Assembly: GCF_023973825.1 (NCBI RefSeq)
Contig: NC_090126.1
Span: 682,001-746,000 of the forward strand
Direction of reading: 5' to 3'
DNA length: 64,000 bases
DNA from: Plasmodium brasilianum
Taxonomy: Eukaryota; Apicomplexa; Aconoidasida; Haemosporida; Plasmodiidae
Part shown: positions 1-64,000 of the stretch, in pieces
How positions within the stretch are numbered: the stretch's first letter is position 1
Layout of the letters: the number at the start of each line of letters is the position of its first letter
Made by a program: the position numbers and the translations under genes
Notes under the pieces: generated by a model
Told to the model about the DNA's origin: nothing
The model's database searches: none
What the model saw: the letters and a program-made list of their open reading frames with translations, nothing else

Positions 1-2906
1 TTATCAAATTCTTCATAACAGTATGCACATGTGTTTGTAGTTAACATATTTTTTAACCATGTATGTAATTTTTTCTTATTCCTTGCACCTAATAAATGCT
101 TTAGTTTACAGTGATATCTCGGTATTGAATTAGTTGGATCATGTTTAAAATATTTTAAATATGATAATTTGTTATATATTTCTGCTTCAAGATTATTTAT
201 TACTTTTGTTCTTATATTTGCACCAAATTTTGCACCAAATTCGGTTATTCCCCATTTATCACCTTTTTTTTTGTTAATATATAATTTATTACCATAGTTT
301 GTTTTATAACCTCGCTGTGTTTTACTAAACCTGAGGTCTTCGGGAAAAAAACCCAAACTGTTTTCACCAGGTACATTACTTTTATTCCAAAGTGCTGAAT
401 TGACATTATTACAATTACTCTTACTATTATTACTACCTTTTTTATTTCCCCTCTCATTTTTATTGTCACTGCTATTATTAGTGCACTTATTTTTAATATT
501 ACTGTAACTATTCTTTTCATTATTTTTTTTCTCATGTAATGCGTAAAAACTTGCATTATTCCTACCACATTTGTCAGACTGGCCTCCACATGGGTTGTTA
601 TTTAAGGTTGTGCCGAAAGAATTATTACGATTGATATTCGAAAATTTTAAATAGCTTAAATTGTAATTTTTTATGGGGTAGTAGTATTTGTAATACTTAT
701 AATTATTCTTCTTATATTTATATTTTTCCTTTTTTTCAAATGTGAATCCATAATCATTAGGATTAAAATCCTGTTTCTTATTAAAATGTTTTCTTCGAAA
801 TGCGTTATAATAATTATATTTTCTACTCTTTTTGTTTGCATAACGATAGTTATCACCCTTTACGTTATTATTTCCATCAAAAATTGGTTCATATATTGGG
901 CGATTTATATCATATATGTTCCAACCTATGTTTCTTTTCGCATACTTATAGTTCATCATATTATACTTATTTATAGTGCTATTTCTTGTATGTACAACAA
1001 AGGCATCTATGTTACTTACATTATATGTTTGATAAGTACTTTTATTGTTGTTCCTCAATTCACTGTACACTTTTTTCATATTATTCCTATTGCTATAATT
1101 ATCTAAATATTCAATGGAGTAATTGTCGTTATTATCTACACTGATTATATTGTTGTCATTTTTGTTTCTTATACTATCTCCATTTATGAAATTTTTATTG
1201 TCTTTACTTATATCTTTGATATTTCTTATACTACTGCTTCTAAATAAATTCATGCCACATCTCTTACGATAAGATGAAATGCGTATACTGCTGTTATGGT
1301 TATAATTTTCATCATAATTACTGTAACAGTTTATGTTAACATATTCACTTGAATTTTTCTGAACAAATAAATCACCTGAGGTTACTCTCATGCAATATAC
1401 CTTTTCAATGTTAAGATTACGCTTATTAAGGGTAAGAATATCGAAAAATTCAGATGGGTCATACGCTTTATTTGTAATTAAACGTTTATGCATATCGTGA
1501 TATTTCGTGTTATAACCAATATACCTATAATTTATATAAGTATTATTGAAGTTACTAGAAGCATTAAATTTATTACTGTAATGTATAATCAAGTTGTTTG
1601 AGATATATGAACATTTTTTTGCATCGTAGTAATTATTAAGAAAAGTTTCAAACTGATCTTTTCTTATCTTAATGTTTTTTTTTTTGTAAACTACATTTTT
1701 GTGTTTATTGCATTTTTGCAAATTTTTTGAATTAATATTTTCTTCATTTTTCATATTTTGGTAGGTAAAATCGTCCTCATAAGCATGTGCTACTACTTCG
1801 CCACCTTGTACAGAGGAATTTCCCACAAGCTGTTGCCTATACTTCTCTTCTTCTTGTACCTTATCCTTCTCTATTTCTTGTCCCTTATTTTTCTCTCCTT
1901 GTTGTTTCTTATGCTCCTCCTCTTTCTGTTCACCACTTTTATCCAAAATACACATACTATAAACATGCAATTCTGCTGGAATTATACCTAAATTCATTTT
2001 TGTTTTATCATATAAGGATAATGTTTTCCCCATCAGGTTCATGTATTTTTTTTCTGCTTTTGGTAAATGCTCCCTGGAGTCTTCTACATTTTTATCAATA
2101 ATATTACTGTCACACGAATTGTACTGTTTCAACCTTTTTTCGATTACTTTTTCTTCTTGTAGTATATTATTTTTTTCCTTACTAAGATTATCTTCTTTCA
2201 AAAGAATTGCTTTTTTAATTCCTTTCATTTCGTAATTACTTTTATAATTGGTGTGAATAGTATCCAAGCTTGAGTTGGAAAACTTTAATGAGTTCATTAT
2301 TATTTTGTCACTTGGCATATATTCGGATTGATTTAATTTGCTTGGTATTCCAGATTTCTCTTCACCAAATATGTAAGTTCCTTCTTTTTTTAAGTCTGCA
2401 ATTGTTTTCTTCCTATTACTTGTTAAATTATTTTTTATTTTTGTTTTTATCTCTGTATTTATTTTGTGTAATTTATTATTACCATTTTCATTATTGATAA
2501 AAATATCTTTACATTTTACATTTTTTAAAAAATTCTTGTCATTTTTATTAAAAAGATCAATTTTTTCTTGTACAGATAAATTATAATTATTACTTAACAC
2601 TGTTTTATTTAACACATCATCATTATAGTTATAATTTGTACATGAGAATAAATCACAAATTTCATCTTTCCTTAAATTACTTCTACACATTTTATAATAA
2701 ACTCCACTTAATAACTGTATTTCAACAGTTACAAGTCCTTTTAAACCTATAATGTTAATTTTTACATGATCCTTTGAAAAAACATAATTATTCTCTTTCT
2801 CTGTTTTTTCCAGCCAATTATACTTCTTCGCATTTTGCCTTATATCATTTAAATTTATGCATTTGTCTTTCTCTTCATTTGGAATTGCCTTAATTACATT
2901 AGTCAT
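1..2906 (-). CDS. Large Plasmodium protein of unknown function, 3' end cut by window edge
   Basis: A single open frame runs on the minus strand from an ATG at 2906 to the first base of the window, about 968 codons, with no stop, so the C-terminus lies outside. I do not recognise the family. The first 100 residues are relatively complex and hydrophobic (around INIIGLKGLVTVEIQLLSGV) and could fold. The rest is Asn/Lys/Tyr-rich, with a Glu/Gln/Lys-rich charged stretch around 1830-1935. Close to the cut edge, complexity rises again, with a basic segment (HCKLKHLLGARNKKKLHTW) followed by CAYCYEEFD, a Cys-x2-Cys that could begin a zinc-binding motif whose remaining ligands are off the window. It is divergent from LSm7, and the two share the 2907-4599 upstream region. 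The ATG at 2906 is the first in frame after A/T-rich non-coding sequence. That the gene is real is secure; no function is proposed. Confidence 0.8.
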   Translation of the reverse strand, partial: MTNVIKAIPNEEKDKCINLNDIRQNAKKYNWLEKTEKENNYVFSKDHVKINIIGLKGLVTVEIQLLSGVYYKMCRSNLRKDEICDLFSCTNYNYNDDVLNKTVLSNNYNLSVQEKIDLFNKNDKNFLKNVKCKDIFINNENGNNKLHKINTEIKTKIKNNLTSNRKKTIADLKKEGTYIFGEEKSGIPSKLNQSEYMPSDKIIMNSLKFSNSSLDTIHTNYKSNYEMKGIKKAILLKEDNLSKEKNNILQEEKVIEKRLKQYNSCDSNIIDKNVEDSREHLPKAEKKYMNLMGKTLSLYDKTKMNLGIIPAELHVYSMCILDKSGEQKEEEHKKQQGEKNKGQEIEKDKVQEEEKYRQQLVGNSSVQGGEVVAHAYEDDFTYQNMKNEENINSKNLQKCNKHKNVVYKKKNIKIRKDQFETFLNNYYDAKKCSYISNNLIIHYSNKFNASSNFNNTYINYRYIGYNTKYHDMHKRLITNKAYDPSEFFDILTLNKRNLNIEKVYCMRVTSGDLFVQKNSSEYVNINCYSNYDENYNHNSSIRISSYRKRCGMNLFRSSSIRNIKDISKDNKNFINGDSIRNKNDNNIISVDNNDNYSIEYLDNYSNRNNMKKVYSELRNNNKSTYQTYNVSNIDAFVVHTRNSTINKYNMMNYKYAKRNIGWNIYDINRPIYEPIFDGNNNVKGDNYRYANKKSRKYNYYNAFRRKHFNKKQDFNPNDYGFTFEKKEKYKYKKNNYKYYKYYYPIKNYNLSYLKFSNINRNNSFGTTLNNNPCGGQSDKCGRNNASFYALHEKKNNEKNSYSNIKNKCTNNSSDNKNERGNKKGSNNSKSNCNNVNSALWNKSNVPGENSLGFFPEDLRFSKTQRGYKTNYGNKLYINKKKGDKWGITEFGAKFGANIRTKVINNLEAEIYNKLSYLKYFKHDPTNSIPRYHCKLKHLLGARNKKKLHTWLKNMLTTNTCAYCYEEFD

Positions 2907-4599
2907 ATTTTTTCTTTTTTCTAAAATAATATACCGTTGCAAAAAAAAATGTACGCATGAGGAAGAAATACCACAATGATATGCTTCACTGTGAAAAAAC
3001 GAACTAAGAGATAAGCAAAACAAAAAAAAAATTAAAAAAAAGTTAAAACAAAACAAACTAAAAAAACAAACTAAAAAAAAACAAACTAAAAAAAACCAAC
3101 AAAACTTTATGATATTCATACATGTATAAAATATATGTGTATCTTGTTATTGTACCATTGGATAAAATAGAAGAATAATTTATGCAAATTCTCCAGCGCT
3201 TTTTATCAGCAGCTAATGAAGTAAAATGAAGAATGTGCGAATTAATTTTGCTAAAATGATCTTCGAAAAATGGAAAAATAAAATATGTACTTCGTGTAAT
3301 GTTACAGTATACGTTTTGCCAAAAACAAAAAAAAGGAAAAAAAGCGCAAAAAAAAATTATAACAGATATACGATAAAAATAACGAATATGGTATATACGA
3401 CAAAAATAACGAATATGGAAACTATGACAAAAATGAAAAAAAATCAAATATAACAAAAATGATAAAAAGGACAAATATAACAAAAATGACAAATAGGACA
3501 AATAGGACAAAAATTACTAAAATGAAAAATATGACAAAAATGACGAATATGAAAAATATGACAAATAAAAAATCACAACAAAAATGATGGTAACATATTT
3601 ACATTAAATTTCAAAATATAAGTTGCAAAAACATTATATACGTAATATTTTTTTCTCTACTAATTTTATTGCGTGCGACAGTGCACAGTGTTAGAATAAT
3701 GCTTGTAATTGTAAAAAAAAAAATTATAAGATAATAAAATTATAAAAATACAAAATTGCAAAAATGCAAAATTGCAAAAATGAGAATTACAAAATTACAA
3801 AATTGCATATCTGTCAAATTATTGCAAATGCATATATATAAAAAAAAAAAAAATGTACATATAACGGTATATAATTAAATAAAACACACTGGTAAATGTC
3901 CTTATTCGTGCTGTAGAACATTAAAGGATCTACAAAAAAATGCAAATAAAAATTTATTTTCAAATAAAATTGTAAGATATTATCTGCAAAGGAAAAGAAA
4001 GTATAACTATACGACTTATAAACTATGTTCTATAGGGAAAAAATAAAACAAAACAAAATAAAAATAAGCAACACAGCATAACCCACGAGAAAATAATTCA
4101 TGGCCAAAAACTTAACAAAAAGAAAAAATAAAAAACAAATTTTTTTTTTAGTAATTCTATGGTTATGTTTGAAAAACATAACAGAAGTAATGTTATATTA
4201 CACATATGAAAATAAATAGTGACCATTAAGAAGAGCCAATAAACGTAGCGCAAAATTTTAATTGCTTAAAATTGCTTATCAGAAATTTCAAATTATTTTT
4301 ATAATTCTATTCAATAAAATAAAATAAACAAAAAAGATATAAGAGGCTCAAAATAGAATTTTTATTTCTTTTTTTTTTTTGTTTTATTAATATTAGTATA
4401 GTTACCCAAGGATGAACTCATGATAATCAAATAGAAAACATATTTTTTTTTTATAAGACTATATTTAAGTTACTCCTTTTTCTTAAAACTTTTTTTTGAT
4501 TTCAAAAAAAACTAATTTTTATCAAACCAAAAAAAAGAAATAAACAACAAAAAAATACTTATTTATTTGTATTCAATTTTGTACCCAATTATTCTGAAA
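2907..4599. other. Intergenic region between divergent genes
   Basis: About 1.7 kb separates the starts of the unknown minus-strand gene and LSm7, so it should hold both promoters and 5' UTRs. It contains a degenerate tandem repeat (about 3370-3580) and several poly(A)/poly(T) tracts. The reading frames here are low-complexity and derive from that repeat. No gene or RNA is recognised. Confidence 0.6.
3370..3580. repeat. Degenerate tandem repeat of ATGACAAAAA-type units
   Basis: Short imperfect units alternating 'aaaaatgacaaa', 'aaaataacgaatatg' and 'aatatgacaaa' repeat for about 200 bases. They create spurious Ser/Leu/Tyr-rich frames on the minus strand and Lys/Met/Thr-rich frames on the plus strand. 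Confidence 0.7.
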
Positions 4600-5524
4600 A
4601 TGTCAGTATTACCTAAAGCTCGAGGACAAAATAAAGATAACAAATTTATGACAGACATTAAGAAATTTATGAACCAGAAGATTCGGGTGAAATTCGATGG
4701 AGGCAGAGAAGGTAATCATTAAATGAAAATAAAACAAAACTATAAAGTAATATACGCAAACACATTATGTATTTGTTAATTAGGAAATAATGCGTTCTTA
4801 ATATAATTTTATTATGAATAAATATGTGCAACTTTTTTATTTTTTTTCTTTATTGGCGTTCAATTTTTGTATTTTCCTATTTATATAAATATGCATACAG
4901 TTCATGTGGTTAATTATGCTCTTGGTATTATATATGTGATAATTTATTTCATTTTACTTCATTGTATTTTATTTATTTTACTCTGTTTATTTCACTTTGT
5001 ATATTTTACTTTGTATATTTCACTTTATATATTTTACTTTATTTATTTCACTTTGTATATTTCACTTCATTTATTTTACTTTATTTATTTTACTTTTTTT
5101 CCATTTAGTTGTTGGAAATTTAATTGGTCATGACGCTATTTTCAATTTAGTTTTAGATAAAACACAAGAATATATAAGAGGTAGAAATGGAAAAAAAATA
5201 TATATACCCATAAAAAAGACATGTAATGTTTTATTCTACAATATATATATTTTTTAATTTTTCTTTTTTTTTTTGCAGACCCAAACGACAGCTTTGTTAT
5301 AACAGAAAAAACCAGAAATATTGGTTTAATTGTAGCAAGGGGAACATCGGTATTTTTTTTTTTTTTTTTTTTTTTTATTCAGTTTTAATTATTGACCGTT
5401 TTCTATTATTTGTCATCTGCTTTCTTGTTTTTTTTTCCCCCTTCCGCTTTTGTAGGTTGCCCTGATTACACCAGTTGATGGTACACAAGAAATATCGAAT
5501 CCTTTTATATCAGAAAAAGATTGA
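4600..5524 (+). CDS. LSM7: LSm7, U6 snRNA-associated Sm-like protein (4 exons)
   Basis: Subunit of the LSm heptameric ring. In the nucleus the LSm2-8 ring binds the U6 snRNA 3' end; in the cytoplasm LSm1-7 promotes decapping and mRNA decay. Exons read as 4600-4711, 5109-5180, 5279-5349 and 5456-5524, all with GT..AG introns and T-rich acceptors, giving 107 residues, close to the usual length of about 103. The Sm1 motif is seen as KIRVKFDGGREVVGNLIGHD, followed by NLVLDKTQEYIRD. Sm2 is seen as GLIVARGTSVALITP. The tail NPFI is typical of LSm7 and separates it from other LSm proteins. Intron 1 (397 bases) carries a simple tandem repeat. The gene is divergent from the upstream unknown gene and convergent with KROX1. 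Confidence 0.96.
4965..5100. repeat. T-rich tandem repeat inside LSm7 intron 1
   Basis: Units of the type 'tttactttatttatttcact' and 'ttgtatatttcact' repeat imperfectly just before the exon 2 acceptor. They extend the pyrimidine-rich stretch and keep two frames open by chance (Phe/Tyr/Ile/Leu-rich), which are not genes. Confidence 0.75.
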
Positions 5525-6459
5525 ATTTTTTTTTTTCTTTTTTTTTAATTATAAATATTAATTTAATGAAAAATTAAAGAAACTTTTTTTCATTACCATT
5601 TTCGTGTACAAAAAATTATGAAACTAAATTTTTTTTTTTTTGATAAATTATCAGTTTTAATAGAATATTCTTTTAAAATAAAAATCACAGTGCAAAATAA
5701 AATTTGATAAGCATATGTCCACATATTATATAAATTAATAAAAATATGTGTTGCATTCATTTAACACTTTAAAAAAAAAAAAAGGGACATAAATAAATAA
5801 AAGAAAAAAAAAAAAAATTTTTAACTTCACAAATGGAGGAAAGCTTATATAAAGGTAACTATGTTTAAACATACGGTTGCATAAACATAGATATGGGTGT
5901 GTAAAAATTTTTAAGTGTACAACCAAATGCACACATATACACACTGGTGCCACGAACGTGAATAACTCATTAAAATAAAAAACTTGTCCAAAAAATGAAT
6001 GACAAAATTTTGAGTTACACGAAGAAACTTGTTTTTTCTTAAAACACAACTGTATATATAATATAAATATATATATATGTATTAAAAAATAACAGTGTAA
6101 ATAATATATTTGCATATATATATATACATATCAAAAGAAGGCAATAATATACGTATGTAGGAATGTACCTATGAGAAATGTGCCTAATCTGTGCAATGTT
6201 CTAAGGCGGGACAGAGGAGAATCACAATAATTTTGAAAACTATTTGCTATTCACTTAGCTATCAAGCAAAATGTTTATAGGAAACAAATGTCTTCATATT
6301 TAAATAAACAAGAAAAAAATATCGGAATGTTTTATGCATGTTCACTAATTTTTTTTTTTTTTTTTTTTAAACAAATATAAGCAAATGACAACTTAGTAAA
6401 TTTTGCTTCTCCAACATTGCTGTTAATCTCTTACACTCCTAAATTAGTTCATGTGCGTC
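5525..6459. other. Intergenic region between convergent genes
   Basis: About 0.9 kb separates the 3' ends of LSm7 and KROX1. It holds 3' UTR-like A/T-rich sequence and a poly(T) run near 6350-6368. No gene is recognised. Confidence 0.6.
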
Positions 6460-9400
6460 TTACGAATGAATATAAATGTTATGTCTTCTAAATGAACTCC
6501 TATATCCAAAAGACATATTACACTTGGAGCAAAAAAATCTCTTAACATGATGATGGAAGTTAATTACATGTTCCTTTAAACTAAATTCGGACGAAAATTC
6601 TTTGCTACAATTATTTATTGTGCATTTATAATTCTGACAAATATTTAAATGTACCTTTTTAACATGTTTATTATAACCATTAATGTGTAGATATATTTTA
6701 TTACATTGTAAACAAACATATTTTTTTTTAAAACAATTTCTTTTATGCTGTATGAATTCTTTATATATAAGAAATTTCTTTTCACACGCTGGACAAGAAT
6801 AAAAAAGGTTACACTTATGCTTATTTAAATGATATTTCATTTTTGAAATAGTAGAATAGGAGTAAGAACAATTTTCATATGGACATGTATAATGTCTAAT
6901 TTTATGAGTTCTCAATTCTTTTGGTGTATCAAAACTTAACTGACAAATTAAACAATTATATTTTACTTTTTCTTTATTATCTTTATGTGTTAAAATATGT
7001 TTTTTCAAATGATCTGATCTTTTATATGTCTTTATGCATAACTCACATTTATAAGGTCGAGAATCTGAATGTACACACATTAAATGTCTTTTCATTAATT
7101 TCTTATTTGCAAATACCATATTGCATACATTACATGTTCTTATTTCTATTGAAATGCTACTGGGTGAAAGAGTTTCTTTTTTAATTACATTTTTTTCAAT
7201 CAATGTGTCGCTATCTGTTTGTCCTGTATTTCGCTCTTCTATATTTTCTAATTCGTTATTCATGTTATTTTCATTGTTACTGCATTGCAACTCCCCGCTT
7301 TTTTCCCCTTCCTTTTCTCTACTACTTTTATTATTTACTTTATTATTTGTTTTCCCACCTTCTACATTATTTCCCTTCTCAACATCTCCTTCACCACTAC
7401 TCTCAGCCATATCAGTAATTTCGTTACCCCTTTTTTCGAATGAATCATTATTCAAAGGTAAAATATTCTCAGTTAACTTTTCTATATCTATCGAGGACAT
7501 ATTTGAACAATTATTTTTTGAATCTTTCAAATGCTTGAGTTTACAATTATAAGACTGCCTTGATGTTTTGAAAATAAGCTGACATATTGAGCACTGAAAC
7601 TTCTTTTCTTCTTTGTTTATATCATGTTTCATTCTATGTAGTTTTAAATGATCTGCTCTTTTATATCTCTTTAGACAAATTTCACATTCATATGGTCTTT
7701 CATTCGAATGTACGCTCATCACATGTCTTTGCATTAATTTGTTATTTGCAAATACCATATTACAAATATTACATGTTCGTAATTCTACATCCACATTATT
7801 TCTACTGTTATTTTCTTTTTTTACACTAGTTATTGTTTTATTAGAATCTTTGTTATCCTTTTCTTTCTCCTCGGAGTTTTCGTTTTCCCGTTGATTTCCT
7901 TCCATTTTATTGTCTTCATTTTCTCCATCAATATTTTCACCAATTTGAATATTATCAATATGTGTATCATCTTCCTTCTCCGAACTTCTATCCGAATTAG
8001 CATTATTGTCATCAATCTTACCATTTGATGAGTTCCTTTTTTTTATTTCACTACTGTCTTCACCTATGTCCAATAGTTTGTTCGCATAATTTTTCTCTAT
8101 TAATTGTTCTTTTACTGAGATCTCCCTGTTAGTTGTACATTCACCCTCTTTTTCATCTGCAATACGTTTTTTGCCTACAGTGGATTTTTCACGTGCCCTC
8201 TCCTTGTCTATAGTAAACTGTTCGTTTAACATTTCCCTATCTACAACAGATTTTTCTCTTGCCATTTCCCTATCTACAACAGATTTTTCTCTTGCCATTT
8301 CCTTATCTACAACAGACTTTTCACTTGATATTTCTTTTTCATTTTCTAAATTATCATCAGAATCACCACTAGATTTTTTTGACGTAAAAAAGAAAATTTT
8401 GGAAATTTTACTTGACACATTTTCATAAAAAATGCTTCTCTTTTTTGACTTCATTTTAGCATCAGCCAATCTATCGCTACGCCTGTTAAAGGATACATTT
8501 CGGGTTTCACTCTGAGCTATACGTTGTGCTGCATCTTCAGGTACATCTCTAGGTACATTTTGAGATACATCTTGAGGTACATTTTGAGATATATCCTGAG
8601 GTATATTTTGAGATACATCTTTAGGTACATTTTGAGATACATCTTGAGGTACATTTTGAGATATATCCTGAGGTATATTTTGAGATACATCTTTAGGTAC
8701 ATTTTGAGATACATCTTGAGGTACATTTTGAGATATATCCTGAGGTATATTTTGAGATACATCTTTAGGTACATTTTGAGATACATCTTGAGGTACATTT
8801 TGAGATATATCCTGAGGTATATTTTGAGATACATCTTTAGGTACATTTTGAGATACATCTTGAGGTACATTTTGAGATATATCCTGAGGTATATTTTGAG
8901 ATACATCTTTAGGTACATTTTGAGATACATCTTGAGGTACATTTTGAGATATATCCTGAGGTATATTTTGAGATACATCTTTAGGTACATTTTGAGATAC
9001 ATCTTGAGGTACATTTTGAGATATATCCTGAGGTATATTTTGAGATACATCTTTAGGTACATTTTGAGATACATCTTGAGGTACATTTTGAGATATATCC
9101 TGAGGTATATTTTGAGATACATCTTTAGGTACATTTTGAGATACATCTTGAGGTACATTTTGAGATACATCTTGAGGTACATTTTGAGATACATCTTGAG
9201 GTACATTTTGAGATGCACCTTTCAAGGTACCTCCCTCTACGTGCTCCCGCCTGCTCCTGTCCCGTTCATCAAAGTGCGTCTGCGAAGTTGTTTTGTTTTC
9301 CTCTATTTCCATCTTAATTCTAGGTGGACTATTCATTTCACCTTTCACTTTTCTATTTTCATCACCATTTCTTTGGGGCATATAGTCTTTGCTTATTAGA

Positions 9401-11249
9401 TCTTCACACCGTTCCTGTTTGATTCTATTTCTTTCAATCTGCGTATTTTCTTTATTCATTTGTTTTCCCTCTACACCTTTTATTACATTTTTGACGGTTG
9501 TTGTCTTCTTTTCAGTTGGTACTGGATTTTCTTTGTTTATTAATTTATTATTTCTATTAACTATTCTTCTTTCTCTCCTTATTATACCTACACCATTGTT
9601 CTCACTTTTTTCATTCCCTTTATACACATTAGAAGAGCTCTCTGTAACTAGAGGATTATTAATTTCTTGAAAATTATCATGTTCATTTCGATTGTTATTT
9701 ATTGAAACATTTTGTGTATTTTCAATATATAAGTAATAATTTGAACTGCACCTATCGTTGTTATGTGATTCTTCCTTTTCTTTTTCTTCATCCATTTCTA
9801 CCTCTAATTTCTTTTCTTTATTTGCCAAATTTTCGAAGAGAACTAATTTGTCCCTCTGTGTGCCCCTTTTACCTTTATAAGAACCTTTGCCTCTTTTAGA
9901 AATACTATTTTTGGCTACATTCCCATCTTCTAATACTTCTGTGTCTACTTGGCTCTTATAATCGCTCACAGGATCCGGAGTAAAAAACTGAGCTTCATTT
10001 TCAAATGATTGCATATCTGCATAAATATCATTCAAGCTCTTATCAATAATTCTACCTTCTCCATATCTTTGGGTATCTTCTAATATATAATTTTCTCCTT
10101 TTTTATATATATTACTAATACTATATTTTAATTCATAATCTTCCACTACATTATTCTTATTAACACATTGTTCATTCTTCTTTTGGAAATAAGTATATAT
10201 ATCCTTGTGTAAAATGGAAACCTTCGTAGAAGTAGAAGTAATATTGCTTGAGAAATTTTTTAAAGAATTATTAGACGGAAGTCTTTTTCCTACTTTTAAA
10301 TTATTTGTTTTTATTTCATCAGTGCATAATATACCATATTCTTTATAACCTCCGTTATCATTATTATCCGAATTTGAGGAATGGAAATTTATTAAATATT
10401 TTTTTTTTTTTTTTTTTTTTCCTTTTCTTTTTTATTTTTCTTTTCAATAAAACATTTAAAACTCTTCTTCATATTTTTTGTCAAAATAAATGAATCTTTT
10501 ATGTCTTCCATAAATGAGCCATAAATATTGCCAATTTTTATTTTTTCCACCTTATTATTTGTACTCTTACTAGTGCTATTTTCGTTACTATTATTCTCAC
10601 TGTTTTCATTATTACTACTACTTTTTCCACTGTTCATGTTGCCACAACCTACATCATCCTTGTCCATTTCTGTATTGCTTAAAATTCTATTATTCTCTTT
10701 AAAATATTCCCCCCAATTAAATTCATTTTCCCTACCACGATAATTTAAATATACGTTTTTACGCTTCTCAGCATTTTCCAAATCGCACTTGTGTGTAATG
10801 TTTTCTCTATCTATACTTAGATAGGAAACGTCATCATCGTCAAAATCATTTGATGGTGATGATAATGATGATAGTAATGAATTCTTTTTTCTTTTTTCAT
10901 ATTCCCCTGCCAAGCTCTCGTATTTTCTTTTCCTTAAGGTACTTTCACTTATAACTTTGTTTACATTAATAGCTGAGTTATTATTCCGCAAATCATAGTG
11001 TTTAATTTTTGTAAAACTTTTATTATTACTTATGATATCATTATTGCTATTATCAACAATGTAGTCTTTTCTTACCTCTATCATCTTATTCTTTTCCTGT
11101 TCTTTATTGTTTGAATTACTCAATATATTTATTTTGTTCCAATTTACATTGTTCTTTAAAAAAACCTTTTCACTTTCACTATAAATATTATCATTTAAAT
11201 TTTCATCTAAAAAGTATAAGACTGTTTTTTTCTTTAAATTTGCGGTCAT
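6460..11249 (-). CDS. KROX1: KROX1-type C2H2 zinc finger protein, with one apparent homopolymer frame break
   Basis: Putative nucleic-acid-binding C2H2 protein of the Plasmodium KROX1 type. Fingers lie at the C-terminus. A first block (about 7590-7785) has TCNICNMVFANNKLMQRH, then CEICLKRYKRADHLKLHRMKH, then a degenerate finger. A second block (about 6890-7145) repeats this module. About seven further CxxC/CxxxxC-type fingers run to the end near 6465. The upstream half is low-complexity and includes the NVPQDVSQ repeat array. The finger-bearing frame is open well upstream of 10146 (a GTG), back to a 22-base T run at 10399-10420. The 285-residue ORF that starts with ATG at 11249 enters the same run from another frame and stops at 10392. 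I treat both as one gene of about 1,590 codons, because one extra base in the run would join them and no fitting intron was seen. Divergent from CIA1. Confidence 0.85.
8175..8335 (-). repeat. EKSVVD(R/K)EMAR decapeptide repeat in KROX1
   Basis: Three close and two diverged 30-bp units encode charged decapeptides of the form EKSVVDREMAR downstream of the octapeptide array. Charged and probably disordered or helical. Confidence 0.8.
8541..9220 (-). repeat. 24-bp tandem repeat (NVPQDVSQ octapeptides) in a 72-bp higher-order pattern
   Basis: About 28 octapeptide units within KROX1. Most are organised as eight near-identical 72-bp trimers encoding NVPQDVSQ, NVPKDVSQ and NIPQDISQ. Every unit is a multiple of three bases, so stop-free frames exist on both strands: MYLK-type on the same strand and RYIL-type on the opposite strand. 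These are by-products, not separate genes. Confidence 0.93.
10399..10420 (-). other. 22-base homopolymer at the KROX1 frame break
   Basis: Coding-strand poly(A) of 22. The upstream frame runs through it and stops at 10392; the finger-bearing frame is open from the run down to 6460. The offset equals one missing base (or two extra). Confidence 0.8.
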
Positions 11250-12200
11250 TCTTCAAGTAACATTATTTATTTTTTTTTTTTTTTGCTTTTTCTTTTTTTT
11301 ATATATGCTTATTAGAATACGCTTTTTTCAAATCCCTTTTTTTCTTCATTAAACGAGAACAAGTAATTACTAATATTTGGAGGTTGGTTTAAGTGCAAAA
11401 AAATTGAAAAAACATATGTTTAAATATATTTTTTTTTTTTACAAAGTTGAAAACGTGGTAATATTTTTTGTTGCATTTTCATTATATTTTCGTTATAAAT
11501 TGGTTATAATGTTTTCATATTTTCGTAGTACGTTAGCAGTACGTTCACACTATTTTCCCAATAGTTTCTGCTATTTTGCGGTTAAATTTTCCGAAATATT
11601 TTAGCTATATATTTCTCCAATGTATATTGCTTCTTCTTTTTTGCTTTGATTCCTTTTAGAAAGTATTTTATTATATTTTATTTATTAAATGTTCGTGACA
11701 AGGTAAAAAAAGTACGCGTTGTACTCATGTGATCTGTATATATAAGTATTATTACTTCTCAATAAAAAATGAACTTGAAAACTGTAAGAAATGAATATAC
11801 GGGAAATTATTATGCATATATATATATATATGCATACATGTACGCTTTACATATATTTCAAACATGTATGCATGGTGCTTATTTTCAATTATTGTTATTT
11901 TCCTTAAAAATATAACCTTATACGCCCTGTGAACATAATTGAATGCGGTTAATTTTTTTTTTTTTTATATCAATTTAAAATTATAAATTTAAAAGAAACG
12001 AGAAAAATGTTATATACTATGGTATCTACTGTACTACTATATCATAGGAAATAATTAAATAAAATTTGTTAGAACGTTCAAAAAATTAAAAAAAAAGAAA
12101 AACTTTGAAATTATGTACATGTATATATATATATATATATTACATTTACGTATATGTAAACTGTTAAAAGAGAAAGAAAGGACATTTTTGGAGCAAAAAG

Positions 12201-12239
<39 letters not shown>

Positions 12240-13577
12240 CATATTTATATATTAAATAATAATATACATATAATTCGGAAAATAAATTACTAAGAATTAA
12301 ATAAGCACAAATACATTTATGGTTTTGATAACATGTTTGCACATAGTATTAGGTATATGGATTTTCGCTTATTCCTGATTGCATAAAATTTTTTTTTTTC
12401 GTTTTGTTATTTTTGTGCACTTTATTTTATCGTCTTATTGTTAAAGAGAAAGGAAGTAACAAACAAAAAAAAAAAAAAAGTGCTATGAAAAATGTTGTTC
12501 TAGCAGATTATATTACACAAGAATTACCCATTTACTCTCAATAGGAAACACATTAAAACGAAAAGTCTCTGAAGTAAAATATATGAAGGGTTTTAGACTT
12601 ATTGAATATTTTTACATAAGGATGTTTATGTATTTACAGGAGTAATGTTATTACGTAAATTTATATATGTGTATAACCTCAATGATTAGTCATGTACTTT
12701 ATATACACCTTTCAAAAGATATTTTTTTCGTTATTCAGAAATGATGACAGAATATTTGAAAGGGCACATAAGCTGAAAGCTGCAATTTTTAAAAGTTAAA
12801 ATATTTCTCATGCTTGATTTAAAACGATACAACAATTTTGTTTTTAAAAGTAAAGTGGTTTAAATAATTTCGAAGAACTTAAATATGACAATAAATATAT
12901 TTTTACTTAACTGCTTAGTCGATTATGTATAAAATGTGCAAAAGCATTTAAAGAGCAAATATATTTACTCCACCCTATTTAAATTAAACGTATGTGTACG
13001 TATAATATATATATATATATATCTGTATATAAATTTTTTTTTAAGGGGTGGATGTTTAAAATGTTGTTACGTTTTGTATACTTATATAATGAACTTGTTT
13101 AAAAAGAAAAAAAAAATTGAGCTTCGTCGATAGGTATATTAATCCATTAGAATATATATTTTTTATAGTAAAACTATTAAGTTATATTTACATTTTATTT
13201 TCCTTTTTATAATCTTAGTTCACAATTTACCTTTATCATTTTTCCCTTTATTTTTAAGTTCATTTTTAGAATTTCTAAAATTATGTATTTATAAAATAAT
13301 TATATTTATATATAATAATGTTATTCTTAGTGAAAATGAGGAAAAAAGATTAATATTTTATTTTTCTTAAAATCTTTTTTTTTTATATATGCTAAAAGTT
13401 CTCTCTTACTAATATTTTAATTTATTTAATTATATTATTATGCATAATATGAGAACTATACTCTTTTTCACTAATTCCTTTCTACAAAGAAGGCAAATTT
13501 TTCATTTAATCTATATATTGCTGTGCTTGTAGTGTTTAAAAAAAGAAAAATTAGCACAATAACTAAAAGTAGAAAGG

Positions 13578-13619
<42 letters not shown>

Positions 13620-15197
13620 ACATTATCCACACATTTTTATTTGTACGCTAACAATAATATTATATATATATATATATATTTTTTTTTTTCCTGTAAAACT
13701 TTTAAGTTTTTGTAAATTTAAATATATTTAAAGTCAATTTTCATGTTTTTTTTGAATCAAATAAATTAAAGTTTAGCATTAGAAAATGTTTTATGAATTT
13801 AAGTAAAATCTCGAATTGAGAAAAACTATTTTGCCTTACTATTTTTTGACATTTCTAATCCTTTTTTTCCCTTCCTTTCACCTTTCACATTTCACGTTTT
13901 ACTTTTTCTTTTTTTTTTTTTCTGGGTTTGTTTAATCATTTGTAGCTTGTATTGTTGTAACAAAATTAAATTACTTTTCTTTTACCTTTTTTTATGTAGT
14001 TAACTATATTGTGACCTTTTAAATTTTCAGACGTTTGTGAAATCAACAAAACATGAAAATCCTATAAAGAACAATGTTTTATTTCATTAACATATTTTTA
14101 TATAAAAATAAGAAGTAATAAAGTGCTTAAATTAAACAAATGAAAAACTAAGCATAAAAAATGATATATACGTATAGTCTTAGACAAAATATATGTAACC
14201 CAAATTATATCTTGTTTTTAATTTGTTAAATAAAAAAGTATAGCGCTTCAGTTTAATCAAGATTTGTTTTAAAAAAAATAACTCGAAAAAAATAAAAATA
14301 AAAAGTACTTTAAATGTTAATGACATATTTGTATTTAGATGAAAAACTGTTAAATGCTATATTTGTAATAGTTTTATTGTATTTTATTATTATCATTATT
14401 TTTTAATAATTAAAGTTTTGAAACATTGATCTAACAGTGTGTAAGTATATAAATATATAATTAAGGACATGTATATCTGCAGAAGTTATAGTGGTGTATA
14501 TATTTAAGTAGTTATTTGAAATTGGAGAAGTTTATCATATTATATGTTTATATATTTTTTTTTTTTGGTTCTCCTATCTTGTGTGTGCATCAATTATCGT
14601 ATAGCAAAATAGTTTAATATATTATGAACAAATATAACCTGTTTTAGTGTTTTATTAAAGCAGGATGAATAGCAGGTGTTTCATTTTTATTGCAAATAAC
14701 ATCGATTGATTTACTATATGCAACAATTGAATATTAAACATGTATGCGCATGTATACGCATGTACACACATACACATAATAAAATGTACACAAATATACA
14801 CATATGTACATAGTTACAAACCCCATAAATTTGCTGCTTCATCAATTTTTAACGACCTTTTAGAAGCTATTTTAAAGTCTATTTGAAGTCCATTTAAAAT
14901 AGTTTATCATCTCTTTAAAATTTTGAAAACTGCGCACTCAGTTGACGATTTAAAGCAGGTTGAAAAAAGAAACAAAGCAGGTATAAAAACAGCGACTTTT
15001 TTTTTTTTTTAAAGAATTAACATAAACAATATATATGCATGCATATATGTATGTACGTACATATAGCAATTATTTATATGCACATAAACACACGAACGTA
15101 GAAACACAGAACCCAGTTGTCAGTTTAGCATTCCCATATGAATATACATACGCATAAGAGAAATTACAAAGTAGCAGCTTGACTGTACACATATATA
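11250..15197. other. Long intergenic region between KROX1 and CIA1 (divergent)
   Basis: Nearly 4 kb without a supportable gene. It lies between two divergent starts, so both promoters should be inside. It contains an (AT)n tract at about 12202-12235, a 39-base poly(A) at 13578-13616 and several ATG-poor A/T stretches. The short frames present are low-complexity and show no codon bias or domain. No tRNA-like cloverleaf was seen. Confidence 0.6.
13578..13616. repeat. Poly(A) tract, 39 bases
   Basis: Uninterrupted A run in the long KROX1-CIA1 intergenic region. Its exact length is uncertain in most sequencing data. Confidence 0.8.
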
Positions 15198-17384
15198 ATG
15201 ACGATCGAGTTGGTCGTAAATCTGGAAAATCATAAAAGGAGGATATGGAGTATTTGCTGGAGCCCTGATGGTAATTTTCTGGCTTCGGTAGGAGCGGATA
15301 AGTATATAACTATATGGTATAAAAAGAATAATGATAAAATAAAAAAATCAAATAATAGTAATAAAATTATTAAAAAATTGAATATAATGGGGGAAAAGAC
15401 TCTAATAAAATGTAACTTAGAGTTTGAGATATATGATATAATAGAAACGAATCATGAAAAGTCATTGAGACACATTGAGTTTTCTAAGGATGGAAGTTTT
15501 TTTGTTGTTGCTTCTTTTGATTCAAAATGTTCAATTTACAAGAAAAACAAAAATGATAAATGGACATTTTACAGATCGTTAGAAGGGCATGAAAAGGAAG
15601 TAAAATGTGCTTCAATTCATCCAACAAATAAATATATAGTAACTTGTGGAAGGGATAAAAGTATATGGGTACATGCAAAAGCAGATAACCGAAAAAATAA
15701 AAATATGACAACAGATATTTGTAGCACTAGTAATAGTATTGATGAGAATAATAACTTTTTTACAGCTAACGATACAGTGGATAATTCATTAACATCCAAC
15801 GGTGCAATTGATAATCCTCTGACGTTCAGCTGTGTAGCTGATAATTCTCTAATGCCCATCGGTACAAATGTTAATGCACCCATTGCTAACGACCCTATTA
15901 ATACCACGGACATGCTACGCGATGATGAAAACAATTTTGATTTTAATTTCGATGCATATCTAACTGCTCATACAGAAGACATTAAGTTCGTTTCCTGGTG
16001 TCCATTGAGTGAAAATACATTTATATCCCTTTCATATGATAATTCCCTAAAAATTTGGAATAAAAAAGCAGACGAATGGAATTGCATACAAACGTTAAAC
16101 GAACATACTTCTGTTGTTTGGTGTGTTGCTTTTAATTTTGATGGATCAGAATTTGCTACATGTTCTGATGACAAATCTATTAGAGTATGGAGAAGTGAAA
16201 AGAAAAATATGTACAATAAACAGAAATATCCTTTTCTTTATCAGCAGATAGTTAAAAATGTAAGAAAAAATTCAAATCATAGTTCATTCAGTTTTGAAAT
16301 AGACAAAACGAACACCAAAGGAAGTGATATTGATACATTTAATAAGAAAACAAATAATAAAATTAATAACAACAAAAAAAATATAAAAGTAAAAGGCTCG
16401 AACGAAAGCAGCATTCTCAAAAGAACAACTAACCTACTGAACAAGCTAAAAGAGCACACACTCAAAAAGGAAAATGATTCAAATAATTCAAATGATGCAA
16501 ATGGTACAAATGATATAAATGGTACAATTGATATAAATGGTACAATTGATATAAATGGTACAATTGATATAAATGGTACAAATAATTTCCACAATTTTTT
16601 AATTATAGGATATTCAGAAAATGGGAAAGATATACAAACCGTTTTAAAAGTTTTTGTTAAATATAAATTTGTTCCTCTGTATTTTGATTATGGCTTCTTC
16701 AAATTTGTCTACAAGTACTCGCAAATAGAAAATGGTCAAAATGATAAAAGTCAAAAATGTAATGACACACAAAAGGGTAACAGCAAAGGTGATGAGCCCA
16801 ATGAAGCAAACGATGATGATACCATTTCCAAAGTCTCTAAAAATGCAGTCACTAAGCATAACGAGGAAAACAAAAATATAAAAGATGAAATAAACAGAAA
16901 TGACAAAGATATAATAAACGCAAGTAATTATTATAAACTAACTAAAATAACACATTTAGAGAACACTAATAAACAAAACATTACTGACACTTATGAAAAA
17001 CAAGGTAGTCAGGAAATGTTATCGCAAATTGATTCTTCTTCTTCAATAATTGAAAATATATACGAAAAAGAAGAGAATTTAAAAAATATAAATTTTGATG
17101 ATTGGAAAATAAAACACGTATTAGAAGGTTATCATAAAAGAAGTATTAGTTACTTAGACTGGAATGCATATGAAGATTTGATTGCAGCATCTTCTTTTGA
17201 TAATTCTTTAAAAATATTTCAGAAAAATAATGACAATTGGAATTTGATTGAAAATATTGAAAATGCACATTTAAGTGATGTCAATTGTGTTGTTTGGTGC
17301 CCGCAAAAATTTCAAGATTATTTCTTACTAGCCACAGCTGGCGATGACTGCGTTATTAATATATGGAAATATACAAAGAGGTAA
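15198..17384 (+). CDS. CIA1: CIA1, WD40 scaffold of cytosolic Fe-S protein assembly
   Basis: Orthologue of yeast Cia1/human CIAO1. This protein is the WD40 subunit of the CIA targeting complex that delivers Fe-S clusters to cytosolic and nuclear apoproteins. Seven blades can be placed. Blade 1 is near residues 10-43 (ICWSPDGNFLASVGADKYI). Blade 2 is at about 88-122 (SFDSKCSIY). Blade 3 is at about 128-163 (LEGHEKEVKCASIHP). Blade 4 is at about 255-300 (LTAHTEDIKFVSW). Blade 5 is at about 302-336 (SVVWCVAFNFDGSEFA). Blades 6 and 7 lie at the C-terminus (GYHKRSISYLDW and DVNCVVWCP). At 728 residues it is about twice the usual 330-390, owing to a roughly 90-residue insert after blade 3 and a roughly 300-residue Asn/Lys-rich insert between blades 5 and 6. 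Single exon; the ATG at 15198 begins the first blade directly. Confidence 0.95.
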   Translation: MTIELVVNLENHKRRIWSICWSPDGNFLASVGADKYITIWYKKNNDKIKKSNNSNKIIKKLNIMGEKTLIKCNLEFEIYDIIETNHEKSLRHIEFSKDGSFFVVASFDSKCSIYKKNKNDKWTFYRSLEGHEKEVKCASIHPTNKYIVTCGRDKSIWVHAKADNRKNKNMTTDICSTSNSIDENNNFFTANDTVDNSLTSNGAIDNPLTFSCVADNSLMPIGTNVNAPIANDPINTTDMLRDDENNFDFNFDAYLTAHTEDIKFVSWCPLSENTFISLSYDNSLKIWNKKADEWNCIQTLNEHTSVVWCVAFNFDGSEFATCSDDKSIRVWRSEKKNMYNKQKYPFLYQQIVKNVRKNSNHSSFSFEIDKTNTKGSDIDTFNKKTNNKINNNKKNIKVKGSNESSILKRTTNLLNKLKEHTLKKENDSNNSNDANGTNDINGTIDINGTIDINGTIDINGTNNFHNFLIIGYSENGKDIQTVLKVFVKYKFVPLYFDYGFFKFVYKYSQIENGQNDKSQKCNDTQKGNSKGDEPNEANDDDTISKVSKNAVTKHNEENKNIKDEINRNDKDIINASNYYKLTKITHLENTNKQNITDTYEKQGSQEMLSQIDSSSSIIENIYEKEENLKNINFDDWKIKHVLEGYHKRSISYLDWNAYEDLIAASSFDNSLKIFQKNNDNWNLIENIENAHLSDVNCVVWCPQKFQDYFLLATAGDDCVINIWKYTKR
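16489..16587 (+). repeat. IDINGT hexapeptide repeat in CIA1 insert
   Basis: 18-bp units ('gatataaatggtacaatt') repeat about four to five times within the low-complexity insert between blades 5 and 6. Likely a surface loop. Confidence 0.85.
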
Positions 17385-19040
17385 TCTTTAAGTTTTTATA
17401 TGTTCTATCATTTTACACATTTTATTTTCTCAATTTTCTTTATTTCCTCAAATTTCTTTATTACCTCAATTTTCATTATTTTCTCAATTTTCTTTATTAT
17501 CTCAATTTTCTTTATTATCTCAATTTTCTTTATATTTCTATTTTACCTTTCTGCATTCGCTACTAATACATATGTAGGTCTGTTATTCCATTACCATTCG
17601 TATTTGCTTCAGTATGTTTGCATGTTCATATGTGTGTTTACAAAGTTATGGACATACATGTGCACAGATATATTTATGTCTATTTTAACTTTATACATAA
17701 GTTATAAAGATCAAAATTTGGTTCTCATTTCTTAAAATATGTTTTTATATATGTGGCAATATAAAAATTTATTTTCTTCTTTTCAAGTTCGATTTAATAC
17801 CTACATTTAATTTTTGAATGATTCACTAATAAAATGAAAAACTCCTCTTTTAATATATGAAAATATAGTTTAACACAACGCATTATTTTTTCCACGGTGC
17901 AACGGCAAGTTTTAGCTTCCTTTTTTGCTGGTACAAATATTTTAACATATTAAAATGCTATAAAATGGAAGAGGTTACGTTTTCTTTTTTTTTTTTTTTT
18001 TTTTCGGAACTTAATAAAAGCATTAATAGGAACAAACGTACATATAAAGATTCGCCCAACAGAAGGAATTTGAAAATTATGGATATTTTCATTGATATTT
18101 ACATTTATATTTATATTTCCCAAATGTACCAATAGGTGAGGTGTGGTGATATTGTGACAACGAAGACACGTAATAATGATTATCTCAATACATGTGTACA
18201 TATATTAGGCCAGCACCTTGTTAGCGCACTGTATATACAAATATATATATGTACAACTATATATATATATATATATAATATATATATATATATATAAATA
18301 TACATTTATGCATGCTTCTTTTTTAGGGGTTTCCTCAAATGTGCATACAAAATAAAAAAAAGTTGGTGCATTTCTACATATATCCCATCAACACTAATAA
18401 GGGGTGAAAAAAGAATAAAAAATATATATGAGCCCATAATACGATCAAACTTTTCCTTTCACGAAATGTGAGAATATATATATATGCATTTATGTATGTA
18501 TATACGTATGTATGCATGTATGATTACGTGTGTATATTCCATTGTATATGTTCATTTTCTTCCATATAGTAGTTTTTAAATTAAAGAATATAATAGAAAA
18601 ATAAGACAATACCCTCTTATTTTTCGTGGGATGTCTTTAGGATCTTATGTAAATTTTTTCTTTTCTTTATTAATGCAGAAAAGAGCTTAAAACTGAAAAT
18701 ATAAAAATAGAAATAACTAACTTCTATATACGTCCTCATTATTCACTATAAATCAATTTAAGTTACCTTTTCTTTTTTTTTTTTTTTTTTTTTTTATTAA
18801 ATAATGGAATATATAAGGAGGAAACATAGTTATATATATATATGTGTAAAAAAAAAAAAAAAAAAAGACATTAAAAAGAAATATATCAACAAATGAATAA
18901 GCAAAAAAGAAATACAAAACAATACACATTCGTGGTAATGCAAAAAAGATACGCTTAAAATTAATGGCATAATAAATTATATCATTCATGTAAAATATAA
19001 AAGCACTTGAATTTTATTAAAACTTGAGGCCTTTTTTAAT
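17385..19040. other. Intergenic region CIA1-PDE-alpha
   Basis: About 1.65 kb. The first 150 bases hold a tandem repeat of about 15-16 bases ('ctcaattttctttatt', about 17426-17535) in the CIA1 3' UTR region. Near 18254-18297 there is a (TA)n stretch with a central phase switch that makes a long inverted repeat, and near 18775 a poly(T) run. No gene is recognised; the rest should hold the PDE-alpha promoter. Confidence 0.6.
17426..17535. repeat. T-rich tandem repeat just downstream of CIA1
   Basis: Units of 'ctcaattttctttatt' and 'tcctcaaatttctttatt' repeat six to seven times immediately 3' of the stop codon. They generate chance Phe/Leu/Tyr-rich frames. Confidence 0.8.
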
Positions 19041-22000
19041 ATGGAAACAGATATAGACCAAAAAGGTAACCAACGTTTGTAAAATAATGATTAAAAAATA
19101 TTATTTGCATACTTGAATGTATACAGAGTGTTTAAACAGACATATATGCACATGTGTACACATATGCATACATACATACATGTGTTCACACATATATATA
19201 CGCACACACACACACACACACACACAGAATATTTGCAGTGTTTACCTTCACCTAACTCACTCCCAATGAACATTTTCCAGATCATCACATAAAAGATGGA
19301 AGCGTCTTACATAAAAGATATAAATTAGATAAGGAGTTGAGCAAATCGTTTGAACAAAACGATAGGAAATATAATGAAGAATTGTGCAAATTTTCATTTT
19401 TACATGAAAATACTATTAAAGCTAAAAAATGTAACTTTGAGAACACAAAAGAATATTTATGGATAATTATGAAGGATGAGGCAAAGAAGAAATCAGAAAA
19501 GAAATACTATAAGTGTGTAAGTAGGAACAACATAAAATTTATATGTGTTGTAAGAAAATACATGAAATTTTTTTTTCATTTAAAAAAAAGGAGCTACCAA
19601 TTCAGTTCATTAAATTCGTGCGCAAATAGTATCAGTAGTATAAGCAGCATGTCTAGCTTTAATAATGCAAGCTTATTGAACAGCAGAAATAGCTTGAGGA
19701 ATATAAATAGTATGAGTGGCATGAATAACCTGAAGAGCGTGAACAATCTGAGCAGTATGAACAATCTGAGCAGTATGAACAATCTAAGGAGTATGAATAA
19801 TATGAGCAGTATGAATAATCTGAGCGGTATGAACAATCTGAGTAGTATGAACATTCTGAGTAGTATAAATAACCTGAACAGTGTAAACAATCTTAGCATC
19901 ATGAAGAACCAGAGCAGTATGAACAACTTAAACAGTGTGAACACTCCAATCAATATGAACAATCTGAGTAGTGTAAATTTTGCTAGTGACGTAAAAGCCG
20001 ATACTAAACTTATTGATTGCGTAAAAAAATCGAAAGAATATTATGGTGAAAATTACTACAGATTAAAATATTCTGGAGACAGATCATTGCATCGAAAGTT
20101 CTTACAGTTCTTTCTAAACAAGACAAGTTGTTTTATAAATATATTTAAGTCCTTTAATGAAAAAAAAGATAATATGAATACAATAGAAAACATCTTATTT
20201 ATTAAAAATGAGAATTATGAAGAGGCCTTCTTAAACATATTTTACTCTTCGTTTCCTTTTAAAATGATGGTATATTCCATATTAATGATTTTAATATCAG
20301 TGATATATTTTTTTCTTTTATATTATATAGTGTTAATATTTATGTACGAGAAAAATGTTGTTATTTTCTTAAATGTATTTAAATTACTTTCAGAAATATT
20401 CTATTTCTTCTTTTTTGTCATATATATTTCCTTGTTTAGTTCTAATTGCATAGATAGAATAGCCTATTATTCTTATATATCTTATTATTTTTTTATTTCC
20501 TTCATACTTTTACATAACATTGTTCTTTTCCAATTAATAACGTCTTCTCCAACTAACACTCATGCTGAATTAAGGAGAGAATTACTTGTAAATAAATTTT
20601 TTTATCAAAAATGTGTCATAATATTTAGTAACCTATATATATGCTTGTTTTGTTTTTTAAGAAATTATATGATTCTTTACATTTTTATAGTGAATATAAA
20701 ATTTTTATTTTTTTATATTATTTGTATATGTTCCTTTTTCCTTTATATCTGTTGTTATCTAAAATTCTTATGTTATGATACTTTTTATGTGTGTCTTTTT
20801 TCCCTTTGTACAATATCTTTATCTCTATATTATGAATATAGCTATGAACGAAGATGGAGAATTTTATTTATAGGCGAACATGCACAAGAAAAAAAGAAGC
20901 CTACTCATCATTTAACGAAATATTTTTCTATAGATAATACAATGCCTACTTCACCAATTGAAGACATTTTAAGCAACTTGAAATTATTATTAGATCATGT
21001 TAAAAAGCTTGAAGAATACACATGCGAAAAACAAATGATACTAATAACAAAAATGAGAGAAAAAATAAAAAAATGCGAAAATATACTAAGAACACAAAAT
21101 TTAAATGAAGTTCAAATATATAAATATAGAAAATTTGAAAGAGTATATAATATGTGGTGCTTAGATAAATTAGACAGTAATTGCGATAAAAATGAAGAAT
21201 GTAAATCCTTCTTATCTCAACATATAAATAAGAAATCATTTAATTCCTTTTCTAACATTCATTCTTTATTATCATCCAAGTTTCAAGAGTATCACAATGA
21301 TTCCTATGATTGGAATGCAGATATACAAATTGTTTACAAACAAAATGTGTTTATATCAATTGGCTATAAACTGTTATATCCTCTAGGTATACTAGAGCCA
21401 AATTTTGACAAAGAGAAATTAAAAAAGTTTCTTTTTAAAATTTATTCCCTCTATAATGATGTCCCTTACCACAACAGTTTGCACGCTGCACAGGTGATAA
21501 TTTCATTTTACGTTTTTCTACGTCATTCTATTTCGTATGGTCACGTTGTATATGTTATCCGTTTGCATGTCACCTACTTAGATAGAGTCAATATTATTCC
21601 TTTTCTTTCGTAGTATATCATTTATTATTTTTTTTTTTTTTTTGAATAGAACATTATACGTATACATCTTTTTTATTTTTACTCTCGATCTCTGTAATTG
21701 CTTCAATTTGCTTCAATTTGCTTCATATTGCTTTATTTTATTTATTCATTCATTCATTCATTCATTTTTCACACCTCTTTTCTAGGTAGCACACTTCAGC
21801 AAGAGTATGCTCTTTCTCCTGGACATTAATCACAAAATTTCTGCAGTGGACGAGTTATGTTTGCATGTAGCTTCTCTATGTCATGATGTAGGACACCCAG
21901 GTCTTAACAATTATTTTTTAATAAATTCAGAAAATAATTTAGCACTAACTTATAATGACAATAGCGTACTAGAAAATTATCACTGTTCACTGGTTTTTAA

Positions 22001-22589
22001 AAGTTTAAAAGAGAAAAATTTCAATATTTTCGAAAAATACCCTTATAATATTTTTATTACTTGCAAAAAAAATATCATAAGAGCAATTTTATCAACTGAT
22101 ATGAAAAATCATTTCGAATACATTTCCAACTTTAGAACATCAAAAGATTTCATAGATTATGACAACTTAACGAATGATCAAATATGGCAAATATTTTGTC
22201 TCATTTTAAAGGCAGCAGATATTGGTCATTCAACTCTTGAGTGGAACAAACATTATGAATGGACAATGAAAATAAATGAAGAATTTTATTTACAGGGATT
22301 ACTAGAAACATCCTTAAATATGCCAAAAAGTTTTTTATGTGATATAACTACCATCGATAAATTAGCTACTTCTCAAATTGGATTTTTAAAACATTTATGT
22401 GTTCCCTTATTTAATGAGTTAAATTATATTTCAAAAAATAAAGATATTTATAATCACTGCATTTCTTCTATTGAAAATAATATAGAACAGTGGGAGAAAA
22501 ATAAAAATAACCAACAAAATCTCGGATTACAGGAAAAATACAAAAATGAGGACTTAATTGACAGAACAAAGCTACTGAAGTTTGCATGA
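19041..22589 (+). CDS. PDEalpha: PDE-alpha, integral-membrane cyclic nucleotide phosphodiesterase (3 exons)
   Basis: Class I phosphodiesterase of the Plasmodium alpha type; the P. falciparum protein is a cGMP-specific membrane enzyme. Exons read as 19041-19065 (METDIDQK plus one base), 19281-21493 and 21786-22589, total 1,013 residues. The short first exon is inferred from an ATG, a matching GT donor and a cag acceptor that keep the frame. Residues about 115-215 are a hexapeptide repeat. About six hydrophobic membrane spans are encoded at about 20260-20860. The catalytic domain has HNSLHAAQVAH at about 739-749, spliced exactly after the Gln, then HDVGHPGLNN from about 779, and the later metal Asp in KAADIGHST near 888. 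All key HD-type ligands are present. Intron 1 holds a (CA)n run and intron 2 a (CATT)n run. It lies tandem with PBGD. Confidence 0.95.
19202..19226. repeat. (CA)n microsatellite in PDE-alpha intron 1
   Basis: Uninterrupted CA dinucleotides, about 12 copies, about 55 bases before the exon 2 acceptor. Confidence 0.85.
19690..19975 (+). repeat. SSMNNL-type hexapeptide repeat in PDE-alpha
   Basis: About a dozen 18-bp units ('agcagtatgaacaatctg' and variants) encode SSMNNL-like hexapeptides before the membrane segments. They drift towards both ends and are probably disordered. Confidence 0.88.
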
Positions 22590-22866
22590 AGGCGAATGAG
22601 CATGCACACATATTTGCATAAATACAGGAACACTTACATGAATATATACATGAATGCAATTATTTTTATCTATTTTTTTTTTTTTTTTTTTATTAGTTAT
22701 TATATGACTTTGCATTTACTTTTTATTTAAAGTTTTTTTTTTTTTTTTTTTTTCGTTATTTTGTTTACAAAAAAAATATATTTGATTTTACCCGTTAATG
22801 GTGATTGTTTTCGTTCCTTCTTTTGTAAAAAATATGCACCCTCATACGTACATGTGCATACATACC

Positions 22867-22898
<32 letters not shown>

Positions 22899-23476
22899 AT
22901 ATACATATACATGTATAGTGCGTAGGTAAATACCAGAGTCTATATATGTATATTTCCTTCTTGGGAACTTTTATTTTTCACGTACTTTATTTTGTTTTTT
23001 TTTTTCACTCATACGTGATATACGAAATAATAATAATTAAGAGAAAACAACGTCAACGGCTCTCTATTCAATGCTACATGTTTATCTTTATGTAGAATTG
23101 TTTCTTATAAGTTGTAAATATAATATTCTAAAAAACGAAATAAAAAGTACATGTATTTGTAATATATAGAAAAGGTCATTTATATATTTCATGGACGTAC
23201 GCAAAACGCAGCATTCGAAATAAAAATTGCAATTTCCTGTGAAAGAAAATTTTTTTTTTTTTTTCAAGGAACATCCCATTAATTTTGAACACTGCGCTGA
23301 AATAAATTGCATGCATATATGACTATGTAGGGGGAATGATATACGAGTACTTAGCCTTGCTTATTATGTTTATATATACATAAACAAATTTCACCCTTTT
23401 CTATCTGAACCTTTAAACCCTAATTCGAAGTGTGCATTGCTACTAATTCTACAAAAAGTAAAAAAAAACGATAAGG
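22590..23476. other. Intergenic region PDE-alpha to PBGD
   Basis: About 0.9 kb with poly(T) runs (near 22674-22692 and 22734-22753) and a (TA)n tract with a phase switch near 22868-22903 that forms an inverted repeat. No gene is recognised. Confidence 0.6.
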
Positions 23477-24868
23477 ATGCATTTAATGGTTCTCCTTTTA
23501 TTAAATGTATACGTAGTTATTTGTGTGTGCAGACATGTTCATATAGACTCAAATTGCTTTGTTAATGTTTATTATTCAGGACACATAAAAAATAGGGTGT
23601 TAAACGTGAACAAATATTTATGCCCAGAAAAGAATTGCAGATATTATTGCAGAAAAAACTGCGAAAACAATTGGGGAAAAAAATTATTCCTTGTTCAGAA
23701 AAGCAAGGAAATAATAATAGGTACTAGAGATTCTCCATTAGCAATAAAACAGTCCGAAAAAGTGAAAATAAAACTTTTAACGTATTTTAAGAAAATTAAA
23801 AAAAATGTAAAAGTTATTTTAAAAACAATAAAAACAACAGGTGATCAAATATTAGACAAAAATGTTGGCTTATTTGGTGGAAAAGGAATATTCACAAAGG
23901 AATTAGATGAGCAGTTAATAAAAAATAATGTACATATGTGTGTGCATTCTTTAAAAGATGTTCCTTTAGTACTACCTGAACATATTCACTTGTCATGCTT
24001 TTTAAAAAGAGATACAATTAATGATGTCTTTTTATCAATGAAATATAAAAGTTTAAGTGATATGAATAAATCAAATGCTACAACGGTAGAAATAAAAAGC
24101 GACGATAATGATAATGATCGTGATAAAATAGAAGAACCAGAACAACAGAAAAGAAGTAGTGTGTACAAAAATGAGCAGAAAAATTCCTCATGTACTGTTG
24201 CAACTTCGTCACTGAGAAGAAGAAGCCAAATAAAAAATATATATAAAAATGTAAAAATAGAGAATATAAGAGGAAATATTAATACAAGAATAACAAAATT
24301 GTTTAATGGTCAATATGATTCTATAGTAATTGCATTGTGTGGCTTGGAAAGATTATTAACAAAGGAAATAATTCAAGATATTATAAAAAATAAGAAAAGT
24401 AGCATACCTAGTAAACAGCACATAATTAGCTATAATAACACGGATATTGATTTAAGTCTTTTTAGTATTCAAAAAATAAGTACAAAAATTATTTACCCTG
24501 CTTTATGCCAAGGTATTATAGCAGTTACATCAAACGATGAAAATTCAGAAATTACACACATTTTAAAGAGTATAAATGATAAAAAATCGGAAATTATGGC
24601 GAACATAGAAAGAGCATTTTTATATCAAACTGAAGGGAATTGTATGATGCCTATTGGTGGGTTTACAAAAATTGTAAGAAATAAAATTTTTTTTAATGCA
24701 ATTATTAATGATATTCATGGACACGAAAAATATAAAGTCAAAGAAATTGGACATGCATCCAATTATAACGATATTGCAATAAGAGCAGCAAGGAATATAA
24801 AACAGAAAATGGGTATTGAAAAATTCAGAAAAATAAAAGAAGAAGCAGCTGTGTTTTACACAGAATAA
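23477..24868 (+). CDS. PBGD: Porphobilinogen deaminase (hydroxymethylbilane synthase), apicoplast-targeted
   Basis: Haem pathway enzyme that condenses four porphobilinogen molecules into hydroxymethylbilane. Core motifs are all present: GTRDSPLAIKQSE; GLFGGKGIFTKELDEQL; HSLKDVP with the catalytic Asp at about residue 161; ATSSLRRRSQIKN and RGNINTRI for substrate/cofactor arginines; CQGI; and NCMMPIGGF, whose Cys at about residue 389 is the dipyrromethane attachment site. The protein is 463 residues against about 310-360 in bacteria and animals. The extra length is a hydrophobic N-terminus (MVLLLLNVYVVICVC, signal-peptide-like), a Cys/Lys/Asn-rich stretch to about residue 75 that fits a plastid transit peptide, and an acidic low-complexity insert at about residues 200-235. 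Targeting is inferred from the leader and from the known apicoplast location of this step. Single exon. Confidence 0.96.
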   Translation: MHLMVLLLLNVYVVICVCRHVHIDSNCFVNVYYSGHIKNRVLNVNKYLCPEKNCRYYCRKNCENNWGKKLFLVQKSKEIIIGTRDSPLAIKQSEKVKIKLLTYFKKIKKNVKVILKTIKTTGDQILDKNVGLFGGKGIFTKELDEQLIKNNVHMCVHSLKDVPLVLPEHIHLSCFLKRDTINDVFLSMKYKSLSDMNKSNATTVEIKSDDNDNDRDKIEEPEQQKRSSVYKNEQKNSSCTVATSSLRRRSQIKNIYKNVKIENIRGNINTRITKLFNGQYDSIVIALCGLERLLTKEIIQDIIKNKKSSIPSKQHIISYNNTDIDLSLFSIQKISTKIIYPALCQGIIAVTSNDENSEITHILKSINDKKSEIMANIERAFLYQTEGNCMMPIGGFTKIVRNKIFFNAIINDIHGHEKYKVKEIGHASNYNDIAIRAARNIKQKMGIEKFRKIKEEAAVFYTE

Positions 24869-26118
24869 GCAAAATTTTAAAATATTCCAAAAAATGATTA
24901 TTACAACTGAGAACATTTATTCATTATAAAAAAAAATATATATATATATATAAGTATCATCCTATAAAATAGTAATATATTGAAACTCTATATTTATTTA
25001 GTAAATAAAAAGCGTGTACCTACATATGAACATTTATATAATCATATATACATATGTTACTTAATCACTTGACACATGATATAAATTTAAATGTTAGAAC
25101 ATTCCTTGCTTTTAAACTATTGACAAGTTATTTTAAAACTTATTTTTTCTGTTTTTCCCTTTCTTAAATATTTTTTTCTTTACCCCTTATATTATTTTTA
25201 ATTCTCAAAAAGTTGTTTTATTTTTACATTCAAAACTTCAAAAAAAGTACTCTCTTTTATGTTTAATTTTGAATAATCTACAATTAATTTTACATCCTTA
25301 CAAATTTCAGAGAATACGGAAAAATTTTTCAAAAAATATTATTAATTGGTTACAGGATGTAAATACATATTATCATAATATGGTTACGTATGTACGAAAA
25401 CCCGTTTATCTTATAAAGGAAGATTTCCTTGTCACATAAAAATGTTGCTTCATAAATCGTACGTACTTTTTAAATTAGATAAAAAAAAAAAAATTGAAAA
25501 AATAATAAAATATAATGTAGAAATAACATTAAAACATTAAATAGTAATATTATATGTTACTATTATTAATTTTTTTATTTGTCACAAATTTTTAATTTTT
25601 ATATTATATTTTTTATCACAATTTTTTTATTTGTTAATGCTGCTTGAATTTAATTTAATAAATAGAAGAGAAAATTAATTTTTTTTTTTTAAATTATAAG
25701 ATTTATTTCGGAATAACAAGTTACACTATTTTTTATCCTCACAATTGATAAATATTCCTTTATTATAATTATTATCAAAATATGAAGCAACTGTTTGTTA
25801 ACGAAATTTGAAGTAAATTTCATTCCCAAAAAAAAGCTTTGGCCATAAATCACTTTGTCTATGTGGGGATACTTAAAATGGAGAATAAAAAGGTGGATAA
25901 ACATTTTATTGTTAACAAGCTTTTTTCTTTTGTTATAATTTTAATATGCGCTAAGAATGTTATACATACGTATAAGAATGAATGTGTGTATTTATATATT
26001 TGTAAGCTCATGTGTGTATATTTATGCATATTTGTACTTAAATAAAATTATCTGCAAAAATATCTTTATGTACTTATGCCCTGTTCTTTATTTATTATTT
26101 GTATATAAATAGATAAAA
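24869..26118. other. Intergenic region PBGD to small membrane-protein gene
   Basis: About 1.25 kb, A/T-rich. A short frame near 25839-26045 (with ATG at 25879) ends in Tyr/Ile/Cys-rich sequence and has no recognisable feature. A further 5' exon of the downstream gene starting at 25879 cannot be excluded, but the donor there is poor. Confidence 0.5.
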
Positions 26119-26540
26119 ATGAAGGAACACCAATGGAGGTTGTTTGAATATAATATGAGTAAATGGATTATTGAAAATAAATATATTTTAGATAAGGAAG
26201 AAAAGAAAAAATTCTATAAATGTGCAAACTACAGTATAGGTAGTGGTGTGATAAATGCATCGTTAATATATTTTTTTTGCAAAAAAAACAATAGATATTT
26301 TACACCTGTATCAAGGCTTTTTTTAACCTTTTCATTGGGTATTTACACATCCTTGGTTGTTAATAAAATATATAGGCGAAAAGCATACACCGAAGTAAGA
26401 CATAGTATATTATATTGCACTTGTTTATGCACTCATATATATATAAGAGCTTTAGAACTTTTTATTGAATATATTGGAAACATGACATCTATAAGTACAT
26501 ATGAACATATACGTATATATATATATATATATATATATAA

Positions 26541-26577
<37 letters not shown>

Positions 26578-27329
26578 CATATACATGTTAGCACATAAAA
26601 ACTCCATGTAATATACACATATAGCTGCTTATATATAAATAACTTAAAACAAAAAATCTTTTTTATTTTTGAAAGATATTGACCGAAAAAACAACAATGA
26701 CTGATAAGGCAGTAGAAATAATGAAAGATATATTAAATGTAAATAATAACAATAAATTACCATCCAGTGTAACTGAGCAAAAGGAAAAATATAGTAATAC
26801 AACTGACACAGATTCGAACAATTTTTTGGAAAATGGCTATATACAAATAAATACTGACTTTAAACCCAAAGGCAACGTAATTTTTTTCAAAATAAATAAT
26901 TGTGAATTTATATATGCACACATATATATACACGTATATATATATGTGTACCTTCTACAATTGATTTTTTTTTTTTTTTTCCAGAATGATGCTCCTTTAA
27001 CTCAAGATGTGTAAGTCAACAACAAAAAAAAAAAAAAATAATAATAAATAAATAAGCACTGGTATAAATACCATTCTTCGTGTATTTTTCCCTTTCTACT
27101 TTTGCAGAAATGAAAGTTTGGTAAAGGAACAAATGAATGAGTTAGACAGGTATGATATATCATAGATATTATTTCGGAAATCCATATTTTTTAGAACCAT
27201 ATTTTTTTTACAAACGGAATTCATATTATAATATATATGAAAACTATTGTTTTTAGATGTAAAGATCTATCCGTGTGCACAGACGAAAATTTAAAAAATA
27301 TGATAAAAACATTAGAAAAATTTTCTTAA
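26119..27329 (+). CDS. Small membrane protein of unknown function (5 exons)
   Basis: Exons read as 26119-26394, 26676-26876, 26985-27010, 27108-27149 and 27257-27329. Four GT..AG introns keep one frame and give 205 residues. Exon 1 encodes a polar start (HQWRLFEYNMSKWIIENKY), then two hydrophobic segments, about residues 36-52 (SIGSGVINASLIYFF) and 62-82 (VSRLFLTFSLGIYTSLVV), joined by a basic loop. The remainder is Asn/Thr/Lys-rich, ending in a short helical tail (MIKTLEKFS). Two of the exons are only 26 and 42 bases. The two-span hairpin after a KEEKKKFYKC stretch faintly recalls OCIA-domain mitochondrial proteins, but the match is too weak to name it. The splice sites make the gene convincing. 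Convergent with the ATP11-like gene. Confidence 0.75.
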
Positions 27330-27913
27330 AAACCTGACAAAATTATTCTGCAAAATATACACAGTTATAATATAATTATGAAATTATACACAAATGATTT
27401 AATAAATTTTGAATTAATAGCACATGAACTGAATAAGATAAAAAAAAGAATGCAGACTAGAGATATAATTCAGCATAAAAAATACATATTTGTATATGTA
27501 TACATACTCATATATGTATATATATATATGTGTAAACGTATGTATGCGTTATTTAAAATCATGTACAAAAGCTGAAATGAATGAAATTAAAAATACAGTT
27601 CTACAAATTTTTAATCACATTGTATGCAATTGGCACAAACATACTTACGGTGTCTTTTCACTTTCGTAGGCAGAATTCTTACCTTTTAAAAGAATCTAGC
27701 GATAGTAATGAATAATATAAAAAATGATTAAAAATAGGCATAGTTGAAAAAAAAATATATATAAGTGTTTGTTAAAAAAAATACTGGTGCTGTACCATAG
27801 CAGTGCTCATTTGTACACGTTTATGCCCTTTCTTTTTAGGCATATCTGTAAGCTGGGATGAAATAAGACGGATGAATGGGTAAATAAATACAAGGATAGT
27901 AAACAATGATATT
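27330..27913. other. Intergenic region between convergent genes
   Basis: About 0.6 kb between the stops of the small membrane-protein gene and the ATP11-like gene. A/T-rich 3' UTR-like sequence; frames here are short and low-complexity. Confidence 0.6.
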
Positions 27914-28483
27914 TTAAAACATATTTTGGAATTTGTTAAAAAATGCTTTATAATTAAAATTCCTGCTGTCATTATTAAATTTGTACACATACTGAAAATT
28001 GTTAAAGTCAGCATAAAAGAATTGAATGTAATTAAAAATTTTTTTGGCTTGATCTTTTGTTATAGTATTATTTATAATATTTAATTTTGTTAAAATAATT
28101 TCTTTATTTTTTAATTCGTCAAAAAAATTTAACGTAATATACGGCATTGAATTAGACCTGTATTTATTATAATCTTCAAGTGGTGTTACAAATACTAACT
28201 TATAATCAATAAATTGAGAATAGAAGTTTATGTAACCATTTTGTTTTTTAGATGGAATAATAAAATGAGAATTATTTTTGCAATTTTTTTTTATTAATTC
28301 ATATTTTTGTATATTTATATAATCAGCAATAACATATTTTTCATTTTTATACTTCTCCTTCCATATGTTTATTATTCTATTTTTATCTTCTTTTTCGAAT
28401 AATTTTAATTTTACCACATTTTTCAGTTCCCTCGAGCATGGTAGTGAAAAATAAAATCTTTTGTTACCACTACACTGCAGCAT
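27914..28483 (-). CDS. ATP11-type mitochondrial F1-ATPase assembly factor
   Basis: ATP11 (ATPAF1) is a matrix chaperone that binds the F1 beta subunit and prevents its aggregation before the alpha3-beta3 hexamer forms. The 189-residue product shows the family layout. It has IINIWKEKYKN near residues 38-48, then ADYINIQKYELIKKN and the conserved FIIPSKKQNGYINFYSQF block. Next come FVTPLEDYNKYRSNSMPYIT, LNFFDELKNKEIILTKLNI, and the C-terminal QAKKIFNYIQFFY. Known members are longer (about 250-330 residues) because of a mitochondrial presequence. Here only about 35 residues precede the domain, including FYFSLPCSREL, so the leader is short or an upstream exon is missed. Recognition is by motif order, not a search. 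Single visible exon, start ATG at 28483. Confidence 0.85.
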   Translation of the reverse strand: MLQCSGNKRFYFSLPCSRELKNVVKLKLFEKEDKNRIINIWKEKYKNEKYVIADYINIQKYELIKKNCKNNSHFIIPSKKQNGYINFYSQFIDYKLVFVTPLEDYNKYRSNSMPYITLNFFDELKNKEIILTKLNIINNTITKDQAKKIFNYIQFFYADFNNFQYVYKFNNDSRNFNYKAFFNKFQNMF

Positions 28484-29784
28484 TATTCAATTTTTTACTT
28501 TTACACAGCCATTTATTGTATGTACATATGTGCCTATAAATATATATATATATATTTTTTTTTATGCACACCATATTCACCTTTTAAAACTTCTCATAAT
28601 TTCCCCTTTTTTTTAAGTTATTTTTCTTCTCCTTATAATTCCTTTTTTACCATTTAATTGAAGATAATTTAACGAAGAGTTATTTATTATGTCGAATATT
28701 TAATTATAAATCTATTTTGTTTCATTTTCCTCCAACCTTATACCACACATCTCCATCATTCTTCGCATCGTGTGCTCAGATATATGCATATGTATATTTT
28801 TAACTTGTATATTATATAGTACACAATACTTCTATTAATTTAAGGGTAAAAAAAAAGAAAAAAGAATTATATATAAAACTGAAAAATGTGAAAAATAATT
28901 ACTGAAAAAAAATTTATATTTTTGGAAAAAAAAAAAAGAAAAAACTATTTGCATTCATAGGCATGAAGAACAAAATGTCACAAGCTAATTTTAAAAGGGT
29001 AAATGTGTTTTAAAAAAAAAAGTATTAAAAAGCACAAAACAGTATGTTCGAAGGTGTTTCTAACTTAAGTATATTCAACATAATAAAGTTTTTACTTGTA
29101 AAAAAAAAAAAAAAAAACGAATGTATGTGTGCATAATAAAAGCGAGAGAGGTCATTTTAAAAGAGAAAAAGTCATTTCGATTAAAATATAACAGTTTTTA
29201 TGAAGAATGTCAAACCAAAAAAATGCAGATATGCATTTTATATGTGTATGTAAACAAGTATATGCAGTAACACCATTAAACACAAACAACTTTATTTTTA
29301 AAAAAATTAAAAAGTAAAAATAATTAATTATAAAATTCAGAATAACTTTAAGAAAAGTAAGAACAGAGCATATGTTAATAACACTAAATACGAAATTGTT
29401 CAAATATATATTTATGTACATATATATGTAATTATTCATAATGGTAGGAAGGTGGGGTTATGCATATCTATGTACGTATTTTGTAATTAAATATAAAATA
29501 AAAAAAAAAAAAAAAGTAAATGATAATGTAAAACATGCGTTCTTAAAAGAAATCTATTTATAAAAGCAAATAGTTATTTTTATTATAAATAAAGAAAAAA
29601 AAAAAAAAAAAATAATTAAAAAGTTATACAATGATCTCATAATATTCCGTAAAATGGAATTTTTAAGGATATTAGTAGAAATGTGCAAAACTTACACATG
29701 TATATGTGCATATATACATACATATGTACGATGCATATTTTTAAGTGTACAAGTAACATATATATATATATATATATACACATA
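28484..29784. other. Intergenic region upstream of the ATP11-like gene
   Basis: About 1.3 kb between two minus-strand genes, with several poly(A) runs (near 29101-29117 and 29594-29612). It should hold the ATP11-like promoter and the 3' UTR of the ABC transporter gene. No gene is recognised. Confidence 0.6.
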
Positions 29785-32385
29785 TTAGTACGTGTTCTGA
29801 TTTAAAATCTGCCTCAAAATATCGCAGGGCTTTTCGAGCACGTTATTTCTCAAACCAAATTGTATCATAGTACCATCATTCAGCACGCCAATGTAATCAA
29901 CAAAATTTAACAAATCTAGTCTATGCGTAAATATAATAGTAGTTTTCCCCTTCATATGTTTAAGTAATGCTTCATTTATAATTTTTTCTGATAAACTATC
30001 TAAAGAAGAAGTGGGTTCATCAAAAATTAATATTTTATTATTTTTAAATAAGTTTTGTGCAAGGTATACTCGTTGTTTTTGCCCACCTGACAGAAATGAC
30101 CCATTCACACCAACATTAATATTGTCATATTTAGAATAATTAATTAAAAAATCGTGAATATTAAAATCTTTGTACATACTTTTTAATTGATCTTCCGTTA
30201 TATTGTTTATATTTTTTTGTGTATTTCGCATTTGCTCTGATAGAAAATTATAAATTTCCCTCCTACGATCATTTATTATTTCTTTCGAATTATCATTTTT
30301 TTCAACACTAAAATAATTTTTCTTATTAGTATATGTATCCTTATTATTCACTTCTTCAATTAATTTAATTTGTTCCTTTAACATTGACACATGGGCTTTG
30401 TACGGATATAGCAAATTAGACCTCACTGAGATATTAAATAGAAAAGGGTTTTGGGTAATAATTCCTAAAATAGATCTTAATGCAGAGGAATTAATATTAT
30501 TGATGGGGAAATTACCTATTAATATATTTCCCGAGTTAACAGAATTTTTTTTTGAGAGCAAATTTAAAATTGTAGTTTTTCCACTGCCACTTTTTCCAAC
30601 TATAGCAACTGACTTATTGTGAGGTAAATAAAATGAAACATTTTTTAAAGCATAATTTTTCTTCGCTCCATTTTCTCCCCTACTAGCCAAACCACCATCA
30701 CTATTGCTACTATCACTATTACAACTACCACTATTGCTAATACCAATGTTGCTACCACTACTATTACTGATTTGATTAGTACTACTACCTACTGTATTAA
30801 CATTGTTGTTGTTATCGTACGAAAAAGATACATTATCGAACTTAATTGCATAATCGTCACTTCTAAGGAATTTAATTGAATCGTTAAGCCAGTATTCATT
30901 GAGCTCATTTTTTGGTAAATTTATAATTTGCAAAACTTTGGAACATGATCCTATACATTTTTGTAAGTCCCCAATTGACTGCATAACTCCTTGTATTCCA
31001 CTACCACAAAATAAAGAATACATAATTAATGAAAATAAATCACCTGTATTTATAAATTTGTTAGCTATTAAATAATTTCCATAATTAATTAAATGCAATA
31101 AAAAGAGAGAAATGATACTAAAAAATAAGAAATGATTTCCAGCTTTTATAAAAGAATATTTTGTTCCTGCTTTGTACACTTCATCTAAATATTTTGTAAA
31201 TTCTCTTTTTTCAAATGATTCTCCATTCAATAATCGGACATTACTTATATTATGTATTTTTTCAGATGCAAAATCAATACATTCACTTAATTTCTCTTGC
31301 TTATATATACTAATTCTTTTCACATATTTTCCATATGATGTGCCAATTAATAAAGCAGTTGAAACAGGTAGTAAAAAAGAATTAAATAATTTGCTAGGAG
31401 ATATATGTAAAGCACATATACCTCCTATTAAGGCTGCAATAAAATTTCGTATACCAAAAGACAAATGAATCAATATCTTTGAAGACACTTCAATATCATT
31501 TGATAATCTAGTTATTAATTCTCCTGTTTTTTGCTTATCAAAAAAAGAAAGATTTTGATTTAATATTTTTTCAAATAAACTTTTTCTTAATCGTCTAGTG
31601 ATTTTTTCTATTGAGGTTTCAATAAAATAAATTCGACAAAAACTAAATGTAGATATACCCAAAATTAAAAATGCAGTTTTATAAACTTCGCTCATTACAT
31701 ATTTCAATGATTCTTCTTTTCCTCCATACATATTTATTATTTTGCTTATACACATTGGAAAAAGCATTTGACCTAATGATGATATTAGTAAACATGCCAT
31801 TGATAATGCTAAATAGTTTCTCTCCTTTTTCAATATTCTATATATATCTTTTATCGATATACCTTCCAAGTGACTGCTGAATTTTCTTTCAAACGATTCC
31901 TTGAAACTCTTTTTTAAGTTAAAGAACCCGGACTTACTATTATTCCCACCATCGCTACAGTTACTTTCACTCTCACTACTACTACTGCTGAAGCTACCAC
32001 TACTGCTACTACCATTTTTGCTACTTCCTCGTTCACTGTTACCTCTACCGTTTCCACTGTTCATGCTAAACAACTTTATTTTCCATTTACTAGGTCCTGT
32101 AAATAAACTTCTATTACTATTACCCCCATTTTTTATACTTCCAAATATCTGTGGTGAATTAGGCCTCTCATTTTTACATATATTAAAATTATTAATATAA
32201 CTCATACTTTTATTTATAAAGAATAAATTCCTTTCTTTTGTTATATTTGTGTAATTTGCATTATATTTTGTAACATATATTATGCTTCGGCTTTTATATC
32301 TATTTAAATTTCTTATATCTCTTAAAAGGAAAACACGGCGATCAACCGTCAAACAATAATTTACCATGATATGTTTTATTAACAT
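29785..32385 (-). CDS. MDR7: Half-size ABC transporter, B family (MDR7 type)
   Basis: TMD-NBD half transporter of 866 residues that should work as a dimer. Residues 1 to about 70 are basic and hydroxylated with few acids, which suits a mitochondrial or other organellar leader. A Gly/Ser/Asn-rich stretch follows at about 110-160. The membrane domain spans about 185-480. The nucleotide-binding domain has Walker A GKSGSGKTT near 597, a Q-loop Gln in GIITQNPFLF, the signature LSGGQKQR near 765, Walker B ILIFDEPTSSLD near 785-796, and the switch His in IIFTHRLDLL near 820. All catalytic residues are present. Two insertions interrupt the domain: a Ser/Gly/Asn run between its first strands and Walker A, and about 95 residues between Q-loop and signature. 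In Plasmodium this half transporter is usually called MDR7 or ABCB7; it should not be equated with human ABCB7 without a tree. Substrate unknown. ATG at 32383-32385. Confidence 0.93.
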   Translation of the reverse strand: MLIKHIMVNYCLTVDRRVFLLRDIRNLNRYKSRSIIYVTKYNANYTNITKERNLFFINKSMSYINNFNICKNERPNSPQIFGSIKNGGNSNRSLFTGPSKWKIKLFSMNSGNGRGNSERGSSKNGSSSSGSFSSSSSESESNCSDGGNNSKSGFFNLKKSFKESFERKFSSHLEGISIKDIYRILKKERNYLALSMACLLISSLGQMLFPMCISKIINMYGGKEESLKYVMSEVYKTAFLILGISTFSFCRIYFIETSIEKITRRLRKSLFEKILNQNLSFFDKQKTGELITRLSNDIEVSSKILIHLSFGIRNFIAALIGGICALHISPSKLFNSFLLPVSTALLIGTSYGKYVKRISIYKQEKLSECIDFASEKIHNISNVRLLNGESFEKREFTKYLDEVYKAGTKYSFIKAGNHFLFFSIISLFLLHLINYGNYLIANKFINTGDLFSLIMYSLFCGSGIQGVMQSIGDLQKCIGSCSKVLQIINLPKNELNEYWLNDSIKFLRSDDYAIKFDNVSFSYDNNNNVNTVGSSTNQISNSSGSNIGISNSGSCNSDSSNSDGGLASRGENGAKKNYALKNVSFYLPHNKSVAIVGKSGSGKTTILNLLSKKNSVNSGNILIGNFPINNINSSALRSILGIITQNPFLFNISVRSNLLYPYKAHVSMLKEQIKLIEEVNNKDTYTNKKNYFSVEKNDNSKEIINDRRREIYNFLSEQMRNTQKNINNITEDQLKSMYKDFNIHDFLINYSKYDNINVGVNGSFLSGGQKQRVYLAQNLFKNNKILIFDEPTSSLDSLSEKIINEALLKHMKGKTTIIFTHRLDLLNFVDYIGVLNDGTMIQFGLRNNVLEKPCDILRQILNQNTY

Positions 32386-34974
32386 TGTATTTACCTATAG
32401 GACGTGGAGAAAAAAACTCGAATTAAAACAATTAGTAAAAATAAAAACTGCAAATTGATGCAACCAATTTTGAACGAACGAAGCGAAGACAATTGTGCAA
32501 TAGACAAGCGTACGCCATGGTGCACGGAGTAAATGTAGAAACATAAGCAAACAAATATAAATACATACAAATATAAATACATACAAATATAAATACATAC
32601 ATATGTAAAAACAAACATATATAAAAACAAACATATATAAATCCATACATGCACTTATACATATAAATCTATATTTTAATTTTAAATTTAATTACAAGAT
32701 CGATAATGATCTTTTCGAATGACATGTCGTTTATTAAAGTGTTTTACCTAGTATAACTTGTCAAATGTTTTGTGGTATATTTTTCCTATTCTCTTCTTGT
32801 GCGTTATGTTTTGCTTTTTTTTTTTTTTTTACGTCTTTTATTATGTACACGTTCAGCGTTGAGCCATTACTCGAATATTCGCACAAATTCTTAGAAATTT
32901 TTTTTGTTTACTCAAAATATTATATATACGTCCATTAAACACATATATATATATATATACATGTATGTGTGTGTGGTTAAATTATTACATCTTCTTATTT
33001 ACCTGCTCTTTACTAGCTTTGAGCAGTGAGACTTCACTTTTTTTTATTTTCAAAAAGTGCGGTAATAAGATTAATTCCTTAATATGTTTGTGGCAGTTGT
33101 TATATTTTCTTTTTTTTATTTTTCCTTTTAACTTATTTTATTCCTTTTTTTTTCCGAATAGACCAAATGGCGTGTTATTTTTATGTGATATATTTTTTTT
33201 TAACTTGTTAGACTTAACGTTTTATGCAGAAGTATATTTACCTTCACGCATTTTTCACTAAAGCTGTATGTCGGTGCCTGCAAAAGAGCTTCTACAGGAA
33301 CAAATGTCTGCACAGATATCTGAACGAGTAAACAACTTAGTAATTTATTTTATTTTTTTGATAACTTATCAATTTGTAAATTCTGCACTCGTTATACTTC
33401 AAAGAGAAAAAATTAAAATAAAATACACTTCAACTTGTTTAACATAACTTTATGCAGAGGCATTCGTCAGCTTTCTTCTATATATGAAAAAAGGCGAATA
33501 TACTATATATGTATGAATTTATGTACAAATGCATGTATGCATGTAATACTTATGTTACTACAAAATAGGATGATGAAAAAGAAAATGCTTTAAATTGTTG
33601 ATTCATTTTGTTGTGTTCAAAAGTTTGCACGTGAAACAGGTAAAAGTAAGTAGCGTATGTAAATGTGCGCAAACTTATACTAACACATTAAATACATACA
33701 TATGTGAGTATATATGCAGGTGTTTACCATAAAAAAAAAAATTTTTTTCCTCATACCTGATAAGTTTATGTTATATTAACTAATATAGAGAAGAAGTTAT
33801 TAAGGTATATTTTTTGTGAATAAAGGTAATTCATATTGTAAAAACGAATACAGCTTTCTTATTTTGTTTAGCTTAACATTAGGTTTATATGCTTAAAAAT
33901 TTTTTTTTTTTAAAAACTTTGACGTTGATTATTTACAAAGATTTGTTACTTTTATTATTTTTCATTTGGTTGGTGCTTTTTCGTATTATTCTCTTTCCTT
34001 ATTTTCTTTTTCTTTTTTTATTATTTATCCCTTTTTCCCAAATAAAGCAAAAAAAAACAAATTATAAGAATCAAATGAATGTTTTATTAAAAATAATATA
34101 TGTGTATTTATAAGTTTGCCAAAAGTCTTCTTTTCGTTCATATGTTATTTATAAAATTTTTAGTAAACTTTAAAATTGGGGAGGTATTTAAAAGGAAGAT
34201 AAAGAACATAAGGAAGAAAACATACGTTTATGCACATATAAAATAAACATCTAAACCCTATATATTACTTATTATATAATATATATTTTTTTTAATTATA
34301 ATTATGTACAAATGTGTTGTAAATTTATAAAATGAATGAGGGTTATAAGGATAAATGCTCATCATTTTGTAAAGTGAAATAAGAGAAAATATAAAAGTGG
34401 TATAGTGTAACTATATTAAATCCTTTTTTGTAGATTTTTTAAAATTTTGGATTTAGTAGAAAACCAGAAAGGAAAGCAATTAAATGTATTTAAGAGAATA
34501 TTATATACATTTATATATATAATGTACACTTTTAAGTACACATAGGAATGTATATTCAGAGTATCTTAAGTTTTGTGTAACGAAATTACCAAACAGCTTA
34601 TTCACAAATTTCTCCTGCTTCATATTGTTCATATAACCTTGATGTTATGATTTATTTGTAAGCCAGTGATGAATAGCTGCATTTTTCAAAACCTTAATAA
34701 GCGGTACGGGGAATTCTATAATACCTTATTTTGATATGGTATCATAGTTAAGTAAGCTTCACCATATGCTGAAGTTATGTATGGGTATATGTATACGTAT
34801 ACATATATGTATGTATATATAATTATACGTATACGTTTAAGTTTTTCGATTTTCATCTTTTCCTTTTACCCAGCCTTCAGTTTTCCGTGCTAAAGAAAAA
34901 TTTGAAAAAAAAGTAGTAATAAGAAAGGTTCTTCCCATTGAAGGTAGCATAAAATATTACACTGAAATAATATA
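32386..34974. other. Intergenic region between divergent MDR7 and L1
   Basis: About 2.6 kb between two divergent starts. Near 32545-32600 a 16-bp unit ('caaatataaatacata') repeats about three times in the MDR7 5' region, followed by 'acaaacatatataaa' units. Frames near 32965-33261 and 33889-34113 are Phe/Leu-rich without features. No gene or RNA is recognised. Confidence 0.6.
32545..32645. repeat. 16-bp tandem repeat upstream of MDR7
   Basis: Three near-identical 'caaatataaatacata' units followed by 'aaaacaaacatatata' units, within about 260 bases of the MDR7 start codon. Open in all three minus-strand frames by chance (Met/Tyr/Ile/Cys-rich). Confidence 0.8.
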
Positions 34975-36554
34975 ATGACTAATAAAAATGGATTAAGGGC
35001 AATTATAGAAATTCTTTTCATTATTTATATAACTACATGTAGTTATGTGAGTGAGTCATATATAATAAAAGATTCGTATTGTTACCATATAGCTAAGATA
35101 ATTAACTTAAATTGTAACTATAGAAGAAATCTACTTAAGAACAAACAAATATCATACACAAAGGTACACAACTTATCTTCACCTACGATTACACCTCCAA
35201 ATAACGCTAAAAACTATGATACACTTGAAAATGTAAAACTAAAAAAAAAAGATAAAAAAATATTAAAAAAGTACAAAGATTTTTTAGATATTTTACCAAA
35301 AAAAAGCGTCGAATATGGAATTATGGATGCGATAGAAAAAATAAAAACCTTAGCTGTTCATAAATTTGTGGAAAGTATTGATATTTATTTATCTTTTAAT
35401 CAAAAAAAGTCGAAAATGACAAAAAATGATAATATAAAAACTTTTATAACATTCCCCCACAATTTAAAAAAAAAGAGGGAAAAAAAAATTTACGTAGTAA
35501 CTAATAGAAACCTTTATAAGACAGCAACTGATGCAGGTAAAACTTATATTTGTTTTTATGTTTAATCTGTTTATGAGAAATGGAGGAAGCATTGGACAAA
35601 AAAAAAAGATAAACATATATATATACAAACATACAAATAAGTATATTTACTTATACGTACATATACATACATATACTTATACGTACATATACATACATAT
35701 ACTTATACGTACATATACATATACATACACATACATATGAAAAAATTAATTTATTTTTATATATATTCCTTTTGACAAGTTTATCCTTTATTTTTTCCTA
35801 TAAGCATTATTCTTGTGTAATGTGGAAAGTATAGTGTTCGTTCTTTCCTAATGCAAGCATTGTTGTGTGAGTTGTTGTATATATATAATTATATAATGCG
35901 TATATACATACAGAGATAAAACACGTATTATGCACATTTTTTGAGTACACAAGTAAAAATTAATAAGATAGATGATATATATAACATAAACCATTTTAAA
36001 GAATATTATATTTTTCTTTACCGCACATTTCTGTATTTTTATGCCCTTCATTTTTAAATCCCCTAATCATTACTTCTTTCTTTTTTCCTATATGCAAAAC
36101 CGCGTGCGCAGGAGCTGATGTTGTAGGGGAAGATGACTTGGTGAACAAAATAAAGGAGAAGGAAATAAAATTAAAAAAAAAAAATAATAATTTTTTATTA
36201 TGCACAAATGATGTAATACATAAACTAACTCGTGTTGGTAAGGAAGTTGGAAGAAAGGGATTGATGCCTAATGAAAAATCAGGTACATTAGTTAGTGAAT
36301 TTTTATTAGCAAAACATATAAAACTTTTTAAATTTGAGAATACATATATATTTAAGCTAAATAAATTGAATACATTAAATTTAAATGTTGGGGATGTTTA
36401 TATGTCTAGTGACGAAATAAAAGAAAACATCTGTTATTTGTTTGAATATCTTGATAACCTAGAATTTTTTCATTTTAATTCAAAAAATTTGAAAACCATT
36501 TATTTAAGTGCTACCATGGGATTCCCATTCAAGATAAAAAAAAATTTCTTGTAA
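34975..36554 (+). CDS. Apicoplast ribosomal protein L1 (uL1), 2 exons
   Basis: Bacterial-type large-subunit protein L1, which forms the L1 stalk near the ribosomal E site. Exons read as 34975-35536 and 36112-36554, joined within the Gly of DAGAD, giving 334 residues. The L1 core is seen as ATDAG/ADVVGEDDLVNKIKEKE, then CTNDVIHKLTRVGKEVGRKGLMPNEKSGTL, the universal L1 signature. The C-terminal part has NICYLFEYLDNLE and IYLSATMGFPFKI. The first 25 residues are a hydrophobic signal (LRAIIEILFIIYITTCSYV), followed by a Lys/Asn-rich stretch to about residue 90. This bipartite leader fits apicoplast import, so I assign it there rather than to the mitochondrion. The intron (575 bases) carries a 26-bp tandem repeat. 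Confidence 0.93.
35640..35735. repeat. 26-bp tandem repeat in the L1 intron
   Basis: About three copies of a unit built from 'tatacttatacgtacata' plus 'tacataca', located about 100 bases into the intron. Confidence 0.85.
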
Positions 36555-37929
36555 AATTTACGTACCAGTATAAAAAAAAAAAGAAAAAAGAAAAAGGAAA
36601 AAGGAAAGAATGAAAGGTTGTTTTTTTCATTTTTCCTGTACACGTTTGTTGTATGTGTATGTATATAATACCTTGTTACTTAACTCCTATATAGGATGTT
36701 CATGTATGTGTTCGGGGAAAAACTTCCTTTTTACGAAACTATGTTTTTTCATTACACTATTTTTTTTTTTTTTTTTTTTTGTACGCAAAGTAAACAATAA
36801 TATACATAATTTGTGGAATCTGCAAAGTTTTTCTTCTAAAATTGGCTTTAAACATTATCGAAATTTATTCGTTCTTTATGCACATATTTATATATATGTG
36901 TACACATACATATTTACTGTTACATCCATATGAATATAAACCATATGGGCGGACACACACATAGACATCCATCAGCATTTAAACTTGAGCACTTAGTTAT
37001 GCAAATATTCACGAATATGAACGTTCGAACATAATGTTCATAAGTAAGGATCTATATTTTATTTTATTTTTGTTGAGGTAATGGCATATCTATAAAATGT
37101 AAAAAAAAAAATAATAAAATAAAAAAAATATCTAATTATTCGATATATAAATAAAGGATTATCATCTTATATAAAATATGTAAGAACTTCTTGTTCTTCT
37201 ACTTCTACTTTTTTTTTTTTAGTTAACACAATAAATGATATTGCTTTCATCAAGTATTTTTTATAAGTAACTGAAAAAAAAAAAAAAAAAAGAAAAAAAA
37301 CATATACATACATATGTGTACTTATTTATTTTATATTATGATATATAGAATAACTCACAATAGTATATCAATTTAGTGCATTTTTTTTTTTTTTAATATG
37401 ATTAAATGTTTTTCTAAATTGTATAATTTTTGAAATGCAAAATGAGCCTACATACAAATACAGGTTATTTTATCTTATTTTATTTTTTTTTAAATGTACC
37501 ATAACATCAGAAGGAATAACAATAATAAAAAAAATTTCAAATTTGCAATGCGCTCACGTGAAGCTGTAATAACACTCATTTTAAAACATCACCTATTCTT
37601 ATTTTCTTAAGTAAGCCCATGTTTTATTTATTTAATTTGTAGATAATAAGTTTATATATTGTATATGCATATTATGTGAAAAAATGTTCATAAAAAGTAT
37701 GTAAGTGTACAAGAGCGCGTATAAAGTTGAGATACGTACATATAACACCTCTACCAATATGACCACATCATAAGTAGCAGTTGAAAAGGCTTCAGAAGTA
37801 AGAAGTACTTGTAATTTTATTTTTTTATTTTTTCTGATGATTTGATTTTTTTTGTTTTTCGGTTTTTTTATTATTTATAAATATAATTTCTTCTTCTCTA
37901 ATTTTTATGGGGTTGTATTCTATACTACT
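36555..37929. other. Intergenic region L1 to giant PIKK-like gene
   Basis: About 1.4 kb with poly(T)/poly(A) tracts (near 36760-36780, 37273-37290 and 37381-37395). It should hold the promoter of the giant gene. No gene is recognised. Confidence 0.6.
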
Positions 37930-40900
37930 ATGAAAAATGCATACAAGAAACAAATCGATGTTACATTACATATAAAGCAAATCACAAATATTGTAGAAAA
38001 TCTTCTGAAAAATAATGCGGAGGATTCATTTTATATAAAGCAGGTAATTTATTATTTTTATTTTATTTATTATCTTACGCATTATTCTATTGATGATGAT
38101 TCAACACAAATTTTGCACAGGAATAGAACAAGGCTATTTTTAAAATTAAATGAACGATTAAAAATTATAAGCACAGCAGTTCTATACATAATTAAGAATG
38201 ACATATTTTCATACAATGATATTATTTTAAACAAGGAATTTGTAATATTAGAAAATTATGAAAATGAAAATTATGTTCTTCGAAATTACTTAGCTAGTGT
38301 GGAGAGAGGAAAGAAAACACATTATATAGATTTCTTAAAAGTAAAAGTAAAAAATGAACAGTTATTACCCTTTATGACTATAATAAGTTGCAGTACTTAT
38401 AATAAATTAGAAAACCTATACATCTTTATGGTTATAACTGCATACATAATTTACACTTATTTGGAAAAATACAATGTAAGAAAAGGGGATCTATTAATAG
38501 ATGACATGTACATGTACATCAGTGATAAATATAGAATGAATGGCTACCTTATATGTGTTAACAAAGTAATAAATGTTGTTATAAGTTTTTATGTTAACTT
38601 GTTAAATTTGGGAAAACATGAACTGATAAGTGTACTTACTGGAGGGGGGTGCAACGTAGCCGAAAAAAGAAGCGCTAACATGGGTAACAGTGGAAGCATT
38701 GACCATTGTGAAAATAAAAGCCTTAACAGCAATAGTACTAATAGTGATAATAACAGCGGATTAAGACGCATCAGTAGAAAAATTGATGATAAAGACAGTA
38801 ACAATGACTACTATAATGCATGTGAGGGTGAAGCAAAATACCGTAAAGCAGCTATTGATTGTGTCTATATAGAAGAATTCACAGACAAGATTTGGATATA
38901 TAGAAAGTTGAAGTATCTGTTTAAAACCATATGCAATGGTTTATTATTAATTTTAGAAAATTTAGTATGTGTTAATTACTTAACGTTTATTACGTTAGAT
39001 GTTTTTGTATTAGTTTCTAAATATAATCCCTCCTTTATAGTAAAAAATAGGAAGATAGTAATAAACTTATTTTGTAAATATGCTTTAAATTCACAATTAT
39101 TTTTCTTTTTTAAAAATAAGTTTTATGGCATTTTTTTTCAAAATGATAAATTATTAACGTTAGAGATTTTTTCATCTACGGTCAATTGTATTTTAGAAAA
39201 ACTAGACAATAAATATGATAATATTCGTGATTTATTTCTTTTGCTGTTTTTCTATATTATTTACATTAAGCTTTATTTAGTAGAAAAATTGAAGAAAAAT
39301 ATAAATTGTGATCGTTTTGATCATTTTTTTCTTTTGGCATTAAATTCTTTGAACAACTACCTATGTCATTTAATAATAATTTGGAATTTTAAGAAGCCTA
39401 TTTTTAACTCCCTTAATGAATTAGTTAGTGAATATATAGGTGTATACATTTTGGCAGTAAATAATTTCCTGATCCAAGATCAAGTAATATTCTCAGAAAA
39501 AAAAAAAGAAGAAAAGGAAGTGGCAAAAGAAATAGAAAAAGGGCAACTTTTTTTAACTTATTTTCCCAATGAAAATGTAAAAGAACAACGCGTCAGCTAC
39601 ACCCATAGAAGTAAAAGAGATTATGAAGGGTATATTCATATAATGAAAACGCTAGAGATTACAATGAAAGAGACTGCCAATGTACCAACAGTTGATCACT
39701 CTTATATAGAGGGGGGAAATGAAGGAACATTAAATTATGAAAACAGATTAAAAAAAAAAGATGAGGGACCAAGACCAATTAGCAATGATAGGAATTCTTA
39801 TAACTTGATTAATAACAATACTGGGGATGATTCTTTAGAAAAATATTGTAATAATGGGTCCATATCAAAAATTTGTAAAACGTTGATACGAGATTTTTAC
39901 AAAATCATAGCTGTATGTACGTATAAAACGAAAGACAAAAAAAAATTCTTTGAAATTGTCATAAGTTATTTTAAAAAAATAAATCCCATACAAATAAATT
40001 TTGTGAAATATTATTTTATTAATATCATACTACCTTTTAAAAAATTTCTTAATGATATTTACATAAAAAAAAGACTATTTTATATATGTAGTTTTATTAT
40101 GCGAAGAAAAAATTTTGAAGAGGTAAAAAAGTACCTCTTCAGTGAAATTGCTTTTTTATGTTATTATATTTTGAATATGTTAAGTATATTGAAGTATTCT
40201 CCATTTCTCTTTAATTATTTAGAATCTAATCTAAATATCATTGATATTAACTATTTGAACAAATCTTTACTTGATCAAGAGTTTAAAATACACTTTTACA
40301 AATTTTATAAAAATAACATAGACTATTTTTTCTTACTTTTGAATTGTTGCAAAAAGGAATATTTTGTTATGCCAATAATAATCTATAACATTTATATTTT
40401 TTATGAAATAACAAAGAATATTTCCTTCTACTTTGCGTGTAGCAAATCATGTATAAATAAATTATTCTACTACTACAGTTGTACTAATTTAATTAAACTT
40501 TTTTTATTATTTTTCAAATTTTTGAAAAAAATTTATTACTACAATGAGGAAGGCAATTTTATGAAAATTAACCAAGTAGACAACTCCATCAGGAATCATT
40601 ATTACGGGCAAATAATAACTTATTTCATAAAGCATATTTTTAAAAAAAAAAAAAATTTGCTCATTTTTTTATTAACTTTTTTGTTGATTTGTACCTATAT
40701 AACAAGCTAAATAAAAGTGTCTCTTTTGTCTTCCTCTTTTATCAAAATTTTGATATACGCATGTACCTGTCCCTTTTGAGGGTTTTGTTTAAATTTTCGT
40801 TTTTCCTTCATAGAAGGGGAAAATGGATATACGCAGTAGAAGGAATATCAGAAAAAGGAGAAGAAGGAGTGGCATGCAAAGAAGAACTATACCAAGGTAG

Positions 40901-43900
40901 TGCAAACGAGGAATTAGAGAACAGAAGAATGTATCTCTTAACCAACGTAATTAACGATATTTTTTTGGAATTAAAATTTGATATACTACAGGAAAATTTT
41001 TATGAAATTATTAAAGACAGGAAGGAAAAAATATGCATAAAAAATCATTATAAGTATAACAAAATTCATCTATTTATTTTAACTTTACTAAAATCGGATT
41101 TATTGTACAGCCGTTATAAAAATGAACACAAGTTTGATCTAAACATAAATGATTTCTTTGTTTATTTTATTCTGGAAAAGAATTCCTTTGTTTTCAATTG
41201 TTTACTTGCAAAGTCATCTATTCATTCCTATAAGGTAATGAAATTTTATAAACGATTTCTTTCTTATTTTAAGGTAAATATAGAAAAAATTGCAAAAGAA
41301 AAAAAAAAAGAAAAGGACGATATGGGTACGTTTTATGAGGAGAAAATAGATAAGAATAGGAGTTGTCATCTTACCATATTGAATTTATTTTTTAAAAAAT
41401 TCAAGAATATAAATGTGCGTAATGGTTATATAGGGCCAAATTACTCAGTATTTAGTGGTGTGTGTAGCTGGGGAAATAGGGGTATATACCAAGAGGACGA
41501 TCCACCGTATTATTGTGAAAGACTATCTCAGTGCGTCTTAGATAAAGTAAACCGTGGAAGACATAGGACCAAAGGGGGTGAAGAAGTAAGGGAAGTGGAG
41601 AACAAAGAAGAAGAAGTAGAACAACAGCAGGAACAACCGCAGGAACAGCAGCAGGAACAACCTCAGGAACAACCGCAGGAACAACCGCAGGAACAGCAGC
41701 ACGAACAACCTCAGGAACAACCTCAGGAACAACAGCAAGAACGCCAGTTAAAGCAGATCCCCATGAAAAAGATGAGAAAAAGCAACAAAAGAGATGAAGT
41801 AAGTTTTAACGCATACAACATAATTTTCCTATTTTTGGGATATAACTTAATACTGAATTGCTTGAAATATAAAGAGATGAATAAAAAAGAATCATTTCTT
41901 ATGCTTGCTAATATGTTTGATATGTTTTTGAATAAACTAAAAAAAGGAAATAATTTAAGAGAACATAAATGCTTATTAAAAAATGCAGAATACTTTCTTA
42001 ACCTAATTTACATAATAGATGCTTATCAATTAAAAATAACAAATAAGTTAATAACTATTCTTAATGAGGAAGATAATAATTATTCGGTAAATTTTCCAAT
42101 AAGTTCAGTATTACTAAATAATAAATTAGAAACACACAAAAAAAATTATGTAGATAAATTTTTTTCAAACAGTGTGTACAATTTTTACTTAAATAACATT
42201 CATATATACAAATGTTGGAAAAATTTAACAATTTATAAAAATATAATTTTTAATGACAATTTTTTTTATTTTAATACTTGCACAGTTCTTTGTATATTTG
42301 ATCATGTCTTATATGAATTAATAGAAAATATTAAAAAACAAATAATCGAAAGAAGAATGGAAATTAGTTGTAGAATTAATCCAGAACACGCAGAGCAACA
42401 GAAGGATGCTTTATATAAAATAATCGATAATTACATACACATAATTTACATAAACAATGTTTTAACTTTCATATCTGTTTACTCAAAAGAATGTTGTTAT
42501 ATATATTCTCTATTTGATTTTTACATAAAAATTAATTCTTTTTTCAATGAAATATTTCAAATAAGTTACGAGTCGTGTAGCATTGAAAATGTATCATGTA
42601 TGAAAGTGAAAAATTTTGAAAAAAAGTTAACAGATGATATGATCTTTGATTTACCCACAAACAGTAAAGGATATGAAAATATTCAAATGAATAGTGATAC
42701 AAATGATATTATAGAAAATATTTACACCTTTTTAATTTCGGTTCTTCCATTTTTCCAAATAGATACAAACGAAATTATAAATTTATATATTGAATTTACT
42801 CATGGTAATTATATGCATATAGTAAAGTACTTTGAACATAACAAAAGGGTTTTACTTATAACTGGTAGATGTTTATATTTTATATATGGAGATGAAGCAA
42901 TGAATATTAATTACAATGAAGAAGTGCTATCAAAATTTTCATCTAATATAATACTATGTAATAAGTACTTTTTTACAAGTATAATTTACATTTATATGCA
43001 GAGTTGTATATTCGTGCATAATCCAGTGCACATATATTATTTATTAAAAAACATTACTAGTATAAACAAAAATATATTAAGTCCAGATGTGAAAAAGTAC
43101 TTACTAAGTATATACTTCTTGAAGAGGAAGGAATTTTATTTTTGCAGAATGTTCGCTCAATGTGTGTTCTGCGATCTGGATAAAAGGGATGGATTGAGAA
43201 GCGAACAGAATGAAGAGCAGTCGAAAGAACGGAGGAACGAGCAACCGAACGAATCACCTAAGAAGGATGCAAATTTTACATATGACCTCAAGTCATACGA
43301 TGATTTAATAAATTTATATTTTATGAACATATCCTTTTGCACTGAAAAACAGAAATTAAGTACTTTACTGGTAAATCTAAAAAAAAGTATATACTCCTAT
43401 GAACATCACCTAAATAGGCGAAATGAATTCTTAAACTTAGTTGCAGGTTACTGTGAGCATAATTTATCCTTAGTTCCAAGTTATTTACGCTGTTCATACG
43501 CAGAAGTTGGTAAGGCAAGAAAAGTGCAACCCACTAATGATAAAACCGGAAACTGCACTGATAATAATCATTACAGCACGCACACCCACACCCACACCCA
43601 TAACAACAACAACATCAATAGCAATAGCAATAGCAACGGCTACACTAACTTTACTTATGAGAAAAAGCCTAAAAATAATGCGCTTTATATAAATATATTA
43701 AATAAAGACCCTTTATTTATCATTAAGTATGTAAATAAGAATAAATTAATTTTCGAACAGGATAACGAATTGAGGGAAGCGAAATTTTTTTTTTACAAAT
43801 TTGCTAAATATTTAAAAGAAAACTCTTTTTATTGCTATGAGTTTTACATTAGGAGTAAACTATTTTCTGCTTATATGAATCATAATAATGAAATAAGGGA

Positions 43901-46900
43901 AATGGTTACAAGAAGTAAACTCAACTACTCAAAATATAAGGTAAATCCTTCCTACGATATTTATTATTCAAACGACAAAATTACGAATTATAATAAATGT
44001 AAAGTATATCCCATTACAAACAGCGGTAGCTTTGTTAGACGCTTCCTTAGTAGTGATAAGAAAAAAGACATGTTAGCATTTTTCATAATAAGTAAGATAT
44101 TAAAGGGTATACAGAGTAACGATATATTTTTTCCAGTATATTTATTACTAAGAAGCAGTGCTGAATATAAAAAATATATGGAAAAATATATGTTTCTTTT
44201 TTCATTAAGTGATAGAACACATAACATGAGCAAATATTTTACTAGAATGAATCTAATGAATTACAAAGACATAAATAGTTTTCTATTTAGGCATATATGT
44301 ATAAAAGCATCATGCCGTTCGGATGACATACTAAACAAAGTAGTTATTAATTATTCCATAATGAATCAGAATTACTTAAATTTTATATATCATGTATTAC
44401 ATAAAGGAACAGCATGTAGATATTTTAATATGACTCAATCTTATATCAATTTTAGCAATTATTATGTAAATGACATAGAAATGATAAATAATAATACTTC
44501 ATATATCCATATGTGCACTAATTGTAGCAAAATAGCATATAATAATTTTAGAGATAATTTCTTTACACATTTATACTGTGTATGCATGAATGAACAATTT
44601 TTAATAATAAATGAAATTCAAAGGAAAAAAGTCAATAGCTATTATGCACTTTGGATTGATAGTTGTAAGAACAATTTATTTTTGTTAAAGTTATTTTCCG
44701 AGTTGTACGATGAAGACAAAAAAAGTAGAGGTGGAGGGGAACTAAGAGATTCGTGTATAGATATTTCATACATAATGAGACTAAAAAAAATTAGGAAGTT
44801 AATAATAAAATTTAGCTCCTGCAAGGAGAAATTTTTTGATTGGGACTATGTGAAATCGTATTTATTTAGTAACTTTGGGGGTAATAGAGACGATGAGAAG
44901 GGAAATGAGCAGTTAAGTACGGAAAAGGGGAGTGAAAAGGGAGATTGTGAGAAGAACTACTGTGAGAAGTACGACAAGTATGTTGGCCTAATATTAACCC
45001 ATCTAACATTTTTGCAATATGTAAAAACGTTGTTCATGTACAATACACTTAACGGTATGCTTAATTCCTTCCGATTTACATTTAATTATAATATTAACAA
45101 ACAGTGTAATGAGAGCGGAGACTTATACATAAGAAACGATTTTAAAGTAAAAAATAAGTTATTATTTCTTTTTAAGAATTTATTTTTTTTTTATTATGAA
45201 AAAGAAATTTTGAAAAAAATGCTATTATTAACACATTTTCAATCAGGAGAAAAGGTTAATTTAATTAAGCAAGACGAAAAAAATATGAAGTCAAAATATA
45301 AGACTAGTACTTGTTCGGGTTTGTTTGAAAAGTACACTATAGGATATACCGAAACGACTCATGACGGTAATTTTTATTGTGATAGTAATGTGATATATGA
45401 TGATAGACAGAACGAAGGGATTATACACGTAGCGCGATGTATTAGCAGTACTAGTGAAAATGAAAATTTTAACGAAGTAAATTCTCTTAAGGGAAACGTC
45501 TCAACAAAGTTCGACTTACACATTTATGACTTCACTGCGAAGATTCCTGTACATATGTATGCTCTTATTTATCGAAATATACTAAATTATTTTTTTGAAA
45601 AAAAAGAACATACCAATTTAAAAGTTATCCTTTTTTCCCTGTTTCTCCATTTGTACAAAAAAATACCTGAAATAATTTCAGTACATTTAACTGCATTTTA
45701 TAAAATGCATATATATAATAAACATACAAGAAGAACGAATAGATTATTCTTCTCCATGTTGTGCACGGAAGGCGTTAGTGGTATGGGTAGTGGTTTAGGT
45801 AGTAGTATGGGTAGTGGTTTAGGTAGTAGTATGAGTAGTGGTGTGGGTAGTGGTATGACTGGAGGTATGGTTAATATCATGAATAATAGCATGGATAATA
45901 ACACTGGTGGAGATATTGGTAGCAGTAGTGACGATATATTTGAAAAAAAGGGGGAGCATAAAAACGTAATAAATGTATGGGAAAAAAGACCTAATATAAT
46001 AAATTCCCATTTTGAGGGAAAGTATTCGGGGGTTGAAATAGAATTTAACAAAGGTAAAGAAATAATAAATGAGATAGGTGATATTTTTCCATATTCATCT
46101 TTTACAAAAGGAAGAAATGTTTACATGGAAAATAACGAGTTTGTTAACTCATCACATAATGGCGATTTTCATGATATATATAAAAAAAAGAATAGGACCA
46201 TCTCTCAATTTTTTATGCGCACAAAAAATTCAAATTTTTTATTTTGTCTAGACTTTAACAATAGTGTAACAAATTTGTTAAATTCTATTGAGTTAATTTT
46301 TTCAAGAATATTTCATACAATATTGTCTTACGTAAAATACACAGTGAAGGTTTATAAAAAAAAAAAGAAATTTTTTAGCTGTATAAGAAAAGGAAAAGAG
46401 AAAAAAATAAGTAAAGAAGAGAATGCAGTTGAACAGATAAACGGATTCATTAAAATTAATGTAAATGAACCATGCAAGTTAGATGAGTTATGGAAGAATA
46501 AATTTTTATTTTTTTTAATTTTCCTAAATGAGCTAGTTCTCTATTTGAATAATGAGTGTGAACAGAGTAATCCATTTATGACATATTTTTTTTTTCGTAT
46601 GCATTTAATGTCAACCCCTCACACATACATTACTAGGGGAGTTGAATTATATACCAAGAATTTGATAGAAGAAGAATTAAAAAAAATATATATAATATTT
46701 GCACATTTCTACTGTTATTTGTATATAAAAAAGAAAATAAAATTAACGAAGGATGTAGAGGAATGTGTAAAAAAGCATATGTCCATGACAAACAATTTGA
46801 GAGGGAATATCCTTGATAATTTTCATGCATTTCATTTTGAAATGTTAATAGAATTTTTATCCAATTTTACCATTTTTCTAAACAGAATTATTCAAAACAG

Positions 46901-49900
46901 AAACAAAAATGAGAATATTGGTAATAGCTTCTTTAGTGATTTTATAAAATATAAATCCTATTCATCAGTAAACGAATTACAACATGTTAATATATATATA
47001 GAAGATAAACAATCACACAATTTAATATCATATAATAAAATAGCGAATTTTTCTAAAAGCGCGTACACAATTACCATTGATAATAATTCTACAAAAATTG
47101 TTACCATTATTTTTATGAACGGTCAGGTAATTTCTTATCGTGTTAAATGTGGACAAGATTTAAGAATAGATAAGTACATTTATGACATTTTTGATTTCAC
47201 ATTTTGTATACTCGGCAAGGGGAAGGTAACTGGAACTACTCCTTATGATAAAATTCCATATAATAATGTTTTTAAAAAGGTAGAAAATATTGTAAAAGTT
47301 AAAGTAAATGGAGGAAGAGGAGAAGCAGAAGCAGAAGCAGAAACAGAAGCAGCAGCAGTAAATTATAAAAAACGCGTGGATAACGAGCATTTTGAAGAAG
47401 GGAAAACACCATTTTTTTTCTTTTTCCATCATAGAAGAGGTGCGCCTATACATTTACCTGATATAATATATTTATCGAACATGGTAGGTATAGTTAAAAA
47501 GAATAAAAGTGTAACCACCATTTTGTCTTTAATAAATGAGGAGGATAAAAAAAAATTTGACAAAAATTTCAATGAGAAATTCTTAAAAAGGGTTAAGAAG
47601 TATGATAAGGAGAGGGTTCCTCTCAAAATATACAGTAAACATATTAGCAGTAATTTGTTGTATGATAATATTAACAAACAAAGACAAAATTATAAGGAAG
47701 GGGAATTTCGAGATAGTGTAAAAAAGCAAATGACCCCACTGATGACAGAAAAACAACATAAGCATAGAATTAAGAAAGTAATGAAGGAGAGGATGTTAAG
47801 AGAAGTTTATTACGAATTAAAAGAAGAATATGAAAAATATATACATAGTGTTAAACTATACATACATATGCTAAGTAATAACAATAAAGAATATTTTGAA
47901 AATAGAAAAATGTACACATCATCTTTAATAGTTAATAGTTGTATAAATTTTATAACAAAAGTTGGTCATAGACATTTAAGTAATATTTTATATGATTACA
48001 TTAATCACGATATTATAAATATTGACCTGAATGTATCATTTCAAAGGGGTATTTATTTACGTAAACCTGAAGTGGTACCCATAAGAGTAACAGACATTTT
48101 TTGGAATGCTACAATTTTTAATTTTTCTAGCTCTTTTTTTATTTATAATTTAAATGAAATATCATCTATTTTGTGTGAATATAAAGACTACTACTTAAGG
48201 AATTTTCATCAATTCTTTTTTTATCCTTTTTATTATAACGAAAGGAAAAAAAATTTTGACTTATTGCATAGTGCTGACTTCCTTTTTTGCGAATACTCTA
48301 TAAATAAGAATTATCATCCAGAAAGGAATTACGAAGCACATCTTTCAGATGATTTCTTGTCGTTAATTTATTCCATGTCCAACTTATTTAATAGTATATA
48401 TATGAATCACACCTTCATAATTAAGAATATAAATGAGTGTAAAAAGGGCATAGGAATGTGTCCACATTTCTACTCGACCTATTGCAACAATGGAAAACTA
48501 AAGATGAAAATAGCTAAACTGTTAGGAAGCCAATTGTATCTCCTCCATTTTGGTAAAATCATAAACAATTCGGATCATTATGTTAAGAAGGAATTTTCAA
48601 AAATTAGTCGCTCTTTGTGCAAGCACGAATTTTTAACAAAACAAAAAAAAAAAGAGGACGAGAAAGGTTTGAAATATAGAACGTTATATATTCAACAGGA
48701 AGAAGCATCAGATAAAAAGCAATGTAGTATTGAATTACAAGAATATTCTTTTATTCTCCCAAGCTCAAACTTTAATGATAGCATTTTTAATGATACAGAA
48801 AAAGATGTTATAGAAATTAGCTTTAAAAAGGATGCAAAAAGTTTGCTAAAAGAAACACCGTTATATAGTTTAAATAAGTTAAGCAAAATATTTAAATTAA
48901 AACAAGTAATTAATAATGTTTATTTGTTAAAATGCGAAAAATACACGAAAATTTTATTTAGAATTTATTACAAATTTAATTCAGTACAGCAAATACATAC
49001 AAAAAATTTCCCTTTTGCAAAAATGTATATTGAAGAATGTGTTAGAATTAATTATAGCAATTATAACAATGATGATAAAAAGGAATATATAAAAAATATT
49101 ACACAAATATTATGCCATAATTTCTTTGTAATAGAAAGTATGGTAACCCAAAATAGGAAGAAAAGTTATGAGTATTATATTTACTTCATGTCTTTTCTGT
49201 TTTATTCCCTTTCTTTTATTAATTTAAAAAAAATTATAAAAAAATATATATCACATAAGACAAAGAATTTTAGGAAATATTATTTAAAAGAACATTTTTT
49301 TTTCCCCATAGTAAAAGGGGGATATTTGAGAAAAGTATTAACATACATAAGTTCATATCTTTATCATATAAAATATAACAATATCATATATTATGTTTCA
49401 AACCTAGCGGATCAGTATAGTAAAAAATACTCGAATAATATGTTATTACCTAATGAAGAAATACTGAACGAACAGAAGCAGGTTGAATACTGTTTAGAAG
49501 ATGCTACACATGTTATAAACAGTAAGCCTTTTGAAAAAATAAAAAATTACTTAAATATTATTAATGAACTAATAAAAAGTATAGATCATATGTTCCATAT
49601 AATTATAAGAAGATATACACGCATATTGAATGTAATTATAACGTATTCTACCATGTTTATATTCCTGTATTTAAAAAATAGTCATATGAAAATTGAAGAA
49701 AGGGAAAAAATATTTTATTCTCATTATAACAATTTTAATATAAAATATGATTTTTTACATGAACGTTTTAATAATTTTCCCTTAAGAGAACGCATTCACA
49801 CGTATTACATTTCTTTTAAAATTTTGTACATATTAAAATACATACAATATTTCCTTTGCAATAATTATTACAAGTATTATTCAGCCGTAGTGCAACTAAT

Positions 49901-51127
49901 AGAACAGTTCGGCAAAGGAAGAAGAGACGAACCTTTTTACAAAAAGAATTGCACTAAATGTAGCTGTGAGACAGCTATAAAATTCGTGAGAAAGGAAAAG
50001 AACTACAAAACAATATACAAACGGGGTAGAGAAAAAAATACGGGAAAAAAAGGGGGGGAAATATTGTTAGAAAAATGGAATAGAAACAGCAAGAAAAATA
50101 GGCATAAAAAATGGAATAAAAAATGGAATAAAAAATGCTCTAGGCACCTTCACAAGATAACTGCTAAAAGTAATATTAAGCAAATTTACGCAATTTCACA
50201 TTCATTCCATAATGCAAAAAATATTACGAATTATATCAACTTTTTAATGTACATTTTAAGCAAAAACAGTATAAGGAAAAATATTATGAAGCAAATAAGT
50301 CGTTTATATAAACACATAAAATCTTTGTTCAGTATAAGCATATCAAGTAATGAAAAAAAAAAAAAAATCAATATTGTACAATCGTACCTTAAAATAACAA
50401 AATTATATAAATTTTATGATATGAATATATATAATAAGAAAAACATAACTCATAATATATATAAAAAACAAAAAAAAGACTTATTTTTTTACAAACCATA
50501 TTATTCATCCAAAAGGTTTTTATACCACGAAAAAGAATTCAGTTACTCAGAAGACAATTCATGTGATAGTGTAAATTATAATGAACCAGAAAATGTACGA
50601 AACTTTCGAAGAAAATTAATTAGAAGAAGTAATAATCGAAGGTGTAATAATCAACTTTTAAATACTAAGAAAGAGGGAAATGTTCACAGGGAAAACATAG
50701 AAAGAAGTAGAATAAATACACATGCAATTTATTTTGCACGAAAAAAAAAAAAGATAGCATAATATCCTTTGAGAAATTTCAAAATATAAGAAAATTACAC
50801 CTTGATATAGAAGATCAGAAGTTATGTTATAACGATTTAAATATGTTATATTACATGAATAATTTTCAAAATAATACAGGTGTTCATTATTTTAATGAAA
50901 AAAACTTTTACAAGGGGGAAGATTATGATGACGTATTGTTATCTTCGAAAAGTTTGATATCTTCGAATTATTATATACAAAAAGATTTAACGAAAGAAAA
51001 AAAGAAAAGAAAAAATGATAATTTATACTTTTTAAGTAAAGGAAATATATTTCAGCATGTATATTACGTGTCTAAATCGTCAAAATATTTGTCCAAAATG
51101 CATCAGGGATGGACACCCTGGCTGTAA
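37930..51127 (+). CDS. Giant SMG1-like PIKK (kinase-FATC) protein, read in three frames
   Basis: I read one gene of about 4,400 codons. Its frame is interrupted at two poly(A) runs, 40642-40655 and 50741-50752. Segment 1 opens at ATG 37930 and would stop at 40710; segment 2 stops at 50762; segment 3 ends at 51127. The first 3,000 residues look helical and Asn/Lys-rich, as expected of HEAT/FAT regions, with Gln/Glu, Gly/Ser/Met and His/Thr repeats. The kinase domain lies at about 47020-48250: lysine segment VISYRVKCGQDLRID, LSNMVGIVKKNKSV, the catalytic loop GHRHLSN, and the metal Asp in NIDLNVSF followed by LRKPEVVPIRVT. The extreme C-terminus, SKYLSKMHQGWTPWL, is a FATC tail. About 1,030 residues separate catalytic loop and FATC, the SMG1 arrangement; ATM, ATR and TOR have the tail almost directly after the kinase. 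SMG1 phosphorylates UPF1 in nonsense-mediated decay, but that role here is inference. Confidence 0.85.
40642..40655 (+). other. First frame break of the giant gene (14-base poly(A))
   Basis: Upstream frame continues to a stop at 40708-40710; the downstream frame is already open from the run itself (reads FAHFFINFFVDLYLYNKLN). The offset equals one missing A. Splice-site pairs tried around 40691-40814 (donor gtacct; acceptors at 40706, 40717, 40780 and 40813) do not give a consistent phase. Confidence 0.75.
41620..41750 (+). repeat. Gln/Glu repeat (QEQPQEQQ) in the giant gene
   Basis: Twelve-base units of 'caggaacaaccg' type encode QEQP/QEQQ for about 40 residues. The alternative frame on the opposite strand is a Leu/Phe/Arg-rich chance ORF. 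Confidence 0.88.
45776..45875 (+). repeat. Gly/Ser/Met repeat in the giant gene
   Basis: Units of 'ggtagtagtatg' and 'ggtagtggttta' encode SGMGSGLGSS-type sequence for about 30 residues. Probably a flexible loop. Confidence 0.85.
47020..48250 (+). other. PIKK-type kinase domain within the giant gene
   Basis: N-lobe: TIIFMNGQVISYRVKCGQDLRID (about 47100-47175), with the Lys of RVKCGQDLR corresponding to the ATP-binding Lys of family motif KGxEDLR. The lobe linker region PDIIYLSNMVGIVKKN is at about 47458-47505. Catalytic loop GHRHLSN is at 47964-47984, with His replacing the usual Asp at 47967-47969. The metal Asp is at 48024-48026. The activation-loop end, LRKPEVVPIRVT, is at about 48058-48095. 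The C-lobe includes a YKDYYLRNFHQFFFYPFYY block comparable to the family's FxYDPL segment. An acidic Glu/Ala repeat and other low-complexity sequence (about 47230-47440) is inserted in the N-lobe. Confidence 0.85.
50741..50752 (+). other. Second frame break of the giant gene (12-base poly(A))
   Basis: The long frame stops at 50762 just after this run, while the frame carrying the FATC tail is open from the run (reads KDSIISFEKFQNIRKLHLD) to 51127. The offset again equals one missing A. Confidence 0.78.
51056..51127 (+). other. FATC tail of the giant gene
   Basis: The last 23 residues end in KYLSKMHQGWTPWL followed directly by a stop. The spacing of Leu, Met, Gly-Trp and terminal aromatic/hydrophobic residues is the FATC consensus (NLxxMYxGWxxWW-like) found only at the C-terminus of PIKK proteins. 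Confidence 0.85.
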
Positions 51128-51954
51128 CCTTTTTTTCCAGTTTATCTTATTTCGTATTTCCTATTACTTATTTCGTATTTCCTATTACTTATTTCTCGTT
51201 TCCTATTACTTAATTATTATTTATTTTTTACGTTTTACATTTTATTTTTTACTTTATACTTTTTCTTTTTTTTTTTCCAGTTCATGTTTTTGTTTAGAAA
51301 TTATTAAAAAAACAGTCGGATCCTTTTAGTGTTTCTCCGTATATTGTTTTTACCTAATTAATGCATTTATATATATATGTGTATGTACATGTATGTATAT
51401 GTATGTATGCGTACTGAGTGCATATAGTAGTATATATATATTAACGGCTTAGTTTCATGCACGTATTTATTCGTGAATTTACGTAGTCAAGTAATACACT
51501 TATAAAGGCTCCCACTTTTTATATTACACATTTGAACACGTTAGTGATACATGACATGATTGCTTACAATTTTACAAGGATATGTACTCCGAACGTTCTT
51601 ATTCTGTATTAATATTTATTTATTATATATTAGAGTAAAGCTTCTTTTTTCTTTTTTTTTTTTTCCATAAAATTTATACTTAGAATTTAAAAAAATATAT
51701 TTGTACAATTTATAATTTATAAGTTAATTTTTTGTTAATTTGTTTGTGTTAATTCATATATTTTAATTCATACCAAAAAAATGCATAAATACTTATTTTA
51801 AATTTTGTATATGAAAATATTAAATGCATCATTTTATATATTTTTAATTTTTTATGTACTCTTCGCATGTAACAAAGAGGAAAACGAACGTGAAAAAATT
51901 ATGTAAATATGTCTACACAAGAACTAAAAAGGTATTAAGGATTTATCAAAATAA

Positions 51955-51995
<41 letters not shown>

Positions 51996-52455
51996 ATATA
52001 TATATATATATAAAATAAAATAAAATAAAATAAACGAAAGTAAACGAAAATTAAAAATAAGAAAAACATAAAAAATAAGGGAAAAAGAATGAAGTGGGCA
52101 ATATTTCAACACATTTTATTATTATAAGCGTGCATAATAAAAACAAACGATTTGCATCATGTTTCTCTCTTATGGAGATCCCAGTAGGCATATGTACAAG
52201 CACAAAGATATACTCGCGTATTCATGCATGAGCGAACTTACACATACACATATATATGCATATACATATATATATATGTGCGTGCGCGTACACATAATTT
52301 CGGTTACAGATACACTTTCTAATTAATTCAACGGACGGATAGAAACATCCCCCCTGCGTTGTTCACGAAAAAAAATAAGACAAGGATTTGATATATGGAA
52401 ATACATTCCATTTCATAATTCTTCTTTATGAGGTAAAAAATATACACGTATATGA

Positions 52456-52497
<42 letters not shown>

Positions 52498-52538
52498 CAC
52501 ATATATATGTACCAACCCATACACATATTTGTCAAAAA
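51128..52538. other. Intergenic region between convergent genes
   Basis: About 1.4 kb between the giant gene and the SNARE gene. Directly after the stop, a 20-bp unit ('tttcgtatttcctattactt') repeats about three times (51150-51212). A poly(A) tract lies near 51957-51992 and a (TA)n tract near 52459-52491. No gene is recognised. Confidence 0.6.
51150..51212. repeat. 20-bp tandem repeat 3' of the giant gene
   Basis: Three copies of 'tttcgtatttcctattactt', the third with two changes, in the presumed 3' UTR. Confidence 0.85.
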
Positions 52539-53438
52539 TTAGCCAAATATTGAAAAATGTAATAACTTAAAATAAATAAAATAAATAAATATTACTAACG
52601 TTATAGCGGCTAGACACCAAGTGAATTTCTGTTGCTTCACATTATGATATGTTTTCTTTAGTTCCTTTGCGCTATTAAAGGCATTTACATTAGTATCATA
52701 TACATTATTATTCAAGATTTCAATATTTTCTTTTTGAGTAAAAACAAGATTAGCTAAATCCTTGAAAACTTCTTGTGCTTGTACCACTTGGCCTTGTATT
52801 TTTTTAATTCCCTCAAATCTTTCATTAGCTATTTCATGTTCAATTAAAAGATCATTTTCATTAAATTGATCTAATTCATAATCATATAAATTCGAAGATT
52901 CAATAAAATCATCATTATTTACATAACTTTTCTCTAAATTTAAAATAAAATTATCATTGGCAAAATCACTGGAAACAAATTTATTATTTTTCTTTTTATT
53001 TAAAGAAATGTTATTTATGTTATTATTATAATGCATCTCACCATTTTCAATATTTGGTAATTCATTAGCTGCTTTTTTTACATTCACAGATATATTTTCT
53101 AATTTATTTACTTCATTTTTAAAATGTATATTTAACTTTTCAAAAATATACTTTTTTTTTTGCTTTTCAAAAGGATTTTCAGCAAATTTTATTTCCCATT
53201 CACGAAATAAATTTTCTGTCTCGATTACTTTAACATAAATTTGTTGTATTTCTTCATGTAATGCTTCTATAATTCTTTTTGATATTAAATTGTTTTTTAA
53301 GTTTTCTAAATTTTCTTCTGCATATATCATATTTTTTTTAATAAGCAATATATTATCTTTAATTTTCTTTTCATTATTGTCTTCTTTTCCTTCCTCTACG
53401 TATGTAATCTTTGCCCTTTCATAATTCTTATATGACAT
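52539..53438 (-). CDS. Syntaxin-like Qa-SNARE
   Basis: Membrane-fusion protein of the secretory or endosomal system. The start is taken at the ATG 53438 (MSYKNYERAK); the open frame upstream has no ATG. The product is 299 residues. A helical N-terminal half includes IIEALHEEIQQIYVKVIETE, compatible with an Habc bundle. The SNARE motif lies at about residues 205-265 (ANERFEGIKKIQGQVVQAQ, then VFKDLANLVFTQKENIEIL), with the zero-layer Gln in LVFTQKE. A C-terminal anchor (CLAAITLVIFIYFIYFKLL) ends a few residues before the stop, the normal tail-anchored layout. The pattern FKDLA..V..Q.E.I..L.NNV is typical of Qa (syntaxin) rather than Qb/Qc SNAREs. Which syntaxin it is (plasma membrane, Golgi or endosomal) cannot be told by eye. 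Confidence 0.87.
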   Translation of the reverse strand: MSYKNYERAKITYVEEGKEDNNEKKIKDNILLIKKNMIYAEENLENLKNNLISKRIIEALHEEIQQIYVKVIETENLFREWEIKFAENPFEKQKKKYIFEKLNIHFKNEVNKLENISVNVKKAANELPNIENGEMHYNNNINNISLNKKKNNKFVSSDFANDNFILNLEKSYVNNDDFIESSNLYDYELDQFNENDLLIEHEIANERFEGIKKIQGQVVQAQEVFKDLANLVFTQKENIEILNNNVYDTNVNAFNSAKELKKTYHNVKQQKFTWCLAAITLVIFIYFIYFKLLHFSIFG

Positions 53439-56329
53439 TTTTTTCACACATTTATGGGCGTTCAAGAGGGTGTAAAATTGTGTAATAAAAAACAAAAAAA
53501 AAAATAAAAAAGAGAAATAGAGAAGTGATGTGAAGTTATAAAATGAGAAGAGAATCGATGAGATGGTAAAGCTGGAAAATGGGATGAAAAAAAAAAAAAA
53601 AATATAAAAATATTTTTATATATTTTTCATAAACCAAAGTATATGGTTAAAATGGGCATGCACGTGTACTAATTTATCTCGGACAGAAACATAATTCATA
53701 TATTATTGACAAATGCCAAATAATACACAAAATGAAGAAAAAGGAACAAAAAAATTATTTGTCCTGTATTTTTTCAGCTGTATATCCATAAATACGTTAT
53801 ATGTACATGTATACATGTATACATAAATATATATATATACATAAATTCGTAAATATCTGCATAAATGGGTAAATAATGAAAAATTGAATGAACGAATATG
53901 TATATTTATATAATTGTGTATATGTATATATGTATATGGGTATATGTGTATATGGGTATATGTGTATATGGGTATATGTGTATATGGGTATATGTGTATA
54001 TGGGTATATGTGTATATGGGTATATGTGTATATGGGTATATGTGTATATGGGTATATGTGTATATGTGTATATGTGTATATGGGTATATGTGTATTTGCG
54101 TATATGTGTATATGGGTATATGTGTATATGGGTATGTGTATATGGGTATATGTGTATTTGCGTATATGTTTTTATGGGTATATGTGTATATGGGTATATG
54201 TGTATATGGGTATATGGGTATATGTGTATATGGGTATATGGGTATATGGATATATGGGTATATGGGTATATGGGTATATGGGTATATGGGTATATGGGTA
54301 TATGGGTATATGGGTATATGGGTATATGGGTATATGGGTATATGGGTATATGGGTATATGGGTATATGGGTATATGTGTATATATGTACATACAAATACA
54401 CCAATTTAACTGAAGTTGAGAAAATAATTGCAGTTTTGCGTTTTCTTTTATTCTGCAAAAATGCATAAAAAATGTGAAGTAAAATATAAGTATGGAACGC
54501 AAATAAAATAAAAAAAGAAGGAAACAATTCCGTGCAGTACTGTACATACATATATGCGTATATGTATATATATTTATGTAAATATAAATTTATTTATACA
54601 TGAAAAATTTATACGCTGGTAAAAAACGCTAACACATGTTAACGAAAAAAAAAAAGAATATATGCAAATTTTATTGTAATCAGAAAACAATTTCATTTCT
54701 ACATTTGAATTATTTTCTATAAGCACAAAATTTTAAAAAAAACTTAAAACATACAATTTATTTTAAAGGTAAAAATAAAAATAAAATTTTTAAAATAAAA
54801 CAAAACCAATAAAAATATGTATAACCCGTCCCATAAAAAAGCTATTAAATGAAAAAGCAATTACGCTAACCCAAAATCACCTAATGCAAAAAAATTATTT
54901 ATATATTCGTTAAAAATGTCAAATTATTAAAAAAACACTGAAAATAATTCTAAAATAGGCGGACTGTACATTTATGCGCAAATGTACATTTATTTGTATA
55001 TATACGGCCAAACCATATACTCACTCGTAAAATATATATAACTGGTATTTTTTTTAATTTATTTTTTTTTTTAACATAGTAGCACGCAATCCAACACGTC
55101 CTTTTTGTCAACATTAACGATTTTTTGCGATATATTAAATCTCAATATTTCGAAACAGAAAATCTTAAACACTTCTTATAGATAAGAAGAAATGTATACC
55201 ATTTTATATATACACCATATAAAAGGATTTAAAGCTTCTTTATGTAGTAAAATTAAAAACTTAAAAAATTTTGTTTCCTTTTTTGTAATATGCAGAATTT
55301 GGTTAGTAAATGTTCTACGTTAATGGATAAAATAAAAAAAAATATAATAAGTATGTTAATGATAATCATAATAATGATAATAATTATTATTGTTATAATA
55401 ACAATCTTAATGGTATTGACAGTTTTAACAGTAATAACAATCATGCTTTTATTTGTACTTTCATTTAAAAAAAAAGGGGAAATAACTGTTATGTGCATAA
55501 ATGAAATACTGCCAACTTTTCGGTATTTAGAATACATATGTTAAAACAAATTTAATAATAAAAATGTTTATACAGTTTTACTTATCATTTTGCTGTATGT
55601 AGTAAGTCCCATTAAAGAAAAACTTCTTTTAAATAGTTTAAGACAAACAAAAACAATATGATATTTTTTGTTAAACAAAAAAATAAAAAAATAAAATGAT
55701 ATAAAATTAAATTAAATGAAATAAGATGATATAACTTGAGGCAAAAATAAACGTAATGGGTATAGTGCAAAAAAATAAAATCGGATGAAGTAATATTTTT
55801 AATTGCGCGTTATAGTGTTTTTTTTTTTTTTTTAAAGAAAAAAAAAAATGAAAAAAAACATTAGCGTTTTTATAATTGCAGCCAAATGGAATTTTGTTCA
55901 AAATATTTTTATTACATTGACAAAATTATCAATAATAATAAAGATAAATTTTTTTCTTGAAGTGTTATAAAGACAACGTAGAAAGACAAAAAAAAAAAAA
56001 AAAATAAATAAACAAAAATAAAAAAAGTAAATAAATAAGGAAAAACAACAATAATAGTATGATCTATTTTCTATTAAAATGTAAAGAGTTTACTGTAGAG
56101 CAACATCACAAAAGAATTCTATTTTCATGGCAGTGTTAGATACAAGATAATAGCATTATAAAAAAAAGTAGAGAATTATACATAAAGAAAGCTATAGTAA
56201 AATATATTAATGAATAACTAGGTTGTTTATTTTTTCTACTTTAATTCTTTCCTTAATAAAATTATTTCATAATATATTTATTTATATATATGTATTATGT
56301 GCATACACATGTTCTCTATTTTTATGCCC
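53439..56329. other. Intergenic region between SNARE and CCCH genes, with GGGTATAT minisatellite
   Basis: About 2.9 kb, tail-to-head relative to two minus-strand genes: the 5' region of the SNARE gene and the 3' region of the CCCH gene. It contains the octamer array at 53938-54375. A small frame at 55290-55544 (+) encodes 84 residues with a hydrophobic Ile/Met/Leu/Thr centre; I do not accept it as a gene. Nothing else is recognised. Confidence 0.6.
53938..54375 (+). repeat. GGGTATAT octamer minisatellite (G-rich on + strand)
   Basis: The first half (53938-54065) is a 16-bp unit, GGGTATAT plus GTGTATAT, with GGG tracts exactly 16 bases apart. The middle is irregular. From 54256 to 54375 there are 15 GGG tracts exactly 8 bases apart, i.e. 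pure (GGGTATAT)15. Because 8 bases times 3 gives 24, long stop-free frames appear on both strands, rich in Tyr/Met/Gly/Val or Tyr/Pro/His/Ile. These frames are not genes. Confidence 0.95.
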
Positions 56330-59050
56330 TCAATTTAAGCTACTTAAATTAACAGATTTAGAAATATTAAAAAAATCATTATTCTTCTGATTTTTTGCCC
56401 AATCATGTGACATAAAAGGATATGCAAACTCGTTAAAGTTCGCGTTGTTACTCCAAATATTCTGATTATTATTGTTTTCTTTTTTATATTTTGAAAAAAC
56501 ATTATTTAAGGTATGGTAATTATCATCATTGATACGCACATTGAAATTCTTGTTGTTACCGTTATTCTCATTATCCTTACCAATGTTGTAATAATTCTTA
56601 ATAGTGCTATTATTGTTATTATTACTATTACTACCACTAAAGCTGCCGCTGTTATCACTAATGTTACTATTACTATTCTTAAGAAGAGTATAGTTAGTAA
56701 CGTTGGGAATATGTGTATTATAAGCGGTTGTGTGCAAATGATCATTTAACAATATACTTTTTTTAGGTAAATAATTGTCATTTAAGTGCTTAACAAATTT
56801 GCTACTTTTTTTACTTGAGTAATTGTAGTTCTCATTATTTTGTAATTCCGTAGAAATTAAATTTCTTATTTTTTTTAAAATATCCGATTTCTCATTAGAA
56901 AATAATAACAGCTTATCTAGGTTCATACTACTGTTACTTAATTCTGTATTTTCCCTTAAATTTAATTTTGCATTCTTTTCTCTCACACCACTTGGTGTAT
57001 TGTTCTGTGTTAAATTTAAATTGTTAAAAAAATTATTATTGCTACTGTCACTAAAAATACTCTTGTTATCACTAACACTAAAGGAGCTCTTGTTATCAAG
57101 GTCACTGAAAATACTCTTGTTGTCACTGCTACTAAAATCCATCTTGTTATCACTTCCACTAAAAGCGCTCTTGTTATCACTTCCACTAAAAGCGCTCTTG
57201 TTATCAATTCCATTAAAAGCGTACTTGTTATTATTACCCATAAAAATGCTCTTGTTATCGCTTCCACTCAAATTGCTCCTGTTATCACTTCCTCCAAAAT
57301 TAATCTTGCTACTGCTATTTCTAAAATTGTCATTGGCACTAACATAGTTGCTAATATCACCAGTCCTGTTGTCTATCCATGGATCTTCTGTTATTCTTTT
57401 TTTTAACTCCTCTTGTTTTATTTGCTGTACTGGTATCAACCTTTGCTGCATATTTCGAACTCCCTGACTTGACAAATCATTAGGAGGACAAGTAAATGGC
57501 CTAAAAATTCTTTTAGAATAAAATTCTTCTACTTCGTTTCCTTTACTATTGCTACTGCAAGGCAAAACATTAGATTTTTCATAAGAAAAGTTTTCACTAT
57601 AATAGTTTTTTTTTCTCATCTTTTTTTCTTCCTGTTCATTATTCATTAAGTTTTGTTCAAAAGTTTTCTCTAATAGTTGATCTGCTTCTATTTGATTAAT
57701 TGGATGTTTTTTATTATCTGCAATACTGAATGAACTAAAACTGGGGTATATATTTTTTAACGTTTCAAATGATTTCATGTTGCACAATAAATTTTCGTAT
57801 TCGTTACTAATAAATTCATTATTATTCTTAACTGAAAATATATCCTTACATACACTTGAGTTATTTGTATCCTTTACATTTGGAAACGAACAGACATTCT
57901 GTGAAATCAAGATATCATCTATTGTTTTAATTATACTATTTAAATTGTCGTCTATTTTAGTTGTATCATCAAAATGAGGTATACTATTATTTGTATTTTT
58001 CTTTTCATTAGTAAATAAATAATTATCATTTGGTTCTTCTGGAAACAAATATTGTGTTATATCCTCCTCATTCTCTTTACAACTACTAGTTTCTGGAAAT
58101 GTATTGCACCCAAATTTTGTTTTGCTATTTTCTTTCTTTATTTTCTCTATCTCATCTTGTTCCATCTTTATGTGTGTTTTATCTTTTATAATGGACTTTT
58201 TTAAAAGGTTATTTTCATTGAGTAAATATTTAATAACTTTTGTATATTTATCGTTATTCTCTATAAAAGTAGACAAAGCCATATTCTCAATTTTGTCAAC
58301 AACATCTTTAATAGAATTCGAATTATTCTTATCACCAAATGTAAAATAATTTTCTGTGATATCACTGTCTTCATTTTCATTTGTCTCTTCCATAAATTCA
58401 CTAGTAGACTCAGATATATCTAATTTACTTTTCCTCTTTGTTTTTTCAGTATTCACATTATCATTATTTAACATTAAAAACTCTCTACTTTTTTCATAAG
58501 ACGAAGAAACATTTGTAGTTTCCAACGAGCAGTTTATAGAATAATCACACATATTAAAAGAACATGTAGAAGCTGTTCCTTGTTTTAAATCGGAAATATT
58601 TTTTTTACTTTTATTTTTACTCTTCTTGTTATATTTCGTACTTTCGAATATATCCATATCTTCACTTGTTTTTATATCTTCTACACCATGTGCAAATCGA
58701 CACTTATTCCCATTAAAGCATTTCCCCTTTCCCCAAAAACTGCAAATTGTGGATTTGTAAGTAGCCAAATGAACACTAGGTTTTAGTGTGTCAATATCAT
58801 GAGCAAATTTACAGTTTACATCTCGGCAAGGCATTTTTTTTTTTATATAGTCACACAATTTGGTATTTCTTAAATCTGGCATTGGTTTCAATTCATCAAT
58901 ACTATGTGCATAATGGCAATTCGATTCATTTAGACAATAATTTTTATTTTTTTGAAAAGGGCACATTTTCGTTTTGAAGAATTGTTTCTTTATAAGTGAT
59001 AACGTTTCTGATTGTGTTGGGGACATGCTCTTCTGATTTTTGTCATTCAT
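56330..59050 (-). CDS. Triple CCCH zinc finger protein, probable RNA-binding
   Basis: Three CCCH fingers lie near the N-terminus. C30-x8-C-x5-C-x3-H49 begins CPFQKNKNYC. C66-x8-C-x4-C-x3-H84 begins CDYIKKKMPC. C103-x7-C-x5-C-x3-H121 begins CSFWGKGKC. The first two are each followed by a DELKP- or DTLKP-type linker (Y/F-AH, two to three residues, then L-KP), and the third by GVEDIK, a spacing seen in apicomplexan triple-CCCH proteins. CCCH fingers of this kind usually bind AU-rich RNA, which would suit post-transcriptional control; that is inference. The remaining 780 residues are Asn/Ser/Lys-rich without other domains, and include a nonapeptide repeat. The ATG at 59050 is the first in frame. 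906 residues, one exon. Confidence 0.9.
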   Translation of the reverse strand: MNDKNQKSMSPTQSETLSLIKKQFFKTKMCPFQKNKNYCLNESNCHYAHSIDELKPMPDLRNTKLCDYIKKKMPCRDVNCKFAHDIDTLKPSVHLATYKSTICSFWGKGKCFNGNKCRFAHGVEDIKTSEDMDIFESTKYNKKSKNKSKKNISDLKQGTASTCSFNMCDYSINCSLETTNVSSSYEKSREFLMLNNDNVNTEKTKRKSKLDISESTSEFMEETNENEDSDITENYFTFGDKNNSNSIKDVVDKIENMALSTFIENNDKYTKVIKYLLNENNLLKKSIIKDKTHIKMEQDEIEKIKKENSKTKFGCNTFPETSSCKENEEDITQYLFPEEPNDNYLFTNEKKNTNNSIPHFDDTTKIDDNLNSIIKTIDDILISQNVCSFPNVKDTNNSSVCKDIFSVKNNNEFISNEYENLLCNMKSFETLKNIYPSFSSFSIADNKKHPINQIEADQLLEKTFEQNLMNNEQEEKKMRKKNYYSENFSYEKSNVLPCSSNSKGNEVEEFYSKRIFRPFTCPPNDLSSQGVRNMQQRLIPVQQIKQEELKKRITEDPWIDNRTGDISNYVSANDNFRNSSSKINFGGSDNRSNLSGSDNKSIFMGNNNKYAFNGIDNKSAFSGSDNKSAFSGSDNKMDFSSSDNKSIFSDLDNKSSFSVSDNKSIFSDSSNNNFFNNLNLTQNNTPSGVREKNAKLNLRENTELSNSSMNLDKLLLFSNEKSDILKKIRNLISTELQNNENYNYSSKKSSKFVKHLNDNYLPKKSILLNDHLHTTAYNTHIPNVTNYTLLKNSNSNISDNSGSFSGSNSNNNNNSTIKNYYNIGKDNENNGNNKNFNVRINDDNYHTLNNVFSKYKKENNNNQNIWSNNANFNEFAYPFMSHDWAKNQKNNDFFNISKSVNLSSLN
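57040..57305 (-). repeat. 27-bp tandem repeat (DNKSAFSGS nonapeptides) in the CCCH gene
   Basis: About ten units encode variants of SDNKSIFSG or SDNKSAFSG. The 'ctcttgttatcacttccact' core is easily seen on the plus strand, where it opens a chance Leu/Ser-rich frame. Confidence 0.9.
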
Positions 59051-59585
59051 TTTGTATACACAACATACACACGCACTTACACAAAAAGAAAAAAAAAAAA
59101 GATTTCAAATATTTTATGAACAGTTCAGATTATTCCAGGAATTGTAGAAAAAAAAAAAAAAAAGTTTAGCTATTTATAATAAAAAAATAAATTATTAAAT
59201 AACATAATTGCTCCACTACAAAATTACATATTATAGAATTAAAGTTGACATGGTAAAAAAAATAACAGTTAACATCATAAAAAAAAAAGGTCATATCCAT
59301 AAATGGTTATATGTATGTGTACGAATACATGAATATTCATATGTGCACACATACATGTGATTACACGTATTCATGCATATATATATATGTACATAGGGGT
59401 ACATATCTTATTTATAAAATTAGCTGAACTTCATTTGCTCACTATTCTGCTCTTAGAAAATAAAAACTGTTTCGTATATTATATAAAATTATGTAGAAAG
59501 TTAAATGTTAATAAGAAAATAATTTAATGCATCGTTTCTTAACAAGAGTGATTAATTGTTCGATAAAGATACGAAAAAAGAGGAG

Positions 59586-59616
<31 letters not shown>

Positions 59617-59739
59617 AGAACAAAAAGAAAGAAAAGTAGGAAAAAAATTTAAACAAATAATTAAATAACAAAGGGAATTTAATAAAATTATTATGCATAT
59701 AAAACAAAATTAGCTGATTGTCATTTAATTTGAGTATAA

Positions 59740-59772
<33 letters not shown>

Positions 59773-62700
59773 GATTATTCATAATATAAAAACAAAATAA
59801 TTACACTAACTCATTGATGATTCATAGAATATTACATAAATGTGCAATTCTTAAATTTATAAATGTACTACCATGGACAAATATGTATCTATATAAATAT
59901 AATTCTTTATCTTTTAGTGTTAGTATGAATATATGCACACATGTATCAAAATACAACAGTATAAGTAAAAATATAAATTTGAGGAATAAAGAACACCGGA
60001 CATACATGTAGACAATTACCAATGAGTCATAAAATGCGTATAAAGTATATCTACAAACGTGTATGTGCTATTTATAACTGTAAAAAAAAGTTAACAAAAT
60101 AAAAAATGTATCAAGCGAAATAAAGTGTTATAAAATATAACCAATTAGCTAGCAACAACAACAAAAAAAAGAAAAAAAGAAAAAAATTTTCAATAGTGTA
60201 GTTTTACAAGAAGTATGCGTAAATAACTATTCAACATAAGAATCCTTTTTATATATTACATATCTGTATATAAACGTTCTTTTTTTTTTTTTTCCGTGTG
60301 AATATTTTAAATAAATAAGTTCACTTTATTTTAAAAAAAAAATTATTCATTAGCTCCTTTTCTTCTCTCAATTATTATAAGGATGCATATTTTTACAACA
60401 TACTTTCACTTTTTTTTTTTTTTTTTTTTTGAGTTATTTAAATTTATTTTTTTTATATATATACACTAGAACATACACACATATACACACATAAACATAT
60501 GTATATATATGCATATATATAAATTGCGAGAAAAAAAAAATTGCGTCTGCTTAAATGTCATTAATGTTTCTGTACCAAAAAAAGATGAAAAAAAGAAAAA
60601 TGAAATAAAATTACCTTTTATTAACGATAAAAAAAAAAAAAAAAAATGAGGCTCATATTTATATACAGATGTATAATTTAATTATTTAGGAAAAAATAAA
60701 CTAAAAAAAATATATATTCCACGAAAAAGTTTTATAGAAAACAAGCATAAAATAAAATGTGCAATGTAGGCTTAAATACTGGACAATTCTTCTATATTTA
60801 GTTGCTTAGATATCCGTGGTTTTTGCATTTAGTTATTTATTCTTTCCAACGTTACTACACTTATTTGCTAAAGTGAACACTTATATATACTTAATCACTT
60901 ATACGTGCCATTTCTTTTCTTTTTTTCATATATATTTTTGCATAGTAATTTTTAGGTGTTCATTTATACGTAAATGATATAAGGAAGGAAAATATTTCAC
61001 TCTACATTATTTTTCTTTTTGTTCTTTCATGTTGTAAGAAGCTTTAGTTTCCATGATAATTTATGTAATATCAGATAGAAAGATGACTTTTGAAATTGTT
61101 TGTCTTTTTATAAGGTGCGCACGTACAGTGGGAGTAGAAAAAATATACACATGGTATATATATATATATGCATATACGTGGATTGATTCATTTTAATATG
61201 TATCTTAAGTATATAAGCATAAAAAAGAAAATTAATGTAGACCTATATAAATTGAGAATTCTTATTACGTCCTGCTTTTGTTTTGTTGTTGTTGTTTTAA
61301 CCATGGATTATTCTTAATATAAAAGCCTTAAAAAGAAAAAGAAATAGTTCTTATAAGTGTTTATATATATATATATATATACATGCATATACCTATACAT
61401 TTCCTGAACTCTTTTGACTTCTATTTTTTTTTTTCATTTTATGTGTGTACTTACAATATTTTAATAATTGCTTTTTTGGAAGTGCATGAATTCTATGATA
61501 TATACAGAAAACCAAATTAAGAAAAAAAAAAAATAAAAAAAAAATAAATTGATATATATATTTATATATCAAAATGTTTTAATGAAACAACAACAATATA
61601 TGCATGAGTAGTTCTACAATAAATTTATCTTCTCATTACTTAGCAACTCTGAGTTGTCAGTAATGCATATTTCTTTTAGAAAAATAATCATACTATAAAC
61701 ATAGTTTTTTCTACTTTTCAACCTGTTTTCTTTTATATTATTAGTATTTTTAGAACGTCTACTACGAATTATATTATGGCATCAATTCAAACTTTTAAAT
61801 TAATGAACATAAGCCCAATTAGCAGAATATTATTTAAGGCTGAAATAATATTAATTATTTTTCAAAAACATGATCTTGTTCTATGTATCATAGAAATTTC
61901 AGGAAACGTCATGATATAACTATTAAAAAATGATTTTAATATTTACACGCATATATTATGTGTATGTATTATATATAACAGAATAATGTACCTTTTTTTT
62001 TTTTTTTTTTTTTTTTTTACAATAACAGTTTATGATTGTACAATAACTACTTATAAACAATGGCAAAAAAATAAAAAAAAATTCTTTTATCTACTAACGT
62101 AAAAAGAAATAGAAATTAAAAGGGATAGATTAAATTTAAAAGTGGAACTAACGTAAAGAGAGAATAAGAATCCTCTTTAAATTTGCTACTTTTTATTTGA
62201 TGTTCCTCTACATGTTGTTTATTCACGAACACTCCAAATTTATATTATATATAATTACAGAATAAACAACTGACATATTTGAGCAAGTAAAGAACTTTTT
62301 AAAAGAAAAAAAAAAAACTAAAATTTTTTTCATATTTTATTTCCCATTTATATTAAAGGTAATATAAATTTAAATTTGTTAAATGTATATTACACTTAAC
62401 AAATATGTTATAAAGTGCAATCATATTTGCCGAATAATGAAATTTAACATCAATAAGAAATTATTACAAAGATAGTAAGTGGTCCTAACAACTTCAAAAA
62501 AAGGTAATAAAAAAAAAAAAAAAATTCATTTAATAAACGCTTATTTTTAAATCCTAAGACGACTTATACTTAAGCTTTTAAGCAGAATTATTATCATTTT
62601 TATTTAATGAATAAAAAATTTAAAAACTGGAAAAGTTTTCCCAATTAACAGTAATTATGTACATTTTTTATTACATGCAAAGAATTGTGATAATAAATAA

Positions 62701-62894
62701 AACGTATTTATAGATAGGATCTAAAATATTATCTTAAAAGTTTCGTATACGAACAGGTGCATATATATACATGTATACGTGGACTTTATTATAGTACCAC
62801 ACGGAGCGAATTTAAGGACCCTTTCATTAATTTGTTCATACTTTTAAGAGAATAGCAAAAGATAAATTAAGAAAGTAATAAATCGAACAAAGGG
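59051..62894. other. Long intergenic region between divergent CCCH and PAC3-like genes
   Basis: About 3.8 kb without a supportable gene, containing both promoters. It holds poly(A)/poly(T) tracts (about 59587-59611, 59742-59770, 60412-60430 and 61986-62018) and (TA)n stretches. No tRNA, snRNA or coding exon was recognised. Confidence 0.6.
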
Positions 62895-63518
62895 ATGAAA
62901 AGCGAAAATTCAAACAAATATGATACGTTGAAAAATATGGAAGTGGATTCTGAAACTATAAATTCTTCAAAACATTACTATCAAAATGGATTAGAAGAAC
63001 AAAAGACATTATATAGTGGTGAATGTATTTTAATAAATAATCTTACAAGAGATATAAATGAAAATAAAATTAGTGAAAGTTTGAATGAAGTAAAAAACGA
63101 GGAGCTGATTGACAAAAAAAACTTCCATTGCATTTCAAGTAATATTAGCTCTATTCCTACAGTAATAAAAAAAAATGTTAATATCAGTCACATGGAAGGA
63201 GAAATGTCATATATTTACACATTAGTTTCGTTTAATAATTATAATATTTTTTTCATTACACATAATGGGAAATTTGCCTCATGGGTATATTCATACAATG
63301 TTACATTACCTTTTTCAGTAGAACAAGAAACTGAAATAATTTTTGGTGAAAGGAATTACCCTTATTTAGAAATGTTTTGTTCGAAATTTATGAAAGACCA
63401 TGCTCCTTTATTGAAGTACAAACCTATTATGTTTGCAATATCTCTTTATAAAATGTGTTTTCATGACACAAAAATTTTGACGCAAATATTTGCCAGCCTG
63501 AGCAATATGATAAAATAG
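62895..63518 (+). CDS. Probable proteasome assembly chaperone 3-like (PAC3/PSMG3) protein
   Basis: Single-exon protein of 207 residues. Residues 1 to about 90 are polar and Asn/Glu/Lys-rich with no domain. Residues about 92-207 fit the small PAC3 fold in order. They run: TVIKKNVNISHMEGEMSYIY; a hydrophobic strand pair with the conserved T-x-x-GK turn (IFFITHNGKFASWVY); TEIIFGERNYPYLEMF, comparable to LLGxDxPLxxxF; a long helix; and then IMFAISLYK and a final helix ILTQIFASLSNMI. PAC3 pairs with PAC4 and guides alpha-ring formation of the 20S proteasome. The assignment rests on recalled pattern similarity to PSMG3, and sequence identity is low, so it is provisional. The start is the first in-frame ATG after A/T-rich sequence. 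Confidence 0.6.
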   Translation: MKSENSNKYDTLKNMEVDSETINSSKHYYQNGLEEQKTLYSGECILINNLTRDINENKISESLNEVKNEELIDKKNFHCISSNISSIPTVIKKNVNISHMEGEMSYIYTLVSFNNYNIFFITHNGKFASWVYSYNVTLPFSVEQETEIIFGERNYPYLEMFCSKFMKDHAPLLKYKPIMFAISLYKMCFHDTKILTQIFASLSNMIK

Positions 63519-63963
63519 CATATGTAATGTGCCTATATATACAAATATATAGATGTTTGTTCATGCATATATATTACAAAAAAGAAGGCACAAAAAGATC
63601 ACACATAAATATGCATATTTTTATTTCTCTTATTAATTTGTCCAATTTGAAACAGGAATATACTCTTGTTTCGTTCTTAACGTTTTTATATATTTTTTAA
63701 AAATTTTTTATTAAGTAAAATATATTGTCTTAAAAAAATTTGTAATAGCTATTTTGTTCAGAAATTTTTTTATATATTTTTAAAATGGAAAAATTCTTTT
63801 TATTTTTTTTTTTTTTTCATTTCTCATATATTTACGTATATATGTGAACTCAAATATATTATATGAATATAAATTAATTCTCGAACAATTGATAATTCAT
63901 GCAACCATATTTCCAAAATTAAATGCTTTTACAAACTCTGTTTATATTTCAAATATCGTATAT

Positions 63964-63995
<32 letters not shown>

Positions 63996-64000
63996 TGACC
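63519..64000. other. 3' flank of the PAC3-like gene, to window end
   Basis: A/T-rich non-coding sequence ending in a poly(A) tract (about 63968-63996). Nothing recognised. Confidence 0.6.

Follow-up and report, generated by a model that had tools for sequence, protein, structure and literature searches.

The product of the gene described here, from Plasmodium brasilianum, is a giant member of the PIKK superfamily and, with somewhat better than even confidence, a pseudokinase scaffold leaning towards SMG1 and not an active UPF1 kinase. The gene spans approximately 13,000 bases at positions 37930-51127 of the window (the whole 64,000-nucleotide stretch of DNA that was analysed), and all of the features given below lie on the forward (+) strand. 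The bounds given in the initial annotation were upheld, as the first ATG is at 37930 and the last frame runs to 51124 and is followed by the stop codon at 51125-51127. The gene is not, as had been supposed, one continuous reading frame; it is laid out in three overlapping open frames, the added lengths of which give a product of approximately 4,400 residues. The N-terminal frame (P0001, 37930..40707) begins with the first ATG, and no Pfam domain was found in it; its main aligned stretches are collinear with the orthologs and share 38-42% identity with that of P. vivax (P0005) and 44-50% with that of P. ovale (P0004). The main frame (P0002, 40644..50759) contains 3372 stop-free codons, encodes the kinase-like domain together with the larger part of the spacer that follows it, and is 42% identical to P. 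ovale and 35% to P. vivax. The C-terminal frame (P0003, 50711..51124) shares 54% identity over 129 aa with the P. ovale C-terminus and 40% over 141 aa with that of P. vivax.

The two frame changes coincide with an A14 run (40642..40655) and an A12 run (50741..50752). At the first, the alignment of the N-terminal frame to P. vivax P0005 extends to residue 796 and that of the main frame starts from residue 836, with the stretch between them unaligned (approximately 49 residues compared to 39 across the comparison). At the second, the alignment to P. ovale P0004 stops at residue 3620 and resumes at 3655, leaving 34-35 unaligned residues on each side. Introns were considered at both sites; the alignments stop and resume collinearly on both sides, and a small intron is unlikely. 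Among same-strand pairs of overlapping frames of at least 130 aa in 204 kb, 9 of 12 have an A run of at least 12 inside the overlap, and 7 of 10 when the two belonging to this gene are removed, a count which includes TRRAP. Long A runs are common in the overlaps of this assembly and both breaks fall on them, which makes homopolymer error in the assembly the likely origin of both. The orthologs in P. ovale and P. vivax are full-length and unbroken with similar C-termini, and in each of them the kinase and the FATC end form a single protein.

The kinase-like domain is located at 46995..48323 (residues ~2118-2560 of the main frame) and was delimited using PF00454, matches to PIKKs in the PDB and the alignment. 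A Pfam scan of the entire 3372-residue frame missed it, but the excised kinase piece detects PF00454 (PI3_PI4_kinase) with 33.4 bits and an E value of 5.9e-8, above the Pfam cut-off of 27.1. In the PDB sequence search, mTOR, SMG1, TOR2, Tel1 and ATR account for the first 27 of 29 rows (E 2.6e-8 to 8.3e-6), with no lipid kinase among them, and the last two rows are unrelated chains (E 0.37 and 7.8). PIKKs also fill all 27 rows of the PDB profile search, where mTOR is top (41.2, compared to 32.1 for SMG1). These matches support membership of the PIKK superfamily, and the PIKK-like kinase domain that was initially annotated is confirmed by them. The assignment away from the lipid kinases also held, as Vps34, the sole lipid kinase in the trees and present in four of the six, did not group with this protein. 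AlphaFold models built on alignments of 7 and 10 rows are of low confidence (pLDDT 38.7 and 43.5). The FAT domain PF02259 had no match genome-wide, in a search that is powerless here as the TRRAP gene was likewise unmatched, and the FRB domain PF08771 had no match in the frames of the window.

The five catalytic positions (Lys, Asp, His, Asn and metal-binding Asp) read K-D-H-N-D in all four reference PIKKs, compared to K-H-H-N-D in P. brasilianum, T-N-Y-N-T in P. ovale and T-D-N-N-D in P. vivax. None of the three Plasmodium orthologs has the complete set, and only the Asn is identical in all three species. The ATP-binding Lys codon (47145..47147), the metal-binding Asp (48024) and LRKPEVVPIRVT are found where the initial annotation placed them, and the Lys is replaced by Thr in both orthologs. 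The hinge position (47499..47501) aligns as Lys in P. brasilianum and P. ovale and Arg in P. vivax; the references have Trp in the SMG1, TOR and ATM rows and Phe in the Tel1 row. The catalytic loop departs from the initial annotation and reads VGHRHLSN (HRHLSN at 47967..47984), in which His replaces the catalytic Asp and the Arg, His and Asn are retained; the corresponding sequences are NRYLCN in P. ovale and DRNLIN in P. vivax. The metal-binding Asp and activation segment, DLNVSFQRGIYLRKPEVVPIRVT (48024..48092), lie within the best-conserved 100-residue block of the main frame, which surrounds the catalytic loop and is 63% and 65% identical to the two orthologs. An SMG1-type activation motif had been reported for this segment, and its N-V...R part is absent from the orthologs (NETFQKGLYKNPPELVPLRIT; GLSFQRGLYLMQPEIVPIRIT).

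Judged from these residues, the active site is degenerate, and the protein very probably does not carry out phosphotransfer. Weak or unorthodox catalysis may nevertheless occur, as the P. vivax copy has both the catalytic and the metal Asp, and that of P. brasilianum retains the Lys, His, Asn and metal Asp. A scaffold is likelier than an enzyme because the catalytic residues that are lost differ from one of the three species to the next.

Between the kinase and the FATC tail is a spacer of approximately 900 residues (48324..50759, running on into the last frame), the length of which is kept in the orthologs. It includes a conserved block (50244..50543, residues 3201-3300) with 62% and 46% identity to the orthologs. 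From the catalytic Gly to the C-terminal end, the two intact orthologs have 1037 and 1067 residues, compared to 167-216 in TOR, ATM and two Tel1 references and 1575 in the plant-type SMG1 P0006; the SMG1-like spacer length that had been proposed is borne out by these distances. When the spacer was compared with the insertion of SMG1, no similarity was detected. The SMG1 domain PF15785, which is present in the SMG1 matches, is absent from the window frames and from both orthologs. The N-terminal half and the tail of the Plasmodium proteins showed no relation to SMG1 using hhalign (0.1% probability); outside the kinase, this method also missed SMG1-ATM but found SMG1-TOR (95.3%) and ATM-TOR (94.9%), and the null result is therefore weak evidence against close kinship. 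The suggestion that the spacer is mere plasmodial filler is disfavoured by comparison with the TRRAP tail, which is shorter (436 residues, counted from its landmark) and more polar (hydrophobic share 0.26, with NKDES at 0.53, versus a hydrophobic share of 0.35-0.40 in the spacer). The shares of low-entropy windows point the other way: the P. brasilianum spacer, at 0.16, is at least as repetitive as the TRRAP tail, at 0.11, and the two orthologs have 0.07 and 0.03.

The protein ends in a FATC-like tail (51077..51124) that terminates in GWTPWL. PF02260 scored 15.8 bits against it in the frame scan and 17.2 bits (E 0.2) in the genome search, both below the cut-off of 25.3, and it is the only match to this family at E<=10 genome-wide. 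The score alone is near noise, because the TRRAP tail escaped the genome search, which also gave one below-cut-off match in 14 prokaryote controls. The FATC tail that had been annotated is instead accepted because of its position at the very end of the gene and the like endings in the two orthologs.

Which PIKK family this protein descends from is less clear, and SMG1 descent is given an even chance on the kinase comparisons. For the full kinase of the P. brasilianum protein, SMG1 scored 59.8-62.5 bits, followed by the best Tel1 (50.1), seven ATMs (41-45) and TOR (39.2), a lead for SMG1 of 9.7-12.4 bits, and SMG1 was the top non-Plasmodium match in both kinase-region searches. When the SMG1 kinase was used as a genome-wide query, this gene was the best match (56.3 bits) and TRRAP the second (33.4); TOR gave 39.5 bits to the gene, and ATM found Vps34 first (44.7 versus 43.8). 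SMG1 was the sister group in six of six trees, with support of 65/31 (C-lobe only), 87/84, 79/77, 90/87, 64/36 and 89/91, although these trees overlap in most of their data and the C-lobe-only tree is unresolved. TOR was rejected in none of the six (p-AU 0.106-0.356) and ATM in two (0.028 and 0.031); for ATR, which two of the trees tested, the p values were 0.246 and 0.082. These values come from trees in which the Plasmodium branch has ~2-3 changes per column and a composition flagged as odd, and in which the references are few (three plant-type SMG1s and one full TOR, with ATR and DNA-PK represented by the C-lobe alone). The ordering also differs between species and methods. With the P. vivax full kinase, Tel1 P0008 (53.9) ties with SMG1 (52.0-55.1); with its C-lobe only, Tel1 P0008 (52.8) and an eel ATM (47.7) exceed SMG1 (45.4-47.3); and with the P. 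ovale C-lobe, human TOR (39.5) exceeds SMG1 (31.6-32.8). Profile-profile scores from hhalign were 100.9 for ATM, 95.6 for SMG1 and 78.8 for TOR. TOR and DNA-PK carry an insertion of one residue that is missing from the activation segment of this protein. Of the initial assignment as SMG1-like, the nearness by full-kinase score and trees therefore stands; it is not decisive, as TOR is never rejected and ATM in only two of the six trees.

The gene, which neighbours ABCB7 in the window, was found in only some of the Plasmodium species searched, and no relative was found in P. falciparum by homology searches that were run with a control search. The database label of the orthologs is PI3K/PI4K catalytic domain. 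The P. vivax ortholog is probably PVP01_1309200, the unexplained extra PIK of Adderley 2022 (PMC8960227), which is reported there as divergent, without a P. falciparum counterpart and transcribed throughout the asexual cycle. The available text of that paper gives it no PIKK subfamily, FATC, spacer or loss of the active site. Similarly, the ATM reported by Causier 2017 (PMC5709506) in P. vivax alone of five Plasmodium is probably the ortholog of this gene. In the literature searched, a set that leaves out most subscription journals, no description of the gene as a PIKK pseudokinase, or as resembling SMG1, was found. It is partly known, and what is added here is the loss of the active site and the affinity to SMG1. 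Two further reports, one proposing PfPI3K as the P. falciparum ATM (PMC11036802) and one listing PIKK/ATM and PIKK/FRAP genes in Sarcocystis (PMC5371900), do not, in their available text, bear directly on this gene.

Elsewhere in the genome, the only other PIKK found is TRRAP, in an 8020-codon frame on contig C14, and Vps34, PI4K-beta and PI4K type II are at separate loci. Searches with the Raptor_N and EST1 families were uninformative as their controls were silent, and Raptor_N had no match.

If the favoured reading is correct, the ancestor would have been an active PIKK, most likely of the SMG1 branch, and its descendant would have turned into a pseudokinase. A docking surface for binding partners would then be formed by the C-lobe (including the activation segment), the long spacer and the FATC tail. 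These parts may also have been kept for folding, as the genome still encodes TEL2, a component of the PIKK chaperone route. Such a protein would work in a TRRAP/Tra1-like way, without catalysis. A scaffold role is probable, and the conservation outside the catalytic residues, in the C-lobe block and the spacer block, is consistent with it.

The initial annotation offered two roles, a missing regulator or an unrelated job for a PIKK, and given the degenerate active site the second is the better guess. The reading in which the protein is an active SMG1 ortholog, phosphorylating UPF1 as the missing regulator of NMD, would agree with the trees, the SMG1-like length of the C-terminal insertion and the published statement that PfUPF1 is phosphorylated but the kinase responsible is unknown (McHugh 2023, PMC10449492). 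It is nevertheless highly unlikely: catalytic residues are lost and vary by species, P. falciparum, the source of the reported phosphorylation, has no relative of the gene in our searches, and UPF1 of this genome has no marked excess of S/TQ sites (9 versus 6.2 expected from composition). PF15785 is also missing, and SMG8/SMG9 (PF10220) had no match in a genome search in which the controls were likewise silent. A decaying pseudogene, in which the frame breaks and catalytic losses are erosion, is unlikely too. The two frame changes, the fast evolution (35-42% identity to orthologs) and the patchy species distribution fit such decay, but it is opposed by 3372 stop-free codons at ~25% GC, by breaks on long A runs like those in 7 of 10 other overlaps, by the orthologs of two species, which are unbroken and conserved in a C-lobe block and at the C-terminus, and by the reported transcription of the gene that is probably the P. 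vivax ortholog. Assignment to the lipid kinases of the PI3K or PI4K class, suggested by the database label and by PF00454 spanning both classes, is very improbable in view of the PDB matches, the FATC-like tail and the separate loci of the genome's own lipid kinases.

Degeneration from a TOR, ATM or ATR, with a long spacer of independent origin, is a serious possibility, if a less than even one. It draws on the failure to reject TOR, the p values for ATR, the best hhalign score for ATM, mTOR heading the PDB profiles, the P. vivax ATM of Causier 2017 and a plasmodial TRRAP tail that is also lengthened. Against it are the lead of SMG1 on the full kinase, the two rejections of ATM, the activation segment without the TOR/DNA-PK insertion and the more hydrophobic spacer compared to the polar TRRAP tail.

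Compared with known systems, the protein resembles SMG1 in its nearest full-kinase score and tree position, its long kinase-FATC insertion, the absence of a TOR-type insertion in the activation segment and its ending (GWTPWI in SMG1 P0006). It differs in its degenerate active site, in an N-terminal half and spacer without detectable SMG1 similarity, in lacking PF15785 and an SMG8/9 match (silent control), and in a stretch from catalytic Gly to end that in the orthologs is 508-538 residues shorter than in P0006. According to Causier 2017 (PMC5709506), this insertion is present in all Diaphoretickes SMG1 examined and lacking in several from Amorphea. The protein shares with TRRAP/Tra1 the PIKK fold, the FATC and, probably, a non-functional active site and a scaffold mode; however, TRRAP is a separate gene on C14 (PfTRA1 is PF3D7_1303800; PMC11036802), no TRRAP chain is among the PDB matches, and our protein retains a recognisable catalytic loop. 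mTOR/TOR, ATM/Tel1 and ATR are of the same superfamily with similar C-lobe scores, but the TOR, ATM and Tel1 references have short C-terminal stretches and intact catalytic residues.

SMG1 has been reported absent in every alveolate examined (PMC5709506, PMC10449492) and TOR as lost in the apicomplexan lineage (PMC5371417), and a review assigns T. gondii a Tor2/mTOR homologue (PMC10543664). That SMG1 was kept by P. vivax, P. ovale and P. brasilianum as a giant non-catalytic scaffold and dropped by P. falciparum and the rodent parasites is proposed tentatively. If true, human-infecting Plasmodium would differ from each other by an entire PIKK, and a non-catalytic SMG1 body may serve NMD or some other mRNA-linked process. 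TRRAP is, by one published description, the sole PIKK that lacks enzymatic activity (PMC8625110), and a second pseudokinase on a different PIKK body would mean that the fold can persist for scaffolding alone. Caution would apply to the repurposing of PIKK inhibitors because this protein would probably lack a normal ATP site. A PIKK found in P. vivax, P. ovale and P. brasilianum and not found for P. falciparum would be a clean lead to species-specific biology.

The gene is read on the forward strand in three frames, at window positions 37930-40707, 40644-50759 and 50711-51124 (P0001, P0002 and P0003), and both frame changes coincide with A runs (A14 and A12). The orthologs P0004 (P. ovale curtisi, 3781 aa) and P0005 (P. 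vivax, 4131 aa) are unbroken, and in alignments the three frames are collinear with both, with a variable stretch of ~35-50 residues beside each break. Same-strand overlaps between frames of at least 130 aa were counted in 204 kb of the genome (31.4 Mb, 43 contigs, GC ~25%), and an A run of at least 12 lay within the overlap in nine of twelve pairs, a count which includes the TRRAP gene and the two pairs of the PIKK gene itself. To judge from these sequences, homopolymer error in the assembly is a likelier cause of the breaks than decay of the gene. Other overlaps are at window 10395-10431 and 3061-3146 (both reverse strand), C5:1175259-1175310, C5:1176488-1176539, C8:1492671-1492707, C10:888659-888797 and C14:241742-241775, and contain runs of A12 to A24, except for the 3061-3146 pair (T9); these overlaps may be either homopolymer error of the assembly or genuine slippage sites. 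The PIKK gene also carries tandem repeats at 41619-41742 (Q/E/P-rich), 45776-45857 (G/S/M-rich) and 47321-47358 (E/A), the last inside an N-lobe insertion of the kinase; the P. vivax ortholog has a different long insert at this place.

The PIKK kinase domain proposed in the initial annotation was confirmed by PF00454, at 33.4 bits (cut-off 27.1), and PIKKs make up 27/29 and 27/27 of the PDB sequence matches of the kinase region (mTOR, TOR2, SMG1, ATR and Tel1). The FATC end proposed alongside it is assigned because of its position at the end of the gene and its conservation in two orthologs; by score it falls short, with 15.8-17.2 bits against a cut-off of 25.3. It is the sole genome match at E<=10, in a search which overlooked the TRRAP tail and gave one sub-cut-off match in prokaryote controls. 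Taken together as sequence features, these identify the gene as a real PIKK. PF00454 has seven matches in the genome, at six loci: Vps34 (C10), PI4K-beta in two pieces (C6), PI4K type II (C8), TRRAP (C14), the window gene (C13) and a C5 locus which, from its frame, is probably PI4K-alpha. From these identities, TRRAP and the window gene are therefore the only PIKKs found. Tra1/TRRAP occupies an 8020-codon open frame on the reverse strand (C14:253243-277302, L013-L015) with a WFPWF terminus and a polar tail ahead of it; a 713-codon frame lies upstream, overlapping at an A16 run, and the gene may be longer than 8020 codons.

To place the gene among PIKK subfamilies, it was scored against the complete kinase region of three SMG1s (two of them plant proteins, to which the third, P0006, is 74% and 82% identical), three Tel1s, seven ATMs and one TOR. 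The window protein gave 59.8-62.5 bits with SMG1, 41-50 with Tel1, 41-45 with ATM and 39 with TOR; the corresponding figures were 52-55, 40-54, 41-45 and 42 for P. vivax and 35-39, 18-37, 28-31 and 37 for P. ovale. The C-lobe alone gives a less clear preference: that of the window protein favours SMG1 (53-55), whereas P. vivax places the Tel1 reference P0008 (52.8) and an eel ATM (47.7) above SMG1 (45-47), and P. ovale places human TOR (39.5) and others above SMG1 (32-33). When the genome was queried with an SMG1 kinase the window gene ranked first by a wide margin, and with TOR by a smaller one; with ATM, Vps34 ranked first. SMG1 was the sister group in all six trees (support 65/31, 87/84, 79/77, 90/87, 64/36 and 89/91, the last without P. 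ovale), although these share mostly the same data and the tree program flagged long branches (DNA-PK, Vps34) and, in the Plasmodium sequences, an unusual residue composition. The long spacer between kinase and FATC was also borne out, as the catalytic Gly lies 1037 and 1067 residues from the end in the orthologs, a long stretch as in SMG1 (1575 in P0006) compared with 167-216 in four other PIKKs; the plasmodial TRRAP has a longish tail too (436), but a more polar one.

Against this, placement with TOR was rejected in none of the six trees (p-AU 0.356, 0.145, 0.212, 0.106, 0.309 and 0.351), hhalign preferred ATM (100.9) to SMG1 (95.6) and TOR (78.8), and the PDB profile search placed mTOR at the top (41.2 versus 32.1 for SMG1). 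Placement with ATM was rejected in two of six trees (0.066, 0.028, 0.265, 0.031, 0.085 and 0.118); that with ATR gave 0.246 and 0.082 in two trees and that with DNA-PK 0.086 in one. Outside the kinase hhalign detected nothing for the Plasmodium proteins, while recovering SMG1-TOR and ATM-TOR kinship there. The SMG1-like label of the initial annotation is a leaning, and we consider the chances that this PIKK descends from SMG1 to be about even.

The ATP Lys and metal Asp that had been pointed out are both present in the window kinase. In the alignment, its catalytic set (ATP Lys, catalytic Asp, His, Asn and metal Asp, at positions numbered after mTOR) reads K-H-H-N-D, that of P. ovale T-N-Y-N-T and that of P. 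vivax T-D-N-N-D, against K-D-H-N-D in all SMG1, Tel1, TOR and ATM references, so that only the Asn is common to the three Plasmodium species. The hinge position is Trp in SMG1, TOR and ATM and Phe in the Tel1 row, and Lys, Lys and Arg in the window, P. ovale and P. vivax proteins. Nevertheless, no other 100-residue block of the main frame is as conserved as the one around the catalytic loop (63% and 65% identity to the orthologs). Variable catalytic residues together with such a conserved block are the opposite of what selection for catalysis would leave, and the protein is therefore probably a pseudokinase and not an enzyme, with leftover or unorthodox catalysis possible.

Among the proteins listed by searches with the kinase region (7 for the window protein, 11 for P0005), the only Plasmodium relatives were those of P. 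ovale curtisi and of P. vivax. In the same database, ABCB7 has homologues in P. falciparum, a gorilla parasite, P. berghei, P. yoelii, P. vinckei, P. coatneyi, P. fragile, P. inui, P. gonderi, P. relictum, P. gallinaceum, P. ovale wallikeri and Hepatocystis. The kinase-region searches require common 5-residue words and similar length and would miss divergent or fragmented gene models, so absence from other Plasmodium is a lead and not a result. ABCB7 lies near the PIKK gene, in a block with a WD40 protein, a cyclic nucleotide phosphodiesterase and porphobilinogen deaminase (window 15183-32394); it is 65% identical to that of P. ovale wallikeri and 64% to that of P. vivax, and among the 16 matches listed, its own entry aside, no named protein is above 66%. 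The entries of P0005 and of P. vivax ABCB7 give one and the same length for the longest contig (2,093,556 bases), and P0005 is therefore probably on the P. vivax chromosome which carries ABCB7. On the other side are a SNARE-like gene (52542-53615) and a CCCH zinc-finger gene (56333-59104), and between these two lie ~30 copies of the 16-base repeat TGTGTATATGGGTATA (53915-54383, 93% matches), open in several frames.

The gene is probably already partly known, as an unexplained extra PIK in P. vivax. Adderley 2022 (PMC8960227) describes PVP01_1309200 as a divergent PIK beyond the three of P. falciparum, apparently transcribed across the asexual cycle, and PVP01_1404700 as put aside for its low score. 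From their chromosome numbers, the former fits the ortholog of the window gene and the latter TRRAP, on chromosome 14. By reciprocal best hits, Causier 2017 (PMC5709506) gives ATM in P. vivax only, one of five Plasmodium, and SMG1 in none of the alveolates examined; that "ATM" is probably the P0005 gene.

A gene for the PIKK chaperone subunit TEL2 lies on C7 (35.9 bits, cut-off 23.6). UPF1 (C8:351157-356616, reverse strand, L026) has a long Asn/Ser-rich C-terminal tail, and three S/TQ sites in its last ~310 residues. Nine S/TQ sites were found in the whole protein against 6.2 expected, and there is therefore little support for an SMG1-type substrate. Given this count and the degenerate catalytic set, the suggestion of an active SMG1-type regulator of UPF1 was not upheld. 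The best reading is that the PIKK body would be retained for binding, and candidate roles are a scaffold in NMD, a chromatin scaffold or something else.
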